A program made the position numbers and the translations under genes. Below, one piece after another: positions 1 to 64,000 of a DNA stretch of 64,000 nucleotides (position 1 is the first letter of the stretch; each line of letters starts with the position of its first letter). A model generated the notes under the pieces. The model worked only from the letters and a program-made list of their open reading frames with translations, did not search any database and was not told the DNA's origin. This DNA is from Fodinibius salicampi (GTDB lineage: Bacteria; Bacteroidota; Rhodothermia; Balneolales; Balneolaceae). The stretch spans positions 1-64,000 of the forward strand of contig NZ_BAABRS010000006.1 of the NCBI RefSeq assembly GCF_039545095.1, in the 5' to 3' direction.

Positions 1-63
1 GGACGTGACCCTCTGCAGCGCCGATGGTACTGGCCGACCGGCCGGGAGCGTAGGTCCCCGACT
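1..63 (+). rRNA. rrf: 5S ribosomal RNA, 3' part (cut by window edge)
   Basis: The first ~63 bases match the 3' half of bacterial 5S rRNA: the conserved block CAGCGCCGATGGTACTG, a short GC-rich hairpin (GGCCGACCGGCC) and then GGGAGCGTAGGTC. The 5' half, which pairs with the final bases, lies before the window, so the exact 3' end is estimated. A strong terminator follows at 79-115, so this is the end of an rRNA operon transcribed into the window. Confidence 0.9.
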
Positions 64-78
64 GCTCTTTTATTTACC

Positions 79-115
79 AAGAGGTGATTCCCCACGGGAG
101 TCACCTCTTTTTTTT
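79..115 (+). terminator. Rho-independent terminator of the rRNA operon
   Basis: A 9-bp perfect stem (AAGAGGTGA at 79-87 with TCACCTCTT at 101-109) closes a 13-base loop and runs into a T-tract to 115. It lies directly after the 5S rRNA and before the convergent tgt gene. There is no T-tract on the minus-strand side, so it acts mainly on the rRNA transcript. Confidence 0.92.
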
Positions 116-130
116 ATTAGATACAATGCA

Positions 131-1309
131 TTAAATCTTAGTATCTAATATCTCTGCCTTTTCTTTATACCATTCATGAAAGGAGTCATTGCTAATCCGC
201 TCTTTTACCTCATCCATTAACCATAAATAGAAGGTAAGATTGTGGAGAGAAGATAACTGTAAACCTAAGAGCTCATTATTGCGGAAAAGGTGGTGAATAT
301 AGGACATTTTGTACTTTGAGCATAAATCTGTGGGAAAATCAGGATCCAAAGGCTTGTTATGATTTTTCCATTTAGCGTTGCGAATGTTAATGTAGCCATT
401 CTTTGTGAAAATTTGTCCGTTCCGGGCATTACGAGTAGGAAGTACACAATCGAACATGTCAATACCACGGGCAATGCAGTGCAAAAGATTGGCCGGTTTC
501 CCAACGCCCATAAGATAGCGTGGCTTTTCTTCGGGTAAATAATCAGTATTTAAATCAGTCATTTCATACATCAGGTCCGTGGGTTCTCCTACACTGAGTC
601 CACCAATAGCAATACCTTCAAAATCGAGATCAGTTACATATTTTGAGGACTCTTTTCTTAAATCAGAAAAAGTCCCCCCCTGAACAATTCCGAACTGGAA
701 TTGTTTATGCTCATATTTTGGTTGGGTGTTTAAAAAATGTTCCCGCCCCCTTTTTTCCCAGCGGTGGGTGAGCTCCATCGATTCTTTGGCATATTCATAG
801 CTACAGGGGTACGGAGGGCATTCATCCAATACCATGATGATATCAGAGCCAAGGGTGCGCTGTATATCTACAACATTTTCCGGCGTAAAGAGATGTTTAG
901 AACCATCCAAATGGCTCTTGAAATGAGCGCCTTCCTCTTTAAGTTCTCGATTGTCAGAGAGCGAAAATATCTGATATCCGCCGGAATCAGTAAGTATGGG
1001 ACGTTCCCAATTAATGAAAGGATGTAGTCCACCTGCATTTTCTATAATGTTGCAACCCGGACGTAAATATAAATGGTAAGTGTTCCCTAAAATGATCTGA
1101 GCCTTTACCTTATCTATCAATTCATCTTGTTTTACTGCTTTAACCGATCCCAGTGTGCCTACCGGCATGAATATCGGGGTCTCAATTTTTCCGTGATCTG
1201 TATGAAGTGTGCCCAGGCGGGCTTTGGTTGATTCAGCCGTCTTATGTAATGAAAACAATGAAATAGAATTTTTAGAAAATGAAAATGGTTGTTTATTTAA
1301 CGAATTCAA
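131..1309 (-). CDS. tgt: Queuine/preQ1 tRNA-ribosyltransferase, zinc cysteines degenerate
   Basis: Exchanges guanine-34 of GUN-anticodon tRNAs for preQ1 during queuosine synthesis in the cytoplasm. The family blocks are clear: ETPIFMPVGT near the N-terminus, GNTYHLYLRPG, DSGGYQIFSL (catalytic Asp), GGLSVGEP and DCVLPTRNARNG. The C-terminal zinc site, normally CxCxxC plus His, reads FPTDLC here: only the third Cys (about residue 328) remains, although the HHL that follows is kept. Bacteroidota enzymes are known to me to vary at this site, so the gene is probably functional. The 392-residue reading starts at TTG; the family usually begins near FSLHKT, so a second TTG at 1256-1258 (375 residues) is an equally good start. 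No Shine-Dalgarno helps to decide. Faces the rRNA operon convergently. Confidence 0.95.
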   Translation of the reverse strand: MNSLNKQPFSFSKNSISLFSLHKTAESTKARLGTLHTDHGKIETPIFMPVGTLGSVKAVKQDELIDKVKAQIILGNTYHLYLRPGCNIIENAGGLHPFINWERPILTDSGGYQIFSLSDNRELKEEGAHFKSHLDGSKHLFTPENVVDIQRTLGSDIIMVLDECPPYPCSYEYAKESMELTHRWEKRGREHFLNTQPKYEHKQFQFGIVQGGTFSDLRKESSKYVTDLDFEGIAIGGLSVGEPTDLMYEMTDLNTDYLPEEKPRYLMGVGKPANLLHCIARGIDMFDCVLPTRNARNGQIFTKNGYINIRNAKWKNHNKPLDPDFPTDLCSKYKMSYIHHLFRNNELLGLQLSSLHNLTFYLWLMDEVKERISNDSFHEWYKEKAEILDTKI

Positions 1310-1417
1310 CTTAAAATAATGAATTTCTTACTGTAACTTTAATCCCTTGGCAGAAGAGGGATAAGATTTTTAAAACCTAAATAGTGTTAGCAAAGTCGAT
1401 TTTAAAATCATTATTCT

Positions 1418-2146
1418 ATGGGAAGACATTCCTCATTAGTTATTGTACCAACATATAATGAATCTCATAATATCAGGAGACTTATTCGGCTGGTAATGAA
1501 GTTGGGGGATATTGATCTATTAATTATAGATGACGGATCGCCGGATGGAACAGCTGAAATTGTTAAAGAAGAGCAAAAGAAATTCTCTGATCATCTTTTA
1601 TTAATAGAGCGGCCGGGAAAGCTTGGTTTAGGTACTGCTTATGTGCGAGGTTTTAAATATGCCCTGGAGCATGACTATCAGTATATATGTGAAATGGATG
1701 CTGATTTCTCTCATGATCCTAATGATTTGCCGATACTGATAAATGAGGTAAAAGATGGTCGGGCGGACCTAGCGGTTGGCTCGCGCTATGCAAACGGAAT
1801 AAGTATTATTAACTGGCCGTTAAGCAGGCTCATCTTATCATATAGTGCTAACCTTTATGCCCGATTTATTACGGGGCTTCCAATCTTTGATACTACAGCT
1901 GGCTATAAATGTATCCATCGTAAAGTATTAGAGGGTATTTCCGTTGATAAAATTAGTTCTAACGGTTATGCATTTCAGATAGAGCTTCATTTTAGGGCTT
2001 GGATTGCCGGATTTCGTCTCAAGGAAGTGGCCATTATTTTTAGAGAACGTGAAGAGGGGGTATCCAAGATGTCAAAATCCATTGTATGGGAAGCGATTTG
2101 GCGTGTATGGGCATTAAAAATTAAGAGTATTTTTGGTGCTTTATAG
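1418..2146 (+). CDS. Polyprenol-phosphate mannosyltransferase-like GT2 glycosyltransferase
   Basis: A 242-residue GT-A fold glycosyltransferase of family 2, closest in layout to dolichol/polyprenol monophosphomannose synthases: VIVPTYNE at the N-terminus, DDGSPDGTA (nucleotide-sugar binding), then the metal-binding DADFSHDP block and the GSRY segment, and an acceptor-side YKCIHRKVL motif. The length equals that of bacterial single-domain synthases and there is no C-terminal membrane anchor, so it is probably a peripheral enzyme loading a sugar (mannose or glucose) onto a lipid carrier for envelope glycosylation. The sugar cannot be told from sequence. It starts at ATG 1418, divergent from tgt, and stands alone about 125 bases before accA. 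Confidence 0.88.
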   Translation: MGRHSSLVIVPTYNESHNIRRLIRLVMKLGDIDLLIIDDGSPDGTAEIVKEEQKKFSDHLLLIERPGKLGLGTAYVRGFKYALEHDYQYICEMDADFSHDPNDLPILINEVKDGRADLAVGSRYANGISIINWPLSRLILSYSANLYARFITGLPIFDTTAGYKCIHRKVLEGISVDKISSNGYAFQIELHFRAWIAGFRLKEVAIIFREREEGVSKMSKSIVWEAIWRVWALKIKSIFGAL

Positions 2147-2227
2147 ATTAATTTCATTAAAAATAGGCTAACTAAAAACTCATATTTCTCTGATTAAGAA
2201 AGTCCTTAAACTCTTCGCTGTAGTTTG

Positions 2228-2235
2228 TATATTTG
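2228..2235 (+). promoter_or_regulatory. Candidate -7 promoter element of accA (TAnnTTTG type)
   Basis: TATATTTG fits the Bacteroidota -7 consensus TAnnTTTG and sits 36 bases before the accA ATG. The 15-base stretch from 2228 differs at one base from the stretch at 51750 in front of glyS. A clear -33 TTG is not visible, so this is tentative. Confidence 0.4.
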
Positions 2236-2271
2236 AGCATTCAATGATCGAAACAGTTTGATATTATAATT

Positions 2272-3246
2272 ATGCAGTATTTAGATTTTGAACAACCTAT
2301 TGCTGATTTGGAAGAAAAAATTAAAGAATTGCGTAGTCTTTCAATTGCCGATGAAGAGGTTTTGTCGCCGGAAATTGAGCGCCTCGAAAATCGGGTGGAT
2401 GAACTGAGGGAATCAATATTTTCAAATTTGACCCGCTGGCAACGAGTACAGTTGGCCCGGCATCCAGAGCGCCCTTATACGCTCGATTATATTGAAAGGA
2501 TTACCGATAATTTTGTCGAAATCCATGGAGATCGCTATCAAAGTGATGACAAGGCCATAGTAGGTGGGTTTGCCACTATCGAAGGCCAATCTGTGGTTAT
2601 CATGGGTCATCAAAAGGGCAGGGATACCGAGAGCCGACAATTCCGTCGATTTGGAATGGCAAATCCCGAAGGCTATCGCAAGGCTTATCGGCTCATGAAA
2701 CTGGGAGAAAAGTTCGATATTCCTGTTATTACGCTGTTGGATACCCCGGGCGCTTATCCCGGACTTGAGGCAGAAGAACGGGGACAGGCAGAAGCTATTG
2801 CCAAAAATCTGAAAATGATGGCTACGCTCAAAGTTCCTATTATATCAGTAGTTATTGGAGAAGGGGCTAGTGGCGGGGCTATCGGCATAGGAATGGGTAA
2901 TGAAGTGTATATGATGGAGAATACCTGGTATTCAGTTATTTCTCCGGAGTCCTGTTCTTCTATTCTCTGGAAAACATGGGATTATAAGGAACAGGCTGCG
3001 GCCGTTTTAAAACTTACCGCCGAGGATCTTGATGAACTAAAAGTGATAGATGGCATTATTAAAGAACCATTGGGGGGTGCTCATCGAAATCCCGATCGTT
3101 CGGCCAAAGCCGTTAAAAATCAGCTCTTGGCATCCTTAAGTAGACTTAAGGAGATGAGTGAAAATGAACTGGTGGCAGCACGTATCGATAAATATTCGCA
3201 AATGGGAGAGTGGGAAATTGCCAGTAAAGCCAAAACAGAACAATAG
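2272..3246 (+). CDS. accA: Acetyl-CoA carboxylase carboxyltransferase subunit alpha
   Basis: With AccD this subunit moves the carboxyl group from carboxybiotin to acetyl-CoA, making malonyl-CoA for fatty-acid synthesis. At 324 residues it matches the usual ~320. The N-terminal helical region starts YLDFEQPI and holds EEKIKEL; the crotonase-like core shows [20 protein letters not shown], the oxyanion-hole block [15 protein letters not shown] and then [10 protein letters not shown], all typical of AccA. It heads an apparent plus-strand operon running to the dipeptide epimerase at 7842; the next gene begins 2 bases after its stop. A TAnnTTTG-like promoter element lies upstream. Confidence 0.97.
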
Positions 3247-3248
3247 TC

Positions 3249-3683
3249 GTGTTTCCTGCTGAAACCCCCATCTACCATTATTCCCACGAACTCCGTAGCC
3301 GATATGGTGAAACAGACCAAATGGGATATGTTTATTATGGCCGTTATTTGGAATATTTTGAAGAAGCCCGAACTGAGATGATTCGTTCCCTCGGTTTTCC
3401 CTATTCCCGCCTGGAAGAAAATGGAGTAATGCTACCAGTCGTTCATGCACAAGTGGATTATAAAGCTCCTATTTTTTATGATGAACTTATGCGAATTGAG
3501 GTAAGTTTGTTTGAAATCCCCACTGTAAAACTGGAAACCTACTATACGGTGTTTACAGAACGCAGGGAAAAACCACATTCGCGGGGTAAAGTTGTTCTGT
3601 GTTTTATGAATGAAGGAAGTCGTAAACCTTGTCGCGCACCGGATGACTTTATAGCGAATCTAACAGCTGCTGTGGAATCATGA
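3249..3683 (+). CDS. Hotdog-fold acyl-CoA thioesterase (YbgC/FadM type)
   Basis: A 144-residue single hotdog-domain protein. The 4HBT signature is clear near residues 19-42: a catalytic Asp in GETDQMGYVYYGRYLEYFEE, followed by AR. These thioesterases hydrolyse acyl-CoA in the cytoplasm. The start is GTG 3249, two bases past the accA stop, which suggests translational coupling and a link to fatty-acid metabolism. Substrate length is not predictable; the family also includes 4-hydroxybenzoyl-CoA thioesterases and YbgC of the Tol-Pal operon, but tol genes are absent here. Confidence 0.88.
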   Translation: MFPAETPIYHYSHELRSRYGETDQMGYVYYGRYLEYFEEARTEMIRSLGFPYSRLEENGVMLPVVHAQVDYKAPIFYDELMRIEVSLFEIPTVKLETYYTVFTERREKPHSRGKVVLCFMNEGSRKPCRAPDDFIANLTAAVES

Positions 3684-3689
3684 GAGATT

Positions 3690-4142
3690 ATGAAAAGTCA
3701 AAAGATGATTCTTTATTATCTTGTTTTCTTCTTCTCTCTTGCCTTAATGGTTATTGCGCTTGGTGGAGGCGTGTGGGGACAGAGTCAACCTTGGCAATTT
3801 CAGTGGCAACATAGTTTATTTCAGCATTTTTGTCATCAGATCCCTGATCGGTCTTTTGATCTTAATGGGCAACCTATGGCTGTATGCAGCCGGTGTCTGG
3901 GAGTTTACACAGGTTGGGCTTTGGGGTGGATTCTCTTGCCAATACTAAATATACTTAGAATCGTAGATTTTAATATTTTAGTTAAAATACTTGTTGGAAT
4001 AGTATTGGTAAATTTAGTAGATATCAGTGGTGATTTTATTAACTATTGGGAAAATACATTAACCTCGCGTTTAGTACTGGGAATGCTACTAGGGAGCGCA
4101 GCAGCCATGCTATTTACGGGAGAATTCATTAATAAAAAATAA
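3690..4142 (+). CDS. DUF2085 integral membrane protein
   Basis: A 150-residue membrane protein with an N-terminal transmembrane segment (about residues 7-27), the DUF2085 signature in the middle (CHQIPDRSF, then G-PMAVCSRCLGVYTGW) and two further hydrophobic helices. The conserved His and three Cys of that signature look like a metal or redox site in the membrane, but no function is established for the family. It sits 6 bases after the thioesterase in the same operon, among small membrane-protein genes. Confidence 0.82.
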   Translation: MKSQKMILYYLVFFFSLALMVIALGGGVWGQSQPWQFQWQHSLFQHFCHQIPDRSFDLNGQPMAVCSRCLGVYTGWALGWILLPILNILRIVDFNILVKILVGIVLVNLVDISGDFINYWENTLTSRLVLGMLLGSAAAMLFTGEFINKK

Positions 4143-4159
4143 ATCAAAAGGGAAATACT

Positions 4160-4753
4160 ATGGAAGAATCACAAACGAAGGGATTTAATAATCCGGGAGA
4201 AGAAACCATAAATGCAGAACTTCCCTCATACTGGACTTCTGTAACGGTTGCCGGTCTGATATTTGGGATTTTAGCCTTCGTGCTGTCTTTAATAACATCT
4301 TATGCTACAATCAACTCAGAACCCAGTGGATCAATGTTTTCACCGGTACAGTTTATTGGGGTATTGGTTTGTCTGGCTGGCGCTTTTGGGGGAATGTTGG
4401 CAACCTGGCATTATGCGAAGGAATTTAATGTTGGAATAAAGTTGGGGAGAGGGGCATTAATTGGCTTTCTAACGGGAGTAGTTATTACCGTTATAAGTGT
4501 TGTTTTAGGTCAGTTATGGCAGCTTATAGATCCGGATATGACCCAAAAACTTATTGAAAGTACGATTGCACAAATGGAGGCAATGGAGTTACCTCAGGAG
4601 CAAAAACAGCAGATGATTGACATGACCGCCGAGAATATCAGGAGCCAGCAAAATATTGGCAGCCAACTGCTTTGGGGAATTCCTATGTACGGCATTCTCA
4701 ATTTGATTACGGGCATGATCGGGGCTAAAATTTTTGGAAAAGAAGAAGAATAA
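4160..4753 (+). CDS. DUF4199-like membrane protein
   Basis: A 197-residue protein with about four transmembrane helices (roughly residues 29-49, 62-84, 100-120, 170-190) and a charged helical loop around residues 125-165 (QMEAMELPQEQKQQMIDM). This architecture, a glycine-rich helix with GFLTGVVITVIS followed by an acidic amphipathic loop, is that of the Bacteroidota DUF4199 family, which often sits next to CPBP proteases and glycosyltransferases. Function unknown. Same operon as its neighbours, 17 bases after DUF2085 and 17 before the CPBP start. Confidence 0.7.
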   Translation: MEESQTKGFNNPGEETINAELPSYWTSVTVAGLIFGILAFVLSLITSYATINSEPSGSMFSPVQFIGVLVCLAGAFGGMLATWHYAKEFNVGIKLGRGALIGFLTGVVITVISVVLGQLWQLIDPDMTQKLIESTIAQMEAMELPQEQKQQMIDMTAENIRSQQNIGSQLLWGIPMYGILNLITGMIGAKIFGKEEE

Positions 4754-4770
4754 CTTAACGATTCTTGTTA

Positions 4771-5733
4771 ATGGAAAAAGATTCAGTTAATTGGCATGAT
4801 CCTTCGCATATTGAACATAATAATCATCGTTCCTGGATAGAACGGAATGGGTTTTCTGATTGGGCTCTGGCATTATTGTGGATTATTGCCGCTTTCTTTC
4901 TGTTTCAGTTTACCGCTATGGTGGTAGCCGGAGTCTTAATTGTGAGTCGGTCTGAGGGAGATATTGATCCCGCCCAGATGATGGCCTCTCTAACCGAGTA
5001 TCTGGATCTTATGTTCATCGGTAATTCGGTCGGCCAGATTCTTTTTCTGGGATTAGCCACTTGGTTTTTTGCCCGATTGCATACCTCCTCCGATTCTCAT
5101 CGCTCTTTTATGCGATTTAAGTTTCGGGATGACAGTTTACAGTTTGTCCTTTTGGCAGGGCTGCTGGTTATAGCCGTCCAGCCCACTATTTGGTTTTTGT
5201 CATGGCTAAATGCCCTGATCCCAATGCCGGAGGCTTTCTCAAATATCCAGAGTTCGCAAATGGAGATGATCGAAAACTATTTGAGGGGCGACCATCTAGT
5301 TTGGCTCACGTTGTTTCATGTAGCCCTGGTCCCGGCCTTTTGTGAGGAGATATTATACCGCAGCTATGTGCTTCGTGCCTTTGAGAAAAGCTGGGGAATA
5401 TGGCCCGCTATTGTAATTTCAGGACTTTTATTCGGCTTGTATCATGTACAATTGAGTAATCTGTTGCCTTTGGCCTCGCTGGGAATGCTTTTTGCCTATC
5501 TGACTTGGGTTTCAAGGAGTATTTTCCCGGCAATAGCTGCGCATTTTATTAATAATGGCGGTAGTGTATTAGTAGGAACGCATTACCCGGAATCGGCTTT
5601 TGCAGAGATGACTCCGGAATCGATGCCCCCGCTTTGGGCCGTAATAATTAGTCTGTTAATTTGTACATATATTGTATATTGGATGTACAATCAGTATCAA
5701 CAAAATCCGCACGGGGAGGCTTATTATGTTTGA
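4771..5733 (+). CDS. CPBP-family intramembrane glutamic endopeptidase
   Basis: A membrane protease of the CAAX/CPBP (Abi, Rce1-like) family, 320 residues with about eight transmembrane helices. The catalytic motifs are complete: EExxxR as EEILYRSY near residue 191, FxxxH as FGLYHVQ and HxxxN as HFINNG. Substrates of bacterial members are mostly unknown. I choose ATG 4771; a TTG two codons upstream (4765) is possible but weaker. The 3' end overlaps the next gene by 8 bases, so the two are translationally coupled. Conserved neighbours (DUF4199, DUF2007, cdsA) suggest an envelope role. Confidence 0.9.
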   Translation: MEKDSVNWHDPSHIEHNNHRSWIERNGFSDWALALLWIIAAFFLFQFTAMVVAGVLIVSRSEGDIDPAQMMASLTEYLDLMFIGNSVGQILFLGLATWFFARLHTSSDSHRSFMRFKFRDDSLQFVLLAGLLVIAVQPTIWFLSWLNALIPMPEAFSNIQSSQMEMIENYLRGDHLVWLTLFHVALVPAFCEEILYRSYVLRAFEKSWGIWPAIVISGLLFGLYHVQLSNLLPLASLGMLFAYLTWVSRSIFPAIAAHFINNGGSVLVGTHYPESAFAEMTPESMPPLWAVIISLLICTYIVYWMYNQYQQNPHGEAYYV

Positions 5734-6001
5734 TGGTCCAAAGCCAAACGACATCGAAGATTGGGTTTGTGTATTTGAACGGGGGACAGAGTATGAGGTA
5801 GAAGCGGCCAAGAATTATCTTTCAAGCCTCGATATTCCTTCCAATATTCTTTCCAAACGAGATTCTGCCTTTAGTTTGAATGTGGGCGAAACGGCCTTGG
5901 TTTATTTATACGTTCCAAAGGAATATGAGCAGGAAGCCCGGGAGGCTATTGAGGAGCTGGATCTCCCAAGCGATTCGAATGTAGATCAGGAAGAGGAGTA
6001 A
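5726..6001 (+). CDS. DUF2007 domain protein (putative signal-transducing protein)
   Basis: A 91-residue soluble protein filled by one DUF2007 domain: WVCVFERGTEYEVEAAKNYL, then LDIPSNILSKRD, then a strand VYLYVPKEYEQEAREAIEEL, with an acidic tail. The fold is PII-like and is thought to bind small molecules or partners; the real role is unknown. The start is ATG 5726, because GGGGAGG at 5713-5719 gives an ideal ribosome site 6 bases before it; the longer open frame from 5672 runs inside the CPBP gene and is rejected. Overlaps CPBP by 8 bases. Confidence 0.85.
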   Translation: MFDGPKPNDIEDWVCVFERGTEYEVEAAKNYLSSLDIPSNILSKRDSAFSLNVGETALVYLYVPKEYEQEAREAIEELDLPSDSNVDQEEE

Positions 6002-6008
6002 TTCTTTT

Positions 6009-6830
6009 GTGAGTGAACTAACTAAACGTATTCTTTTTGCTGCTCCGGCCGCTGCGTTTTTCCTGTATATTACCTACTTAGGTGGATTTTACTTTGTAGG
6101 ACTGGTTATCTTTGTCAGCCTCTTAATACAATATGAATTAATAGATATCAGCGAGGGAGCCGGCTTTAAAGCTGATCCTTATTTCCCCTATACTATTGGA
6201 ATATGGATACTGCTAGCTCCTTTTCTTTCACATGTTTTAATTATTGGCTTAGGGATTTTTCTTTTATTTGTGGCTATTCAGTTGTTTAAGACCGGTGACA
6301 TAGGACTTAAATCACTCATATCAACCTTTTTTTGTGGTATATACGCTCCGTTGGGAATGTTAGCGTTGATTTTAGTTCGTCAGCTGGGAAACTCGGAGAC
6401 GGGCTTTCTGCTCACTCTGACGCTTCTGCTTATGGTCTGGGGAAATGATATTTTTGCTTTTTTTGGAGGCAAACAGTTTGGTAAAAATCATTTGGCTCCT
6501 ACGGTAAGTCCGAATAAAACCTGGGAGGGCTTCTTTTTTGGCATAGTTGGGGGGCTTGTTGGTTTACTTATTGCCGTGTACACGATTCCGATCGATTTTC
6601 CGACTTCATTGTTACTAATGTTACCGGCAGTAGTACTGGTTAGCGTTTTTGGTCCCATTGGGGATCTGACCGAAAGCCGCCTGAAAAGAGCCGCTTCTTT
6701 GAAAGATGCTTCAAATATACTGCCCGGACATGGAGGCTTTTTTGACCGGTTTGACGCGTTGATTCTGGCGGCACCTGCTTTTTATTTTTATTTAGAGCTG
6801 TTAAGGATTTTTGATTATGCCACATATTGA
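6009..6830 (+). CDS. cdsA: Phosphatidate cytidylyltransferase (CDP-diacylglycerol synthase)
   Basis: Makes CDP-diacylglycerol from CTP and phosphatidate in the inner membrane, the branch point of phospholipid synthesis. 273 residues with about eight membrane helices. The family signature is intact: SPNKTWEGFFFG with the metal-binding WGNDIFAFFGGKQFGK upstream, and the C-terminal PIGDLTESRLKR ... LPGHGGFFDRFDAL block with catalytic acidic residues. It starts at GTG 6009, 7 bases after the DUF2007 stop, and overlaps the following epimerase gene by 14 bases. The operon therefore joins acyl-CoA and phospholipid synthesis. Confidence 0.95.
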   Translation: MSELTKRILFAAPAAAFFLYITYLGGFYFVGLVIFVSLLIQYELIDISEGAGFKADPYFPYTIGIWILLAPFLSHVLIIGLGIFLLFVAIQLFKTGDIGLKSLISTFFCGIYAPLGMLALILVRQLGNSETGFLLTLTLLLMVWGNDIFAFFGGKQFGKNHLAPTVSPNKTWEGFFFGIVGGLVGLLIAVYTIPIDFPTSLLLMLPAVVLVSVFGPIGDLTESRLKRAASLKDASNILPGHGGFFDRFDALILAAPAFYFYLELLRIFDYATY

Positions 6831-7842
6831 CATTTGTGCTGAGAGATTGCCCTTAACCTTGGCTCAGCCCTTTACCATAGCACGGGGCACCAAAGAAACG
6901 GTTGAAAACGTAGTCGTGCGGTTATCTGCTGATGGTATTACTGGATATGGTGAAGCTGCTCCGAATACCCGTTATAATGAAGATTCGGAAAGAGTTTCGG
7001 CATTTACGAAAAGCCTTTCAAACGATTTCTTCGACAACATATCAACCGCCCAAGCTCTTGCGAATAAGCTTTCCGCCCGTCGTCCCCAAGTGCAATCTGC
7101 GATGGCAGCGGTAGAGATGGCCTGGCTCGACTGGTGGGGTCAAAAGCAGGATAGCCCTCTCTGGCAGTTGTGGAAGGCCCCATCAAATACCACTCCGCCG
7201 ACCTCCTACACTATTGGTCTTGATACGCTGGAAGTTATGCAGGAAAAAGTACGTGCCGCTTCAGACTATCCCATCCTAAAAGTAAAGCTGGGTACAGATA
7301 AGGATCGCGACATCATCCGGGCCATACGAGAAATTACGGATAAGCCCATCCGCGTGGATGCCAATGAGGGATGGACGACCTTGGGCGAAGCGAAAGGACA
7401 GATATCTTTTTTGGCCGACCAGAATATTGAAATCGTAGAGCAGCCGATGCCTGTGGCTATGAAGGAAGAGATGCAGCAGCTGAAGCAGTGGTCCCGACTG
7501 CCATTATTTGCCGATGAAAGTTTTAAAGGGGATGAAGACCTTGTAGAAATTGGGCAGTCTTTTGATGGGATTAATATAAAATTGGCGAAGATTGGAAGCT
7601 TAGTAAAAGCAAAAAGAGTAATTGAACATGCCCAAAAGCAGAATTTAGAAGTCATGATCGGCTGTATGATCGAAAGTTCATTAGGAATCGCAGCCGGAGC
7701 TCTTTTGGCTACGCAAGCTGATTATGTGGATCTGGATGGTAACCTGCTTATAAAAGATGATCCTTTTGCAGGGGTAAGTTTAAATAAGGATAAGAGAGTA
7801 GTTTTGAGTAACGAACCCGGATTGGGGATACATGCAAAATAG
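6817..7842 (+). CDS. Dipeptide epimerase (L-Ala-D/L-Glu epimerase type, enolase superfamily)
   Basis: A 341-residue enolase-superfamily enzyme of the muconate-lactonizing/AEE subgroup. An N-terminal capping domain (to about residue 120) precedes a barrel carrying the paired acid-base lysines (KVKLG and INIKLAKIG) and the three metal acids (RVDANEGW, IVEQPMP, ADES); the C-terminal SSLGIAAGAL and DLDGNLL strands are those of dipeptide epimerases. The usual job is epimerising L-Ala-D-Glu from murein peptides, though specificity varies widely. ATG 6817 is preferred over TTG 6811 because AAGGA at 6803-6807 is 9 bases from the ATG; the reading frame overlaps cdsA by 14 bases. Confidence 0.88.
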   Translation: MPHIDICAERLPLTLAQPFTIARGTKETVENVVVRLSADGITGYGEAAPNTRYNEDSERVSAFTKSLSNDFFDNISTAQALANKLSARRPQVQSAMAAVEMAWLDWWGQKQDSPLWQLWKAPSNTTPPTSYTIGLDTLEVMQEKVRAASDYPILKVKLGTDKDRDIIRAIREITDKPIRVDANEGWTTLGEAKGQISFLADQNIEIVEQPMPVAMKEEMQQLKQWSRLPLFADESFKGDEDLVEIGQSFDGINIKLAKIGSLVKAKRVIEHAQKQNLEVMIGCMIESSLGIAAGALLATQADYVDLDGNLLIKDDPFAGVSLNKDKRVVLSNEPGLGIHAK

Positions 7843-7874
7843 AATTAAGCTTTCTCATGCTGATGTTGGGATTG

Positions 7875-8315
7875 CTATTCGTTTTGGGATCGTATCAACA
7901 AAAAAGCTCCGACAATCAGAAAAATCAGTACCATGTTTCGCAAAAGCGTAAACTCCAGTCCCGAAGCAAAGCCCAAAGCACCGAAACAGCCACAATTTTC
8001 TACGCTCATTCCCTGGAAATAAAAGTAGGAGAGAACCGAAGAAAAGCCGATGAGCATTAACAGAGTCCCGGACAGTGCCCATTTGAGGTACCGTCCCCAA
8101 AGCAAAAAAACGGCCAGAATAAGCTCAAGTATAGAAGTGGAGATAACAATCAAACTGCTGTATTCTATGAGCCAATAAAATTCCGTTGCCATTAATTCTA
8201 CCAGGTACTGGGCGTCTGAACCACTGATAAGCTTGCCAATACCGGAAGCCATAAAGATAATTCCCAATAGAATACGGATGGTCTTTAATGCTATGTTTTT
8301 ATATTTGGGCTTCAT
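7875..8315 (-). CDS. MauE/DoxX-family redox-associated membrane protein
   Basis: A 146-residue protein with four predicted transmembrane helices in the DoxX/MauE arrangement. It opens with a basic stretch and the helix TIRILLGIIFMASGIGKL, and carries the MauE-type motif ENCGCFG in the loop between helices 3 and 4. In MauE-like proteins that Cys pair is thought to support disulphide or electron transfer. I take ATG 8315; the longer frame reaching 8492 runs into the neighbouring coding sequence and is not credible. It is convergent with the epimerase gene and divergent from the TIGR01777 gene. The partner is not evident here. Confidence 0.8.
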   Translation of the reverse strand: MKPKYKNIALKTIRILLGIIFMASGIGKLISGSDAQYLVELMATEFYWLIEYSSLIVISTSILELILAVFLLWGRYLKWALSGTLLMLIGFSSVLSYFYFQGMSVENCGCFGALGFASGLEFTLLRNMVLIFLIVGAFLLIRSQNE

Positions 8316-8393
8316 TATCTTTATTATGCTTTTATGGAATGAATATTTATTTGTTAATGTAGTTGATGCAAAGTACAATATAGAAATCATTTT

Positions 8394-9290
8394 ATGAATA
8401 TTTTTATATCTGGTGGAACAGGATTTATAGGGGACTATTTGCGTATGATGTTGCTTAGAGAGGGGCATCTGTTGACAGTTCTTACACGTCATCCTGATGA
8501 ATATGAAGATGAATCAGCTGAGAATCAGCGATTTGTATCCTGGGATGATGACTTGGTATCCCGGATGGAGGAGTCGGATGTGGTTATTAACATGGCTGGA
8601 GCTTCTATTTTTGGACGACGATGGACCGAAGAAGTCAAGGAAAAAATTTATTCCAGCCGAATAGAAAGTACCCGCACCTTGGTAAAAGCTGTAAAAGGAG
8701 CTGATAATCCTCCCGATACTTTTATTTCAACCTCAGCAGCTAATTATTATAAGGGCAAGGAAGATCAAGTGCTGGACGAGTCGGCCGAACGAGCAGATAA
8801 CTTTCTTGCTAATGTATGTATTGACTGGGAGAAAGAAGCCCGTCGTGCAGAGGAGGTAGGAGTGAGAGTTGCTATTCCACGGCTTGGGATTGTATTGGAA
8901 AAGGAAGGGGGGGCACTTAGCCAAATGTTAACGCCATTTAAGATGTTTGTGGGCGGACCTATTGGCAGTGGGGAACAGTATTTTCCTTGGATTCATATGC
9001 ATGATGTGTGCAGGGGATTACTCTTTGCGATCCAACAAGAAGACTTTAGTGGTCCTTTTAATTTGAATGCCCCGAATCCCGTTACGATGAGAGAATTTGC
9101 CGATGAGCTGGGATCGCAGCTTAATCGTCCGTCCCTTTTCAGAGTTCCCACCTCTGTCCTACAATTGGCTTTGGGAGAAGCGGCTTTGCCACTAACCGAA
9201 AGCCTGCGCATGCAGCCTAAAAAATTACAGCAACACGGCTTTGAATTTCAATATGAATATCTGACTAACGCCCTGGGAGATATTTTATGA
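8394..9290 (+). CDS. TIGR01777-family NAD(P)-binding epimerase-like protein (YfcH/SULA type)
   Basis: A 298-residue extended short-chain dehydrogenase. The N-terminal Rossmann motif GGTGFIGDYL, the NMAGASIFGRRW block, STSAANYYKG in the active-site region and GIVLEKEGGAL ... PWIHMHDVC match the TIGR01777 (YfcH, cell-division-inhibitor SulA-like) family. The tail has the usual DUF1731-like segment (REFADELG ... PALGEAAL-type, here LALGEAALPLTESLRMQPKKL). Members occur in most bacteria but their substrate is unknown. ATG 8394; monocistronic, its stop lies 9 bases from the end of the convergent lipoprotein gene. Confidence 0.9.
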   Translation: MNIFISGGTGFIGDYLRMMLLREGHLLTVLTRHPDEYEDESAENQRFVSWDDDLVSRMEESDVVINMAGASIFGRRWTEEVKEKIYSSRIESTRTLVKAVKGADNPPDTFISTSAANYYKGKEDQVLDESAERADNFLANVCIDWEKEARRAEEVGVRVAIPRLGIVLEKEGGALSQMLTPFKMFVGGPIGSGEQYFPWIHMHDVCRGLLFAIQQEDFSGPFNLNAPNPVTMREFADELGSQLNRPSLFRVPTSVLQLALGEAALPLTESLRMQPKKLQQHGFEFQYEYLTNALGDIL

Positions 9291-9299
9291 CTGGATTTT

Positions 9300-11915
9300 T
9301 TATTCGAAAAGCGTCCAGGAAATGACCCCCTCATTAGTAAAAGCGATCAACTCTTGATAACCATCTCCATTCACATCATTAATTATCGGGTATCGCATGC
9401 TGTTAGAGGGCAGTGTATTAAGTGATGTTCCATCCGTTACTTGCCATCCCAAAAGTCTTCCGGCATTTGTCAGCATGAGAATATCTTTTCGACTATCTTC
9501 ATTAATATCAGTTATAAGAGGAGAGAAGTTTTGTTGAACAGGCTGGCCAATATTTTGAGTAAATAGGAGTTGTCCAGTGCTGTCTAAGATGTAAAAAGAA
9601 CCATTAGCATCTGCGGTAATAATCATTGTTCCCTCTGCTAATTGTCCATCACTTCGAACACGCATATCGCTGAGGGAAGGAGTTCCGGTTAAGGCACTAC
9701 TTGAAATATTAATAAAACTTGATCCGGAGGAATTTGAGTCCTGTTGTGTATTCGGGAAAAGCTGGCCAGCTCCCATAGCATATAGATTACCATCCTCAGC
9801 GTTGGCCAAAATATAGTCCTCAAATATTTGAGGCGAACCATTGATGGGAGCATTGGCAAAGCGTGGGAAACCCTCTTTTGAGCTCCCGTTAATCTCCCAA
9901 GCATGCACACCATTGCCGGAAAAGGCAATAACTGATTTACTATTCATGTATTCTTCGACTATGGGTCGAGCAGTAATTTGAGTATTGGTCGTTACCGGCC
10001 ATCCGCTTATATTATTTCCACGCCCGTTCAGGATGTGAAGCTTTCGATCGGCTGTGGCGACCAAGGCATTTGGCAGTCCATTTCCATCTACATCTGAGAC
10101 AACCAGTGGGGAAGTAATGGTTTCATCAAGCGTAAATGGAAACCTTGGCAGTAAGTCGCCATTTTCATCCCAACCGTAAACTTTATTACCGGCAGCTAAA
10201 AGAATCACATTTTTATCGGTTCCATACCAGTCATAGACTACTGGAGATCCAACCGGCGTGTCATTTCCGGTATTAGCTTCCAGAATACGGTTCCCATCAG
10301 CAGAAAGTGCAAAGACACTACCCGATGGAGATGCAAATACAATTTCATCGCGACTACTGCCGCTGATATCGGCAACGACCACTTCACCAGAAAGGTCTGA
10401 CTGCAAGGGAAACACCCAATTTTCTTCATAGGGATCGCTTTCCTCATCTCCCTTATAAGAAGTAGCATAAAATTGAAGACTGTCCCCCTCTTCTGTAAGA
10501 GAAGTTGATAGTGTTAGAAAGCTGGATCTATTCAATATCGTGTTGAGATAACTATCCGGATAGGTAAAAGGGTTTATTAAAGAACCGAAGTTTTCATTTG
10601 TAATAAATAGTCCACTTATTTCTTCAGGCAGGTCTTCTTTTATATCTCGAAAAGTTCGTTCATAGTAGACTGTCCTTCTGCGTTCCTTGTCATCTGAAAT
10701 AATTTCTGTGAGCTCTCTGCGTTTGGATATGGCTACCACATCATCAATAACTGAAAGGTAAAAACTGGGAGAGGAGTTAAGAGAGCTCCCGATAAGTTGA
10801 GCAAGTATTCTGCTTTGAATAAAGTAGATGCCATTCTGGACTTCAGCGTGGTCATCATCAACTAAATTATTAAGTATTTCTCTAAATCCGGCAGGGTCAT
10901 CGAGTTTACGAACAAAAATATGTTCGCCATTTGTTAGAAATCCCGATTCGGCATAGATCGAAACGGCAAATTCAGATTCAAGAGACTCCGATATCGTAGC
11001 ATAACGATCCGGTTGACTAATAAGCATCGAATCGGTGTGGGAGGTATCGGGTAAAGAGTCGGGCAAATCTTTAGCTGGATTTTGACGAAAAATTCCAAAA
11101 GCAGCAGCACTGGATGAAATATATTGATCCAGGCTAATAGGAGCATTGGCATCAGAAATAGTTTCAATAAAGGCACTTTTTTCTTCCTGTGCGAGTGGTA
11201 TTGTTCCGGAAAGTTGGAAATCATATTTTTCGTTTGGATCAGATATTGAAAGCAAAGCCGGTTTTGTACCCTGAAACGCTTGGTTAAGAGCAGGATGATA
11301 GGTCACTTTTGCAATTTGTCGCGAAATCTCGCGCAAAGAAGGGGTATTCATAACAACATGGCCCGGCTGCAATTCGATATGGGTTAAATCAGCTCTTCTG
11401 TCATTATTGGAGTAGGCCCGAATTGCATCTTCAAGTCCCAAACTTGATTCGGAAAGCAGAAGCAGGTCATTGAGTGTAGCAGTGAATAAAATCTGATCCT
11501 TAATTTGGAGTTTATGAATGGTGGTTTCCTGGAAGTGGTATTTATTTTGGGCAAAGTCCCGATAGTAGTTTTTGAATAATTTTTCGCTGAAGCCATCCGG
11601 GGCTTGACCAACCCAAATAGCTTCAAGCCTGTTTTCCGCACCGGGGTAGAGGATCAATCCATTTAGATCCAAGTTGGAGGTCGTGGTAGAGTCAATAGCT
11701 TTAAGCGGTGTAATTGCGGAGGCCGTAACACCATCCACCAGGGAAGAATAGGGAGCCTCCATAACAGATCGTAGCGTCGTATTTTCAGCTGGTACAATTA
11801 TAAAGGGGGCTTTCTCGGGTACGGCTCTCACCCACGGACGATCTTCAGAGGAGGAGCAGGATAATAGGATTATGGGAATCAGCAGTAGAAATGAAAAGTA
11901 CTTTAGCTTATTCAT
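9300..11915 (-). CDS. Large lipoprotein with C-terminal FG-GAP/PQQ-like beta-propeller
   Basis: An 871-residue lipoprotein starting at MNKLKYFSFLLL with lipobox LLSC at about residue 19, so it should be anchored in the outer membrane or periplasm. Residues ~20-490 form an alpha/beta region I cannot assign. From about residue 500 there are propeller-type blades of the form V-x-D-(I/V)-x-G-x-x-x-(D/N)-(E/A)-(I/L)-V: VVADISGSSRDEIVFA, VVSDVDGNGLPNALVA, LITDINEDSRKDILML and the terminal IINDVNGDGYQELIAF. The D-x-N-x-D-type loops may bind calcium. Upstream in-frame ATGs (to 11948) would bury the signal peptide. No close functional homologue comes to mind; a role in surface binding or folding is only a guess. 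Confidence 0.75.
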   Translation of the reverse strand: MNKLKYFSFLLLIPIILLSCSSSEDRPWVRAVPEKAPFIIVPAENTTLRSVMEAPYSSLVDGVTASAITPLKAIDSTTTSNLDLNGLILYPGAENRLEAIWVGQAPDGFSEKLFKNYYRDFAQNKYHFQETTIHKLQIKDQILFTATLNDLLLLSESSLGLEDAIRAYSNNDRRADLTHIELQPGHVVMNTPSLREISRQIAKVTYHPALNQAFQGTKPALLSISDPNEKYDFQLSGTIPLAQEEKSAFIETISDANAPISLDQYISSSAAAFGIFRQNPAKDLPDSLPDTSHTDSMLISQPDRYATISESLESEFAVSIYAESGFLTNGEHIFVRKLDDPAGFREILNNLVDDDHAEVQNGIYFIQSRILAQLIGSSLNSSPSFYLSVIDDVVAISKRRELTEIISDDKERRRTVYYERTFRDIKEDLPEEISGLFITNENFGSLINPFTYPDSYLNTILNRSSFLTLSTSLTEEGDSLQFYATSYKGDEESDPYEENWVFPLQSDLSGEVVVADISGSSRDEIVFASPSGSVFALSADGNRILEANTGNDTPVGSPVVYDWYGTDKNVILLAAGNKVYGWDENGDLLPRFPFTLDETITSPLVVSDVDGNGLPNALVATADRKLHILNGRGNNISGWPVTTNTQITARPIVEEYMNSKSVIAFSGNGVHAWEINGSSKEGFPRFANAPINGSPQIFEDYILANAEDGNLYAMGAGQLFPNTQQDSNSSGSSFINISSSALTGTPSLSDMRVRSDGQLAEGTMIITADANGSFYILDSTGQLLFTQNIGQPVQQNFSPLITDINEDSRKDILMLTNAGRLLGWQVTDGTSLNTLPSNSMRYPIINDVNGDGYQELIAFTNEGVISWTLFE

Positions 11916-12282
11916 AAATAAAAACTCAGTTCTCATAAATGGTATCAAAAATTCTGCAGCAAGCTAGTTCTAATTGTTGAATTATGCAGGTAGCCGTTAA
12001 AATATTTGTAACGAGCCAAAAGTAATAATTATTAGGATAAATGAATGCTTTTAATTTTCGAGGAGCATCAGTGCTTCCTTTTAACTGCTTGGAATTAGAG
12101 AAGTTCCCTCTACAGAAACGGGCATATAGAATAATATGCAATGGAATGGATGTGTATCCGTTAATAGATAAATGTTAAGAATTATAAGATGAATTGGTTT
12201 ATTTGTCCCGTATTGCTTTACTTACTTGTATACCGTTGGGAATTGAACTTGAGACTAAAGTTATAACCATATCCATTGAGGT
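11916..12282. other. 367-bp intergenic region between divergent genes
   Basis: No convincing gene. It must hold the promoters of the lipoprotein (-) and of the membrane protein (+). Two minor structures are visible: an imperfect hairpin with a short T-run at 12060-12081 (GAGGAGCA/TGCTTCC) and an inverted repeat GCATAT-N6-ATATGC at 12122-12139. A 71-codon minus-strand frame across it has no recognisable features. Confidence 0.6.
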
Positions 12283-12870
12283 ATGAGTGAGATCAATTTA
12301 CATATTTTATTTTGGCTTATCTTGGGATTATTTACCCTGGGATCAGTAGTTATGGCCACTGCGACATTATTTAATGTTGTACGGTTACGCAATGTACGGC
12401 TCAGTTGGAAAGCTGGTAAGGTGTGGGGATATCCGCTATTTTCAACTTTATTTGTCTGTTCTACCTTAATTGTCGCAGGGATAGCTCTTTATTATGGTTC
12501 AGTAGAAGAAATAATTGCTGCCGGCTTGTATGGTTGGATGGGCGGTTGCTGGTTTTTTACCAGTTTTGTTGCCACAAAGAGATATATAACGGATCATGGT
12601 ATTGTGAAAAATGTAAATGAGCCGATGCAGACCATAGCATGGCACCAGATACGTGATTTTGTAGAAAAAGAAAAAGAAAATCATATTCACTATATATTCA
12701 TTTATAGTGGTGATATTTATGACAGTACTTCCAAACTTATTCGTTTGGAGCTTCAGGTTCCGTTACGAAAGAAGGAAGCGTTCAGAAATTTGATTTCACA
12801 TAAACTTGGACGCCGTATTCGTTGTTATATAAAGGATGATGACGACATCAACGTCGAACAGTTTGAGTAA
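12283..12870 (+). CDS. Membrane protein with C-terminal PH-like cytosolic domain (unassigned)
   Basis: I do not recognise this 195-residue protein. It has three hydrophobic helices (about residues 6-28, 48-70 and 73-98) followed by a soluble alpha/beta region beginning KRYITDHGIVKNV and ending IRCYIKDDDDINVEQFE. Membrane helices followed by a domain opening with a Y-I-T-D-x-G-I strand resemble YcxB/bPH-type membrane proteins, but that is only a resemblance. GAGG just before ATG 12283 may serve as ribosome site. hflX begins 39 bases downstream and may be co-transcribed. Confidence 0.6.
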   Translation: MSEINLHILFWLILGLFTLGSVVMATATLFNVVRLRNVRLSWKAGKVWGYPLFSTLFVCSTLIVAGIALYYGSVEEIIAAGLYGWMGGCWFFTSFVATKRYITDHGIVKNVNEPMQTIAWHQIRDFVEKEKENHIHYIFIYSGDIYDSTSKLIRLELQVPLRKKEAFRNLISHKLGRRIRCYIKDDDDINVEQFE

Positions 12871-12909
12871 TTCTGCATCTGATTAATTTTAATTTAAAGT
12901 TCTAGGCAT

Positions 12910-14205
12910 TTGTTCGAAGAGATACAAAATTCAGATATAGTTCAAGAGCGGACTTTCTTGGTAGGAGTTTATGGTCCGCAAACTCCGCGTATTCAGGCCG
13001 AAGAATACTTGGATGAGCTGCAAATGCTCACTCATACAGCAGGAGGGATCACCATAGATAAGATTCTGCAAAATCGGACTCATCCGGATCCCTCTACCTA
13101 TGTTGGCTCGGGGAAGCTGAGAGAATTAAAGCGTATGGCATCTGATAAGAACGTCGAAACGCTTATTTTTGATGATGATTTGTCGCCTACCCAGATCCGG
13201 AATATTGAAGAGGAGACAAAAGCAAAGGTACTGGATCGCAGCGGGCTCATTCTAGATATTTTTGCCTCACGGGCCAAAACAGCCGCGGCTAAAACCCAGG
13301 TTGAACTTGCCCAGTTGCAATACTTGTTACCTCGCCTTACCCGTTTTTGGACTCACCTTTCCCGGCAGCAAGGTGGAATCGGGACCAGAGGGCCCGGTGA
13401 AACCCAAATTGAGACCGACCGCCGGCTGATTGACAAACGCATTGCCACACTAAAAGAGAAGTTGGAAAAGTTGGATCGTCAGCGACAGACTCAACGTAAA
13501 AGGCGATCAGATAATATCCGTATTTCCCTGGTGGGTTATACGAATGCGGGTAAGTCAACACTAATGAATACCATAACCAACACCGAGGTGTTGGCAGAAG
13601 ATAGGTTATTTGCGACGCTTGATTCGACGGTTCGACGGTGCGAAATATCAGAATATGAAGTATTACTTTCAGATACAGTCGGATTTATTCGCAAATTGCC
13701 GCACGACTTGATTGAAAGTTTTAAATCAACCTTAGACGAGGTGCGGGAAGCAGATATTTTACTTCATGTTGTTGATGCCTCCGCTCGAATGATTGATGAC
13801 TATATTGAAGTTGTTGATGATACCCTAAAAGATATGGAGGTAACGGACGATAAGAAGCTCTTGCTGGTATTTAATAAAATTGATGCAATTGATCCCCGGA
13901 AGATTACTGAACTGCGCCGTGTTTATCCGGATGCTGTATTTATTTCAGCAGAACGGGGGATCGGAATTGGAAAGCTCGAAGAGCAAATACAGAACCTCAT
14001 TGAAGAGGATTTTGTGACCGAAACAATGAGGATACCGGCCGCAAAGTACGAAGGAGTGGCATTTTTACATCGCGAGGCGAATATTTTGGAAAAGAAATAT
14101 GTAGGATCAGATATAGAACTCACATTTAGTATAGCAAAGCCCGATTTAAAGCGGTTAAAATCATTACTGGATAATATCGATACGGCTGAATCAGTTATAG
14201 AGTAA
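12910..14205 (+). CDS. hflX: GTPase HflX
   Basis: A ribosome-associated GTPase that splits stalled or heat-damaged 70S ribosomes. 431 residues: the HflX N-terminal domain with PSTYVGSGKLREL, a coiled-coil linker after the hallmark GGIGTRGPGETQIETDRR (about residues 155-173), and a G domain with G1 GYTNAGKST, G3 DTVGFI, G4 NKID and G5 SAERG. The start is TTG 12910, with no other good initiation codon nearby; the N-terminus resembles that of homologues. The CBS-domain gene follows 22 bases later. Confidence 0.96.
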   Translation: MFEEIQNSDIVQERTFLVGVYGPQTPRIQAEEYLDELQMLTHTAGGITIDKILQNRTHPDPSTYVGSGKLRELKRMASDKNVETLIFDDDLSPTQIRNIEEETKAKVLDRSGLILDIFASRAKTAAAKTQVELAQLQYLLPRLTRFWTHLSRQQGGIGTRGPGETQIETDRRLIDKRIATLKEKLEKLDRQRQTQRKRRSDNIRISLVGYTNAGKSTLMNTITNTEVLAEDRLFATLDSTVRRCEISEYEVLLSDTVGFIRKLPHDLIESFKSTLDEVREADILLHVVDASARMIDDYIEVVDDTLKDMEVTDDKKLLLVFNKIDAIDPRKITELRRVYPDAVFISAERGIGIGKLEEQIQNLIEEDFVTETMRIPAAKYEGVAFLHREANILEKKYVGSDIELTFSIAKPDLKRLKSLLDNIDTAESVIE

Positions 14206-14227
14206 ATATCCAAACAGGTCACTGCTT

Positions 14228-14896
14228 ATGCTGGTAACAAAAAAACTCATAACGTCTAAGTTCGAACCCTTAAAGGGAGATACGTCTCTCGAATCGGTTA
14301 AGAAGCGTATGGAAGAGTCTGGTATATATACTCTTCCAGTGGTAGATAGCACTACGCATGCCTTAATTGGCCAGGTTTCTTTACGTCAGTTGGATGGAGC
14401 AGAAGAAGGGCAGGTTGTTTCCGATCTTGAACTCGAAGAGCCGGTAAAAGTGTACAGAAGCCAGCATATCTTTGAAGCAGCACGGCTCTTCCTCCAGTAT
14501 GAGCGAGAAATTTTGCCGGTTATTGACGAGGAATGGACGCTGCTTGGAGTGATAACCAGAGATGTGATTTTAGAGCATTTGGCACAGTTGTTAAATGTAG
14601 CGGAAACAGGTTCTGCCATTACCGTAACACTTGATCGTATTGATTTTTCAATTTCAGAAATCGTTAATATAATTGAAACGGAAGGGGCCAAGATATTGGG
14701 TATGACGGTTGAAAAACCCAGTGAATCCCAGCAGACATTTACTATATCTTTTGTGCTTGATATACAGGACGTGAGTCGCGTTGCGGCAGCGCTTCGACGG
14801 TACGACTACATCGTTGCAACTGATTCTGAAAATGAGGTTTTACGGGATGATCTCGAAAACCGGGCAGATGAGTTAATTAAATATATTGATATGTAA
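14228..14896 (+). CDS. CBS-domain pair protein with C-terminal ACT-like domain
   Basis: A 222-residue soluble protein: two CBS motifs (residues ~5-65 with IYTLPVVD, and ~70-125 with ILPVIDEEWTLLGVITRDVIL) followed by an ACT-like beta-alpha-beta region (~135-205). Such proteins bind adenine nucleotides and act as energy sensors; in Bacteroidota close relatives are widespread and usually uncharacterised. ATG 14228 is 22 bases after hflX, so probably the same transcript. No catalytic domain is attached, so it presumably regulates another protein. Confidence 0.8.
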   Translation: MLVTKKLITSKFEPLKGDTSLESVKKRMEESGIYTLPVVDSTTHALIGQVSLRQLDGAEEGQVVSDLELEEPVKVYRSQHIFEAARLFLQYEREILPVIDEEWTLLGVITRDVILEHLAQLLNVAETGSAITVTLDRIDFSISEIVNIIETEGAKILGMTVEKPSESQQTFTISFVLDIQDVSRVAAALRRYDYIVATDSENEVLRDDLENRADELIKYIDM

Positions 14897-14970
14897 ATAA
14901 AATAAGCTATTAGTGCGTTTATAGACGGGTCTAACGAAAGCATTAATACTTGTTTATTTTCCCTCCTTAA

Positions 14971-15093
14971 ATGAAGCGTGCATCCAAGGGAACTTTTTTA
15001 AATTATTTGTATACCAAAACAAGGAGTATAACGGCTTTTAAGTATGCTGTAGGTCCGATGATAAAACGTGCAGAATCACTGCTAAATAAATAG
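14971..15093 (+). CDS. Possible 40-residue basic small protein
   Basis: ATG 14971 to TAG 15093 encodes 40 residues, MKRASKGTFLNYLYTKTRSI at the N-terminus and ending MIKRAESLLNK. It has about nine Lys/Arg against one acidic residue, hydrophobic and aromatic residues spread as in a folded or nucleic-acid-binding peptide, and ordinary codon use. There is no Shine-Dalgarno, which is normal for these bacteria. It lies in the 281-bp gap between the CBS and TPR genes. It may equally be a chance frame; conservation would decide. Confidence 0.35.
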   Translation: MKRASKGTFLNYLYTKTRSITAFKYAVGPMIKRAESLLNK

Positions 15094-15177
15094 GTCAACT
15101 CATACTTATTTTTTACATTTAGACCTGTTATACTACCTTTTATATATTTTTAAAAGAAATAATCGGTTGCTGTATCC

Positions 15178-18174
15178 ATGATGATAATGAAAAAACATTT
15201 CAGTCTAGTTTTCCTGTTGCTGATCGGCTTAACCAATGAATCTGTGGCGCAAAGCGTGCAGGAACCTGCTACAGAGACCTTCCAAAATGGTATTCAATTA
15301 TTTGAGGAAGGACTTTACGAAGAGGCCTCAGGAGAATTAGAGCAGTTTCTTGAACATCACGAAGATCATCAAATGGCTATTTCCGCCCGTTTTTATTTGT
15401 CTCGGGCCCGCGGTAAGACAGATTCTGTAAATCAAGAAGCCTATTATGAGCAGTTCATTTCGGAGCATCCCCACTCTGACTTTTCCTCGAAGTTGTTATT
15501 TGATCTTGCGGACCGGGCAAAAAGGAACGAGGCTTATGATGAAGCTTTGGCCTATTACCAGCGGGCGATCGATTTGGGATTACCCCAAAAAAAGGCAGCT
15601 CAAACATATTACTGGATGGCAAGAACAGCGAGCTCTAACAATGAGCCTGAACAGGCGAGAAATTATTTTTTAAAATTAGCAGATGATTATCCGGATACGG
15701 ACTGGGCCCCGAAGGCACTTTATGAAAGAGGACAGCTCTTTTTATCGGAGGAACGTTATGACGCTTCGACCGATGCTTTCGAATTATTAAAAGAACGATA
15801 TCCCAATGCGGATATAACCCGTCGCACAGCAATGGCCCTTGGCGAATCTTATTACCAGCAGGGGCGCTATGAGCAGGCTATAGAGGCATTTAAGAATGCC
15901 ATGCCATACTTGGATGAGGAGATGGAAACCAAAGCCGTATTGCTCATTGCCGAAAGTTATAACTATTTAGAAAACTTTGATGAAGCCTCTACTTATTATC
16001 GGCAATATATAAATCGTACGGAGGGAACAGAAGCAGAACGGGCAGCTCATTATGGATTAGGATGGCTATATCATAAACAAGAAATTTATCATTGGGCATC
16101 CGATGAGTTTGAAAAAGCTGCGAATGGATCCGACGAACTAGCACGGAAAGCGCTTTATTATAAAGCGGTAAATGAAAAGATGGGGTCTCGCTACCAAGAA
16201 GCAATGAACACATTCCGTCATTTCGGGGATCGATTTACTGAAGGAAGCTGGGTAGAGCAGGCTTATTACGAATGGGCAATAACGGCCTATGAAATGGGCA
16301 ATCATCCGGAAACTATTGAAGTTCTTTTGTCCCTCGTCCGTAATGAAGATGAGTTAGAGTGGAGCGGTAAGGTGTATACCCTGTTGGGTGAAGCCTATTT
16401 TGCGAATGAAGAGTATACCCGATCTATCCAGGCTTTTGAAGAAGCGGAAGGGATGGCAAATATCGATCCGGAAGTAAAGCGTGAAGCACGTTTCCAAAAA
16501 GCATGGGTACAATATAGCAACCAGGCCTATCAGGAGGCGCAGAAAAATTTTGAATCCCTGTATGAAGAGGTGCCTGAAGAAGAAGTTGGAATAGAAGCCT
16601 TGTTTTGGAGCGCTGATGCATATTATAATATGGAAGAATATGGTCCGGCCGCACAGCAGTTTAGACAATTTACACAGCAGTATGGCGATCATGAATTGGT
16701 AGGCCCTGCGAGTTATTCCCTTGGATGGAGTTATTTTAAAATGGGTGAATTTGAGCAGGCCATTGGTCCGTTGAATACCTTTCTACAGGAATACGACCCG
16801 CCTGAAACAGCTCTCTATCCCTATAATACTGATACGCGCCTTCGTATTGGAGATGCGTACTTTGCACTTGGGGACTATAGTAATGCTATGTCTACTTACA
16901 GGGAGGTATTAGGAGCAGAACCTGGTGGAGATTACGCTCTGTTTCAGATAGCAAACAGTTATTATAGAAGTGACCAAACATATGATGCCGTGACCACATT
17001 TCGTCGGTTTCTGGAAGAGTATCCGAATAGTCAGTTAAGCCAGCAGGCGCAGTATAATATTGCTTATATCTATTTAAATACCGGAAATTATTCTCAAGCT
17101 GTGGAAGAATTTCAAACGGTAATCAGTAAGTATCCCGGTACGAGTTGGGCGGCTCGCGCGCAATACAATATAGGAGATACCTATTATAACGCCGGCGATT
17201 ATGAGCAGGCTATTGCCGCCTATAAAAAAGTCATGGAAAAATATCCGGATAGCGAATATGTTATCGAGGCCGTCAATGGGATTCAATACTCCCAAATGTC
17301 AGTGGGAGGAGCCGATAACAGTTCAGATGCATTGGAGCAGTTTCTGGAAGAGAATCCACAGACTTCAATGGCAGATCGTCTTCGTTTCCGTCAGGCGGAT
17401 AACCTGATGCAATCCGGAGATTATAATAGTGCAATTGAGGAATTTCAGCAGTACATCCGAATTACTAATAATGAAGAGTTGTTACCGGATGCCCACTTCA
17501 ACTTGGCTAATGCATACGAAGAAACAGATCAGCTTGGAGAAGCTATCAGCGCATATCAGACCGTAGTCCAGGAATTTCCCGACTCGGATCGTTTTGGTCC
17601 CTCGCTTGCGGCATTGGGCCGAATTTACTATAACAGAGGTAATTTTGAGCAATCGCATGAATATTTTAGCCAGCTTTTGGAAGAAGGCAGGAATGATTAT
17701 CGTTTGGAGGCTCATATTGGCAGAGGTAACGCCCAGCTTCAAATGGGTAATATCGATGCAGCTGAAGAGGCCTATCGGTCCGCATTACAAATTAACAGCA
17801 GTTACGCCTCCGCGAATGTAGGATTAGGAAAAGTTGAGCTTGAAAATGGAGAATATCAGGACGCAAGAGATTTGCTTAGCTTGGTTGCCGAGGCAAATAC
17901 TTCGGAAGTTGGAGCAGAGGCACAGTACCTTTTGGGTGTTGTGAATCAAAGAAGTGGAAATTATGAAGAAGCACTTCAAAATTATTCGCGAGTAAGTGTT
18001 TTATATGGAGCATTTGATACATGGATTGCTCGGGCCCAGTTAGGAAGAGCCGAAAGCTTTATTCAATTAGGACAAACGGGTGAAGCGAAGTCAACCTTGG
18101 AAAACTTGATTCAGAACTATCCCAATAAGCCGGAAGCACAGGAAGCACAAGAACTCTTGGATTCTATCAATTAA
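15178..18174 (+). CDS. Secreted tetratricopeptide-repeat protein (YbgF/BamD-like TPR array)
   Basis: A 998-residue exported protein with an N-terminal signal peptide (KKHFSLVFLLLIGL ... ESVAQ, cleavage near residue 25). The rest is an almost unbroken array of some 20 or more TPR units, many of the outer-membrane lipoprotein/YbgF type with pattern A-x-Y-x-x-G-x-x-Y-x-x-A-(I/V)-x-x-(F/Y)-x-x-(V/F)-x-x-x-YP. Such proteins act as periplasmic scaffolds; the partner is unknown. ATG codons at 15178, 15181 and 15187 are all possible; MKKHF at 15187 gives the most usual signal peptide. Its TAA overlaps the aroA ATG (TAATG), so the two are coupled. Confidence 0.85.
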   Translation: MMIMKKHFSLVFLLLIGLTNESVAQSVQEPATETFQNGIQLFEEGLYEEASGELEQFLEHHEDHQMAISARFYLSRARGKTDSVNQEAYYEQFISEHPHSDFSSKLLFDLADRAKRNEAYDEALAYYQRAIDLGLPQKKAAQTYYWMARTASSNNEPEQARNYFLKLADDYPDTDWAPKALYERGQLFLSEERYDASTDAFELLKERYPNADITRRTAMALGESYYQQGRYEQAIEAFKNAMPYLDEEMETKAVLLIAESYNYLENFDEASTYYRQYINRTEGTEAERAAHYGLGWLYHKQEIYHWASDEFEKAANGSDELARKALYYKAVNEKMGSRYQEAMNTFRHFGDRFTEGSWVEQAYYEWAITAYEMGNHPETIEVLLSLVRNEDELEWSGKVYTLLGEAYFANEEYTRSIQAFEEAEGMANIDPEVKREARFQKAWVQYSNQAYQEAQKNFESLYEEVPEEEVGIEALFWSADAYYNMEEYGPAAQQFRQFTQQYGDHELVGPASYSLGWSYFKMGEFEQAIGPLNTFLQEYDPPETALYPYNTDTRLRIGDAYFALGDYSNAMSTYREVLGAEPGGDYALFQIANSYYRSDQTYDAVTTFRRFLEEYPNSQLSQQAQYNIAYIYLNTGNYSQAVEEFQTVISKYPGTSWAARAQYNIGDTYYNAGDYEQAIAAYKKVMEKYPDSEYVIEAVNGIQYSQMSVGGADNSSDALEQFLEENPQTSMADRLRFRQADNLMQSGDYNSAIEEFQQYIRITNNEELLPDAHFNLANAYEETDQLGEAISAYQTVVQEFPDSDRFGPSLAALGRIYYNRGNFEQSHEYFSQLLEEGRNDYRLEAHIGRGNAQLQMGNIDAAEEAYRSALQINSSYASANVGLGKVELENGEYQDARDLLSLVAEANTSEVGAEAQYLLGVVNQRSGNYEEALQNYSRVSVLYGAFDTWIARAQLGRAESFIQLGQTGEAKSTLENLIQNYPNKPEAQEAQELLDSIN

Positions 18175-19463
18175 TGAACTACGATATTCAACCTGCGGAT
18201 ACACTTCATGGTAATGTTCAACTCCCGGCTGATAAGTCGATTTCACATCGGTCGGCTATGTTTGCTGCCTTGCATGAGGGACAGTCAATTATAAAAAATT
18301 TTTCAGAGGCCGCTGATCCTCACAGTACGCTGGACTGCCTCCGTAAATTAGGGGTCGGAATACAAATTAAGGATAAGAACATTATCCAGGTGGAGGGCGT
18401 GGGACGTGACGGTTTCCTGCATCCTTCCGAGGATTTGGACTGTGGAAACTCCGGAACGACAATGCGGCTGCTCAGCGGCATCATTGCCGGCTCCGGGGTT
18501 CCAGCTCGGTTGACAGGAGATGAATCACTCTCGTCTCGCACCATGAAGCGAATCATCGATCCGCTTACCGAGATGGGAGCAGTAATAGAAGCAAGAGATA
18601 ACGATTTTGCCCCGCTGAATATAAGGAGAGATATCCCACTCAATCCCTTGTATTTTCCGCTTCCTATTGCCAGTGCACAGCTGAAGTCATGTGTGCTATT
18701 AGCTGGATTGTATGGGGAAAAACCTACAAAAGTTATTGAAACTTTGCCCAGTCGTGATCATACAGAACGTTTGCTCAATTTGCCTATCGAAGAAGAAAAT
18801 GGGGAAAAGCGAATATTCTCCAGCAGAGAAGATGAGGTGCCGGAGCAATCCTATCGCGTGCCTAATGATTTTTCGGCCGCGGCATTTTGGTTGGTAGCGG
18901 GTGCTATTCATCCTGATGCCGAGATTGTGCTACCTAAAGTAGGTCTCAATCCCACTCGCACAGGAGCGCTGGAGATATTGCAGCAGATGAATGTCGATAT
19001 AAAAATTAATAACCGGCATTTTGAAGGCCCCGAACCTATCGGCGATTTATCCGTTTATTCTTCAACACTTCAGCCTATTAATATTACAGAAGAGGTCGTT
19101 CCCAACTGTATAGATGAAATTCCCATTCTTTCGGTGGCAATGCTTTTTGCTGACGGATTATCAAAAATTTCAGGAGCGGAAGAGTTGCGTCATAAAGAAA
19201 CAGACCGTCTGACAGCCATAGCAGAAATTCTGGAGGGAGTAGGAGCTGATTTCAAAGAATACAAGGATGGGCTGGAAATTAAGGGAGATCCAGACTTTAT
19301 CCCTGATGCTGCAACGTTCCAAAGTTATCACGATCATCGTATTGCAATGTCAGCAGCAGTACTTGGTTTGATGGGGACTTCCACTTCAACCGTTGAAGGC
19401 GGAGAATGTACGGCTATTTCATATCCCGGATTTTGGGATGACCTGTCAATGCTGACGAATTGA
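18174..19463 (+). CDS. aroA: 3-phosphoshikimate 1-carboxyvinyltransferase (EPSP synthase)
   Basis: Sixth step of the shikimate pathway: shikimate-3-phosphate plus PEP gives EPSP. 429 residues with all signature blocks: DKSISHRSAMFAAL near the N-terminus, DCGNSGTTMRLLSGI (PEP loop), LTGDESLSSRTM, SAQLKSC, LPSRDHTERLL, DEIPILSVAM with the catalytic Asp, HKETDRL and YHDHRIAM. The GNSGTT loop and SAQxK segment are of the kind seen in Gram-positive-type enzymes rather than E. coli, but I draw no conclusion on inhibitor sensitivity. Overlaps the TPR gene by one base. Confidence 0.97.
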   Translation: MNYDIQPADTLHGNVQLPADKSISHRSAMFAALHEGQSIIKNFSEAADPHSTLDCLRKLGVGIQIKDKNIIQVEGVGRDGFLHPSEDLDCGNSGTTMRLLSGIIAGSGVPARLTGDESLSSRTMKRIIDPLTEMGAVIEARDNDFAPLNIRRDIPLNPLYFPLPIASAQLKSCVLLAGLYGEKPTKVIETLPSRDHTERLLNLPIEEENGEKRIFSSREDEVPEQSYRVPNDFSAAAFWLVAGAIHPDAEIVLPKVGLNPTRTGALEILQQMNVDIKINNRHFEGPEPIGDLSVYSSTLQPINITEEVVPNCIDEIPILSVAMLFADGLSKISGAEELRHKETDRLTAIAEILEGVGADFKEYKDGLEIKGDPDFIPDAATFQSYHDHRIAMSAAVLGLMGTSTSTVEGGECTAISYPGFWDDLSMLTN

Positions 19464-19500
19464 TTTTATAGTCCGCAAATCTGACAATTCCTTTCTTTTG

Positions 19501-19518
19501 TTGGCACAATAATGCCAA
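19501..19518. repeat. Perfect inverted repeat upstream of the small heat-shock gene
   Basis: TTGGCA-N6-TGCCAA, two perfect 6-base arms. It lies about 66 bases upstream of the transcription start predicted from the sigma-54-like element at 19549-19565 and could be an activator or repressor site. The arm hexamer TTGGCA recurs at 19549. Confidence 0.4.
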
Positions 19519-19548
19519 TACGTCATAAAATTATCTCTCCTACACAAC

Positions 19549-19565
19549 TTGGCATTGTCATTGCT
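19549..19565 (+). promoter_or_regulatory. Candidate sigma-54 (-24/-12) promoter of hsp20
   Basis: TTGGCATTGTCATTGCT has GG and GC 12 bases apart with the flanking TGGCA and TTGCT of the sigma-54 consensus TGGCAC-N5-TTGCW; only the C after TGGCA is changed to T. Transcription would start near 19576, 13 bases before the first ATG (19589). Whether this organism has RpoN is not visible here. Confidence 0.45.
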
Positions 19566-19588
19566 CATATAAGAGCGAACCATAACAA

Positions 19589-20023
19589 ATGGGTATACCC
19601 ATGAGTGAATTTAGTATTGACATTGAAAAGCAATTAACCCGGCTGGGCAAGGATATACAGAATATTGTTGAGCGTATTGTACCGCTTGAAGATAAAGGGC
19701 ATGACTTTACGCCCGACTGTGATATTATTGAAAGTGAAGAAGAATTTGTAATTAAGCTTGATTTGCCCGGTTTATCTAAAGAAGAAATAAACCTTGCACT
19801 AAAAGATCGTGTGTTAACGGTAAAAGGAGAACGTGCTGATGATGTGGACGATCAGTCGTATCGGCGACAGGAACGCTCTACCGGTGTTTTCTCACGTTCG
19901 TTTGCTTTGCCGGAAAATGTCAATACCGCCGAAATAGATGCACGGAGTAGTCATGGAGTATTGACGATTACCATGCCAAAATCCGGTGTGCCCAATGATG
20001 CGACTTCTATACCGATTAAATAA
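19589..20023 (+). CDS. Small heat-shock protein, Hsp20/alpha-crystallin family
   Basis: An ATP-independent holdase chaperone that keeps unfolding proteins soluble for DnaK, whose gene follows. 144 residues: a short helical N-terminal region (to ~45), the alpha-crystallin domain (~46-135) with PDCDIIESEEEFVIKLDLPG, LKDRVLTVKGER and the signature HGVLTITMPK, and a C-terminal tail ending SIPIK, an IxI-type motif used for oligomerisation. ATG 19589 is taken; ATG 19601 (MSEFSID) is as likely. A sigma-54-like promoter precedes it. Confidence 0.93.
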   Translation: MGIPMSEFSIDIEKQLTRLGKDIQNIVERIVPLEDKGHDFTPDCDIIESEEEFVIKLDLPGLSKEEINLALKDRVLTVKGERADDVDDQSYRRQERSTGVFSRSFALPENVNTAEIDARSSHGVLTITMPKSGVPNDATSIPIK

Positions 20024-20062
20024 GAATGTTGCTTCAAGAAATTTAAAATAATTCGAATATAA

Positions 20063-20078
20063 ATCCGAGCTTTCGGAT
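20063..20078 (+). promoter_or_regulatory. Hairpin in the dnaK leader
   Basis: ATCCGA-GCTT-TCGGAT, a perfect 6-bp stem with a 4-base loop, 55 bases before the dnaK ATG; a second outer pairing AATAT/ATATT can extend it. There is no T-tract, so it is not a terminator. It could be a messenger-stabilising or temperature-sensing leader structure. No CIRCE operator is present. Confidence 0.4.
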
Positions 20079-20133
20079 AAAAAGATATTTCTTAAAGAAT
20101 TAAAACAGTTAACAAAAAACATAGATTACTATT

Positions 20134-22104
20134 ATGGGAAAGATCATAGGAATTGATTTAGGTACTACCAACTCCTGCGTTGCTGTAATGGAAGGCAGCG
20201 AACCGACCGTTATTCAGAACTCTGAAGGCGGACGTACAACGCCCTCTGTTGTAGCATTTTCTAAAGACGGAGAACGTTTGGTCGGTGCCCCTGCCAAACG
20301 ACAGGCAATCACAAATCCAGAAAAAACCATTTCCTCAATTAAGCGCTTTATGGGCCGCTTCTACGATGAAGTGGAGGAAGAAGCCAAACAAGCCTCTTAC
20401 GAGATTGTAAAAGGTGATAACAATACGGCCCGCGTTCAAATTGAGGACCGCACCTATACTCCTCAGGAAATTTCAGCTATGGTGCTTCAGAAGATGAAGC
20501 AGACCGCTGAAGAGTACCTCGGAGATGAGGTAACTGAGGCGGTTATTACGGTACCTGCATATTTTAACGATGCGCAGCGTAAAGCTACTCAGGAAGCGGG
20601 TGAAATCGCCGGTCTTGATGTAAAACGAATTATAAACGAGCCAACCGCTGCTTCACTGGCATATGGTCTTGATAAGAAAGATCAGGATATGACCATTGCT
20701 GTGTATGACCTCGGTGGTGGTACTTTTGATATCTCTATTCTGGAGCTCGGTGACGGTGTATTCGAAGTAAAATCTACTTATGGAGATACCCATCTCGGCG
20801 GTGATGACTTTGACTCCCGTCTGATCGACCACCTGGCTAAAGAGTTTAAGAAAGACGAGGGTATCGATCTCCGGGATGATCCGATGGCTATGCAGCGACT
20901 CAAAGATGCTGCAGAGAAGGCCAAAATAGAGCTTTCAAGCTCACAAAAAACAAATGTAAACCTGCCGTTTATTACAGCTACGGATTCCGGACCTAAACAT
21001 TTGAACATTGACATCACTCGTTCACAGTTTGAAAAGATGATTGATGATCTGGTTCAGAAGACGCTTGGTCCGTGCAAGAAAGTGCTGGATGATGCGGATC
21101 TGTCTCAGAATGATATCGACCAGGTTATTTTGGTCGGTGGTTCTACCCGGATTCCAAAAATCCAAGAAATTGTTAAAGATTTCTTCGGCAAGGATCCAAG
21201 CAAGGGCGTAAACCCCGATGAAGTTGTAGCGGTAGGTGCTGCTATTCAAGGTGGAGTAATGTCCGGTGATGTTGATGATGTTGTCTTGCTGGATGTTACG
21301 CCGCTTTCATTGGGTATCGAAACGCTGGGCGGTGTATCCACACAGCTGATTGAGTCAAATACTACTATCCCGACTAGTAAGAAGGAGACATTCTCTACTG
21401 CTGCCGACAACCAAACCAGCGTAGAAATCCATGTGCTGCAAGGTGAGCGCGCCAAGGCTCAGGACAATAGAACGCTTGGCCGCTTCCACTTAGATGGCAT
21501 TCCGCCGGCACCACGGGGCGTGCCTCAAATTGAGGTTACGTTCGATATTGATGCTGATGGCGTGCTCAACGTAAGTGCCAAAGACAAAGGAACAGGCAAA
21601 GAACAAAGTATTCGTATCGAGGCCTCTTCGGGTCTTTCCGAGGAAGAAATCGAAAAGATGAAGGAAGAAGCCGAGAAGCACGAAGAGGAAGACGAGCGTA
21701 TTCGCGAGCGTGCTGAGAAACTGAATAAAGCTGACAGCTTGGTTTTCTCCACGCGCAAGCAGCTTGATGAGCACGAAGATAAGATCTCTGATGAAAATAA
21801 AGAGAAGATAGAAGCCGCACTTGAAAAAGTTAAAGAGCTTCACGATCAGGAAAAGGTCGATGAGCTTGATGATGCCATGGAAGAGTTAAATAACGCATGG
21901 TCTGAAGCTTCACAAGAGATCTATCAATCTGCTGCCCAAGAACAAGGTCAGCCGGGTGCTGGCGCTGCCGGAGCCGGACCAGGCGCCGCTGCAGGTGCTG
22001 CAAATGCAGCAAATGGAGCTGGTCAGGCTGAAGGAGAAGATGAGGATGAAGAAGATGCAGTAGATGCTGATTTCGAAGTCGTCGATGAAGACGATAAGGA
22101 ATAA
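20134..22104 (+). CDS. dnaK: Molecular chaperone DnaK (Hsp70)
   Basis: ATP-driven folding chaperone of the cytoplasm. 656 residues. The nucleotide-binding domain opens [19 protein letters not shown]-like ([16 protein letters not shown]), with [26 protein letters not shown] and the linker [19 protein letters not shown]; the substrate domain and helical lid follow, and the tail is a Gly/Ala-rich stretch (about residues 605-630) ending in the acidic VVDEDDKE type. The lid is rich in Glu/Lys. grpE and dnaJ are not adjacent; hsp20 lies 110 bases upstream and may share the transcript. A strong terminator ends the unit at 22131. Confidence 0.99.
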
Positions 22105-22130
22105 TGCTTTACACATCTGAAAAATGTAAA

Positions 22131-22163
22131 AGCCCTCCACCGATCGGTGGAGGGCTTTTTTTA
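22131..22163 (+). terminator. Rho-independent terminator after dnaK
   Basis: AGCCCTCCACCG (22131-22142) pairs with CGGTGGAGGGCT (22145-22156), followed by seven T residues. The stem core is a perfect palindrome around GATC. It ends the hsp20-dnaK unit. Confidence 0.95.
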
Positions 22164-22223
22164 TCTTGGGGAGCCTCCTAATTATGTCTTATATTAGCAT
22201 CAGATTTTAGAAAGGTTACTATT

Positions 22224-23783
22224 GTGAACAGCACAACGATTAGCACTGATTTTCTTGTTATTGGAAGTGGAGCAGCCGGACTGAGTGCTGCTTTACATGC
22301 CAGCAGATATGGTAAAGTCCACCTCGTAACAAAATCCAATTTGGAGCATAGCAGTAGCTATTGGGCCCAGGGTGGAATTGCTGCTGTGTTAGATTCAGAT
22401 GATTCCTACAAAAGTCATATAAAAGATACGCTTGAGGCGGGACGTGGTCTCTGTAATACCGAAGCCGTTGAGCTGTTAGTTAGGGAAGGAGCTCACGAAA
22501 TAAAAAAGTATATTGACTTGGGGATGCCATTTGATTTAACGAATGGGGAGTTGGACCTTGGACTCGAAGGGGGGCACTCTAACCGCAGAGTATTGCATGC
22601 GAATGGAGCGGCTACTGGAAAAGCGCTTGTGGAATTTTTGACTGAACTCGTAAAAAAAGAGGAACAAATAACCGTGGTCGAGCACGCCTTCATCTATCAG
22701 CTTTTCGCTGATGAAATTGAATGCAGTGGTGCAGCGGCCTATCTGTTTGAGGAGGATAAAAATATCAGTATCGAAAGCCCGGCTACTATATTAGCTACCG
22801 GCGGATATTCAGGATTGTTTCAACGGAGCACCAATCCTCATACTTCCACCGGGGATGGATTATGGCTCGGCTTAGATGCCGGAGCAAAGCTGCAAGACCT
22901 GGAGTTTGTTCAGTTTCATCCTACCGCCTTCTATACCGATGATGGATCTACATTTCTAATTAGTGAAGCGTTACGGGGCGAAGGAGCCCGACTGTATAAT
23001 GAAGAAGGAACCCGATTTATGGAGGATTATCCCCGAAAAGAGTTATCGCCCCGGGATATAGTCTCCGGAGAAATACTTCGTCAAATTCGGCAGCAGAAAG
23101 AAAATTATGTATATCTGGATCTTCGCCATTTGGATGCCCGTCGTATCCGAGAACACTTCCCGAATATTATATCCAGAATTGAGGCACAGGGTATCAATAT
23201 CGAGAAAGAAGGTATCCCGATAGCTCCTGCCGCTCATTATTGCATTGGAGGACTGGCTACCGACTTGGATGGATGTACCTCAGTAAAAGGATTATATGCC
23301 TGTGGCGAAGTCGCGGCAACCGGCGTACATGGAGCAAACAGATTGGCAAGCAATTCATTGCTGGAATGCTTGGTATTTAGTAAACGGGCTATTGAGCATG
23401 CGGTAGATGTCGAAGCTCCTGAGCATAATGTACCTGTGGCAAATTTTTATGTTGACGAAGCAAACAAAGACGACTTTGTGCAACTGCAGAAGCAGATTGC
23501 CTCATTATTAAGTAATTTTGTAGGTATCCAGCGAAATAAAGGGGACCTTGAGTATATTATAGAACAGGTTGATCAGCTTTCTGGCTCATTTTCCGAGACA
23601 TCCGAAGAATATTTTTCAATACGTTCTCAAGGATTATTACAACTTGCATACTTTATTAGTAAGGCGGCTTTGAAACGAGAAGAAAGCCGGGGCGTTCATC
23701 AAAGAACAGATTTTCCTGATCGCTGGACAAAAGCAAAACATCTATCGTTTGAAAACTCCATTAAATATACAGGGCAGGCCTGA
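22224..23783 (+). CDS. nadB: L-aspartate oxidase
   Basis: FAD enzyme that oxidises L-aspartate to iminoaspartate, the first step of de novo NAD synthesis. 519 residues. The FAD-binding motif is VIGSGAAGLSAALHA near the N-terminus; SSSYWAQGGIAAV, HSNRRVLHANGAATGKAL, the LEFVQFHPTAFY block, SEALRGEGA and GANRLASNSLLECLVFS are characteristic of NadB and separate it from succinate dehydrogenase SdhA. Start is GTG 22224. It heads nadB-nadC-nadA, which encodes the complete aspartate-to-nicotinate-mononucleotide route. Confidence 0.97.
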   Translation: MNSTTISTDFLVIGSGAAGLSAALHASRYGKVHLVTKSNLEHSSSYWAQGGIAAVLDSDDSYKSHIKDTLEAGRGLCNTEAVELLVREGAHEIKKYIDLGMPFDLTNGELDLGLEGGHSNRRVLHANGAATGKALVEFLTELVKKEEQITVVEHAFIYQLFADEIECSGAAAYLFEEDKNISIESPATILATGGYSGLFQRSTNPHTSTGDGLWLGLDAGAKLQDLEFVQFHPTAFYTDDGSTFLISEALRGEGARLYNEEGTRFMEDYPRKELSPRDIVSGEILRQIRQQKENYVYLDLRHLDARRIREHFPNIISRIEAQGINIEKEGIPIAPAAHYCIGGLATDLDGCTSVKGLYACGEVAATGVHGANRLASNSLLECLVFSKRAIEHAVDVEAPEHNVPVANFYVDEANKDDFVQLQKQIASLLSNFVGIQRNKGDLEYIIEQVDQLSGSFSETSEEYFSIRSQGLLQLAYFISKAALKREESRGVHQRTDFPDRWTKAKHLSFENSIKYTGQA

Positions 23784-23790
23784 ATTACAG

Positions 23791-24651
23791 ATGGTACTTG
23801 CATCAGAAACACAAAATATGGATGAGGCTATTGCCAATTTAGTAGAACGTGCCTTCGAGGAGGACATCCAAAGCGGAGATGTGACGACCAATGCCATTAT
23901 TGATAATAAACGTCGGGCTCATGCCGTATGGACAGCTAAAGACAAGGGAATCATAAGCGGGCTTGATATAGCTGAAACTGTATTCAGGAAATTGGATCCC
24001 GATCTCAAGTGGAATCCCTATATTGAAGAGGGTGATGAGATTAAAGAGGGAACGGAAATTATAGGCTTTCGCGGACTCGGGAGGGCACTTTTAACAGGAG
24101 AACGTATTGCTTTGAATATCGTGCAGCGAATGTCTGGTATTGCTACTAAAACGAATCGTTTTGTAAGTGCTATAAAAGGATTGGAAACTGATATTTTAGA
24201 TACGCGTAAGACCGTGCCGGGACTTCGTCTTCTGGATAAATACGCTGTTAAGGCAGGAGGAGGAAAGAATCACCGAATGGGACTTTATGATCTGGCGATG
24301 ATTAAAGATAATCACATTGTTGCAGCAGGAAGTATTAACAAGGCGGTCAAGCAAGTACGAGAAAAAAAAACCAACCTGGAAATAGAAGTTGAGGTGAAGG
24401 ACCTCTCAGAGGTTGAACAAGCATTGGAAGCACGGGCTGATATTATTATGCTCGATAATATGACTCCTGCACTTATGAAGGAGGCGGTTGCCCGTATTGA
24501 CGGACAGGCCCGGGTTGAGGCTTCCGGGAACATAACACTTAATAATGTGCGCGAGGTAGCTAAAACCGGAGTCGATTATATCTCGGTAGGAGCCCTTACC
24601 CACTCAGTACAGGCATTTGATATCAGTCAAACTTTACAACATATTTCTTAA
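23791..24651 (+). CDS. nadC: Nicotinate-nucleotide pyrophosphorylase (quinolinate phosphoribosyltransferase)
   Basis: Converts quinolinate and PRPP to nicotinate mononucleotide, CO2 and pyrophosphate. 286 residues from ATG 23791, the family's usual size: EEDIQSGDVTT, GERIALNIVQRMSGIAT, DTRKTVPGLRLLDKYAVK (substrate arginine and lysines), GGGKNHRMGLYD and IMLDNMTP, and the C-terminal EASGNITL and DYISVGALTHS. A TTG at 23749 would extend the protein 14 residues into nadB; I prefer the ATG lying 7 bases past the nadB stop. Confidence 0.96.
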   Translation: MVLASETQNMDEAIANLVERAFEEDIQSGDVTTNAIIDNKRRAHAVWTAKDKGIISGLDIAETVFRKLDPDLKWNPYIEEGDEIKEGTEIIGFRGLGRALLTGERIALNIVQRMSGIATKTNRFVSAIKGLETDILDTRKTVPGLRLLDKYAVKAGGGKNHRMGLYDLAMIKDNHIVAAGSINKAVKQVREKKTNLEIEVEVKDLSEVEQALEARADIIMLDNMTPALMKEAVARIDGQARVEASGNITLNNVREVAKTGVDYISVGALTHSVQAFDISQTLQHIS

Positions 24652-24678
24652 CTAAATCGCAATTATCTGGGATAAATT

Positions 24679-25620
24679 ATGAATACCCAAGAATTAATAA
24701 CCGAAGTTAAACGGTTAAAAGAAGAAAAAAATGCAGTAATCTTAGCTCATAACTATCAGGTGCCGGAAGTACAGGACATTGCTGATTATATCGGTGATTC
24801 ACTGGGGCTATCGCATCAAGCTGCAGAAACAGAGGCTGAACTCATTGTTTTTTGTGGTGTACACTTTATGGCGGAAACGGCTTCCATTATTTCTCCCGAG
24901 AAAAAAGTTTTAATTCCGGATCTGGATGCGGGCTGTTCGCTGGCCGACAGCATTACAGTAGAGCAACTTAGGGAATGGAAAGCTGAGCATCCCGATGCGG
25001 TTGTGGTCACTTATATAAATACGACCGCGGCTGTAAAGGCAGAATGTGATTACTGCTGTACATCATCTAATGCAGCTGATATAGTAGAATCAATTCCGGA
25101 AGAGAGAGAAATACTGTTTCTGCCGGATAAATTCCTCGGCTCTTATGTCGAAATGGTAACGGGGCGGGAGCTGAATATCTGGGACGGAGCCTGCCACGTG
25201 CATGAAAAAATAGGAGAGCTGAATCTGAATGAGAAACAAAAAGAGTATCCCGAGGCTGAAATTCTGATCCATCCCGAATGCGGCTGCTCTACATCCTGCA
25301 TGATGAAATCGGCCATGTACTTTGATTGCGATGACGGACATATTCATTCAACCAGTGGTATGCTCAATCGGGCCAGCGAATCGGATGCGGAGGAGTTTGT
25401 GGTAGCCACAGAAACGGGAATTCTGCACCGGATGCGGAAGGAGAACCCGGGAAAGAAGTTTTATCCTGCAAACGAAAACTCCGTATGCGAATACATGAAG
25501 ATGATAACGCTTGAAAAACTCCATGACGCCCTAAAGTACGAGCAGCATGAAGTAAAAGTGTCTGCTGAACTTGCAGAACAGGCTCACTTGCCTATAGAGC
25601 GTATGCTGAGTATCGCATGA
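24679..25620 (+). CDS. nadA: Quinolinate synthase (4Fe-4S)
   Basis: Condenses iminoaspartate with dihydroxyacetone phosphate to quinolinate. 313 residues, the three-domain type: AHNYQVPEVQDIADYIGDSL, CGVHFMAETA, INTTAAVKAECDYCCTSSNA, DKFLGSYV, HPECGCSTSC and ATETGILHRM. The cluster ligands are expected at the Cys of CGVHFM, a Cys in the HPECGC block and the Cys of NSVCEYMKM near the C-terminus. It sits 27 bases after nadC; together with nadB it channels unstable iminoaspartate. Confidence 0.97.
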   Translation: MNTQELITEVKRLKEEKNAVILAHNYQVPEVQDIADYIGDSLGLSHQAAETEAELIVFCGVHFMAETASIISPEKKVLIPDLDAGCSLADSITVEQLREWKAEHPDAVVVTYINTTAAVKAECDYCCTSSNAADIVESIPEEREILFLPDKFLGSYVEMVTGRELNIWDGACHVHEKIGELNLNEKQKEYPEAEILIHPECGCSTSCMMKSAMYFDCDDGHIHSTSGMLNRASESDAEEFVVATETGILHRMRKENPGKKFYPANENSVCEYMKMITLEKLHDALKYEQHEVKVSAELAEQAHLPIERMLSIA

Positions 25621-25700
25621 TTTAATCCAATAAATAAGTATGTTAAGTGTTAAGATTAAAGTAGGGGTAGGCAAGCTGTGTTTGCAAAAAAATATCTAGT

Positions 25701-26705
25701 ATGAAGATTCTTGGAATTGAGTCCTCATGTGACGAAACTGCTGCCGCTGTTTATGATAATAATGGGCTACAATCGAATATAATAGCTTCTCAGGCAGTTC
25801 ATGAACAGTATGGAGGGGTTGTTCCTGAGCTGGCATCTCGCGCCCATCACAAGACCATTTGGCGGACGGTGCGACAGGCACTGGATGAAGCCGATATCCA
25901 GCTGGATGCTATTGATGCGGTTGCCGTAACCCAGGGACCCGGCTTGATGGGATCCCTTTTAGTAGGACTCTGTTTTACTAAAGGGTTATGTTTATCTCGT
26001 AATATTCCACTGGTGGGGGTCAATCACATGGATGCTCATATCTATGCCAATTTCATTGATAACCAACCAGAATATCCATTTATCTCGCTCACGGTTTCTG
26101 GTGGGCATACGCAGCTGGTTCACGTGAAAGCTCCTTTTGAGCATGCTCTTTTAGGCCAGACACGCGACGATGCGGCCGGAGAGGCATTTGATAAAATCGG
26201 GAAAATATTGGGCCTCCCATATCCTGCGGGACCTGTTATAGATGAACGATCACAGCATGGTGATACCCAATTTCATGATTTTCCCCAAGCAATGCTGGAT
26301 AACGATTTTGAGTTTAGCTTTTCCGGATTAAAAACGTCTGTAATGTACTACCTGCAAGACCAGAAAGATGAGGAAGAATTTCTATCCGAGCACCTGAACG
26401 ATATTTGTGCCAGTGTTAGCTACGCAATTACTGAGGTACTTATCAAGAAACTTCGGAATGCCATTGAACATACCGGAGTAAAAACCATTGTGTTGGCAGG
26501 CGGTGTATCGGCTAATTCTATGTTGCGCAAGAAAGCAAGGGATTTAGCCGCAGAGGAGGATTGTGAATTATATATCCCAAAACTGGCTTATTGTACAGAT
26601 AATGCAGCAATGATTGCCATTACCGGCTATATGATGGCTCAGCGCAAAATGTTTGCGGGTATGAACCTGAAACCTTTCGCCAATTTGAATGCTATTAATA
26701 AGTAA
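25701..26705 (+). CDS. tsaD: tRNA N6-adenosine threonylcarbamoyltransferase
   Basis: Transfers the threonylcarbamoyl group to A37 of ANN-decoding tRNAs, with TsaB and TsaE (not in the window). 334 residues of the ASKHA fold: GIESSCDETAAAVY at the N-terminus, ASRAHH, the metal-binding NHMDAHIYA, VSGGHTQLV, DAAGEAFDKIGKILGLPYP, LAGGVSANSMLR and YCTDNAAMIA. ATG 25701 follows an 80-base gap after nadA. The end faces rnhA across a large hairpin at 26718-26745. Confidence 0.97.
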   Translation: MKILGIESSCDETAAAVYDNNGLQSNIIASQAVHEQYGGVVPELASRAHHKTIWRTVRQALDEADIQLDAIDAVAVTQGPGLMGSLLVGLCFTKGLCLSRNIPLVGVNHMDAHIYANFIDNQPEYPFISLTVSGGHTQLVHVKAPFEHALLGQTRDDAAGEAFDKIGKILGLPYPAGPVIDERSQHGDTQFHDFPQAMLDNDFEFSFSGLKTSVMYYLQDQKDEEEFLSEHLNDICASVSYAITEVLIKKLRNAIEHTGVKTIVLAGGVSANSMLRKKARDLAAEEDCELYIPKLAYCTDNAAMIAITGYMMAQRKMFAGMNLKPFANLNAINK

Positions 26706-26717
26706 GGTGGTCATGAA

Positions 26718-26745
26718 GCAGGGGCTTATTGCAATAAATCCCTGC
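26718..26745. terminator. Hairpin between convergent tsaD and rnhA
   Basis: GCAGGG (26718-26723) pairs with CCCTGC (26740-26745) around an inner TTATT-GC-AATAA palindrome. Neither side has a clear T-tract, so it may be a weak bidirectional terminator or a messenger 3'-end stabiliser. Confidence 0.45.
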
Positions 26746-26754
26746 AAGATAGGG

Positions 26755-27207
26755 TTATTGGAACCGTTTTGAGGCCTCTACCGCCAACGCATCAACTCGG
26801 TTATTCCGTTCATTATCGGAGTGTCCCTTCACTTTGATCCACTCCACATCATGCGGTTGCATAGCAGTAAGCATCTCTTCCCATAAATCCTTGTTTTCTA
26901 CCGGCTTTTTATTGGCCTTTTTCCATCCACGTTTGAGCCAGGCATCAATCCATCCTTGTTTAAAAGCATTGACTATAAGTGCGCTGTCACTGTGAATTTT
27001 TACGTGGCACGGCTGATTAATGGCATTCAAGGCTTCAATCACGGCGCGCATCTCCATGCGATTATTGGTTGTGTGTGATTCTCCCCCTGTAATCTTTTTT
27101 TCCTTACTGTTCCATTGCAGCAATGCCGCCCAACCGCCTGGACCAGGATTGCCGCTACAGGCTCCATCGGTAAAGACAATAACTGTTTTCTTTCTTTTCT
27201 TAGACAT
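26755..27207 (-). CDS. rnhA: Ribonuclease HI
   Basis: Removes the RNA strand of RNA-DNA hybrids. 150 residues, close to E. coli RNase HI (155). The four catalytic acids are present: TDGACSGNPGPGG (Asp), MEMRAVIEAL (Glu), HSDSALIVN (Asp) and NNRVDALA (Asp), with WIKVKGHS supplying the active-site His. The basic protrusion WLKRGWKKANKKPVEN used for hybrid binding is also kept. It overlaps the 3' end of pyrF by 8 bases and is the second gene of a two-gene operon. Confidence 0.96.
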   Translation of the reverse strand: MSKKRKKTVIVFTDGACSGNPGPGGWAALLQWNSKEKKITGGESHTTNNRMEMRAVIEALNAINQPCHVKIHSDSALIVNAFKQGWIDAWLKRGWKKANKKPVENKDLWEEMLTAMQPHDVEWIKVKGHSDNERNNRVDALAVEASKRFQ

Positions 27208-28039
27208 ATTGTTCTGTAATTGGACCTAATCTCTTTTTATAATTCTCTGCAGCTCTGGCCACACTTTTCTCCCAATTAGCTGAACCTTCACCTGCATAAA
27301 TAATGCTTCTGCTGGAATTGACGAGGGGAAGCCCCTGATGTTGATGTAAAGCATTTTTTAATTCAGTAATTGAACCGCCCTGCTTGCCGATGCCGGGTAT
27401 AAGTAAGGGAGCCTTTCGAAAAGGGGTAATAACGGGACCTAGATCTTGTGCTTTAGTTGCACCTACAACCATTCCAATGGATGTATCACTCGAGGCTTGT
27501 TTTTTGCTTAGTTGCTTTGAAATATAGCTTGAAACGGTCTGTCCGTCGGAGAGCTCCTGAAGCAAAATATCTTTGGCTCCGGGATTGGAGGTCAGGGTAA
27601 GGACATAAACTCCTTTGGACGAATGAGACAGAAAAGGATCCAGGGTTTCAAAGCCCATGAGCGGATTTAATGTAATAGCATCTATATCAAATTGTTCGAA
27701 AAATGCTTTTGCATAGTGTTCGGCCGTGGAACTGATATCTCCTCGTTTAGCATCAGCAATAATAATCTTGTTACTGGGAATATAGTCCAGAATTTCTTCG
27801 AAAGTATCCCATCCGTCAGGACCCAATGCCTCAAAAAAACCAAGATTGGGTTTATAAGCTGCACAAAAATCTGAGGTTGCATCAATTACGGTTTTAAGAA
27901 ACTGTTCAACTTTTTGAGCAGGAGAATCACTAATCCATTTAGGGTCGGCAGGTAATCGGTCGAGATTGGGATCAAGCCCTACGCAGAGGGTAGAATTAGA
28001 GGTTTGTATGGCTGTCTTTAGTTTTTCTCTGAAAGTCAT
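27200..28039 (-). CDS. pyrF: Orotidine 5'-phosphate decarboxylase (type 2)
   Basis: Last step of UMP synthesis. 279 residues, longer than the E. coli type (~245) and fitting the type 2 group found in mycobacteria, myxobacteria and Bacteroidota: CVGLDPNLDRLP near the N-terminus, AYKPNLGFFEALG, the catalytic DAKRGDISSTAEHYA, then YVLTLTSNPGA and the phosphate-binding IPGIGKQGGS. The rnhA gene overlaps its 3' end by 8 bases. A terminator for the gene upstream (28106-28137) separates it from the SGNH gene, so its promoter must lie in the 65-base gap next to that hairpin. Confidence 0.95.
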   Translation of the reverse strand: MTFREKLKTAIQTSNSTLCVGLDPNLDRLPADPKWISDSPAQKVEQFLKTVIDATSDFCAAYKPNLGFFEALGPDGWDTFEEILDYIPSNKIIIADAKRGDISSTAEHYAKAFFEQFDIDAITLNPLMGFETLDPFLSHSSKGVYVLTLTSNPGAKDILLQELSDGQTVSSYISKQLSKKQASSDTSIGMVVGATKAQDLGPVITPFRKAPLLIPGIGKQGGSITELKNALHQHQGLPLVNSSRSIIYAGEGSANWEKSVARAAENYKKRLGPITEQYV

Positions 28040-28105
28040 GCTGCGTATAATTTAAAGTTCAGCAGAAGATACAAACTCATTTAAGGGTTTCGAAATGTTT
28101 AGTGC

Positions 28106-28137
28106 ATAAAAAAGGAGCCGTAACTTACGGCTCCTTT
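28106..28137 (-). terminator. Rho-independent terminator after the SGNH-hydrolase gene
   Basis: AAAGGAGCCGTA and TACGGCTCCTTT form a 12-bp stem with a tiny loop. On the minus strand it runs into TTTTTT; there is also a T-run on the plus strand. It ends the fadL-like/SGNH unit. Confidence 0.9.
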
Positions 28138-28167
28138 TTTATCTAATAAGCAAGCATTAACAGTTTT

Positions 28168-29484
28168 TTAATTGTTGATCGGAAGCCCACGGGGAATAGT
28201 ACTAAGGTCGATAGACTGAAGATTAGCGTTATATGTATTATTGATAGTTTCAATAGTAAGGTTAGCCACGATTCCATGGCCATGATTGCTGGGATGTACG
28301 CCGTCAAAGCTAAAGAGTTCCCCGGGCACGGGACGCATCATATCTCCATTTATTTCTCTTCCGCCCTCACTGAGTATTTGTTGGAAAGCGGTATGGATAT
28401 CCACCAGGGCATAGTTATGATTTGATGCAGCTGAAGTAATGATGCTATTGTATTCTTGAACAACACTGGTAGCCTGGGCAAGCTCAGACTGTCCCGTAGG
28501 GGGAGAAGTGATCGGCCCATCCAATACCAGATTATTTGGCACGGGATTATCCGGCGTTACGGGAGGAGGCGTGTTTCCAGACTGAATTCCTGCAAAATAG
28601 TCAGATGCAGGAAGTAAGAGGAAGTCATTTTCGCTCATGATCCGTGTTCCATTAGCTGTCTCTATATATATGGGGAGGTTTCCTTGTGGAGTTATTAGTC
28701 GGTATGATTGTGTAGGTTCATCATAAGTAATGACCTCTTGTTGCAGCAATTGTTCCCTGAGAAAAAATACATAAGGAATAGTAGTTACATTCGGGATATT
28801 ATAGAGTACCACGTCAGCTTCTGTTTGAGCAAGACTCTGCATAGAAGCTTGGTACAACCCCTGAAAGTCGCTGGGAGGAACATAGGGTTGCGTTCCTCCG
28901 CTCGTAACATAACCGAGGATATCGTTATTACCCAGCCAGAACATTACAAAAGAGGGTTGGAGGGCGGCAAGCTGTTCAGCCTGAGTATTGCCCAAATCTC
29001 TTAATACGATATCGAAAAAAGGGTTATTCTGTTGACGGGCAGAATAAGGGGCATTGGGTAAGTCTTGACCCAGGAAATCAGCCAAAATAGCTCCCGGAAT
29101 TCCCAGGTTATTATAGGGGCGATCAAGTTCTGCGTTGATAGGCTGACCTTGTTCGTCTGTTTGGGTGGGACCTGAAAGATCATCTGAAAGTCCCAGGCGT
29201 CCACCGATACCGGGATTGCTTATCAATGGCTGTTCGAAATTCTGAACAGATTCCATTTGTCCCGCTACTAAAGAGGGAAAAGAGTATCGCTGGGCTGTTT
29301 CAAATAAAGCATTACTTTGCGTTCCGGCAACCAAGCTATTACCTACTGCTGCAACCGTAGAAAAATCGGCATCACCGCTGTTGGATTCAAAGGTTACATC
29401 ATTAAAATCTTTACAGGAATATAGTGTCAGTGACGCTATAACGAGCGTCAGAACAAAATGAAGTGATCGTTTGCGTAATTTCAT
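28168..29484 (-). CDS. SGNH/GDSL-hydrolase lipoprotein
   Basis: A 438-residue secreted hydrolase: basic N-terminus, hydrophobic segment and lipobox LYSC at about residue 24. The SGNH blocks are in order: block I as AAVGNSLVAG (catalytic Ser), GIPGA with the conserved Gly, block III GNND in WLGNNDILGY, and block V DGVHPSNHGHG with Asp and His. The family cleaves esters of lipids or polysaccharides. A Pro-rich insert (GNTPPPVTPDNPVPNN) lies around residue 300. Its gene follows the FadL-like porin gene by 18 bases, so uptake of a lipid-like substrate and its hydrolysis may be coupled. Confidence 0.87.
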   Translation of the reverse strand: MKLRKRSLHFVLTLVIASLTLYSCKDFNDVTFESNSGDADFSTVAAVGNSLVAGTQSNALFETAQRYSFPSLVAGQMESVQNFEQPLISNPGIGGRLGLSDDLSGPTQTDEQGQPINAELDRPYNNLGIPGAILADFLGQDLPNAPYSARQQNNPFFDIVLRDLGNTQAEQLAALQPSFVMFWLGNNDILGYVTSGGTQPYVPPSDFQGLYQASMQSLAQTEADVVLYNIPNVTTIPYVFFLREQLLQQEVITYDEPTQSYRLITPQGNLPIYIETANGTRIMSENDFLLLPASDYFAGIQSGNTPPPVTPDNPVPNNLVLDGPITSPPTGQSELAQATSVVQEYNSIITSAASNHNYALVDIHTAFQQILSEGGREINGDMMRPVPGELFSFDGVHPSNHGHGIVANLTIETINNTYNANLQSIDLSTIPRGLPINN

Positions 29485-29502
29485 AGTTGAACTCCTTTAT
29501 AC

Positions 29503-30771
29503 TTAAAATTTCATCGTTAAACCGAGAGAGGGAAGATTGGCATGGGTATTGTAAATGCCATGGAATCCATTTTCTGATTCTCGATTCACACGCTCCTTGG
29601 CGCGGATGAATATATAAGATGCATCCACTGTCAGATAATCGGTCAAGTCATAGCTTACCCCACCGGAAAAGAGCCAGCGGTCGGAATCGGGAAGAGTAGG
29701 GTCCATATATTCCGCGGGCAGGGGAGATTCATCATAAGCTATGCCAGCCCGTAGATCCAACCCTTCAACTCCGGCATTTAAATACTCTCCTCCAACACGC
29801 AGCTGCCAGGAATTTTCATATCCTCTTGTGTTTGCAAGCTGATTAGACCCAAAAGCGGGTATCGGCTGGTCAAATTCAATGACCAGTTCATCATAGCTCG
29901 ACCAGCCCCACCATACATAATCTACTTCAAGGCTCAGGTTTTCGGAGGCCTGGACATTTAAGGCCGCAACCCAATTGGCGGGTAACTCAAGGGTGGTGCC
30001 TCCCTCGGTATCCGAAGGGAAGAGCGCAGTAGGCAGATCACCAAAGTCAGCACTGCCACTAAATTTGGTCTCTACTTTACTTCGGTAAGTAAACCCTAGG
30101 GTTACCATTTCGTCTGGCTCATACAGGAGACCTAAATTATAGCCAATCCCCGGTTTGTCAAGTTCACCATCCAGGGAAAAGATGTCATCTTCTACGGCAA
30201 AATCTTCGACAGCACGCGAGAGTTCAACTTTACCATGAGCAGCAATCATGAGCCCTGCCCCAACTTTAATATTCCCAATACCAAAATCGGGCAGCTGATA
30301 TCCTATAGTGGGCTGAACAAAAATAGTCTCAATAGAGCTGTTAATGGCCTCTGTTCGTCCAACCCAGTTCTGATTCCATTTTGTCCCTAACCCAAAGGGG
30401 GCATAAACGCCAATGCCGGCCGTTAATCCCTCTTTTATTTCGTAAGAAGCGTAAAAGTTCGGAACAAAAAAGTTCTGTTTTTCCATATCGTATCTCCTAT
30501 TGCTGCTCGGAAAGGCTGCAGAACTTGCAAAAGGACCTCTAAAAGTGGATCGTGGGGCAATAATTGTGGCACCTGTACTAATTCTTAACCCATCGAGGCC
30601 GCTTAATCCTGCAGGATTATAATAGATGGTAGATACATGATCAGCATAGGCAGAGAAAGCGCCAAGCATTCCATTTGCCCGGACGCTGGCTTCATAGATC
30701 GAGAATCCGCTGGCAAAAGCGGAGCCCGAACACATAAAAAGGATGAATAGTGTAGCTATTATTCTTCGCAT
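29503..30771 (-). CDS. OmpP1/FadL/TodX-family outer membrane channel
   Basis: A 422-residue beta-barrel with a signal peptide (RRIIATLFILFMCSGSAFA, cleavage near residue 20). The mature start SGFSIYEASVRANGMLGAF and the hatch-domain sequence IYYNPAGLSGLDG are the FadL signatures; the C-terminus ends in an aromatic (LGLTMKF), as outer membrane barrels do. FadL proteins pass hydrophobic compounds such as long-chain fatty acids. GGAGG four bases before ATG 30771 is one of the few strong ribosome sites in the window. It forms an operon with the SGNH lipoprotein. An 18-bp inverted repeat lies 36 bases upstream. Confidence 0.92.
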   Translation of the reverse strand: MRRIIATLFILFMCSGSAFASGFSIYEASVRANGMLGAFSAYADHVSTIYYNPAGLSGLDGLRISTGATIIAPRSTFRGPFASSAAFPSSNRRYDMEKQNFFVPNFYASYEIKEGLTAGIGVYAPFGLGTKWNQNWVGRTEAINSSIETIFVQPTIGYQLPDFGIGNIKVGAGLMIAAHGKVELSRAVEDFAVEDDIFSLDGELDKPGIGYNLGLLYEPDEMVTLGFTYRSKVETKFSGSADFGDLPTALFPSDTEGGTTLELPANWVAALNVQASENLSLEVDYVWWGWSSYDELVIEFDQPIPAFGSNQLANTRGYENSWQLRVGGEYLNAGVEGLDLRAGIAYDESPLPAEYMDPTLPDSDRWLFSGGVSYDLTDYLTVDASYIFIRAKERVNRESENGFHGIYNTHANLPSLGLTMKF

Positions 30772-30807
30772 AAAACCTCCGTTAATAATTAAGGTTGGAT
30801 TTAAAAG

Positions 30808-30825
30808 GGAATAAGAATGTATTCC
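30808..30825. promoter_or_regulatory. Inverted repeat upstream of the FadL-like gene (possible operator)
   Basis: GGAATA-N6-TATTCC, perfect 6-base arms, 36 bases before the FadL-like start codon. Size and position fit a dimeric repressor site (FadR/TetR-type regulators of lipid genes use such operators), but no regulator gene is nearby. Confidence 0.3.
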
Positions 30826-30990
30826 ATTATTACTTTGTTATACTTGCAGATGATACCTATTGGTTCACTTAACGCTGTTAACTTTAAATAACTAAAAGCT
30901 TGACAAATATAAAAGTGAAGTTTGCAATAAGGGTGGATTTTTTTTTCATTCTATGATCATATATTAGAATTAGAACATAATTTAAGTTAC

Positions 30991-31779
30991 ATGGATTGGT
31001 TTGAAGAATGGTTTGACAGTCCATTTTATGAAATACTGTATGCCGACAGAGATGAAGAGGAGGCTGCTTTATTAGTTGATTTTCTTGAAGACTATCTTTC
31101 CCTTCAGGAAAGGGCAAAAGTATTAGATCTGGGATGCGGAAGGGGACGCCATGCGATTCATTTATATAAAAAAGCAGCTAAAAAGCATGAGAATGGATAT
31201 CAGGTGACGGGGGTTGATCTTTCGGAACGTGCGGTTACAACCGCCAGAGAGCAGGCCAAAGCGGAAGGCCTTGAGAACATACGTTTTGAGGTTCGTGATA
31301 TGCGCAATCCACTCCCGGAAAAATTCGATGCTATACTGAATTTATTTACAACTTTCGGATATTTTAAATCTGATGAGGAAAACATCAGTGTACTTAAAAG
31401 TGTGAAGCAAATGCTGGTTGCCAATGGAATTTTTGTAATCGATTATCTTAATGCGGCTAAAGTTCGAAATGAACTTCAAACCTCTGATGAAGGCAGGTTG
31501 AAAAGCATTAACTATCGCATACATCGGTATATAGAAGAAGATTCTGTATATAAAGATATCACTTTTTCAGGCGATAATATCGAAGAAACCCGTCATTATT
31601 CAGAACGCGTTAAGTTGTATGATCTGGATTGGTTTCAGGAAAAAATGTCTGCAAACAACTTGATAATAGATGATGTGTTTGGGGATTATAAGGGAGAAGA
31701 GTTTGATCCCGAAAAAAGTGACAGGCTATTGATTATAAGCCACCTGAAGGCCGATGGAAAAAGTGGGGATAAGAAATAA
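30991..31779 (+). CDS. Class I SAM-dependent methyltransferase
   Basis: A 262-residue methyltransferase: SAM-binding motif I VLDLGCGRGRHAIHL near residue 45, motif II region TGVDLSERAV, then VRDMRNPLPEKFDAILNLFTTFGYF (motif III/IV) and a C-terminal beta-rich lid. This layout, with a starting WFEEWFDSPFYE, is common in uncharacterised Bacteroidota methyltransferases; the acceptor is unknown. ATG 30991, divergent from the FadL-like gene across about 219 bases that hold little beyond a 30808 inverted repeat and an A/T-rich stretch. Confidence 0.82.
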   Translation: MDWFEEWFDSPFYEILYADRDEEEAALLVDFLEDYLSLQERAKVLDLGCGRGRHAIHLYKKAAKKHENGYQVTGVDLSERAVTTAREQAKAEGLENIRFEVRDMRNPLPEKFDAILNLFTTFGYFKSDEENISVLKSVKQMLVANGIFVIDYLNAAKVRNELQTSDEGRLKSINYRIHRYIEEDSVYKDITFSGDNIEETRHYSERVKLYDLDWFQEKMSANNLIIDDVFGDYKGEEFDPEKSDRLLIISHLKADGKSGDKK

Positions 31780-31810
31780 CATTATTAAGCAGTGTTATGG
31801 AGTTTATAAA

Positions 31811-32452
31811 TTATAGCGTCGTATCCGGAAAAACTTCTTCGGCTCCGTGAGGTGGCTTTTTAAGTGAATTAGTCTCAAAATAGAATTGTCGATCCGTTCT
31901 GATGCGTTTACGATTAATGCTAAAAAATCGTAATTGCTCACCTATCAAGGGCTTGAATGCCGCAAAAAGATCGGGATAAATATTCTTTCTTGAATAGAGG
32001 TAGAGATCATAACCATGGGGTGCCTGAACCTTTGATATAACCCATGCTTCTGTTTGTAGTAATTCTCCAAGGATAGGGGCTGATTGATCATCGGAAGCAA
32101 GGGCCGGAAAGTTATATGTACTCTTTTTAGTATTAGTATTTAAAATTAAAGTTTGGCCGGTTTGTACATGATTTAAGGCCATATCCAGTTTTTGGAACGT
32201 ATCCTCAGCAGTATGAATAGTTCGATTTTTAAAAACTTTTCCCAGCTGATCAATTATTTGGGAGCTTTGCTGCAGGGTACTCAGCCCGAGTTGTTCTTCT
32301 GGTAGAATTGTACCGGTAATATAAAAGGTGGAGTAGGTAGGAGAGGGCTTCATGAAGTCTGCCAGTCTGGAATCCTGTTCCTGGGTAGTATCTTTTTCCT
32401 TTAGGTCTCCAAGAGATTGATCATGATTAAAAAACAGTTTGAATATATCCAT
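31811..32452 (-). CDS. Hypothetical protein downstream of pth
   Basis: I do not recognise this 213-residue protein. There is no signal peptide or membrane segment. It looks like a soluble alpha/beta protein with a charged N-terminus (LGDLKEKDTTQEQDSRLADF), a central helical part and a C-terminal strand-rich region with several aromatics (GYDLYLYSRKN). It follows pth by 82 bases on the same strand and may be the last gene of prs-rplY-pth. Codon use resembles the neighbours. Confidence 0.65.
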   Translation of the reverse strand: MDIFKLFFNHDQSLGDLKEKDTTQEQDSRLADFMKPSPTYSTFYITGTILPEEQLGLSTLQQSSQIIDQLGKVFKNRTIHTAEDTFQKLDMALNHVQTGQTLILNTNTKKSTYNFPALASDDQSAPILGELLQTEAWVISKVQAPHGYDLYLYSRKNIYPDLFAAFKPLIGEQLRFFSINRKRIRTDRQFYFETNSLKKPPHGAEEVFPDTTL

Positions 32453-32534
32453 GACCGATACCGTTTGGTTATTAAAAGCCTGTTATATTAGAGATCATGA
32501 AAATGGATGCGAGATACTAAAAGTGATTTTTTAA

Positions 32535-33092
32535 TCAGTTATAATCATTCATAGCCTGCTCAATACCATCCCTAACGTAGGTAAAAACGGCGTCAATTGC
32601 TCTATCGATGGCAGCATTGATAGCCTGTTCTTCCTTATCAGTAAAAGGGGAGAGGACATAATTTACCTGCTGTCCCTTTGGGAACTCATTACCTATACCC
32701 AAACGTAAACGCGGAAAATTCTCAGTGCCCAGTTTTTGAATGATATCTTTAATACCATTGTGTCCTCCTGCGCTGCCTCCGGGCCGTAACCGAATCGTGC
32801 CAATATCAAGGTTCAGGTCATCATAACAAACCATACAGGAATCTATATCTGTTTTATACCAGTTGAGAACCTGTTGTACAGCATCTCCACTGTTATTCAT
32901 ATAGGTAGTAGGTTTAACCAGATAAATATTTTTCCCAGCACGACTTGTTTTACCTATATGAAAAGGGCCCTTACCGGGCCCCATTCGTACAGACAGTGAT
33001 TCTGCCAGTTGATCTATAAACTTGAAACCGATGTTGTGTCGGGTCCCTTCATACTTACGTCCGGGATTCCCTAAACCTACAATGATAGGCAT
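32535..33092 (-). CDS. pth: Peptidyl-tRNA hydrolase
   Basis: Recycles peptidyl-tRNA that falls off the ribosome. 185 residues, standard length. Signature residues are present: VGLGNPGRKYEGTRHNIGF with the catalytic His, KPTTYMNNSG, and CYDDLNLDIGTIRLRPGGSAGGHNGIKDI with the second catalytic acid and tRNA-binding loop. Its ATG is 27 bases after the rplY stop. The order prs-rplY-pth is a very common bacterial arrangement. Confidence 0.97.
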   Translation of the reverse strand: MPIIVGLGNPGRKYEGTRHNIGFKFIDQLAESLSVRMGPGKGPFHIGKTSRAGKNIYLVKPTTYMNNSGDAVQQVLNWYKTDIDSCMVCYDDLNLDIGTIRLRPGGSAGGHNGIKDIIQKLGTENFPRLRLGIGNEFPKGQQVNYVLSPFTDKEEQAINAAIDRAIDAVFTYVRDGIEQAMNDYN

Positions 33093-33119
33093 AATAAACT
33101 AGCATCGGTTTGAGAAGTA

Positions 33120-33836
33120 TTATTGTTCACCACCTTCTTCAGTGTCCTCTTCTTCACCTTCACCTTCGGCTTCTTCTCCTTCACCTTCGGCTTCTTCTCC
33201 TTCAAGAGGTTCTTCGCCTTCTTCGAGCTCTTCTTCGCCTGGCTCTTCGGTAATAAGAGAGGAAGTGAGGAGTTCTTCGGATTTTGGAGGACGAATGGTA
33301 ACAATTGTTCGGGCAAGATCATCCAGTGGAATAATACCCTCAAGTTCGAGGTCACTGACGTGCAATGAATCTCCAATTTTGAGATCACTTATATCAACGG
33401 TATATACTCCCGGAATAAGATCTGGTGTAACTCGGATACGAAGGATATGCATGGGCTGGAAAATACGTCCGCCTCCTTCTGTTACGCCCACAGGAGTCCC
33501 TTCCAGATGGATGGGTACGCTGATAGTAACTTTATGATCATCGGCAAGCACGTAAAAATCTACATGAACGGGTCGATCTGTTAACGGATGAAATTCTGTC
33601 GTTTTAAGTAGCGTACGATAGGTTTCTCCGTCAATTTCCAGCTCAATAATTTGACGCTTACTATCTGCTAATATTTTTTCAAACTCAAGCTCGTCAATAG
33701 AGAAGTGAACATTCTCATCCACTTCCGGCCCGTACAATACAGCTGGAACGCGCATAGCATCTCGCAACGCATCTGCAGCCTTACGGCCGGTTTCTCTTTT
33801 TTTCCCATTTAATGTAATAACTTCAGGCGTAGTCAT
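33120..33836 (-). CDS. rplY: 50S ribosomal protein L25 (CTC form) with acidic tail
   Basis: Binds 5S rRNA in the large subunit. 238 residues from ATG 33836: L25 domain (TTPEVITLNGKKRETGRKAA ... RVPAVLYGPE), the CTC C-terminal domain (PVHVDFYVL ... IPVHLEGTPVGVTEGG) and then a roughly 40-residue tail of almost only Glu and Gly. The tail contains a 7-residue unit EEAEGEG repeated twice (a 21-bp DNA repeat near 33160-33200). Upstream in-frame codons to 33878 lie in the intergenic region and are not credible. Second gene of the prs unit. Confidence 0.93.
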   Translation of the reverse strand: MTTPEVITLNGKKRETGRKAADALRDAMRVPAVLYGPEVDENVHFSIDELEFEKILADSKRQIIELEIDGETYRTLLKTTEFHPLTDRPVHVDFYVLADDHKVTISVPIHLEGTPVGVTEGGGRIFQPMHILRIRVTPDLIPGVYTVDISDLKIGDSLHVSDLELEGIIPLDDLARTIVTIRPPKSEELLTSSLITEEPGEEELEEGEEPLEGEEAEGEGEEAEGEGEEEDTEEGGEQ

Positions 33837-33855
33837 AATTCTGTTAAGTTTTTTT

Positions 33856-33968
33856 ACCACTAAAGCACAAAACACCAAGAAAAACTGTATTTCCAGCTAT
33901 TGGTATATAATTCAGTAACGTTTTGTTAAAGTGTATAATATTAGAGTTAGTGCTTTCGTGTTTGTGGT
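33856..33968. repeat. ~113-bp imperfect inverted-repeat element between prs and rplY
   Basis: The left arm ACCACTAAAGCACAAAACAC and the reverse complement of the right arm, ACCACAAACACGAAAGCAC, are near copies. This A/C-rich wording resembles the dispersed extragenic repeat (ACCAC-AAAG-CAC-AAAG type) I associate with many environmental bacteria. The two arms enclose about 70 bases. It fills almost the whole gap between the two genes. Only one element is seen in the window. Confidence 0.5.
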
Positions 33969-33975
33969 TACCAAG

Positions 33976-34908
33976 TTAATCGTCAAATAGTGCACTTATT
34001 GTATCGTTGGTATGGATACGCTGAATTGCTTCAGCAAAAATCCCTGCTACACTCAATACCTTAATTTTGTTCGAAGGCTTTCGCAATGGCACGGTATCTG
34101 TTACCAAAAGTTCATCAATTGGAGAATCTTCAATACGTTGAAACGCAGGTCCCGATAAAATGGGATGCGTGCAGGTTGCTTTTATATCTAGTGCCCCTCG
34201 TTTTTTTAGTGCGGAGGCCGCATTTGTGAGAGTACCTGCTGTATCAATTAAATCGTCAACAATCAGCACGTTTTTACCTTCTACCTCACCAACTATATTC
34301 ATTACCTCCGCCACATTTTGCTTTGGGCGACGCTTGTCAATAAATGCAAGCCGTGCATTAAGCTGTTTGGCGTAGGCTCGAGCCATTTTAAGGCTTCCTA
34401 CATCAGGAGCAACCACAACCAAATTATCGATTGGGTGCTCGCTAAAATGATCTATAAAAAGCCGGCTGGCATATAAATGGTCAACCGGAATATCAAAAAA
34501 ACCCTGTATTTGAGCTGCATGCAGATCCATAGTTAATATACGATCAGCCCCGGCCTCTGTAAGTAAATTGGCCATGAGCTTGGAAGCAATGGAAACGCGC
34601 GGTTGATCCTTCCGATCCTGCCGGGCATATCCAAAATAGGGCATTACAGCCGTTACACGCTTTGCAGAGGCCCTTTTTGCAGCATCCAGCATGAGCAAGA
34701 GTTCAATAATATTATCACCCGGAGGTGTTGTGGATTGTACTACGAATATATCCTCTCCACGAATACTCTGCTCATACTTTACATAAAGTTCGCCATCTGA
34801 AAAAGGTTTTATGGTTACCTCACCTAACGAAGTGCCGTATTGCTCAGCTACAGCTCGCGAAAGAGCTATATTGCTGCGTCCGGCAAATATGGCTAAAGGC
34901 GTATCCAA
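33976..34908 (-). CDS. prs: Ribose-phosphate pyrophosphokinase
   Basis: Makes PRPP from ribose-5-phosphate and ATP for nucleotide, NAD, His and Trp synthesis. 310 residues: LAIFAGRSNIALS N-terminus, FVVQSTTPPGDNIIELL, VMPYFGYARQDRKDQPR (ATP site), TMDLHAAQIQGFFDIPVDHL, VVVAPDVGSLKMA, and the PRPP signature IVDDLIDTAGTL. The start is TTG 34908; no nearby ATG in frame. The gene lies right after a terminator belonging to tRNA-Gln, so its own promoter must be in the short A/T-rich gap. The product also feeds pyrF, nadC and the PyrR-like protein elsewhere in the window. Confidence 0.96.
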   Translation of the reverse strand: MDTPLAIFAGRSNIALSRAVAEQYGTSLGEVTIKPFSDGELYVKYEQSIRGEDIFVVQSTTPPGDNIIELLLMLDAAKRASAKRVTAVMPYFGYARQDRKDQPRVSIASKLMANLLTEAGADRILTMDLHAAQIQGFFDIPVDHLYASRLFIDHFSEHPIDNLVVVAPDVGSLKMARAYAKQLNARLAFIDKRRPKQNVAEVMNIVGEVEGKNVLIVDDLIDTAGTLTNAASALKKRGALDIKATCTHPILSGPAFQRIEDSPIDELLVTDTVPLRKPSNKIKVLSVAGIFAEAIQRIHTNDTISALFDD

Positions 34909-34930
34909 CGAAACCTATTTCAAAAGTTTA

Positions 34931-34967
34931 AAATAAAAAGAAAAGGATGGCTTTGCAGTCATCCTTT
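34931..34967 (-). terminator. Rho-independent terminator after tRNA-Gln
   Basis: On the minus strand AAAGGATG pairs with CATCCTTT around a 10-base loop, then a T-rich run follows (TTCTTTTTATTTT). It ends the tRNA transcript just before prs. Confidence 0.85.
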
Positions 34968-34988
34968 CTGTTTAAATGCTTTGGAGTG

Positions 34989-35059
34989 TTGCCCGGGGAG
35001 GATTCGAACCCCCACTGACGGCACCAAAAACCGCTGTCCTGCCATTAGACGACCGGGCA
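34989..35059 (-). tRNA. tRNA-Gln (anticodon TTG)
   Basis: A 71-base cloverleaf on the minus strand. The acceptor stem TGCCCGG (35059-35053) pairs with CCGGGCA (34996-34990), with discriminator A at 34989. The T arm contains GGTTCGAATCC. The anticodon loop reads TTTTGGT with TTG at positions 34-36, so it reads CAA/CAG. CCA is not encoded (bases after the discriminator are CAC). A terminator follows. Confidence 0.93.
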
Positions 35060-35112
35060 ATTTGTTCTCTCTTTTTAAGAGAGACAGATAATAGGGATTT
35101 GCTGAGTTCAAA

Positions 35113-36303
35113 TCAAGAGGAAATTTCGTTTTTGAATACAAAACATTTCTGACACCGTCCGGCTTTACAGTAGTGCCTTAATTGGTGGATGGTACCAAGT
35201 TTTCTTTTATAGACAGAAGACTTTAGATCGGTATCGTTTAATCTTTTTAGTAACGATTTTGGCAACGATACGCGGTGGGTTTTCCATAAAGACCAACTTC
35301 TGTTTTTTATTTTTGCTGAATGAAATAACTGCCCAAGTAAATATAAGGCAGGCAGAAAAACTGTTCCAAATAGAATCTCACCTCTTTCTTTTCCGATGGA
35401 AGGATTTGCATTTTTTGTATTGATAAGCTCTTTCCACAATTCTTTGGGATCTTCTTGCATCCACCTTTTGAAAGGTTGGTCTATTATATGATATAAAGCC
35501 AATGTGGCTTGAGGGACACGTTTTTCGGGATGATTATTGGGGCGACAGCCTTTGTGATTCCATTCAAAATCCGGAGCACGGTCATGTTCCTTTTCGTGCA
35601 GACCTGAAATTGTCAGTGCGCGATTTGTTAAAGATTCTGCAGAGGAGCAATGGGTTTCTTCGTGTAAAAGAATATGTGCCAGCTGACGCATCGCCTTCCT
35701 GTTATGAGAAATACCCAGCCCGTCGAAAAGAGAAATAACAAGTAGCTTAACCCACGCTTGAGAGGGAGGGAGATCAGGATCATAGAATTCGAGCAGATCT
35801 TCAACTTTTTGCTCGAAGTATTCTTTATGTGCCTTATTTAGTTGTTTTAAAAAAGCCTCTTCTGATATATAGGAAAGGTGCTTGGCACAGGGAAGCTGGG
35901 GATGTCTCAGGTATTCAACTAAGAAGGATTCCAATGGTTGAGATACATAATGAGAGAGACAAAGAGTAGGTATTTTAGTTTGATCTTGCCGCTGTATTCT
36001 TTCCTTTGTTTCTTCAAATACTACATGGAGAATGACATTATTGTATCGTGAATCCTGTTGGTGATTATGGTTTCGCCAGTCGGACAGTTTCCAGTGTATT
36101 TCAATATCACCATACCACCGGAATTGACCAATCGTAATTTCAGCTCTCAAAAAGTCGGGTCCGTCAGATTTGTTATGATATCCGGGAAAATGAATTGCTA
36201 CGTTATTTTTGTGGGTCGTTTGAAGGTCTTGGCTGGAAAATTGGCGGTTTTCCCAAATCCAATGGAGTAGCTCTTCCCGATATGTAGGTCTGTTATTTGG
36301 CAT
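35113..36303 (-). CDS. DUF2851 family protein
   Basis: A 396-residue soluble protein of the DUF2851 family, common in Bacteroidota and Chlorobiota. Recognisable parts are the N-terminal REELLHWIWENRQF, the G-x-x-N-x-S-GPDFLRAEI block (here GYHNKSDGPDFLRAEI) with GDIEIHWKLSDW, and the Cys pair KAGRCQKCFVF at the C-terminus. The GPDF/GDIEIH residues look like a nuclease-type metal site, but no activity is established. A 7-bp hairpin ends 1 base before its ATG 36303. It is upstream of and on the same strand as tRNA-Gln. Confidence 0.85.
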   Translation of the reverse strand: MPNNRPTYREELLHWIWENRQFSSQDLQTTHKNNVAIHFPGYHNKSDGPDFLRAEITIGQFRWYGDIEIHWKLSDWRNHNHQQDSRYNNVILHVVFEETKERIQRQDQTKIPTLCLSHYVSQPLESFLVEYLRHPQLPCAKHLSYISEEAFLKQLNKAHKEYFEQKVEDLLEFYDPDLPPSQAWVKLLVISLFDGLGISHNRKAMRQLAHILLHEETHCSSAESLTNRALTISGLHEKEHDRAPDFEWNHKGCRPNNHPEKRVPQATLALYHIIDQPFKRWMQEDPKELWKELINTKNANPSIGKERGEILFGTVFLPALYLLGQLFHSAKIKNRSWSLWKTHRVSLPKSLLKRLNDTDLKSSVYKRKLGTIHQLRHYCKAGRCQKCFVFKNEISS

Positions 36304-36304
36304 C

Positions 36305-36322
36305 GATAAAGGCGTCTTTATC
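36305..36322 (-). promoter_or_regulatory. Hairpin abutting the DUF2851 start codon
   Basis: GATAAAG-N4-CTTTATC, a perfect 7-bp stem with a 4-base loop, ends one base before the ATG. In mRNA it would cover the initiation region. No T-tract follows. Confidence 0.4.
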
Positions 36323-36503
36323 TCTGGGGATATAATCCGTAGCTTCTAAAAATAAGGAATTCCCTGTTTGAATGAATATTTTTTGGTACCCTCTTTCTTT
36401 AATTATCAGGAATGATTATAAGTCATCATATAAAATGTATTTTAAATAAAAAGGAATATAACTACAATAAGAATTCAATTTAACTTTAGTATTAAAAAGT
36501 AAT

Positions 36504-37016
36504 ATGCCTATTTCAGACACGCTCACGCTTATGACCTTCGATCGTATTCAGCGCTCAATGAAACGGATGTCCCATCAGATTAATGAAGCGAACAAAACTG
36601 ATCGATCTATATTATTACTCGGGGTCAACCAGCGGGGCTTAGCAGTGGCCAACCTCTTAGCTAAGCATTTAGATGAAGTTATCGAACAAGAAGTATCGAT
36701 TGAACATCTTCGATTAGATAAGGAAATATCAGCAGATCCGGAGTGGATGCAAAAAGAGTACGATGGGAATTTGTTTGTTATCATTGTAGATGATGTCATC
36801 TTTTCCGGGCAAACGATGTTTTCTGCATTGACGACCATTGTTAAGGAGCTGGAACTTCAAGAAATTCATTCAGCGGTACTCGTAGATCGTGGACATCGCA
36901 AATTCCCGGTCAAAGCTGAATTTTATGGTATGGAGCTACCAACTAAACTAAATGAACATGTGAAAGTGGTTGTAACAGATGGAAAGGTTCGGGAAGTTCA
37001 ACTCGATCGCCGGTGA
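36504..37016 (+). CDS. PyrR-like phosphoribosyltransferase
   Basis: A 170-residue type I phosphoribosyltransferase fold. The PRPP loop is IIVDDVIFSGQTMFSAL (residues ~92-108) and the C-terminal LVDRGHRKFPVKAEFYGMEL matches the uracil-phosphoribosyltransferase/PyrR signature. PyrR proteins either regulate pyrimidine operons by RNA binding or have uracil phosphoribosyltransferase activity. No pyr operon is attached, and pyrF is separate, so the role here is open. ATG 36504; neighbours are not pyrimidine genes. About 200 bases upstream hold only A/T-rich sequence and the 36305 hairpin. Confidence 0.85.
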   Translation: MPISDTLTLMTFDRIQRSMKRMSHQINEANKTDRSILLLGVNQRGLAVANLLAKHLDEVIEQEVSIEHLRLDKEISADPEWMQKEYDGNLFVIIVDDVIFSGQTMFSALTTIVKELELQEIHSAVLVDRGHRKFPVKAEFYGMELPTKLNEHVKVVVTDGKVREVQLDRR

Positions 37017-37091
37017 GACTCCTTTTCTATTGAGGTTATTTTCCGTATTTTAAATTCAACTTTTATTATTAATATAATTTCTATCCATTTG

Positions 37092-38039
37092 ATGGGTAAA
37101 CAAGTCTGCTTTGTAAGCATTTTATTCCTAATATTATTTAGCTCAGTTCCAGCTCTCGGCCAAGAGGCAATAAAGATAAGTGAGTTGCTGGAAGATGACG
37201 GCGATATTTCCGTTCGGGATATGTCACGCATCGATAATACAGTAGTTGTTGCAGATACGCTTGATGGATGGGATGCTCGATGGTCCGGTGGATTAAATGG
37301 TGCCCAGGCAGCCTATAATAATTGGAGTCAGGGAGGGACCAACACCATTAGTGTTACTGCCTCTACTGTTTTTAACCTTAAATACCGGTATGATCGATTT
37401 GCTTATGCTTTGGATACAAATCTGAAATATGGGAAGGCAAGAATACAAAATGAGGGGACACGCAAAACGGATGATCGCTTTGCCATCAATAATAAATTTA
37501 GTTATTTGTTCGATAATAAAAAGTGGAGTGCTTTTGCAAATATTAACTTTAGCACGCAGTTTGATAAAGGCTTTAACTATAGTGTTCCGGATACGGTAGA
37601 GCCCGAATTAATTTCTAAAACTTTTGCTCCCGCTTATTTTACACAGGTGTTAGGTATTGCATTTACACCGGTAGACTATTTTTCTGCTCAGGCGGGTATG
37701 GCTATGAAAGAAACGATTATTGAAGATACATCGCTATCAGAGCGCTATGGATTGGAAGCAGGAGAAAGGTTTCGTTTTGAACCGGGATATTCAGCAGCCA
37801 TGTACTTTGAGAAAGAGCTTTTTAGTAATATTCGTCTTATTAGCTCGGTAGAAACTTTTACGAACCTGCAGCGTAGTATTTCAAGTACAGATGTGCACTT
37901 TTCTAATGAAATTATCGGAGAGATTAATAATTTTATGAATATGTCTTTTCAATATGTAACTATCTATGACGATGACTATTCCAAAAAAGTACAGATTAAA
38001 CAAGTTCTGTCAGCGGGGGTATCTGTAACTATTTTATAA
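37092..38039 (+). CDS. DUF3078 domain outer-membrane protein
   Basis: A 315-residue exported protein, probably a beta-barrel. The signal peptide is GKQVCFVSILFLILFSSVPALG with cleavage near residue 24. The signature of DUF3078 is WSGGLNGAQAAYNNWSQGGT (residues ~60-80), a Trp/Asn-rich repeat that opens a run of amphipathic strands ending SAGVSVTIL. The family is almost limited to Bacteroidota and relatives and is uncharacterised. I start at ATG 37092 rather than the TTG one codon upstream. A strong hairpin follows the stop. Confidence 0.88.
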   Translation: MGKQVCFVSILFLILFSSVPALGQEAIKISELLEDDGDISVRDMSRIDNTVVVADTLDGWDARWSGGLNGAQAAYNNWSQGGTNTISVTASTVFNLKYRYDRFAYALDTNLKYGKARIQNEGTRKTDDRFAINNKFSYLFDNKKWSAFANINFSTQFDKGFNYSVPDTVEPELISKTFAPAYFTQVLGIAFTPVDYFSAQAGMAMKETIIEDTSLSERYGLEAGERFRFEPGYSAAMYFEKELFSNIRLISSVETFTNLQRSISSTDVHFSNEIIGEINNFMNMSFQYVTIYDDDYSKKVQIKQVLSAGVSVTIL

Positions 38040-38060
38040 TGATTTCGATTATGTTTCTTC

Positions 38061-38093
38061 AATAACAAAGCCCCATTCCGGGGCTTTGTTATT
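38061..38093. terminator. Bidirectional terminator-like hairpin
   Basis: A perfect 14-bp stem: AATAACAAAGCCCC (38061-38074) with GGGGCTTTGTTATT (38080-38093) around ATTCC. The stem itself supplies the A/T-rich edges. It lies between the convergent DUF3078 and ALDH genes. Confidence 0.85.
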
Positions 38094-38119
38094 GGGATGT
38101 AGACGTATAATAACCAGTT

Positions 38120-39649
38120 TTAATCTACCTCAAATTCAATCCCCTGGGCTAATGGTAGCTCATCGCTCCAATTGATAGTATTGGTCTGGCGGCGCATGTA
38201 GGCCTTCCAGGCATCCGAACCTGATTCTCGTCCTCCTCCGGTATCTTTTTCTCCACCGAAGGCTCCTCCTATTTCGGCTCCACTAGTACCGACATTCACA
38301 TTAGCAATGCCACAATCAGAACCGCGAGCACTTAAAAAGGTTTCCGCTTCGCGGAGATTAAGAGTAAAAACAGAGGAGCTGAGTCCCTGTTTGACGCCAT
38401 TATGCTTCGCAATAGCCTCGTCGAAGTCACGGTATTTTATAAGATAAAGGATAGGAGCAAACGTTTCTTCCTGAACGATATCCCATTCATTCTTAGCTGT
38501 GACTATTGCTGGTCGTACATAGTTATTTCCTTCCAGATGATTATCATCAAGTTTTTCTCCACCGTATACAACTTCGCCACCTTGTTTTTTTAATTCGTTA
38601 AGGGCGAATTGCATACTGTTAACAGCGTCTTGATCAATGAGCGGTCCCACCAGTGTATCTTCATCCAGGGGATTACCGATATTAACATCTTTATAAATTT
38701 CAACCAGTCGTTCTTTAAGCTGGTCAAAAACTTCTTCATGAATAATTAGTCGACGGGTAGAAGTACAGCGTTGTCCGCAGGTACCTACAGAGCCAAACGC
38801 AATCGCACGGGCAGCCATTTCAAGATCTGCATCTTTAGAAACAATGATAGCGTTATTTCCCCCTAGTTCAAGGATCGTTTTTCCGAGGCGTGCGCCCACA
38901 GTTTTAGCTACTTCCCGTCCCATCCGGATGGAACCGGTAGCAGAGATTAAGGGAATCCGCTCATCTTCGGTCATCCATTCTCCTACTTCGCGATCACCGG
39001 TAATGAGATTGAAAATTCCTTCCGGCAGATCATTACGCTTCAGAACTTTAGCAATAATATTTTGTACGGCAATACCACACAGAGGAGTTTTTTCAGATCC
39101 TTTCCAAATCATGACATTTCCACATATAGCCGCAATCATGGCGTTCCAGCTGTACACGGCTACCGGAAAATTGAAGGCTGAAATAATTCCAGTTATTCCC
39201 AGAGGATGCCATTGTTCATACATACGGTGGCGGGGACGTTCAGACTGCATGGTCTTTCCGTATAGCATGCGTGACTGACCGACGGCAAAATCACAGATAT
39301 CAATCATTTCCTGTACTTCCCCGAGACCTTCCTGGTAAATCTTACCCATTTCATAAGTCACCAGACGCCCAAGGTCTTCCTTGTGTTCCCGCAATTCGAG
39401 GCCAATCTGACGTACAATGTCGCCTCGTTTGGGAGCAGGAACCATACGCCATTCTTTAAATGCCTTTTGGGCTGTTTCAACTACTTTGTCATACTCTTCC
39501 CGTGTTGTTATGGTAGTATCAGCAATTTGGGTATTATCAATAGGAGTGTAGCTCGATAGCTTTTCCTTTGCACCTGACCCGTAAAACTTCTGGCCGGTGC
39601 TTGTACCCGGATTAGTGCCCTCGATGCCTAGCTTTTTTAAAAAATCCAT
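38120..39649 (-). CDS. Aldehyde dehydrogenase, ALDH7 (alpha-aminoadipic semialdehyde/piperideine-6-carboxylate) type
   Basis: A 509-residue NAD-dependent aldehyde dehydrogenase whose blocks follow ALDH7A1/antiquitin: PAPKRGDIVRQIG, VTYEMGKIYQEGLGEVQEMIDICDFAVGQSRMLYG, SAFNFPVAVYSWN, ATGSIRMGREV (Glu region), ELGGNNAIIVS and the catalytic-Cys block GTCGQRCTSTRRL. Family members oxidise alpha-aminoadipic semialdehyde (lysine catabolism), betaine aldehyde or lipid aldehydes. No lysine-degradation genes are nearby, so substrate is inferred only from family. ATG at 39649, alone as a unit ending at the hairpin 38061-38093. Confidence 0.9.
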   Translation of the reverse strand: MDFLKKLGIEGTNPGTSTGQKFYGSGAKEKLSSYTPIDNTQIADTTITTREEYDKVVETAQKAFKEWRMVPAPKRGDIVRQIGLELREHKEDLGRLVTYEMGKIYQEGLGEVQEMIDICDFAVGQSRMLYGKTMQSERPRHRMYEQWHPLGITGIISAFNFPVAVYSWNAMIAAICGNVMIWKGSEKTPLCGIAVQNIIAKVLKRNDLPEGIFNLITGDREVGEWMTEDERIPLISATGSIRMGREVAKTVGARLGKTILELGGNNAIIVSKDADLEMAARAIAFGSVGTCGQRCTSTRRLIIHEEVFDQLKERLVEIYKDVNIGNPLDEDTLVGPLIDQDAVNSMQFALNELKKQGGEVVYGGEKLDDNHLEGNNYVRPAIVTAKNEWDIVQEETFAPILYLIKYRDFDEAIAKHNGVKQGLSSSVFTLNLREAETFLSARGSDCGIANVNVGTSGAEIGGAFGGEKDTGGGRESGSDAWKAYMRRQTNTINWSDELPLAQGIEFEVD

Positions 39650-39770
39650 ATGGTTTTACTCTTTTTTTGATTGGTTTGTGATTAAGATAAGGATACTTTT
39701 TGAGTTTTGAAGCAGAAGCTCGTTATTTAAAATTGGGTTTCCGTTAATCTTAGTTCCTACGAAATAAAAA

Positions 39771-40556
39771 ATGATATCAGCCTCTAATCGTCAGCAAACA
39801 CTTCTCAGAAAACTAAATCGGAAAAAACACCGCTATAGTGAACGCCTCTTTTTTGTGGAGGGCGATCGGGCTGTTCGACAAATTGCCGGAAATCAGGTGG
39901 TAACGATTAAAACATTATTTTTTGATGACTCCCAACATTATTGGACGCAGGATGAATGGCTGCCATGGATCAAAAGGCTTGATGCAAGGAAACTGGATAC
40001 CGGAATATTTCATGAGGTTACGGATACCGAAAATCCTCAGGGAGTTTTGGCATTATGTGAAATGCCGGATGAAACCACCGTGAGTAAATTGTGTGACCAG
40101 GAGGGGATAATTATTGCGCTGGACTCTATTCAAGATCCGGGAAATGTGGGAACTATCATTCGTACGGCATCCTGGTTTGGCGCTGCAGCACTTCTCTCCG
40201 GCAAAGGAACCGTCGATCTTTTTCATCCCAAAGTTGTACGCAGTACGGCAGGAGCCACAGGAGCGGTCGGATATCTTAATGGGGATCTTTTGGATATCCT
40301 GCCGGAATTCGAAGAGAATGATTGGTCTGTCATATTGCTCAATAAAAGCAGTGATTCGGCGCCTCTATCGGAAGTACAGGCAAACAGAAAAACGATTGTT
40401 GTAGTCGGAAATGAAGCACATGGCATTGACAATAAACTTATTAAAAAGGATCGTACACAGGCCGTAATACCGGCTTTTCATGACCAACCAGCTGTAGAAA
40501 GTTTGAACGCTGCTATTGCTACTTCTATAGCCCTATACAGCCTGACTATAGATTGA
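39771..40556 (+). CDS. TrmH/SpoU-family RNA 2'-O-methyltransferase
   Basis: A 261-residue SPOUT methyltransferase. The N-terminal L30e-like substrate-binding domain (LNRKKHRYSERLFFVEGDRAV, L-rich) precedes the SpoU knot with motif 1 LDSIQDPGNVGTIIRTASWFG, motif 2 VVGNEAHGID, and motif 3 IPAFHDQPAVESLNAAIATSI. These enzymes methylate the 2'-O of rRNA or tRNA (RlmB, TsnR, TrmH); the target cannot be named. ATG 39771, preceding the phoH gene by 126 bases. Confidence 0.92.
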   Translation: MISASNRQQTLLRKLNRKKHRYSERLFFVEGDRAVRQIAGNQVVTIKTLFFDDSQHYWTQDEWLPWIKRLDARKLDTGIFHEVTDTENPQGVLALCEMPDETTVSKLCDQEGIIIALDSIQDPGNVGTIIRTASWFGAAALLSGKGTVDLFHPKVVRSTAGATGAVGYLNGDLLDILPEFEENDWSVILLNKSSDSAPLSEVQANRKTIVVVGNEAHGIDNKLIKKDRTQAVIPAFHDQPAVESLNAAIATSIALYSLTID

Positions 40557-40682
40557 AATTTGGGTGGATAAGATTTAATCAGTTAACAAATATTTAATAT
40601 TGACTCTAACAGAGTGATTATATAATGTTGTAATATCAAGGGTTTGGTTTACGGGTCTTATTTTCAATTAAAGTTATACGCT

Positions 40683-42014
40683 ATGCCTTCGGCTAAAAAG
40701 CAAAAGATATACGTTCTCGACACTTCCGTTCTCTTATATGATTCTGATGCCGTTAAGAATTTTCAGCAGAATGATATTGCTATTCCAATTACAGTATTGG
40801 AAGAGATTGATACTTTTAAGAAGGGAAATGATGTAATCAATCTCCACGCCCGGGAGTTTAGTCGTTACCTGGACAAGATTTCTGATAAGAATTTGTTGCA
40901 GAAATGGATTCCACTCAACGGAAAAACACATGGGAAACTTCGGGTGCTCAGTGATGAGAATAGTGAGGTGGATGCTGCAGAGGTGTTCGGCAAAAAGAAA
41001 AATGACCACCGGATCCTAAATTCCGTACTCAGACTGATAGAGAAAGAGCCTGAAAAGAAAGTTGTTTTGGTTTCTAAAGATATTAATCTGCGTATTAAGG
41101 CCCGGGCGTTGAATATAGATGCTGAGGACTACGAGACTATTCGAATTAAGGATATCGATCATTTTTACAGAGGCAAAACGGAGATTTGCTATGACGATAC
41201 CGATATTATTGACCGGTTCTATCAAAAAGAGATATTAGATATTGATGCTGTCACTTCTGAAGCACCTACCAGTAATCATTTTTATATTTTGAAAAATCAT
41301 TCCAGTTCGGCTCTGGGCTACTATAATGATCAAAAAGAGATAATCGAGCTGGTTAGAAAGAAAACCGCTTATGGGGTAAAGCCCCGTAATGCTGAACAAA
41401 CTTTTGCAATGCATGCCATTTTGAATCCGGAAAACCTTTTGGTAACCATTACCGGGGCTGCTGGAACCGGAAAAACACTGCTGGCGCTGGCCGGGGCTAT
41501 GGAACAACGCCATAACTTTCAACAGATTTATTTGGCCCGCCCTATTGTACCGCTCAGTAATAACGATATTGGTTATTTACCTGGCGACATTAATTCAAAA
41601 ATTGATCCCTATATGCAGCCTTTATGGGATAACCTGACGTTTATCAAGAATCAATTTACACAGAATAGTAAGGAGTATAAGAAAGTTGAAGAAATGGTAG
41701 AGACTGAAAAGCTTCGCATCATTCCCCTGGCATACATTCGGGGACGCAGCTTGTCAAACATCATTTTTATTGTGGATGAGGCTCAGAATCTGACGCCACA
41801 TGAGGTGAAAACCATTATCACACGGGCCGGAGAGAATACCAAGATTATCTTTACCGGTGATATCTACCAGATTGATACGCCCTATTTGGATACGCAGAGT
41901 AATGGACTTTCTTTTCTGATAGATCGAATGCAGGATAATGACCTGTATGCTCATATTAACCTTGAGAAGGGCGAACGCTCTGAACTTGCGAACCTGGCAA
42001 GTAAGTTGTTATAA
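40683..42014 (+). CDS. PhoH-family ATPase with N-terminal PIN domain
   Basis: A 443-residue fusion of a PIN ribonuclease-like domain (residues ~5-150: YVLDTSVLLYDSDAV, with acidic residues in LEEIDTFK and VVLVSKDINLRIKA) and a PhoH ATPase domain (~235-440) with Walker A TGAAGTGKT, Walker B IFIVDEAQN and the superfamily I-like GERSELANLASKLL end. PIN-PhoH proteins (PhoH2 type) act as RNA helicase/RNases. ATG 40683 (MPSAKKQK) is preferred; the frame from 40644 has only an intergenic extension. It is convergent with the flavoprotein gene with a 16-base gap. Confidence 0.92.
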   Translation: MPSAKKQKIYVLDTSVLLYDSDAVKNFQQNDIAIPITVLEEIDTFKKGNDVINLHAREFSRYLDKISDKNLLQKWIPLNGKTHGKLRVLSDENSEVDAAEVFGKKKNDHRILNSVLRLIEKEPEKKVVLVSKDINLRIKARALNIDAEDYETIRIKDIDHFYRGKTEICYDDTDIIDRFYQKEILDIDAVTSEAPTSNHFYILKNHSSSALGYYNDQKEIIELVRKKTAYGVKPRNAEQTFAMHAILNPENLLVTITGAAGTGKTLLALAGAMEQRHNFQQIYLARPIVPLSNNDIGYLPGDINSKIDPYMQPLWDNLTFIKNQFTQNSKEYKKVEEMVETEKLRIIPLAYIRGRSLSNIIFIVDEAQNLTPHEVKTIITRAGENTKIIFTGDIYQIDTPYLDTQSNGLSFLIDRMQDNDLYAHINLEKGERSELANLASKLL

Positions 42015-42030
42015 AAACCGGTTATTCTAT

Positions 42031-43251
42031 TTATAGATGTTTTGAGGCAATCCAGCCGGTAGTCCATGCCGATTGAAAATTATATCCTCCGGTGATACCA
42101 TCAATATTGAGTACTTCACCGGCAAAATAGAGGTTGGGTCGAAGTTTACTTTCCATGGTTCCCATATCGATTTCATCCAACGGGACGCCCCCACTGGTTA
42201 CGAACTCTTCTTTGTACGTTGTTTTCCCCTGAATCTCATATTCCGCATTCGTGAGGTACTGTACCAGCCGGTGTACCTGTTCATTGGAAAGTTCGGCCCA
42301 GCGCAATTGGTTATTGGCTTCTGTCAGTTCTAAAAAGCGTTTCCACAGCCGATTGGGGAGGGGAAAGCGATCTTGCTTGGTAATTTTCTTCCGGGCATTA
42401 CGATTCCTAAGCTGGTTTATTACCGCCCGGACTTCCTGCTGCGTTTTTGGATGAAGCCAGTTCACTTTTATGACAAATCGATAATCCTCCTGATAGAGAT
42501 ATCGAGCAGCCCAGGCAGAAGTTTTGAGCACAGCTGGCCCACTTAATCCCCAGTGGGTAATGAGAATAGGGCCTTCGTGCCGGAAGTTTGTCCCTTTGAT
42601 AGCAACAGAAGCATCAGGAACAGATATGCCAGCCAGATCCTCGAATATTTTATGTCGAAAATTAAAGGTAAAGAGGGAAGGGACCGGCTCAACAATCGAA
42701 TGACCCAATTCACGCAGCCAGTCATACTTATTGCTGCGATTAGATCCGCCGGTAGCAATAACGACCGCATCACTACTCATTGACTGTTGGCCGTGAAGGC
42801 CAACCTGGTAGCGATTATCATCAATAGGAGTAATGTTAGTTACAGCAGTTTTGGTGCGAACTTCCACACCATGCTTCTGGGCTTCTGATTTCAAGCAGCG
42901 GATTATGGTCTTCGAATCATCAGTTACCGGAAACATGCGCCCATCGCTCTCTGTTTTCAGTTCCACGCACCGTTGCTCAAACCAGTTTACGGTATCTTTT
43001 GCCTGAAACTGTTCAAATGCCCATCGTAATTCTTTTTGTCCACGCGGATATGCCTTTGCCAGTATTGCAGGATCGAAGCAGTGGTGAGTTACGTTACACC
43101 GGCCACCGCCGGAAATACGTACTTTCGAGAGTACTTCCCGACTTCGTTCAAATATGGTGACTTTTAATTCTGGGTATTGCCGAGCGGCGTTAATGCCGGC
43201 AAAGAACCCCGCAGCACCTCCGCCAATAACTGCTAATTTTCGTTTATGCAT
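42031..43251 (-). CDS. HI0933/YhiN-family NAD(P)/FAD-dependent oxidoreductase
   Basis: A 406-residue flavoprotein of the HI0933 family (BaiN-like). The FAD-binding motif AVIGGGAAGFFAGINAA opens the protein; the HI0933 signature is VLSKVRISGGGRCNVTH, followed by VVIATGGS and the C-terminal YFAGEVLNIDGITGGYNFQS motif. The C-terminus ends ASKHL. The family is widespread and mostly uncharacterised, with one member linked to bile-acid dehydroxylation. It begins 18 bases after murI, so the LTD-murI-flavoprotein genes may form one unit. Confidence 0.9.
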   Translation of the reverse strand: MHKRKLAVIGGGAAGFFAGINAARQYPELKVTIFERSREVLSKVRISGGGRCNVTHHCFDPAILAKAYPRGQKELRWAFEQFQAKDTVNWFEQRCVELKTESDGRMFPVTDDSKTIIRCLKSEAQKHGVEVRTKTAVTNITPIDDNRYQVGLHGQQSMSSDAVVIATGGSNRSNKYDWLRELGHSIVEPVPSLFTFNFRHKIFEDLAGISVPDASVAIKGTNFRHEGPILITHWGLSGPAVLKTSAWAARYLYQEDYRFVIKVNWLHPKTQQEVRAVINQLRNRNARKKITKQDRFPLPNRLWKRFLELTEANNQLRWAELSNEQVHRLVQYLTNAEYEIQGKTTYKEEFVTSGGVPLDEIDMGTMESKLRPNLYFAGEVLNIDGITGGYNFQSAWTTGWIASKHL

Positions 43252-43269
43252 TGAATAAACCGGCCTGTT

Positions 43270-44094
43270 TTATACTTTAACAAATTCAGATTCTACTGTT
43301 TGCCCAAAAAAGGTAGAGGTATGTTGGTCAAAAAGTTCCGGAGCATCCGTTGTTAAAAACCGGTGCGTTCCATTTGTTGAACATTTTTCATCAATTTCAG
43401 GATGCCTTTGTAAATAATCTTCCAGGCTTGCCGCTACGATAGGACCCTGACTTAGTACAGATATATTGGAATCCAGCGTATGGCGGATTTTGGGCAAAAG
43501 CAGTGGATAATGCGTGCAGGCCAGCAGAAGCGTATCGATAGCCGGTGACTGTTGCTGAAGTTGATCCAGATATTTGGTCACAAAATAATCGGCACCGGGT
43601 GCATTGTGTTCATGATTCTCTACCAAGGGTACCCACATCGGACAGGCTTGCTGGTAGATTGACAGATTGGGAAACTGTTGTGCAATTTCAATCTCATACG
43701 AGCCTGATTGCACCGTTCCGGAGGTTCCCAATACCCCTACATGCCCTGTATCGGAATGGAGGCCAATGACCTCTGCGGTAGGACGAATAACCCCGAGAAC
43801 TCGTTTTTCAGGCGCTATTGTGGGAAGATCCCGCTGCTGAATGGTACGCAATGCTTTAGCAGATGCCGTGTTGCAGGCCAGTATAATCAGGCTGCAGTTC
43901 TGCTTGAAGAGAAACTTAACACACTGCAGTGTGAACTGGTAAATAGATTCAAATGATCGATTTCCATATGGAGTTCGTGCACTATCACCAAGATAGAGAT
44001 AATCGTATGAAGGCAGATGCTCAACAATATCCTTCATCACCGTTAATCCGCCTATTCCGGAGTCGAAAATACCAATAGGAGCTTTATTATTCAT
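43270..44094 (-). CDS. murI: Glutamate racemase
   Basis: Makes D-glutamate for peptidoglycan. 274 residues with both catalytic cysteines in context: GIFDSGIGGLTVMKDI (start), ACNTASAKALRT (first Cys), and LLACTHYPLLLPKI (second Cys). The GDSARTPYGNRS segment is the usual substrate-binding loop. It lies 132 bases after the 3' end of the large lamin-tail gene on the same strand and 18 bases before the flavoprotein gene. Confidence 0.96.
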   Translation of the reverse strand: MNNKAPIGIFDSGIGGLTVMKDIVEHLPSYDYLYLGDSARTPYGNRSFESIYQFTLQCVKFLFKQNCSLIILACNTASAKALRTIQQRDLPTIAPEKRVLGVIRPTAEVIGLHSDTGHVGVLGTSGTVQSGSYEIEIAQQFPNLSIYQQACPMWVPLVENHEHNAPGADYFVTKYLDQLQQQSPAIDTLLLACTHYPLLLPKIRHTLDSNISVLSQGPIVAASLEDYLQRHPEIDEKCSTNGTHRFLTTDAPELFDQHTSTFFGQTVESEFVKV

Positions 44095-44225
44095 GCAGCT
44101 GTCGAAAGGTTAAAAAAGATTTGATGAAAGGTAGAAAGATCCGCAGAGTATTGAAAAAAGAGATGCTTTCAAATAATATTACATTATTGCGACAGACATG
44201 GATAAGTTTAATAAAAAAATAATTG

Positions 44226-47200
44226 CTAATTTAGTATTCGTGCGATCACCACCGTTTTTTTAAATGCTTTGTCTTTACCGGAGGTACTGTCATAGGCCTC
44301 AAAAACGATAATATAAATACCTATGCGGTTGCGACGTTCGTCCTCACGGCGGCCATCCCAGATCAGTGTTCCCTCAAACCCGGCGGGTTTGCCATCTGCA
44401 AGCTCCTTGATATGCCTTCCATAGCGATCAAAAATATTAACGCGGAGTAGGTAATCTGACTGATCCAATTTATAGGAAATAATCAGGTTATCCTCATAGC
44501 CATCCCCATCCGGTGAGAAGGGGTTGGGGGCAAAATTAATTCCTGTATTTTGCGGATTTGGAGGCTGATCCTGATAGATGGAATTTCGAGCCTTTGGTGT
44601 ACCTCCTTTCGATTCCACACTTGAACTCCAGTTTGATGAGATATTCGTTGGGCCATCCGGATCAATACGCTCAAGGGCGATTCCTTTGGTATCAAGTAGA
44701 TTGGGGTTATGCCATTCATCGCTGTAGTGAACCGAGTCAATTACGGCTCCCAAACTATCGGAAATATAGATAGCATCATTACTGGAGGCTAAGCTTAAAC
44801 TGTTTCGGTCAATGCGAACGATATCTTGCATATTGGTAGATTTTAAATCATAAAAGTCAGCCAGTTTAGATTGTTCAAAATTTTGGATCTGATCGCCATA
44901 TATTAGTACGGTTTCATGTGGGTGGACCCACTTGGCGGTGGTTGAAACCGGTTGAAGTGTTTGAACCGAACCTTTCTCATCCGGGGCGTCGTGAAATATG
45001 AGCCCTTCTAAAGACAAGGCGTAATCCCGTGTATTATAGAGTTCAATGTATTCACTTTGATCGCCTTGATTATCACCAGGATTATTTATCGGGTCAAACA
45101 TAATTTCATTAATGACTAGATCCTTGGACTGTACCGGTTGAGCAATAGAAATTTTGTTGCTTCCGGTTATATTTCCCCGAAAATCAGAGAAGTTTGATAC
45201 CGTTAGTTTTGAATCTTTTCCTTTGAGCTCTGTGGGGAATTCCTGAAGGAGAAGCTTATTGGCATTGGATGAGTCAAAGGAATTGGAAACAAGAGTTTTG
45301 CCGTCTACAGTGAACTGAATATCGTCATTTATCCTGATGAATTCATCAAAATGAACTTCAATCTGGTTGTTAGCGCGAACGTTGGCAAATATAAGCTTTG
45401 GTGGAACATTGTCCTCTTGAAAACTGATGTTTTGGACTCCGGCTGAATGGTTGTTTTCTGAAGTGTTATTTTGCCAGTTGGAAGCATCATTTGAAGCCGA
45501 ATACGGATCTTTTCGCTCCAGAGAATATCCTTTCCTGTTTTCTCCCCAGAATGCTTCATAGTAAAGCGAATCAATGGTTTCTCCAGCTTCATTCCTCATA
45601 AAAAGGGCATCGCCTGCATTATTTAGGTTCGGAAATGCCGCCAAGCTAATAGCATTGTTATTTTCCTGAGCAAAAGTAGTGCTTCCACTGATGGTGAGAT
45701 AGCTGTGAGACCGAAACTGAATAGGTTCCGTAATGGTTATTTCACTCGTAACGTCACCGAAGGACCAGTTGGTAAGATCAATATTTTTATCAGATCTGTT
45801 ATAGAGTTCTATAAATTCAGCCTGATCACCTGCGGGGAGATGCATGATTTCATTGATCACGATGTCATTGTGTACCGCCTCTTCAAGATGTAAGTACTCG
45901 ATTTTCTGGCTTGTTGAAGTGCTTGAATTCTTAAAAATATCTGAGATGTTTGAAACAGTAACTTCGTAGGTTTGGCCTGAAATTAGGGACTCAGACAGAA
46001 ATAATGTAACAGAATCGGACTTTACCGATACAAGCTGAATGTCCCGAGCGGGAGATATTTTATAATTTGCAAAGTTCGCCGCACTTGCTGTGGTAATGGT
46101 TTCTGAAAATATCAGTTGCACCTTTGATTCATCAATCGGGTAGAGTTTTGCCAGTTTCGGCGGTTCTTGATCTTTTAGAATGTTATTTGGTCGACCCGGA
46201 CTTCCGCCATCATCAGGGGCAGGCCCCCAGTTTTCTCTAAACGTTCCGGAAACATTAGTTACCTTTCGTTCTAACCCTGTTTCATCTCCACCCCAGCTGG
46301 AAGTGTATTGCAGGGAATCCAGTAAAGTACCGTCGCTGGTTTTTAAAACAATATCATCGCCGCTGTTATTCAGAGCAGGGAATTGATTCCCCATTTCAAC
46401 AAGATTCATATTCGGACTTTTATTCAGTAGAGTATTATCAGGAGCAAGAACAACATAGCTTTTCGGTGGAAAGGTTAACTTCTCCGGAGTTAAGGGGATG
46501 GGAGTCCCGCGGTTATCATTCAGCGTCCATTCTTTCAGGTTAAAGGATTGGTTGGTAGAATTATATATTTCGATATACTCGGTTTCTCCGGGAGCAGGAT
46601 TATAGGAAAACTCATTAATAAATATTTGTCCCGAATCTGCCGGACTAATCTCGTAGTAGGTGAATGAAGTGTCAGAATTAGAGAGTATATTCCCAAAAAG
46701 ATCCTTTATTCCATCAATTTCAAGCGTATAGGAATGAGCATTTTGAAATGATTCAGATAGTGTGATATTGACCGTATCTGGTGGAAGGAAACGGGTATCT
46801 GCAATTTGATGAGGTTCGGCAAAAGAAAAGCTATTCTCCAAAGAGGTAGCATCAATCCACTCGTCGAAAGAAAGTTGAAAGGATTTGGGCCCGGATATAT
46901 GAAAAGAAAATAAAGCAGGCGCTTGTGTATCGGGTGATACCGTATTTTTGTAACCCGGAGAGCCCGGACCAATATCTCCACTTCCCCAATTAGCTTGGTA
47001 TACTGCTGATAGCTTGTGGCTTCGCCGCTCGAGGGCTTGTTGGGATACGCGCCATGATCCTGAATATTGTAAAGAATCTAATAGCGTACCCGAAGAATCA
47101 CGCAATACAATGTTATCTCCACTATTGTTAAGTGCTGGAAAGCGATTACTTATCGGAATAATTGGAATATTGTTATAGTGATTGAGTAACCTTTGATCAG

Positions 47201-49874
47201 GTGCAACAACAATAAAACTTTCAGGTGGAAGAATATACCTTTCGGTCGTGATAGTTTTCAGATTGCCGGTATTATCATTAATTGTCCAACCCTGAATATT
47301 AAATGAATAAGATGTTGGGTTATAGAGCTCAATGTATTCCGAGTACTCATCCGGTGGATCAGGCATAAACTCATTAATGAATACGCCCCCGGAATCCACC
47401 GATGAGATTGAAAGATAGGTAAAAGAGGTGTCCTGCTCAGTTGTAATATTCCCAAAAAGATCCGTAAGGCCAGTTACGGTGAGGCCATAGTCTTTGTTAT
47501 TGCGTAGGGAGTCAGATAACGTAAGTTCTATTGAATCATCAGTTAAAAGTGAGGCATCGGTGATTTCCAGCTCAGTTGAAAGAGAGTAATGAGCTACATC
47601 ATTGGCCGAAGCACGTTCCAAGGTTTCTGTGAAAGTAAGTCTTATGGTTTGAATTCCACTAATCAATAAATCAGTAAACAAAGGGGGCGTGGCGTCCGGT
47701 TCTATTTCATTCGGTTGACCTGGAGTTCCAAAATCGTTAGGCGCATTTTCCCAATTTTCTTTATACTTGGCGGATAATTCTTCGCTGCGTCGTTCCAATG
47801 CAATTTCTTTTTTACCCCAGGTTTGAGAATATTGCAGGGAATCCAACAATATGTCCGAAGAATCTCGGAGCACAATAGCATCTCCATTATTGTTTAAAAC
47901 AGGGAATCGGGATGCCATATCAATGATTGAAATATCCGGATAGATTTCCAGGAGGGTCGAATCTGTTGTTAAAACGATGAATTCATCCGGAGGTAGTAAC
48001 TTTTGATGGTATGTAATTGGTCTTTGATTGCCCGTATTGTCATTTATAGTCCATTCTCTGAGATCGAAAGTTTGGTCTGTCGGATTATGTAGTTCAATAT
48101 ATTCTGGTGTTTCCTCAGGAGGATCAAACATAAATTCACTGATATATACATCTCCGGAATCAGCGGATGATATTTCAAAATAGGTGAATGTGGTATCATA
48201 GCTGCTAATAGTATTGCCGAAAATATCCTCAATACTTGAAAGTTCGAGCTGGTATTCCCGGGCATTGACCAGGGTAGGGGATAACGTTAGTTGAACTGTA
48301 TCTGGAGCTAATCCAGTAACCGAATTTATACTGGTATTGCTGATCTGATAATTAGAGCTGTTGGAAAATGTAGAGTCAATTCGCTCATCGAAAGTCAGTT
48401 GTAGTGTATTATCGGAGATTATACTAAGCCGGGTAAGAGCAGGGGGCTGTGTATCAGCTGAAATTTGATTGGACTGTCCTGGAGTCCCGCCCAGCGATGC
48501 AGATGAATTGCCCCAGTTTCCCTTGTATATAGCTGGTGTTGAATCTGAACGGCGTTCTAATGCTATATCTTCTCCGCCCCAGGCCGAGATGTAATACAAG
48601 GAATCAACTAGTTCGCCCTCATCAGATATGAGTTTGATTGCGTCTCCCGTATTATTCAGTGCCGGTAGTGACCATACCTGTACATATGACTGATTCCCGA
48701 ATGTATTAAATAGGGTAGTAGTATCCGATGATAACACCATAAATTCATTTGGTTCCAGCACAAGCTCCTCGGTTGCAATATTAGTTGCACCGCTTTCATC
48801 TCCGACGAGCCAGTCCTGAAGGTTCAGGTATTTATCCGATCTGTTTTTAATTTCTATGTATTCACCAAAATTGGAGGGAGGGTCGTATACAAACTCGTTT
48901 ATAATGACATCCTGGGGGGTTGAATATCCAAATACGATAAAAGAGCCAGCTGTAGTAGTAATCGTTTTTCCGTTTAAATCATTTATGCTATCAACCGTGA
49001 GGATGTATTCTCCCGACGGGAAATTGTTGTTATAGTCCAGGGTTACGGTGACCGAGTCGGTATGGCTTATGGAAGCAGGTGATCCTATCTCGCTGTTTAT
49101 GGAAAAGTCCGATACCTCCACGGTTGATTGATCATAGGGCCGGTTAAAGTAGACCGTAACCTGGTTATCTGCTGCAACTGTTTCGGTAATAGCAAAAGGG
49201 GGAAGATTAATTTTAAAGTCGAAAAAGAATTTATCTGATCGGGTAGAAGTATATGTGGATCGGATGCCAAAATAACTGGAGCTTGTATATGTGTTATCTG
49301 TCTCGATGCTTCCCTCTTGAGATAGGATTCCATCATAACCTTGAGCCACCTCAAGGGTCCATTCACCACTTGCGACCCGGCTGACTTTAACTCTGAATGC
49401 ACCGCCACCGCTTATATCGGTGGTGCCGGAAAGAACAGTTGCTTCTTCGGCTCCATTGTTATAACGAACAATGCGAAAAACATCTTCAGATCCGTTTTCG
49501 CCGGCGCGTAAGGCATAACCGTTAACGGGTCCTGTCAGATCTGGAATATCGCTCATTAGGAAAATATCAGCACGATTGCCACTGGAAGGAGAAAAATCGA
49601 GTTTGATATAGAACTCCCAGCTTCCGGATATTGAGGTTGAAGGAACGGAGAGGTAGGCAGGATTGTCTCCTGCATTGCCATTTAGCTTTAGAAGATGATT
49701 CTCTTCTTCCGATGTGATGGTATAAAGGCTATCGTCTCCGGACCATGAGGGATTTTCTGTAAAATCTCCATCTTCAAAGCCATCTTCAAAATTAACAGAT
49801 TGTCCGTAACCGATTGAAGGAATCGCCAAAATGAGAATCAGCAACAGACATAGTCGGGTCTTGTTGTTGGACAT
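44226..49874 (-). CDS. Giant secreted lamin-tail-domain repeat protein with T9SS-type C-terminal domain
   Basis: A 1882-residue exported protein. Signal peptide to about residue 25 (LCLLLILILAIPSIGYGQ), a LamG-like region (~27-225), an Ig-like domain, then six lamin-tail (LTD) domains starting near residues 323, 576, 831, 1085, 1338 and 1585, each opening with V-x-I-(N/S)-E-F/I and E-(Y/F)-I-E-(L/I) and separated by bacterial Ig-like domains. The spacing is strikingly even, about 253 residues. A final ~105-residue domain (NPFSPDGDGYEDN ... FDRYGRHIKEL ... GTLIWDGR ... VVIARILN) is a FlgD/T9SS-like sorting domain, so the protein probably goes to the cell surface. The leader carries an intrinsic terminator (49946-49983). 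Confidence 0.85.
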   Translation of the reverse strand: MSNNKTRLCLLLILILAIPSIGYGQSVNFEDGFEDGDFTENPSWSGDDSLYTITSEEENHLLKLNGNAGDNPAYLSVPSTSISGSWEFYIKLDFSPSSGNRADIFLMSDIPDLTGPVNGYALRAGENGSEDVFRIVRYNNGAEEATVLSGTTDISGGGAFRVKVSRVASGEWTLEVAQGYDGILSQEGSIETDNTYTSSSYFGIRSTYTSTRSDKFFFDFKINLPPFAITETVAADNQVTVYFNRPYDQSTVEVSDFSINSEIGSPASISHTDSVTVTLDYNNNFPSGEYILTVDSINDLNGKTITTTAGSFIVFGYSTPQDVIINEFVYDPPSNFGEYIEIKNRSDKYLNLQDWLVGDESGATNIATEELVLEPNEFMVLSSDTTTLFNTFGNQSYVQVWSLPALNNTGDAIKLISDEGELVDSLYYISAWGGEDIALERRSDSTPAIYKGNWGNSSASLGGTPGQSNQISADTQPPALTRLSIISDNTLQLTFDERIDSTFSNSSNYQISNTSINSVTGLAPDTVQLTLSPTLVNAREYQLELSSIEDIFGNTISSYDTTFTYFEISSADSGDVYISEFMFDPPEETPEYIELHNPTDQTFDLREWTINDNTGNQRPITYHQKLLPPDEFIVLTTDSTLLEIYPDISIIDMASRFPVLNNNGDAIVLRDSSDILLDSLQYSQTWGKKEIALERRSEELSAKYKENWENAPNDFGTPGQPNEIEPDATPPLFTDLLISGIQTIRLTFTETLERASANDVAHYSLSTELEITDASLLTDDSIELTLSDSLRNNKDYGLTVTGLTDLFGNITTEQDTSFTYLSISSVDSGGVFINEFMPDPPDEYSEYIELYNPTSYSFNIQGWTINDNTGNLKTITTERYILPPESFIVVAPDQRLLNHYNNIPIIPISNRFPALNNSGDNIVLRDSSGTLLDSLQYSGSWRVSQQALERRSHKLSAVYQANWGSGDIGPGSPGYKNTVSPDTQAPALFSFHISGPKSFQLSFDEWIDATSLENSFSFAEPHQIADTRFLPPDTVNITLSESFQNAHSYTLEIDGIKDLFGNILSNSDTSFTYYEISPADSGQIFINEFSYNPAPGETEYIEIYNSTNQSFNLKEWTLNDNRGTPIPLTPEKLTFPPKSYVVLAPDNTLLNKSPNMNLVEMGNQFPALNNSGDDIVLKTSDGTLLDSLQYTSSWGGDETGLERKVTNVSGTFRENWGPAPDDGGSPGRPNNILKDQEPPKLAKLYPIDESKVQLIFSETITTASAANFANYKISPARDIQLVSVKSDSVTLFLSESLISGQTYEVTVSNISDIFKNSSTSTSQKIEYLHLEEAVHNDIVINEIMHLPAGDQAEFIELYNRSDKNIDLTNWSFGDVTSEITITEPIQFRSHSYLTISGSTTFAQENNNAISLAAFPNLNNAGDALFMRNEAGETIDSLYYEAFWGENRKGYSLERKDPYSASNDASNWQNNTSENNHSAGVQNISFQEDNVPPKLIFANVRANNQIEVHFDEFIRINDDIQFTVDGKTLVSNSFDSSNANKLLLQEFPTELKGKDSKLTVSNFSDFRGNITGSNKISIAQPVQSKDLVINEIMFDPINNPGDNQGDQSEYIELYNTRDYALSLEGLIFHDAPDEKGSVQTLQPVSTTAKWVHPHETVLIYGDQIQNFEQSKLADFYDLKSTNMQDIVRIDRNSLSLASSNDAIYISDSLGAVIDSVHYSDEWHNPNLLDTKGIALERIDPDGPTNISSNWSSSVESKGGTPKARNSIYQDQPPNPQNTGINFAPNPFSPDGDGYEDNLIISYKLDQSDYLLRVNIFDRYGRHIKELADGKPAGFEGTLIWDGRREDERRNRIGIYIIVFEAYDSTSGKDKAFKKTVVIARILN

Positions 49875-49945
49875 ATTATTTATATTAAAATCTCTTGATT
49901 TGTAAAAGCTAGAAAAGGAGAGTCCCTCTAAAATGGCCTTGAACT

Positions 49946-49983
49946 TAAAAAGGGGATGAGCCAGCTTTCAACCGACTCATCCC
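49946..49983 (-). terminator. Strand-specific intrinsic terminator in the leader of the lamin-tail gene
   Basis: The minus-strand RNA forms a 14-bp stem (49983-49970 with 49966-49953, GAA loop) that includes three G-U pairs and is followed by CUUUUUAAG. On the plus strand the same G-U positions are mismatched, so the structure is meant for minus-strand RNA. It lies 72 bases before the ATG and after no other minus-strand gene, so it either attenuates the lamin-tail mRNA or ends a small RNA. Confidence 0.75.
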
Positions 49984-50140
49984 GGAAGGACATTTGATTG
50001 CTCTCTATTTCAACGGCTTATACGTTCTCTTTCAAACGTTCTATTAGTAAGTACGTTTCAGAGGTAAATCCTTACAAAATTTTTTAGATTTTTTTTATAT
50101 CATGCTTGTAGAGAAACCAAAAGCATAAATTTGCATTCTT

Positions 50141-50533
50141 ATGATTGATCGCCAGACGGTACCATTTAAAATCACAAATATATTTCATGGCCTGAAAGAG
50201 ATTCAGGGACTCATTGGGTTGGAAGAGAATGGCCTGAAGATTGAGTACGAGGAACAGGACAGTATTTTTGGAATGATCAAATCAGGAGTATCAACGATTA
50301 AAATTCCCTTTGATAATTTACAGGAGATTACCTTTAAGAAGGGTTGGTTCGGAGGTAAAATTGTATTGGAGGGAAACTCGATGGAAGCTTTTAACGGACT
50401 TCCGGGCACAGAGCCGGGGAGTCGTACGCTTGAAATAAAGCGGAGTGATCGGGATGAAGCACAAAATTTAATCTCTCATGCTCGTATGCGGCTATCCGAA
50501 TATAAACTTGAGAAGATGGAAGGAGAGCGTTAA
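50141..50533 (+). CDS. Hypothetical 130-residue protein, possibly PH-like
   Basis: I do not recognise the family. The sequence is a soluble, strand-rich protein with pattern I-x-Y-x-x-Q-D-S-I-x-x-M-I, then STIKIPFDNLQEITFKKGWF and KIVLEGN, a Gly/Pro turn (GLPGTEPGS) and a C-terminal helix DRDEAQNLISHARMRLSEY. Several short strands closed by a helix fit a PH-like domain, but this is only an inference. ATG 50141; convergent with asd across a 50541-50581 hairpin. It diverges from the leader of the lamin-tail gene. Confidence 0.65.
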   Translation: MIDRQTVPFKITNIFHGLKEIQGLIGLEENGLKIEYEEQDSIFGMIKSGVSTIKIPFDNLQEITFKKGWFGGKIVLEGNSMEAFNGLPGTEPGSRTLEIKRSDRDEAQNLISHARMRLSEYKLEKMEGER

Positions 50534-50540
50534 AAAATGA

Positions 50541-50581
50541 ATCGGAGCAATGCTATCACGAGGGATACATGTTACTCCGAT
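50541..50581. terminator. Hairpin between convergent genes
   Basis: ATCGGAG (50541-50547) pairs with CTCCGAT (50575-50581) around a 27-base loop containing a smaller CAATG/CATGT pairing. No T-tract. It may act as a weak bidirectional terminator. Confidence 0.4.
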
Positions 50582-50602
50582 CCAGATAAATTAAGAGTGA
50601 AT

Positions 50603-51661
50603 TTACTTAAAATAGCCTTTGGCAGCCAATAGTTCGCCATTCAAGATGGCTCCACCAGCTGCTCCGCGGATTGTATTATGAGCCAAGGTTACATATCCTA
50701 TGTCCATTACTTTTCCTTTTCTCAGACGACCCACAGCTGTTTGCATGCCGCCTTCACGATCTGCATGAAGTCGCGGTTGAGGATGACGGTCTTCCTCATA
50801 TAAACGTACCGGAGTTTCAGGTGAGGACGGTAGGTCAAGTTCAGCAATTGGATTTTTCCAATCGGTAAAGGCCTTTCGCACTTCATCTATGCTCTCAGGT
50901 TTAGTTTCTAATGATACTGAAACGGAAAGCAGATGTCCGTCGACCGTCGGAACCCGTACGGCCGTTGCCTGGATGGGGAAATCTCTGTAGGCAATGCTGT
51001 TTTCATTTACACGTCCAAGCAATTTGGTTGATTCGGTTTCCACTTTGTCTTCTTCACCACCAATATAGGGCACCACGTTTGCTACAATATCCAGGCTGGC
51101 TACGCCGGGATATCCAGCCCCTGAGATCGATTGCATAGAAGTCACAACAACAGCCTCAATGCCAAAAGCATCGTCGAGAGGCTTAAGCGACATGGAAAGC
51201 GGTACCGATACGCAATTCGGGTTGGTGACAATCCACCCATCACCATTCTTGCTGAAGCTTTGCTTTGTGATGAGTTCAGCATGATCGGGATTTACTTCCG
51301 GAACCAATAATGGAACCTGCTCGTGCGTGCGATAATTCTTTGCATTCGAGATAACAGGTATTCCTGCTTCAGCAAAACTCTTTTCTATATCCCCGGCTAC
51401 CGATGAATCCAGACCTGAAAAGACAAAGTCAACATCAGCGAATTCCGAGGGGATACATTCGGTAACTACAATGTCTGATGCGTTGGAAGGTAGCTCGGTT
51501 TTTTCAATCCAATGGACGGCCTGTTTGTATTTTTTTCCGGCTGATCGTTTCGAAGCTCCCAGTGAACTTATAGTAAACCAGGGATGGGTTTCGAGTAAAC
51601 GGATAAATTTTTGTCCGACGGCACCAGTGGCACCTAAAATTCCAACGTTAAGATTTTTCAT
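50603..51661 (-). CDS. asd: Aspartate-semialdehyde dehydrogenase (archaeal/fungal-like type)
   Basis: Reduces aspartyl phosphate to aspartate semialdehyde for Lys, Met, Thr and diaminopimelate. 352 residues: NAD(P) motif VGILGATGAVGQKFIRLL, VFSGLDSSVAG, the catalytic Cys block TNPNCVSVPL, SMQSISGAGYPGV, and the catalytic-His loop PTVDGHLLSVSV. The length and these blocks fit the archaeal/yeast-like Asd subgroup common in Bacteroidota rather than the E. coli type. Divergent from glyS. Confidence 0.95.
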   Translation of the reverse strand: MKNLNVGILGATGAVGQKFIRLLETHPWFTISSLGASKRSAGKKYKQAVHWIEKTELPSNASDIVVTECIPSEFADVDFVFSGLDSSVAGDIEKSFAEAGIPVISNAKNYRTHEQVPLLVPEVNPDHAELITKQSFSKNGDGWIVTNPNCVSVPLSMSLKPLDDAFGIEAVVVTSMQSISGAGYPGVASLDIVANVVPYIGGEEDKVETESTKLLGRVNENSIAYRDFPIQATAVRVPTVDGHLLSVSVSLETKPESIDEVRKAFTDWKNPIAELDLPSSPETPVRLYEEDRHPQPRLHADREGGMQTAVGRLRKGKVMDIGYVTLAHNTIRGAAGGAILNGELLAAKGYFK

Positions 51662-51749
51662 CAGGTTATTTTTTTGCTGCGATTAACGGTGCTAAATATC
51701 GCAATAAAATCATTAAATCTTAATCATTAATTAAAGACATATTTTTTTC

Positions 51750-51757
51750 TATCTTTG
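51750..51757 (+). promoter_or_regulatory. Candidate -7 promoter element of glyS
   Basis: TATCTTTG fits TAnnTTTG and lies 43 bases before the glyS ATG. Fourteen of the 15 bases from 51750 match those at 2228 before accA (shared TAT-TTTGAGCATTC). No -33 TTG is clear. Confidence 0.4.
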
Positions 51758-51800
51758 AGCATTCTTGAATTGCATCAAATAACAAAGAAACTGTAGCTAC

Positions 51801-53270
51801 ATGTCCGTTACTGAACTCGAAAATTTAGATACTATTGTTTCGCTGGCAAAAGCCCGCGGGTTTATTTATCAATCATCAGAAATTTATGGTGGCTTGGGGG
51901 CCGTCTATGATTATGGTCCGCTGGGAACCGAATTAAAGCGTAATATCCGGGATCACTGGTGGAAGGTGATGACTCAGTATCACGATAATATTGTGGGGCT
52001 GGATGCTTCTATCTTTATGCATCCCAAAGTGTGGGAGGCCAGCGGACACGTGGAGGGATTCAACGATCCGATGATTGATGATAAGCAGTCCAATAAACGG
52101 TATCGGGCAGATATGCTGGTGGAAGAACATATCGCAAAACTTCGTAAAGACGGTAAGGAAGAGGAGGCTGATGAACTCCAAGAGCTGTTGGATACAACGG
52201 GCAAACGCGAAGGTTTGTGCAAAGATCTCCATAAGTTAATTATAGAAAATGAGATCCGGGCACCCGAATCTGGGGCGTTTGACTGGACGGATGTGCGTCA
52301 ATTTAATCTGATGTTTAAAACCCAATTTGGTGCGACCTCTTCGGGAGACGATGATGATGCGGTGTATCTGCGCCCTGAAACAGCACAAGGGATTTTTGTG
52401 AATTTTAAGAACGTGATGGATACCGCCCGCCAAAAAATTCCCTTTGGTATCGCACAGGTCGGGAAAGCTTTTCGCAATGAGGTGGTTGCCCGGCAGTTTG
52501 TATTCCGAATGCGCGAGTTTGAGCAGATGGAAATGCAGTACTTTGTGGAACCCGGAACGGATGAAGAAAATTATGAAAAATGGTTATCTAAACGATTGGA
52601 TTGGCATAAAGAACTGGGTATTCGTGAGCATAAGTTGCGTACCCATCCCCATCCGGAAGATAAACTAGCTCACTATGCGGTTTCTGCCGCCGATATTCAA
52701 TATGAATATCCCATAGGATGGCAGGAAGTAGAAGGGGTACACAATCGAACAGATTTTGACTTGAGTCAGCACCATGAGTATTCCGGAAAAAAGCTGGAGT
52801 ATTATGACCAAAAGAAGCAGAAGCGTTACACTCCCTATGTAATTGAAACGTCTATTGGATTGGATCGGGCTGTAATGATGGTACTTTGTGATGCCTATCG
52901 AGAAGAGGAAGTAGATGGAGATAGCCGTACAGTGTTAAAGCTTAACCCAAAGATAGCACCAACGAAAATCGGTATTTTCCCACTTATCAAAAAAGATAAG
53001 CTGCAGGATCTCGCGCACAAAATTGAGCACGATCTGCGCGAAGATTACAATGTGCTGTATGATGAGTCGGGTTCTATAGGTAAACGTTATCGCCGCCAGG
53101 ATGAAGCCGGAACTCCCTTCTGTATCACCGTTGATTTCGATGGGGTAGAATCTGAGGGAGAGGATACCGTTACGATTCGTTATCGTGACGATATGACCCA
53201 AGACCGCGTACCGGTAAGCCGTCTACGCGAGGTGATTGGAGAAAAGATGAGAAGCTGGAAACCGGAATAG
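51801..53270 (+). CDS. glyS: Glycine--tRNA ligase (bacterial homodimeric class II)
   Basis: Charges tRNA-Gly. 489 residues, the single-chain alpha2 type found in Bacteroidota, Gram-positives and eukaryotes rather than the two-subunit E. coli type. It has the insertion YGPLGTELKRNIRDHWWK near residue 40, motif 1 helix, motif 2 FRNEVVARQFVFRMREFEQME, motif 3 ETSIGLDRAVMMVLCDAY and the C-terminal anticodon-binding domain IGIFPLIKKDKL onward. A TAnnTTTG element lies upstream; an M23 peptidase gene begins 12 bases past its stop. Confidence 0.97.
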   Translation: MSVTELENLDTIVSLAKARGFIYQSSEIYGGLGAVYDYGPLGTELKRNIRDHWWKVMTQYHDNIVGLDASIFMHPKVWEASGHVEGFNDPMIDDKQSNKRYRADMLVEEHIAKLRKDGKEEEADELQELLDTTGKREGLCKDLHKLIIENEIRAPESGAFDWTDVRQFNLMFKTQFGATSSGDDDDAVYLRPETAQGIFVNFKNVMDTARQKIPFGIAQVGKAFRNEVVARQFVFRMREFEQMEMQYFVEPGTDEENYEKWLSKRLDWHKELGIREHKLRTHPHPEDKLAHYAVSAADIQYEYPIGWQEVEGVHNRTDFDLSQHHEYSGKKLEYYDQKKQKRYTPYVIETSIGLDRAVMMVLCDAYREEEVDGDSRTVLKLNPKIAPTKIGIFPLIKKDKLQDLAHKIEHDLREDYNVLYDESGSIGKRYRRQDEAGTPFCITVDFDGVESEGEDTVTIRYRDDMTQDRVPVSRLREVIGEKMRSWKPE

Positions 53271-53282
53271 TCATTGAAAAGC

Positions 53283-53876
53283 ATGGTAGGGCTTGAATTT
53301 TCGAATACGCATTTCGCCAAGGTTATGGATTATCCTGACGAGATGTTTGTGTTTGATTTTACGGAAGGCTACGACCCCGAGTTTATTCGGTCGAAGGAAT
53401 GGGGGATAGGTCGATATAACGAGAAAAGAAGCGAGATGTATGTTGCTCCTCAATATCAGAGCCGTCGTGATATTCATATGGGCATTGATATATGGACTAA
53501 AGCCGGAGCCGATGTCTATTCGTTTTATGAAGGAGAAGTTGCCTATATACGGTATAACGACCAGCCGGGTGATTACGGACCGACGTTCGTAGTCGAATAT
53601 TCCATAGAAGAAACGACTCTTTTTGCATTATATGGGCACTTGTCAAAAGAATCACTCGAAAAGGTTAGTGTGGGGGAGAGTATCTCAACGGGAGAGCAAA
53701 TTGCAGAACTTGGCAGCGAGGAGGTAAATGGTGGATGGGTTCCCCATCTCCACTTACAACTTTCACTAGAAGATCCGGGAGAGGCGGATATGCCGGGGGT
53801 AGTGGCGGAAGAAAACCTTGAGGAGGCTCTGTCAGCCTATCCCGATCCCCGAACGGTACTGGGACCTCTTTATTGA
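53283..53876 (+). CDS. M23-family peptidase domain protein without signal peptide
   Basis: A 197-residue LytM/M23 domain protein. The zinc ligands are present: HMGID (His-x3-Asp), then YGHLS and PHLHLQL (His-x-His). M23 enzymes normally cut peptidoglycan cross-bridges outside the membrane, yet this one shows no signal peptide or membrane helix; the N-terminus MVGLEFSNTHFAKVMDYPDE is soluble and charged. ATG 53283 is 12 bases past the glyS stop (TTG 53274 adds three residues and is less likely). A non-secreted role, or export by an unrecognised route, is possible. Convergent with rocD. Confidence 0.8.
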   Translation: MVGLEFSNTHFAKVMDYPDEMFVFDFTEGYDPEFIRSKEWGIGRYNEKRSEMYVAPQYQSRRDIHMGIDIWTKAGADVYSFYEGEVAYIRYNDQPGDYGPTFVVEYSIEETTLFALYGHLSKESLEKVSVGESISTGEQIAELGSEEVNGGWVPHLHLQLSLEDPGEADMPGVVAEENLEEALSAYPDPRTVLGPLY

Positions 53877-53902
53877 GCCCAGTCCATATTTTTAGACATC
53901 TC

Positions 53903-55144
53903 TTAATTTAATTCATTTTCTTGTTCGTAAGTGCTGATCGTATCGGTAATAATTGATATGCAATCCCGAAGCTGGGTTTCTGTCATTACCAACGGGGGGG
54001 CAAAGCGGATGATGTTCCCATGGGTAGGCTTTGCAAGCAAACCGTTTTCCTTAAGCTGAAGGCAAATGTTCCAGGCCGTATCGCTTTCAGGACTGTCATC
54101 GATGACAATAGCATTGAGTAATCCTTTTCCACGAACAAGACTAACCAGAGAAGAGTCTTCAATGAAATCTGCCATAGCCTTACGGAATATTTCCCCTAGT
54201 TTTTTAGCATTTTCAGCCAGGTTTTCTTCGCGAATAACATCCAGTGCTTCCATGGTGACGGCGCATGCCAATGGATTTCCTCCATAAGTAGATCCGTGTT
54301 CACCGGGTCGCAGACACTCCATGATATCATCATTTGCCAATACGGCGGATACGGGATAGGCTCCGCCCGAAAGGGCTTTACCAAGGATTACAATATCGGG
54401 GCGCACATTTTCGTGATCGACGCAAAGCATCTTCCCGGTGCGGGCAATGCCTGTTTGAATTTCATCTGCAATCAACAGGGTATCGTATTTCTGGCAAAGC
54501 TCCGATGCTTTTGTAAGATATCCTTCATCAGGCACCTTTACACCGGCTTCTCCCTGTATAGGTTCAACCAGAAATCCGGCGACATCCTTTTCCTGTAAAG
54601 CCTGCTCAAGCGCATCAAGATCGTTGTAGGGAATAGAAACAAAGCCCGGAGTATAAGGACCGAAATTTTTTCGGGCTACCGGATCGTTGGAAAAAGAAAT
54701 GATACTGGTGGTCCGGCCATGGAAATTACCTTTGGCTACAATAATGGTCGCTTTTTCAGGAGTGAGATTCTTTTTTTCGTAGGACCATTTGCGGCAAAGT
54801 TTAATGGCTGTTTCAACTCCTTCTGCACCTGTGTTCATGGGCAGGAGTTTGTCATAACCGAACAGCTCACTCATATACTCTTCATAAGCACCCAGCTGAT
54901 CGCTGTAAAAAGCACGGGAAACCAAAGTAAGCTTTTCGGCTTGTTCTTTTAATTTTTTAATAATACGGGGATGACAGTGCCCCTGGTTAACGGCAGAATA
55001 AGCTGATAGAAAGTCATAATAGCGATTACCTTCCGGGTCCCAAACAAAAACACCTTCTCCTTTGGATAGCACTACCGGCAACGGGTGGTAGTTATGCGCT
55101 CCATATTTATCTTCAAGGGATATTGCTTGTTCGGTGGTAATCAT
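53903..55144 (-). CDS. rocD: Ornithine--oxo-acid transaminase
   Basis: PLP enzyme converting L-ornithine and 2-oxoglutarate to glutamate semialdehyde (pyrroline-5-carboxylate) and glutamate. 413 residues: [19 protein letters not shown] at the start, [60 protein letters not shown], and the PLP lysine in [15 protein letters not shown]. The Tyr and Arg residues of ornithine aminotransferases are in the N-terminal part (AHNYHPLP). It faces away from the M20/alr genes across a 210-base region with a C8 tract. Confidence 0.94.
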
Positions 55145-55222
55145 CAGTAAGTGATTGTTGGATTGAAAAATTTATGACATTAAGAAGATACCGTCTTAAC
55201 AACAGAAGGAAAATATTTTTTT

Positions 55223-55259
55223 AATACTTTATCCCCCCCCAATTTTATAAAAAAGTATT
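55223..55259. repeat. C8 homopolymer tract framed by an inverted repeat
   Basis: Eight C in a row at 55233-55240 between AATACTTT (55223-55230) and AAAGTATT (55252-55259). It sits in the divergent region between rocD and the M20 gene, where length changes could alter promoter spacing. Eight bases is at the lower end for slippage. Confidence 0.45.
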
Positions 55260-55354
55260 TGAGAAGGATCGAAAAAAAGATCGTTGGCAATTCTGCATTA
55301 AAATGCACTTATTATTCCTTTGCTATGAATTGTTAAGGAATAAAATTATAGCTC

Positions 55355-56509
55355 ATGCCTTTCGAGATAGAGCAATACATACCCGAATTAAAAAAACTAC
55401 GACACCGGTTGCATGCTGAGGCTGAGATTTCAGGCTCAGAAAAGCAAACGGCTCAAATAATCCAGGAATTTTTATCGGATACTAATCCAGATGACATCCA
55501 GTCTAATATTGGCGGACACGGAATATTAGCAACCTATCTGGGAGAGGCAAACGGCCCGCACATTTTACTGCGTTGTGAGCTCGATGCTTTGCCTATTAAG
55601 GATAAAATTGACGCTTCCTATAAGTCCCGGAAGGAGGGAGTGGGGCATAAGTGTGGTCATGACGGGCATATGAGTATTGTATGTGGAGTGGCTAATATTT
55701 TAGGAGAAGAGGGGCTTTCAAGCGGTCAAGTTTCCCTCCTCTTTCAGCCCTCCGAAGAGACAGGAGAAGGAGCTATGGCTGTTTTGGAGAATCAAAAGTT
55801 TAAAAAGCTAAATCCGGATTATTGTTTTGCACTTCATAATCTGCCAGGATACGAAAAACACCAGGTTGTTATTCGGGAAGGGATTTTTGCAGCCGCCTCG
55901 GCGGGGTTAGCTATTCATTTTTATGGCGAAACATCCCACGCTGCTCATCCTGAAGAAGGAAAAAGTCCCGCACTGGCTGTAGGACAGCTCATACAATCAC
56001 TTTCGTCAGTACCTCAATTCTATTCGTCGCTGGATCAGGCAGTCAAAGTGACGGTTGTCAATGTTGAATTGGGTGAAGAAGCCTATGGTACATCTCCGGC
56101 TGAGGCAACCGTAAGAGTAACCCTTCGTACCTATGATGATGGCGTTTTGAATAACCTCCAAGATCGATGTGTTCAGATAGCTGAAGGACTGGCTTCAACT
56201 TATGATTTAGAGATAGAGCATGATTGGGTTCAGCCTTTTGCAGCCTTGGTGAATGATAGTAAAGCAGTAAAAGTTATACGTGAAAGTGCTGAAAATCAGA
56301 ATCTTAAAGTTTTAAGGAAAGAACTTCCATTTAATTGGTCTGAAGATTTTGGATATTTTTTGAAGGAAATACCCGGAGCAATGTTCGGGTTGGGAAGCGG
56401 GGAGGGGCATCCACCTCTGCATGCTGGAAGCTATGATTTTCCTGATGAAATTATTGTGAGTGGAGTAAAAATGTTTATGCAAATTATTAAAGAAACGGTA
56501 TCGGAGTAA
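55355..56509 (+). CDS. M20-family amidohydrolase/metallopeptidase
   Basis: A 384-residue M20 (IAA-Leu-resistant/HipO type) di-metal hydrolase that removes an acyl or aminoacyl group from an amino acid or dipeptide. The metal ligands are in order: KCGHDGHM (His, Asp), QPSEETGEGA (Glu), ALHNLPG (His), and the C-terminal GSGEGHPPLHAG (His). The dimerisation domain with HAAHPEEG lies between. No signal peptide. Its TAA overlaps the ATG of the alanine racemase gene (TAATG), so the two act together: deacylation and racemisation of an amino acid is a natural inference. Confidence 0.88.
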   Translation: MPFEIEQYIPELKKLRHRLHAEAEISGSEKQTAQIIQEFLSDTNPDDIQSNIGGHGILATYLGEANGPHILLRCELDALPIKDKIDASYKSRKEGVGHKCGHDGHMSIVCGVANILGEEGLSSGQVSLLFQPSEETGEGAMAVLENQKFKKLNPDYCFALHNLPGYEKHQVVIREGIFAAASAGLAIHFYGETSHAAHPEEGKSPALAVGQLIQSLSSVPQFYSSLDQAVKVTVVNVELGEEAYGTSPAEATVRVTLRTYDDGVLNNLQDRCVQIAEGLASTYDLEIEHDWVQPFAALVNDSKAVKVIRESAENQNLKVLRKELPFNWSEDFGYFLKEIPGAMFGLGSGEGHPPLHAGSYDFPDEIIVSGVKMFMQIIKETVSE

Positions 56510-57681
56510 TGAAAGATCTGTTCTACCCTTCACACATTGAATTGAATGAAGCGGCTTTTAAGAAAAATATTACCTTCCTCAGAGATTATATTGGTAAAGA
56601 TGTAGTGTTCAGCTCAGTTATAAAGGGTAATGCATACGGCCACGGCATCGAATATTTTGTCCCCATGGCAGAGGATTGTGGCGTTCGTCATTTTTCAGTG
56701 TTTAGTTCAGATGAAGCACGTAAAGCACAGAGAGCTTCTTCCCATTCCAGTACCCATATTATGATTATGGGTATGATTAGCAATGATGTGATTGCCTGGG
56801 CAATTGAGCATGAGATCTCGTTCTTTATTTTTGAATTAGACAGGCTTAAAGCTGCGATCAAAGAAGCGCGGCGATTGGGCAAGTCAGCTCGGATCCATTT
56901 GCACCTTGAAACCGGCATGAATCGGCTTGGCTTGGCGCCTGAAAAATTTGAAGATGCGGTTCAGATGCTGAAGGAAAATCACAAGTATCTGGAAGTAGAT
57001 GGGTTATGTACCCATTATGCTGGCGCGGAAAGTGTGGGTAATTACGTCCGTATTAAAAAGCAGATCGAAAACTTTGATGAATATTGTTCCTGGTTTAAAG
57101 AAGAGGGAATCGAAGCAAAGCAAATACATTCGGCTTGCTCAGCTTCGGCCCTGAATTATCCGGATACTATTATGGATATGGTCCGGATCGGGATTGCCCA
57201 GTATGGTTTTTGGCCTAACCGCGAAACATATATGAATTTTGTAAAACGACATCCGAGAGTTGATGAAGAACATCAGGATCCCCTAAAACGGATCATAAGC
57301 TGGAAGAGTAAAGTGATGAGCACGAAAAAAGTACCAGCGGGTGAATTTGTGGGCTATGGCAATACCTATTTAACCAGTCGTGACCAAAATATAGCAACTG
57401 TGCCCATTGGCTATTCGCATGGTTTCGGTCGTAATTTGACCAATGTAGGTATTGTACTTATTAATGGAGAGCGAGCACCCGTAGCGGGATTAGTGAATAT
57501 GAATCTATTGACTGTTGATATTACCGATATCCCAAACGTTCAAAAAGGAGATGAAGTAGTAATCATAGGGAAACAGGGAGATCAGGAAATGACCGTTGCT
57601 TCTTTTAGTGAAATGCGTAATTTCATGAATTATGAAGTTCTTGTACAAATACCTTCAACATTGCCTCGGTATATTGTTTAG
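56509..57681 (+). CDS. Alanine racemase-family enzyme
   Basis: A 390-residue fold type III PLP racemase. The N-terminal barrel has the PLP lysine at residue 39 in VIKGNAYGHG (usually VVKANAYGHG), HLETGMNRLGL, VRIGIAQYGFWP and, in the C-terminal beta domain, the catalytic Tyr at residue 283 in VGYGNTY, then VDITDIP and GDEVVIIG. It is a complete Alr. Its coupling to an M20 hydrolase and proximity to a second racemase make a specialised amino-acid role, rather than only cell-wall D-alanine, plausible. Overlaps the previous gene by one base; ends before the terminator at 57780. Confidence 0.9.
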   Translation: MKDLFYPSHIELNEAAFKKNITFLRDYIGKDVVFSSVIKGNAYGHGIEYFVPMAEDCGVRHFSVFSSDEARKAQRASSHSSTHIMIMGMISNDVIAWAIEHEISFFIFELDRLKAAIKEARRLGKSARIHLHLETGMNRLGLAPEKFEDAVQMLKENHKYLEVDGLCTHYAGAESVGNYVRIKKQIENFDEYCSWFKEEGIEAKQIHSACSASALNYPDTIMDMVRIGIAQYGFWPNRETYMNFVKRHPRVDEEHQDPLKRIISWKSKVMSTKKVPAGEFVGYGNTYLTSRDQNIATVPIGYSHGFGRNLTNVGIVLINGERAPVAGLVNMNLLTVDITDIPNVQKGDEVVIIGKQGDQEMTVASFSEMRNFMNYEVLVQIPSTLPRYIV

Positions 57682-57779
57682 TAATATATACAGCCTGTGT
57701 AGATGGAGAAGAAACGTGGCCATGTATCATATTTGGATATTCTGTTAAGGAAAGCCTATATTAACACGCAATAAATTTT

Positions 57780-57811
57780 AACCCTTGGGTGTAAAGCTCA
57801 AGGGTTTTTTT
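57780..57811 (+). terminator. Rho-independent terminator after the racemase gene
   Basis: AACCCTTG (57780-57787) pairs with CAAGGGTT (57799-57806) around an 11-base loop, followed by a T-run. It separates M20-alr from the symporter unit and shows that the in-frame codon at 57785 is not the symporter start. Confidence 0.85.
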
Positions 57812-57847
57812 ATTAGATGGAAATCCAACATTTGGATTAAAATAATT

Positions 57848-59296
57848 ATGCATTGGATTGACCTAACGATCTTTATCTGCTATATGTTAGGGATGTTGGG
57901 ATTTGGCTTCTTCTTCCTGAGTAGAAATGAAGGAGCAGATGATTACTATGTGGGTGGACGTAATATGAACAGCCTCCATATTGGTCTCTCAGTAGTTGCT
58001 ACTGATGTCGGTGGTGGGTTTTCTATTGGTTTGGGAGGGCTCGGTTTTGTGATGGGAATATCAGGATCCTGGATGCTTTTTACCGGTCTGGTAGGGGCAT
58101 GGCTGGCAGCCGTTTTCCTTATTCCCAAAGTGAAAGGAAATCCTGTTTTCGATAAAGCTTTTACCTTCCCGGAAATATTCAAACATTATTTTACCCCTGA
58201 AGTGGCTCTTGTTGCCGGAATTATTTCTGCAATTGGTTACGCCGGATTTACCAGCTCTCAGATTTTAGCCGGTGCAAAATTAGCTACGGGGACCTTTGCC
58301 GATCTCGATCTCCAAACAGCACTCATAATTATGGGATCTGTGGCAGTATTATATACAGTGATGGGAGGACTCAAAGCCGTCATTTATACCGATACGGTAC
58401 AATGGACTATTTTGATGCTGGGCCTGATTTTTATTGGGGTACCGCTCTCTTACACCGCCGTGGGAGGATGGGAAGGGATAACCCAAAATGTAGATCCTGC
58501 ACTGTTATCGATGGGTAACTTAACATGGCAGCGAGTAGTCTATTGGGGGGCTACCATTATTCCTATCTGGTTTGTTGGAATGACCCTCTATCAGCGTATA
58601 TATGCTTGCAACGACGAAAAAACAGCTAAAAGAGCGTGGTATTTGGCTGGTGTATTTGAATGGCCGATTATGGCTTTTATGGGGGTTTCTCTCGGACTTT
58701 TTGCAAAGGTAGGTGCTGCACAGGGAATGTTCGAATATCTCGGAGCAGCTGATGTATCGGATACTGATCCCGAAACAGGCCTACCGATGTTATTACGAAC
58801 AATACTACCGGTCGGGCTTATGGGTATCATGATGAGTGCGTATTTTTCAGCTATTCTTTCTACGGCTGATAGTTGCCTGATGGCGGCATCGGGAAATACA
58901 GTTTCAGATATTATTGGTTATTTTAAGGAGGTAGATCACGATAGTGATACCTTTTTACGGTTTTCCCAGATTACCACATTGGTTATCGGTACGCTTGCTC
59001 TGCTTATTGCTACCACAATGACTAATGTACTGGATCTGATGCTATATTCGTATGCCTTTATGGTATCAGGTCTATTCGTTCCGGTTTTAGGTGCTCTCTA
59101 TTGGGAGAAAAGCAGTAGCATAGGTGCTATTGGAGCTATGATCATGGGTGGAACAACAACCCTATTACTTGAGTTACTTATAGAAGAGCTTCCTGCGGGT
59201 CTTGATGCCAATGTGTTTGGAATTACAGTATCAGCCATTGTGTTTATATCATTATCGCTATTATTCCCGGACAATGAATCGTCCAATATATCATAA
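57848..59296 (+). CDS. Sodium:solute symporter (SSS family)
   Basis: A 482-residue inner-membrane protein with about 13 hydrophobic helices of the LeuT-fold SSS type. It starts MHWIDLTIFICYMLG and shows ADDYYVGGRNMN, the usual G-rich helix GGGFSIGLGGLGF, the sodium-site helix ILSTADSCLMAASG and the R-x-x-Q helix (LRFSQITTLVIG). Members move proline, pantothenate, sugars or other small solutes with Na+. In this context an amino acid or dipeptide is the likeliest cargo, which is inference. ATG 57848 is chosen because the terminator at 57780-57811 overlaps the longer frame. Starts a second unit with the GNAT and racemase genes. Confidence 0.9.
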   Translation: MHWIDLTIFICYMLGMLGFGFFFLSRNEGADDYYVGGRNMNSLHIGLSVVATDVGGGFSIGLGGLGFVMGISGSWMLFTGLVGAWLAAVFLIPKVKGNPVFDKAFTFPEIFKHYFTPEVALVAGIISAIGYAGFTSSQILAGAKLATGTFADLDLQTALIIMGSVAVLYTVMGGLKAVIYTDTVQWTILMLGLIFIGVPLSYTAVGGWEGITQNVDPALLSMGNLTWQRVVYWGATIIPIWFVGMTLYQRIYACNDEKTAKRAWYLAGVFEWPIMAFMGVSLGLFAKVGAAQGMFEYLGAADVSDTDPETGLPMLLRTILPVGLMGIMMSAYFSAILSTADSCLMAASGNTVSDIIGYFKEVDHDSDTFLRFSQITTLVIGTLALLIATTMTNVLDLMLYSYAFMVSGLFVPVLGALYWEKSSSIGAIGAMIMGGTTTLLLELLIEELPAGLDANVFGITVSAIVFISLSLLFPDNESSNIS

Positions 59297-59327
59297 GTCA
59301 GTCAATATTTAACAATTAAATATTTTT

Positions 59328-59768
59328 ATGCGCTTTGACATTTTACAATCAGATGCAGAAAACCCTACTTCTTTTGGAAGGGAGGATATCACCAATTTCT
59401 TATATGAACATCTGGATGAATACGGTGACGCCAAGAAACATATTTTAAATTGCATAAGCTATGCTTACGGAGATAAAGAATGTCAGGATGGGTTTATATT
59501 AGTCGCTCATAAAAATAAAAGAATTATGGGTGTGGTTATTATTAATCATACTAATATGGGTGGATATATACCGGAACATATCTTGGTTTATATCGCAGTT
59601 CATAAAGAAACGCGGGGAGAGGGTGTTGGGAAACAGCTAATGGAACGGATTATTGAAGCAACGGACGGAGATATTGCTCTTCATGTGGAACCCGATAACC
59701 CTGCAATACATCTGTATGAAAAATATGGATTCACAAATGATTATTTAGAAATGCGACTAAAGAAATAG
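59328..59768 (+). CDS. GNAT-family N-acetyltransferase
   Basis: A 146-residue acetyltransferase. The acetyl-CoA motif A is ILVYIAVHKETRGEGVGKQLM (R/Q-x-x-G-x-G) near residues 85-105, followed by LHVEPDNPAIHLYEKYGF (motif B). A long N-terminal helix pair precedes the core. The substrate is unknown; among GNAT proteins next to amino-acid racemases, amino-group acetylation of an amino acid is a reasonable guess. It lies 31 bases after the symporter and its stop is 3 bases before the next start. Confidence 0.85.
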   Translation: MRFDILQSDAENPTSFGREDITNFLYEHLDEYGDAKKHILNCISYAYGDKECQDGFILVAHKNKRIMGVVIINHTNMGGYIPEHILVYIAVHKETRGEGVGKQLMERIIEATDGDIALHVEPDNPAIHLYEKYGFTNDYLEMRLKK

Positions 59769-59771
59769 GGA

Positions 59772-60842
59772 ATGGCCTATTTAAAATTATATAGAGATAA
59801 GCTGCGTCATAATTATAATTTCCTCGATGATCTTTTTAAAGAGAATGACATCAAATGGGGAATAACAACAAAGCTACTGTGTGGACATGAAGCGTTCTTA
59901 AAAGAAGTTGCTGAATTAGGTATTGGTGAAATGCATGATTCCCGGATCAGTAATCTGAAGAAGATTAAAGAGATCGATCCGGATACAATGACTACTTATA
60001 TTAAGCCCCCGCCAAAGGATATTATCGAGTCGGTGGTGAAGTATGCCGATGCAAGCTTGAATACGGAGCTTTCTACCCTGCATGCCCTTTCTGAAGAAGC
60101 AAAAAGGCAGGATAAAGTACATAAGGTTATTATAATGATTGAGATGGGGGACCTGCGGGAGGGAGTAGTCCGGGAAAATCTTATTGGTTTTTACGAAAAG
60201 GTATTTAAGTTGACCAATATAGAAGTGATTGGTATTGGGACCAATCTGAATTGCATGCACGGGGTTATGCCTGATGAAGATAAGCTCATTCAACTATCTC
60301 TGTATAAACAGATTATTGAACTTCAATTCGACAAAACCATTCCATTGGTTTCAGGTGGAACTACGGTCACTATACCTTTACTGCTGAGAAACCAGTTGCC
60401 CAGAGGTATCAACCATTTTCGGGTAGGTGAAGCGCTGTTCTTTGGCAAAGACCTTTTTGCAGACGGAACAATCGAGGGTATGCACAATGACGTGTTGGAA
60501 CTATATACCCAGATTATTGAAATATCGGAAAAACCTAAAGTTCCGACCGGAGAGCTGGGAAAAGACCCGCAGGGTAACACGGTTGAAATTGACGAGGATG
60601 ATTATGGGAAAACATCTTATCGGGCTATTCTGGATATTGGATACCTGGATATAAACCCGGATCATCTGATTAATGTAGAGGATGATGTAGAAATTGTTGA
60701 TGCAAGCTCGGATATGCTAATCCTGGATGTAGGGGATAATACATCTGGTTATGAAGTGGGCGACTTTATAAGATTCCGGATGAATTATATGGGAGCATTA
60801 GGGATTATGAATTCAGACTATATAGATAAGATTGTTGAATAA
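59772..60842 (+). CDS. Ornithine/alanine racemase-family PLP enzyme
   Basis: A 356-residue fold type III protein of the Orr/YhfX-like branch. The PLP lysine is at residue 34 in GITTKLLCG, and ELGIGEMHDSRISNLKKI plus IMIEMGDLREGV are typical of ornithine racemases, as is the C-terminal DGNTSGY-like GDNTSGYEVGDFIRFRMNYMG. The known clostridial enzyme interconverts L- and D-ornithine; substrate here is inferred. With rocD only 4 kb away, D-ornithine to L-ornithine to glutamate semialdehyde is an attractive route. Starts ATG 59772, 3 bases after the GNAT stop. Confidence 0.82.
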   Translation: MAYLKLYRDKLRHNYNFLDDLFKENDIKWGITTKLLCGHEAFLKEVAELGIGEMHDSRISNLKKIKEIDPDTMTTYIKPPPKDIIESVVKYADASLNTELSTLHALSEEAKRQDKVHKVIIMIEMGDLREGVVRENLIGFYEKVFKLTNIEVIGIGTNLNCMHGVMPDEDKLIQLSLYKQIIELQFDKTIPLVSGGTTVTIPLLLRNQLPRGINHFRVGEALFFGKDLFADGTIEGMHNDVLELYTQIIEISEKPKVPTGELGKDPQGNTVEIDEDDYGKTSYRAILDIGYLDINPDHLINVEDDVEIVDASSDMLILDVGDNTSGYEVGDFIRFRMNYMGALGIMNSDYIDKIVE

Positions 60843-60902
60843 GATTTGTTAAGTATATTCTTATCCGATAAAATGGTTTAAAGCCGATAAGCAATACCAA
60901 TA

Positions 60903-60932
60903 AATAAAAAAGCCCGACCCAACGGCCGGGCT
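60903..60932 (-). terminator. Rho-independent terminator after the superoxide dismutase gene
   Basis: On the minus strand AGCCCG pairs with CGGGCT, followed by TTTTTTATTTA. It lies 25 bases beyond the sod stop codon. Confidence 0.85.
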
Positions 60933-60956
60933 GGAAGTGAATATGTAAGCCTTTGC

Positions 60957-61547
60957 TTATTCAGCACTGGTATTGGCGATGCCTATGACTCCGCATCCCA
61001 TGCGCGGACCTGCGGCACCGGTAGGCTGAGATTCTAAATCGTCTTCTCCGCCATGTATAACAATTCCGCGGCCAATAATGCTATTGGAACCGTTTAACTC
61101 TATAGTGGAGTCTACATAGTTTTTAGTAGCGACTCCTTTTTCGTTGGCTTCAATATTCCCCATATCTCCAACATGTCGGGATTCGGCGTCCGGCCCTGCA
61201 TGGTCATTGCCTTCCGGATTATAATGGCCTCCGGCAGAAGTTCCGTCAGAAGCAGTGCAATCTCCATATTGATGGATATGGAACCCATGCTTGCCTTGCT
61301 CAAGTCCTTCTATTTCAGCTTCAACGCGAACTCCATCATTTGTTTGGCTAAAAGTAACGGTCCCGGAAGCACTGTTCCCTTCAGTGGGATGAACAACAGC
61401 TACTGCTTTGGTATAATCTGTGGTTACTTCAACCGTGTCAGTAACTGTTTCCTGGGATTGTTGCTGTTCAGTACCTTGCTGAGCACAACTAACAGCAAAG
61501 GTCATTAAAAAGAGTCCTATAGCATATTTAGTGAATAATTTTATCAT
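60957..61547 (-). CDS. Cu/Zn superoxide dismutase lipoprotein
   Basis: A 196-residue periplasmic or surface lipoprotein: lipobox VSC near residue 20 (AIGLFLMTFAVSCAQQ), a Gln-rich spacer, then the SOD domain from about residue 48. Copper and zinc ligands are complete: HGFHIH, GGHYNP, DHAGPDAESRHVGD (two His and Asp) and GRGIVIHGG, plus the disulphide Cys and the catalytic Arg in GPRMGCGVIGIA. It should dismutate superoxide outside the inner membrane. A single gene with its own terminator. The lipid anchor and Gln-rich linker suggest it stays at the envelope. Confidence 0.94.
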   Translation of the reverse strand: MIKLFTKYAIGLFLMTFAVSCAQQGTEQQQSQETVTDTVEVTTDYTKAVAVVHPTEGNSASGTVTFSQTNDGVRVEAEIEGLEQGKHGFHIHQYGDCTASDGTSAGGHYNPEGNDHAGPDAESRHVGDMGNIEANEKGVATKNYVDSTIELNGSNSIIGRGIVIHGGEDDLESQPTGAAGPRMGCGVIGIANTSAE

Positions 61548-61744
61548 GGTATATTCTTTAAGATTTAATTAAAACTTACTTTTTGTAACAGCAAAGCTTT
61601 TTATAACATTCAATGCCTGGTTAGGTTCCAAACATCGGAGGATATAAATACAATCTTTTTTATTCCTGAACAAATTTTATCATAGGTTTAAGTAATATTT
61701 ATAGCGTATATTAATGTTATAAAATAAACTCTATCTTATATTAA

Positions 61745-62173
61745 ATGACTGATAAGAGAAAGCCTTTTTTTCATCTCGCATTTCCAGTAACGGATCTTCA
61801 GGAAACCCTTATTTTTTATCGTGATGTGCTTGGATGTGAAACCGGAAGAAGTTCAGATCAGTGGATTGATTTCGATTTTTGGGGACACCAGGTGGTTGCA
61901 CACCTTAGCCCGGATGAGGCCGGAAAATCAAGTGTGAATGAAGTAGACGGACATGCGGTGCCGGCCAAACATTTTGGATTAATTCTGGAATGGGTACAAT
62001 GGGAGGAACTGGCTGAAAGGTTGCAAAATAAAGGTGTCAATTTCATTATCGATCCTTATATCCGTTTTGAAGGCCAACCTGGGGAGCAGGCAACTATGTT
62101 TTTCAAGGATCCCAGTGGGAATGCACTGGAATTCAAGGCATTTCGGAATGAAGACCAGATTTTTGCCAGTTAG
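61745..62173 (+). CDS. VOC (glyoxalase/bleomycin-resistance) family protein
   Basis: A 142-residue single VOC module pair. It starts FHLAFPVTDLQETLIFYRDVLGCE, has the metal-ligand His and Glu of the beta-alpha-beta-beta-beta units (HFGLILEW and FFKDPSGNALEFKAF), which resemble the glyoxalase-type dioxygenase/isomerase fold. Such small members carry varied activities (fosfomycin, glyoxalase, dioxygenase), so function is not assignable. ATG 61745; about 197 bases before it hold no recognisable feature. Convergent with the SDR gene. Confidence 0.85.
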   Translation: MTDKRKPFFHLAFPVTDLQETLIFYRDVLGCETGRSSDQWIDFDFWGHQVVAHLSPDEAGKSSVNEVDGHAVPAKHFGLILEWVQWEELAERLQNKGVNFIIDPYIRFEGQPGEQATMFFKDPSGNALEFKAFRNEDQIFAS

Positions 62174-62224
62174 CGTTTGACTCATAAAAGCTACCGGTAA
62201 TTTAATTTTTATCGTCGTTTTAAT

Positions 62225-62992
62225 TTATCCTGCTGCAGATGCTCCTCCATCAATCGTATAGACAGATCCGGTTGTCCAGGCTGATTCGTCACTGGCCAGG
62301 AAAAGAATGGTGCGGGCTATATCTTCAGGAGAACCGACTTTTTTCATAGGCAGGGTTTCCGGCACTTCATCGAGAATAGTATCCGGGTTAGGAAAAGCTG
62401 CCGCCGAATTATCGTAGAGATCTGTTTGTACGGGGCCCGGTTGTACTAAGTTGATGCGAATGTCTGGGGCATAGTCAACGGCGGCCTGCCGTACCAAAGC
62501 TTCAACGGCTCCTTTTGAGGCGCAGTAAGCGGCATGATTTGGGAAGCCCTTATGAGCTGCGATAGACCCTGTTACGACAATACTTCCTGTAGCATCGTTA
62601 TGCTTCATTTCCGGAATAGCCGCACGCATTAAGTAAAATATGGCGTTTAAGTTCGTATCTAGTGTTTGGTGCCAGGTGTTTTTCTCAACTTCGGTTATGG
62701 ACCCTAGACCAAGTATTCCCGCGTTGGGAATAAGTATGTCCAGGCGGCCAAATTCTTCGATCGCTTTTTCAACAAGCTGGTTATTCGCCTCGGGCATACG
62801 AATATCTGCTGGTACAAATATGGCCGATCCACCTTGTTTGGAAATGGTCTTTACTACTTGCTTCCCCCGTTGTTTATTGCGGCCACTAACCACTATTTTT
62901 GCTCCTTCTTTAGCAAAAAGTTCAGCGGTTGCCCGTCCCATCCCACGGGTAGCTCCGGTTATAATGGCCACTTTGTTATCTAATTTTCCCAT
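62225..62992 (-). CDS. Classical short-chain dehydrogenase/reductase
   Basis: A 255-residue classical SDR. The cofactor motif TGATRGMGRATAELF (NADP-leaning Arg/Lys in VVSGRNKQRG), NAG in IPNAG, then catalytic Ser (VVTGSIAAHKG) and YCASKGAVEAL (Tyr-x3-Lys), and PGPVQTDLY. The C-terminus SAWTTGSVYTIDGGASAAG is the usual FabG-like end. Substrate unknown; many such enzymes reduce 3-oxoacyl groups or sugars. It follows the ABC-F gene by 36 bases on the same strand. Confidence 0.92.
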   Translation of the reverse strand: MGKLDNKVAIITGATRGMGRATAELFAKEGAKIVVSGRNKQRGKQVVKTISKQGGSAIFVPADIRMPEANNQLVEKAIEEFGRLDILIPNAGILGLGSITEVEKNTWHQTLDTNLNAIFYLMRAAIPEMKHNDATGSIVVTGSIAAHKGFPNHAAYCASKGAVEALVRQAAVDYAPDIRINLVQPGPVQTDLYDNSAAAFPNPDTILDEVPETLPMKKVGSPEDIARTILFLASDESAWTTGSVYTIDGGASAAG

Positions 62993-63027
62993 AGACTATT
63001 GATTAAAAAATATATTCATCTGTTCCT

Positions 63028-64000
63028 TCATTTTGAAGCGAACTCTTCTTCGATTTCACTGATCTCCATGGCTAATTCTTCCCATTCAGCATAGATTTCT
63101 ACCAGCTCGGCCTTGAGCTTCTCATATTCCATGGATATTTCTTTAACTTGTTCCTCATCGTCATAGAAATCAGGTTCGGCCATTTCTTCCTCAATTTCAT
63201 TTTTACGACTTTCGAGTTGCTCAATTTCTTCTTCAAGGGGCGCAATTTTCTTTTTGAGTGGCTTTAGCTGGTTATATTTTTCTTGCCTTTTTTGGGCTGC
63301 GATACGCCGCTCTTCCTTTCTGGATAAGCCGTTGTTCTGGCCGTTTGATGGTGTATCCCGGTTATCATCATCCTCTTTTTCTCTTTCTTCCACCTTTTCG
63401 AGGTAGTAGGAAACATTGCCTAAAAATGTATTAGTGGTTTGCGGACGTACTTCCAGTACTTTATCGACTATAGGATCGAGGAAGTCACGATCGTGAGAAA
63501 CGATCATAAAGGTACCCTCATATTGCTCAAGCGCCTGTTGAAGAATACGTTTGGATTGCATATCCAAGTGATTAGTCGGTTCATCAAAAATCAGGAAATT
63601 GGCCGGTCGTAATAACATCCGTGCCAGTGCCAGCCTACTTTTTTCCCCACCGGAAAGGACCGATACTTTTTTAAAGACATCATCACCCTGAAAAAGAAAG
63701 CAGCCCAAGATTGTTCGCAAACGGGTTTCTTTGGCATGAGGATCCGCTTCACGCATAATTTCAAACACGGTTTTTTCAAGGTCCAGTTCATCGGCCTGAT
63801 GCTGGGCGAAGTAACTGGTGGTTACATTATGGCCGGGTTCTCGTTTGCCGTTAGTGGCTTCTTCAATTCCTGCCATGATACGGATCAATGTTGACTTACC
63901 CGCCCCATTGGGACCGACGACCGCAATTTTATCTTGGCGATCGATGGTATATGAGAGATCCTCGAATACCACATTATCGCCATACTGTTTGCGGACATTC
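63028..64000 (-). CDS. ABC-F family ATPase, C-terminal part (cut by window edge)
   Basis: The frame is open to base 64000, so this is the second ATPase domain plus C-terminal region of an ABC-F protein, 324 codons visible. It shows VRKQYGDNVVFEDLSY, Walker A GPNGAGKST, the signature LSGGEKSRLALARML, Walker B FLIFDEPTNHLDM and H-switch MIVSHDRDFLD. Beyond it is a highly charged coiled coil (KIAPLEEEIEQLE ... WEELAMEISEIEEEF), as in Uup-type proteins. ABC-F members act on the ribosome (translation regulation or antibiotic resistance). Upstream half not in the window. Confidence 0.93.
   Translation of the reverse strand, partial: NVRKQYGDNVVFEDLSYTIDRQDKIAVVGPNGAGKSTLIRIMAGIEEATNGKREPGHNVTTSYFAQHQADELDLEKTVFEIMREADPHAKETRLRTILGCFLFQGDDVFKKVSVLSGGEKSRLALARMLLRPANFLIFDEPTNHLDMQSKRILQQALEQYEGTFMIVSHDRDFLDPIVDKVLEVRPQTTNTFLGNVSYYLEKVEEREKEDDDNRDTPSNGQNNGLSRKEERRIAAQKRQEKYNQLKPLKKKIAPLEEEIEQLESRKNEIEEEMAEPDFYDDEEQVKEISMEYEKLKAELVEIYAEWEELAMEISEIEEEFASK

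Follow-up and report, generated by a model that had tools for sequence, protein, structure and literature searches.

Among the described systems closest to the locus analyzed here is the D-ornithine pathway, encoded by orr-oraS-oraE-ord-ortA-ortB, whose racemase Orr (curated family NF040742) belongs to the same family and fold as the Orr-like protein of this locus. The D-glutamate route combines an N-acetyltransferase, DgcN, with DgcA, a racemase of N-acetyl-amino acids. The report on this route describes an 'irreversible racemization' that is energetically costly (PMC12363236). The P. putida Alr is broad-spectrum and periplasmic (PMC6034422), and together with other broad-spectrum and lysine racemases (PDB 4dyj, 4dza, and 4beu) it represents Alr-fold enzymes whose D/L interconversion of basic amino acids feeds catabolism.

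The locus lies in a window of 64,000 nucleotides of Fodinibius salicampi, the window being the whole stretch of DNA analyzed, and the nearest named relatives were Fodinibius/Aliifodinibius (among the best 80 of 583 matches). A sequence-only reading had proposed a six-gene cluster here, and all six genes were found in place, with their families confirmed except that the Orr-like protein falls below its curated cut-off. On the minus strand, 53903–55144 encodes the ornithine–oxo-acid transaminase OAT/RocD (TIGR01885, 667.5 bits, above the cut-off of 378). On the plus strand lie an M20-family amidohydrolase of the aminoacylase/deacetylase type (55355–56509; TIGR01891, 225 bits, above the cut-off of 154), an Alr-family PLP enzyme of a separate subfamily (56509–57681; TIGR00492, 276.2 bits, above the cut-off of 168), a PutP-like SSS sodium:solute symporter (57848–59296; PF00474, 168 bits), a GNAT N-acetyltransferase (59328–59768; several Pfam GNAT models), and, after a gap of 3 bases, an Orr-like fold-III PLP racemase (59772–60842; NF040742, 325.4 bits, under the cut-off of 480). 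For the symporter, the most likely start is the ATG at position 57848, in preference to an upstream TTG, since a related protein (locus L066) begins with MHWIDL. The DNA confirmed the TAATG overlap between the M20 stop and the Alr start, and a T-tailed, terminator-like hairpin (57780–57806, plus strand) divides M20-Alr from SSS-GNAT-Orr, in agreement with the two units previously drawn, the hairpin being weak evidence by itself because 11 terminator-like sites were observed in the region vs. 6.8 expected. A PADLOC defence scan of five proteins returned no match.

Conservation was assessed at loci encoding a relative of the Orr-like protein, of which 118 were collected, 114 remained after removal of 4 duplicates, and 92 after removal of 22 truncated ones; genes no more than 1500 bases apart were chained into one cluster. 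Among these 92 untruncated, de-duplicated loci, the same cluster held GNAT in 91, SSS in 73, M20 in 48, and Alr in 46, and all five genes, the Orr-like one included, lay on one strand in 45. Two loci (L094 and L170) were scored as lacking M20-Alr, the pair sitting a few kb off in both. Besides the window order, M20-Alr-SSS-GNAT-Orr, three other orders were found in relatives, SSS-GNAT-Orr-(M23)-M20-Alr in 25 loci, SSS-GNAT-M20-Alr-Orr in 18, and GNAT-Orr-SSS-M20-Alr in 2. These results demonstrate that M20, Alr, SSS, GNAT, and Orr-like genes cluster beyond chance. The two transcription units and the intervening hairpin of the window could speak for accidental neighbours with no joint function, but this explanation is contradicted by the four orders (the window's included), the shared strand, and the ten families having both GNAT and Orr-like genes, and is exceedingly improbable. 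Of the neighbourhood that the sequence-only reading had drawn, M20, Alr, SSS, GNAT, and Orr-like genes recur across genomes, while OAT seems to stand outside. A literature search of titles and abstract openings found no description of this cluster.

An M23-peptidase-like gene (53274–53876, plus strand; PF01551), directly 3′ of glyS in the window, was absent from the cluster as earlier drawn, yet is a regular member in relatives, occurring within the cluster in 29/92 untruncated loci; at L200, a 34% relative of its product is encoded directly upstream of GNAT. Its listed start is TTG, with an ATG at 53283, and a signal sequence is not obvious by eye.

The tightest link is that of GNAT with the Orr-like racemase, which are near-obligate partners. 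They adjoin each other among the named genes in 72/92 loci. Counted at the locus, GNAT-Orr stands alone in 17/92 and is accompanied by SSS only in 22/92, so M20 activity may be dispensable. M20 and Alr are nearly always paired themselves, their presence differing in only 2/92 loci. The core consists of GNAT and the Orr-like enzyme, and the M20-Alr pair comes and goes. Of the 73 SSS loci, two (L093 and L099) have a distant SSS only, and such a distant symporter (24–26%) beside Orr replaces the usual one in four genomes (G122, G263, G376, and G348). Consistently, in a phylum profile of 296 genomes, the Orr-like gene was found in 41 (41 of 48 matches, with seven weak ones, E 2.6e-7 to 4.5e-4, left out), GNAT in 41, and both in 40, spanning ten families; thus 40 of the 42 genomes having either gene have both, with a hypergeometric P of 3e-47 that ignores kinship among related genomes. 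Such a constant GNAT partner would also suit detoxification, in which acetylation by GNAT would neutralise toxic D-amino acids, or analogues, that enter along with other compounds and the racemases would restore the L-form, and in yeast N-acetylation of D-amino acids is known to serve this end. However, the symporter in 73/92 loci suggests a compound that is wanted rather than disposed of, and detoxification is very unlikely.

The Orr-like protein has a PLP lysine and a fold-III racemase architecture, K34, which by its position we take to be the PLP lysine, being invariant in 25 aligned rows. In the tree, the Orr-like clade (43 rows) and the D-ornithine-type rows (5) formed sister groups with a support of 100/100; an Or-4 match lies beside four of these five rows, and none beside L189. 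The Orr-like clade and the D-ornithine-pathway Orr have K34, R129, N158, R217, S313-D314, Y339, and Y350 in common, while eight positions, including Y76, K78, and M315, differ between the clades, each >90% conserved within its group, so the substrate could differ from that of the D-ornithine Orr. The control locus L101, of the same phylum, had Ord, OrtA, OrtB, OraE, Or-4, and Orr over their cut-offs, Orr at 494.3 bits; in contrast to the Orr-like genes, its orr has no GNAT beside it, which makes L101 the sole exception to GNAT among the 92 loci. Likewise, 40/41 Orr matches in the 296 genomes have a GNAT partner, and G197 is the sole one of the D-ornithine-pathway type. Aminomutase and thiolase of that pathway were not among the window genes scanned. 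The proposed identity as an ornithine racemase is weakened by the missed NF040742 cut-off, the separate clade, and the lack of such a GNAT beside the true Orr of the phylum; judged by sequence, the Orr-like enzyme is a distinct subfamily related to the known ornithine racemase.

The predicted structure of the Orr-like protein (pLDDT 92.9) had amino acid/alanine racemases as its best matches (Z 27.8) and showed the alanine/lysine-racemase fold, with 4dyj at Z 27.8 and 4dza at Z 27.5 (rmsd 2.7; 322 and 321 residues aligned), placing broad-spectrum and lysine racemases among the best structural matches, although D-threonine aldolases and D-serine dehydratase fitted almost equally (Z 26 to 25). 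Compared with solved structures by sequence, the single Orr-like sequence gave no match and its profile weak matches only. Unlike in the periplasmic P. putida Alr, no signal is evident by eye in the window racemases, which fall into other subfamilies.

OAT had been cast as the drain of the cluster. In that explanation, D-ornithine is taken up, racemised to L-ornithine, and converted by OAT to glutamate semialdehyde; it gains from OAT adjoining the cluster in the window and lying ≤20 kb from the Orr-like gene in 16 of 18 genomes of the order (counting the window's) in which both OAT and the racemase occur, and from ornithine racemase being the nearest curated family to the Orr-like protein. However, 24 of the 42 Orr-like-bearing genomes of the order, which include some incomplete drafts, lack OAT at a presence threshold of E ≤ 1e-120, and of nine relatives that carry OAT without the Orr-like gene, six (G016, G017, G020, G027, G028, and G034) have L-lysine 6-transaminase ≤1.5 kb from it. 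The missed Orr cut-off (325 of 480) counts against this explanation as well, as does a GNAT left without a role, and D-ornithine catabolism is distinctly unlikely. Judged by its genomic associations, OAT is probably a mere neighbour of the core module whose ties are with L-lysine 6-transaminase. L-lysine 6-transaminase lies ≤20 kb from the Orr-like gene in 26/42 genomes of the order, but it is present in 57/58 genomes of the order, with or without the racemase, and in 26/41 racemase-bearing genomes vs. 158/296 overall in the phylum; it is thus no marker of the module and was rejected as its defining partner. In the window genome it lies on a different contig. That lysine and ornithine genes lie near in a single order may reflect descent from one ancestor.

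At L137, one strand carries GNAT-SSS-Orr, followed by an ATP-grasp gene, a gene for a ~650-aa protein, Alr, argB, argD, argC, and argJ. Because lysine and ornithine transaminases are often near and one module, that of L137, runs into ornithine-making arg genes, basic amino acids are the best guess for the substrate. A hydroxylysine route was also considered, given the similarity of the M23 gene to the central part of PRK06148 (kinase-M23-aminotransferase), and was dropped because the ~1040-aa proteins encoded after Alr in relatives were judged, from their first residues by eye, to be SusC-like receptors or RND-pump-like.

The other enzymes were compared with curated families. The cluster Alr scores above the alanine racemase cut-off and keeps the PLP-lysine and GYG motifs, but it differs in its subfamily motifs, THYAGAES (43/57) and VNMN (55/57, the remaining 2 being INMN), and is only 26% identical to the window genome's own Alr in C1. 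An Asn at the site that presumably corresponds to Asp313 of Alr was rejected as a hallmark of the cluster enzyme, as the C1 Alr shares it (VTMN); among these motifs, the two are told apart only by the NMN combination and by THYAGAES. In M20, the motifs HKCGHDGH, QPxEE, HN, and lH, which we take to form the metal site, are conserved in 60 rows, and the ectoine deacetylase DoeB2 (NF038260), the next-best family after TIGR01891, was matched at 219.7 bits, short of its cut-off of 550. Against PutP (TIGR02121) the symporter scored 155.6 bits, below the cut-off of 515. The predicted GNAT model (pLDDT 84.7, lower toward the C-terminal end) had generic fold matches, protein acetyltransferases among them, and assigning a substrate from the fold was dropped.

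The genes, their families and linkage, and the position of the clade as sister to true Orr are observed; from them we infer a conserved Bacteroidota module that would import an amino acid, most likely basic (diamino), and interconvert its stereoisomers, a tentative reading at slightly short of an even chance. The Na+ symporter would bring in this amino acid, free or acylated, and the Orr-like PLP racemase would equilibrate its D- and L-forms; GNAT would perhaps acetylate one product, so that the reversible racemisation is pulled one way. Where present, the M20-Alr pair may act further, M20 by deacylation and the second racemase on the amino acid so released or on another one. General metabolism would then receive free L-lysine or L-ornithine, in this family via L-lysine 6-transaminase and OAT. 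The substrate class, the action of GNAT on the racemase product, and the direction of flow are the inferred parts of this reading. Import with D/L interconversion, as originally proposed, is upheld by the linked families recurring in shuffled orders, while its ornithine/OAT part is weakened.

In outline this module would resemble the DgcN route, which also makes racemisation one-way at an energy cost, but the proteins of that route are unrelated to the window's GNAT and PLP racemases. No DgcN/DgcA-type protein was found among the six window proteins, which match their own Pfam families only (E ≤ 0.001; Ala_racemase_N for the Orr-like one). PLP racemases require a free alpha-amino group, so acetylation would have to come after racemisation or be directed at the amine of the side chain.

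The same partners could instead serve biosynthesis, with the racemase making a D-diamino acid that GNAT caps, for example N-acetylated D-ornithine or D-lysine as a solute or a wall or peptide block, and M20 and the symporter recovering it. GNAT-Orr alone at 17/92 loci would fit, as would a universal-stress-protein-like gene (labelled by eye) directly 5′ of GNAT at L089, L091, and L092. A cassette of ATP-grasp, ~650-aa protein, and Alr of the cluster subfamily, found in the window genome (C2), G030, G040, and L137, points the same way; it joins argB-argD-argC-argJ, for ornithine synthesis, in G000 and L137, and in L137 it also follows GNAT-SSS-Orr. However, a search of 296 genomes gave only 3 strong matches to the ATP-grasp protein, far fewer than for the module, an SSS symporter normally imports, and we know of no acetylated D-diamino-acid metabolite of this sort in these bacteria; biosynthesis is an unlikely explanation. 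Similarly doubtful, though more specific, is an undescribed one-way deracemisation of diamino acids driven by acetyl-CoA, in which the Orr-like enzyme, as a new racemase subfamily, and a stereoselective GNAT, as a near-obligate pair, would be a PLP-based counterpart of the DgcN route, M20 would release the product, and in some genomes the pair would connect with ornithine synthesis and with an amino-acid ligase of the ATP-grasp type to yield a D-ornithine-containing compound.

D-amino acids form a portion of organic matter that is consumed slowly, and to our knowledge their use and synthesis by Bacteroidota beyond D-Ala and D-Glu has been little studied. For Orr-like proteins of the GNAT-linked clade, similarity alone is no ground for the label 'ornithine racemase'. 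The compact, recurring gene set, and within it GNAT and the Orr-like enzyme, two small proteins that are hardly ever apart, offers a direct biochemical entry.

Family profile searches placed all six genes of the sequence-only reading at the positions and in the families it had claimed, namely ornithine–oxo-acid transaminase (OAT; 53903–55144, minus strand), M20 amidohydrolase (M20; 55355–56509), an alanine-racemase-family PLP enzyme (Alr; 56509–57681), a sodium:solute symporter (SSS; best start, the ATG at 57848), GNAT acetyltransferase (59328–59768) and, 3 bases beyond it, an ornithine-racemase-like (Orr-like) PLP protein (59772–60842). The TAATG overlap of M20 and Alr was seen in the DNA, and the proposed two units, M20-Alr and SSS-GNAT-Orr-like, are divided by a terminator-like hairpin at 57780–57806. 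An M23-like protein (53274–53876), absent from that reading, lies between glyS and OAT; it looks like the central domain of PRK06148 (kinase-M23-aminotransferase), no signal sequence is evident by eye, and a possibly cytoplasmic M23 protein inside an amino-acid gene cluster is unusual. The cluster Alr exceeds the alanine-racemase cut-off, carries the motifs THYAGAES (43 of 57 sequences, the remainder close variants) and VNMN (55 of 57), and shares 26% identity with the Alr on contig C1 of the 3.94 Mb, 11-contig window genome and 45% with a third Alr, encoded on contig C2.

To count gene neighbourhoods, 118 loci with an Orr-like relative (38 from the genome sample plus the best 80 of 583 titled matches) were reduced by 4 duplicates to 114, of which the 92 complete at their ends were used, with genes ≤1500 bases apart taken as one chain. 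GNAT shared the chain of the Orr-like gene at 91 of the 92 loci, SSS at 73, M20 at 48, Alr at 46 and M23 at 29; counting named genes only, GNAT directly adjoined the Orr-like gene at 72, while an unnamed frame separates the two at locus L100. SSS, GNAT, Orr-like, M20 and Alr were all in one chain at 45 loci, in shuffled orders: SSS-GNAT-Orr-M23-M20-Alr (23 loci; 2 more without M23), SSS-GNAT-M20-Alr-Orr (18) and GNAT-Orr-SSS-M20-Alr (2). The window order, M20-Alr-SSS-GNAT-Orr, is a further arrangement, found at none of the 92. M20 and Alr were mismatched in presence at only 2 loci; GNAT-Orr stood alone in the chain at 17, and GNAT, Orr-like and SSS alone at 22 (17 SSS-GNAT-Orr, 4 GNAT-Orr-SSS, 1 GNAT-SSS-Orr). 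The genes are grouped more than by chance.

Several loci showed further neighbors. A distant SSS protein (24–26% identity) beside the Orr-like gene replaces the usual symporter in genomes G122 (L093/L194), G263 (L099/L191), G376 (L195) and G348 (L198), as if transport were needed and the carrier exchangeable. SusC-like outer-membrane receptor genes lie directly 3′ of Alr on the same strand at L071, L072, L074, L075, L106, L109 and L117 (by eye and BLAST), and RND-pump-like genes near its 3′ side at some others (by eye). At L089, L091 and L092, from one family, a universal-stress-protein-like gene directly 5′ of GNAT-Orr and an AraC-type-looking regulator downstream of the Orr-like gene were noted by eye.

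Among 296 genomes sampled evenly across the phylum, the Orr-like gene (48 matches less 7 weak ones) and GNAT (E ≤ 1e-15) each occurred in 41, both in 40, spanning ten families (hypergeometric P 3e-47, kinship between genomes ignored). The sole GNAT without an Orr-like gene was in G128, and the sole Orr match without this GNAT in G197, at a locus (L101) where Ord, OrtA, OrtB, OraE, Or-4 and Orr each exceed their NCBIfam cut-offs and an OraS-sized small protein had no family match; this Orr is a true ornithine racemase of the D-ornithine pathway (on the pathway, PMC8803604). In an extra sample of 79 genomes around G197, 16 with an Orr match, GNAT lay beside 11 of 11 window-like Orr loci (7 of these genomes already in the 296-genome profile), and no GNAT match was found within up to 1.5 kb each side at 5 of 5 D-ornithine-type loci.

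The Orr-like protein scores 325 bits against an Orr cut-off of 480, and its closest titled relatives among the matches listed, the window's own record possibly left out, are from Fodinibius and Aliifodinibius (88–89%). In a 48-row tree (midpoint root for drawing only; L189 a long branch, with a tool warning), 43 GNAT-linked sequences split from 5 D-ornithine-type ones with support 100/100, and an Or-4 match adjoins 4 of the latter 5. Both groups hold K34, R129, N158, R217, S313-D314, Y339 and Y350, which, from motif and residue numbering, we take to be the likely catalytic frame. In contrast, besides the clade and the GNAT partner, eight positions >90% conserved in each group differ (window to D-ornithine Orr: A2→P, W29→V, Y76→L, I77→L, K78→R, M315→H, M340→G, N347→T). 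The AlphaFold model (pLDDT 92.9) best matched amino-acid, alanine and lysine racemases (tied, Z 27.8 to 27.5), followed by D-threonine aldolases and D-serine dehydratase (Z 26 to 25); because the latter are nearly as close, the fold alone is no proof of racemisation.

A lone racemase yields a 1:1 mixture of enantiomers, and PLP racemases require a free α-amino group. GNAT could acetylate one enantiomer and make racemisation one-way at the cost of acetyl-CoA; because of the free-amino requirement, acetylation would follow racemisation or fall on the side chain. The M20 deacylase would then release the product; at the 44 of 92 loci with no M20 in the chain, the acetylated product may be the end product or be processed elsewhere. 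The D-glutamate DgcN route, whose proteins are unrelated, is termed irreversible, costly racemisation in PMC12363236, and therefore the one-way principle has precedent.

Three pointers, the family (closest curated relative, an ornithine racemase), the transaminase context and the arg genes at L137, would suggest basic amino acids as substrate. Among 42 racemase-bearing genomes of Balneolales, the window's order, L-lysine 6-transaminase (TIGR03251; three such proteins checked over cut-off) lies ≤20 kb from the cluster in 26. However, it occurs in 57 of 58 genomes of the order irrespective of the racemase, which counts against this pointer; across the phylum it is hardly enriched (26 of 41 racemase-bearing genomes vs. 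158 of 296 overall), and in the window genome it lies away from the cluster (C1:1710664–1711950). The proposed draining of D-ornithine through OAT to glutamate semialdehyde stood only in part: the closest curated family, ornithine racemase, favors it, as does OAT ≤20 kb from the cluster in 16 of the 18 OAT-bearing genomes, but OAT was not found in the other 24 of the 42, and in 6 of 9 relatives with OAT and without the racemase (G016, G017, G020, G027, G028, G034) it is ≤1.5 kb from L-lysine 6-transaminase. Therefore, OAT most likely belongs with that enzyme, outside the module.

A less likely rival, a biosynthetic module in which the racemase would make a D-diamino acid for GNAT to cap, draws its main support from a sporadic ATP-grasp cassette. 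Its direct link to the module is L137, which reads on one strand GNAT-SSS-Orr-ATP-grasp-~650 aa-Alr-argB-argD-argC-argJ (cassette, 11148–15632). In the window genome (L064, G000:C2:468658–477709), argB-argD-argC-argJ precede the ATP-grasp gene, a gene for a 659-aa protein that no Pfam or NCBIfam family matches convincingly, and an Alr from the subfamily seen in the cluster; two argC genes are above cut-off there (G000:C1:1802940 and G000:C2:470798), one outside this locus. The trio recurs without adjoining arg genes in G030 and G040 (cassette loci L213 and L214). The closest solved relative of the ATP-grasp protein is L-amino acid ligase 4wd3 (E 6e-8). Among the 296 genomes it has strong matches in 3, while another 10 matches are weak (25–30% identical). 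The 3 genomes are all of the window's order and all have the Orr-like gene, a co-occurrence weak on its own because that gene is common in the order. The cassette points, in some genomes, to a product of the D-ornithine type.

P. putida Alr acts in lysine catabolism (PMC6034422), and a RacX paper notes a protein annotated as ornithine racemase in a strain of Flavobacteriales (PMC12838360); PMC7857480 was also consulted. No description of this cluster was found in the open literature, judged by titles and abstract starts, and as far as searched the module has no name. Taken as a whole, the reading of a D-amino-acid (possibly D-ornithine) uptake and conversion cluster held for the conserved gene set and partly, given the OAT distribution, for the route. 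The observation was right and understated: the module is real, recurs across loci and families, and is built around a distinct Orr-like subfamily.
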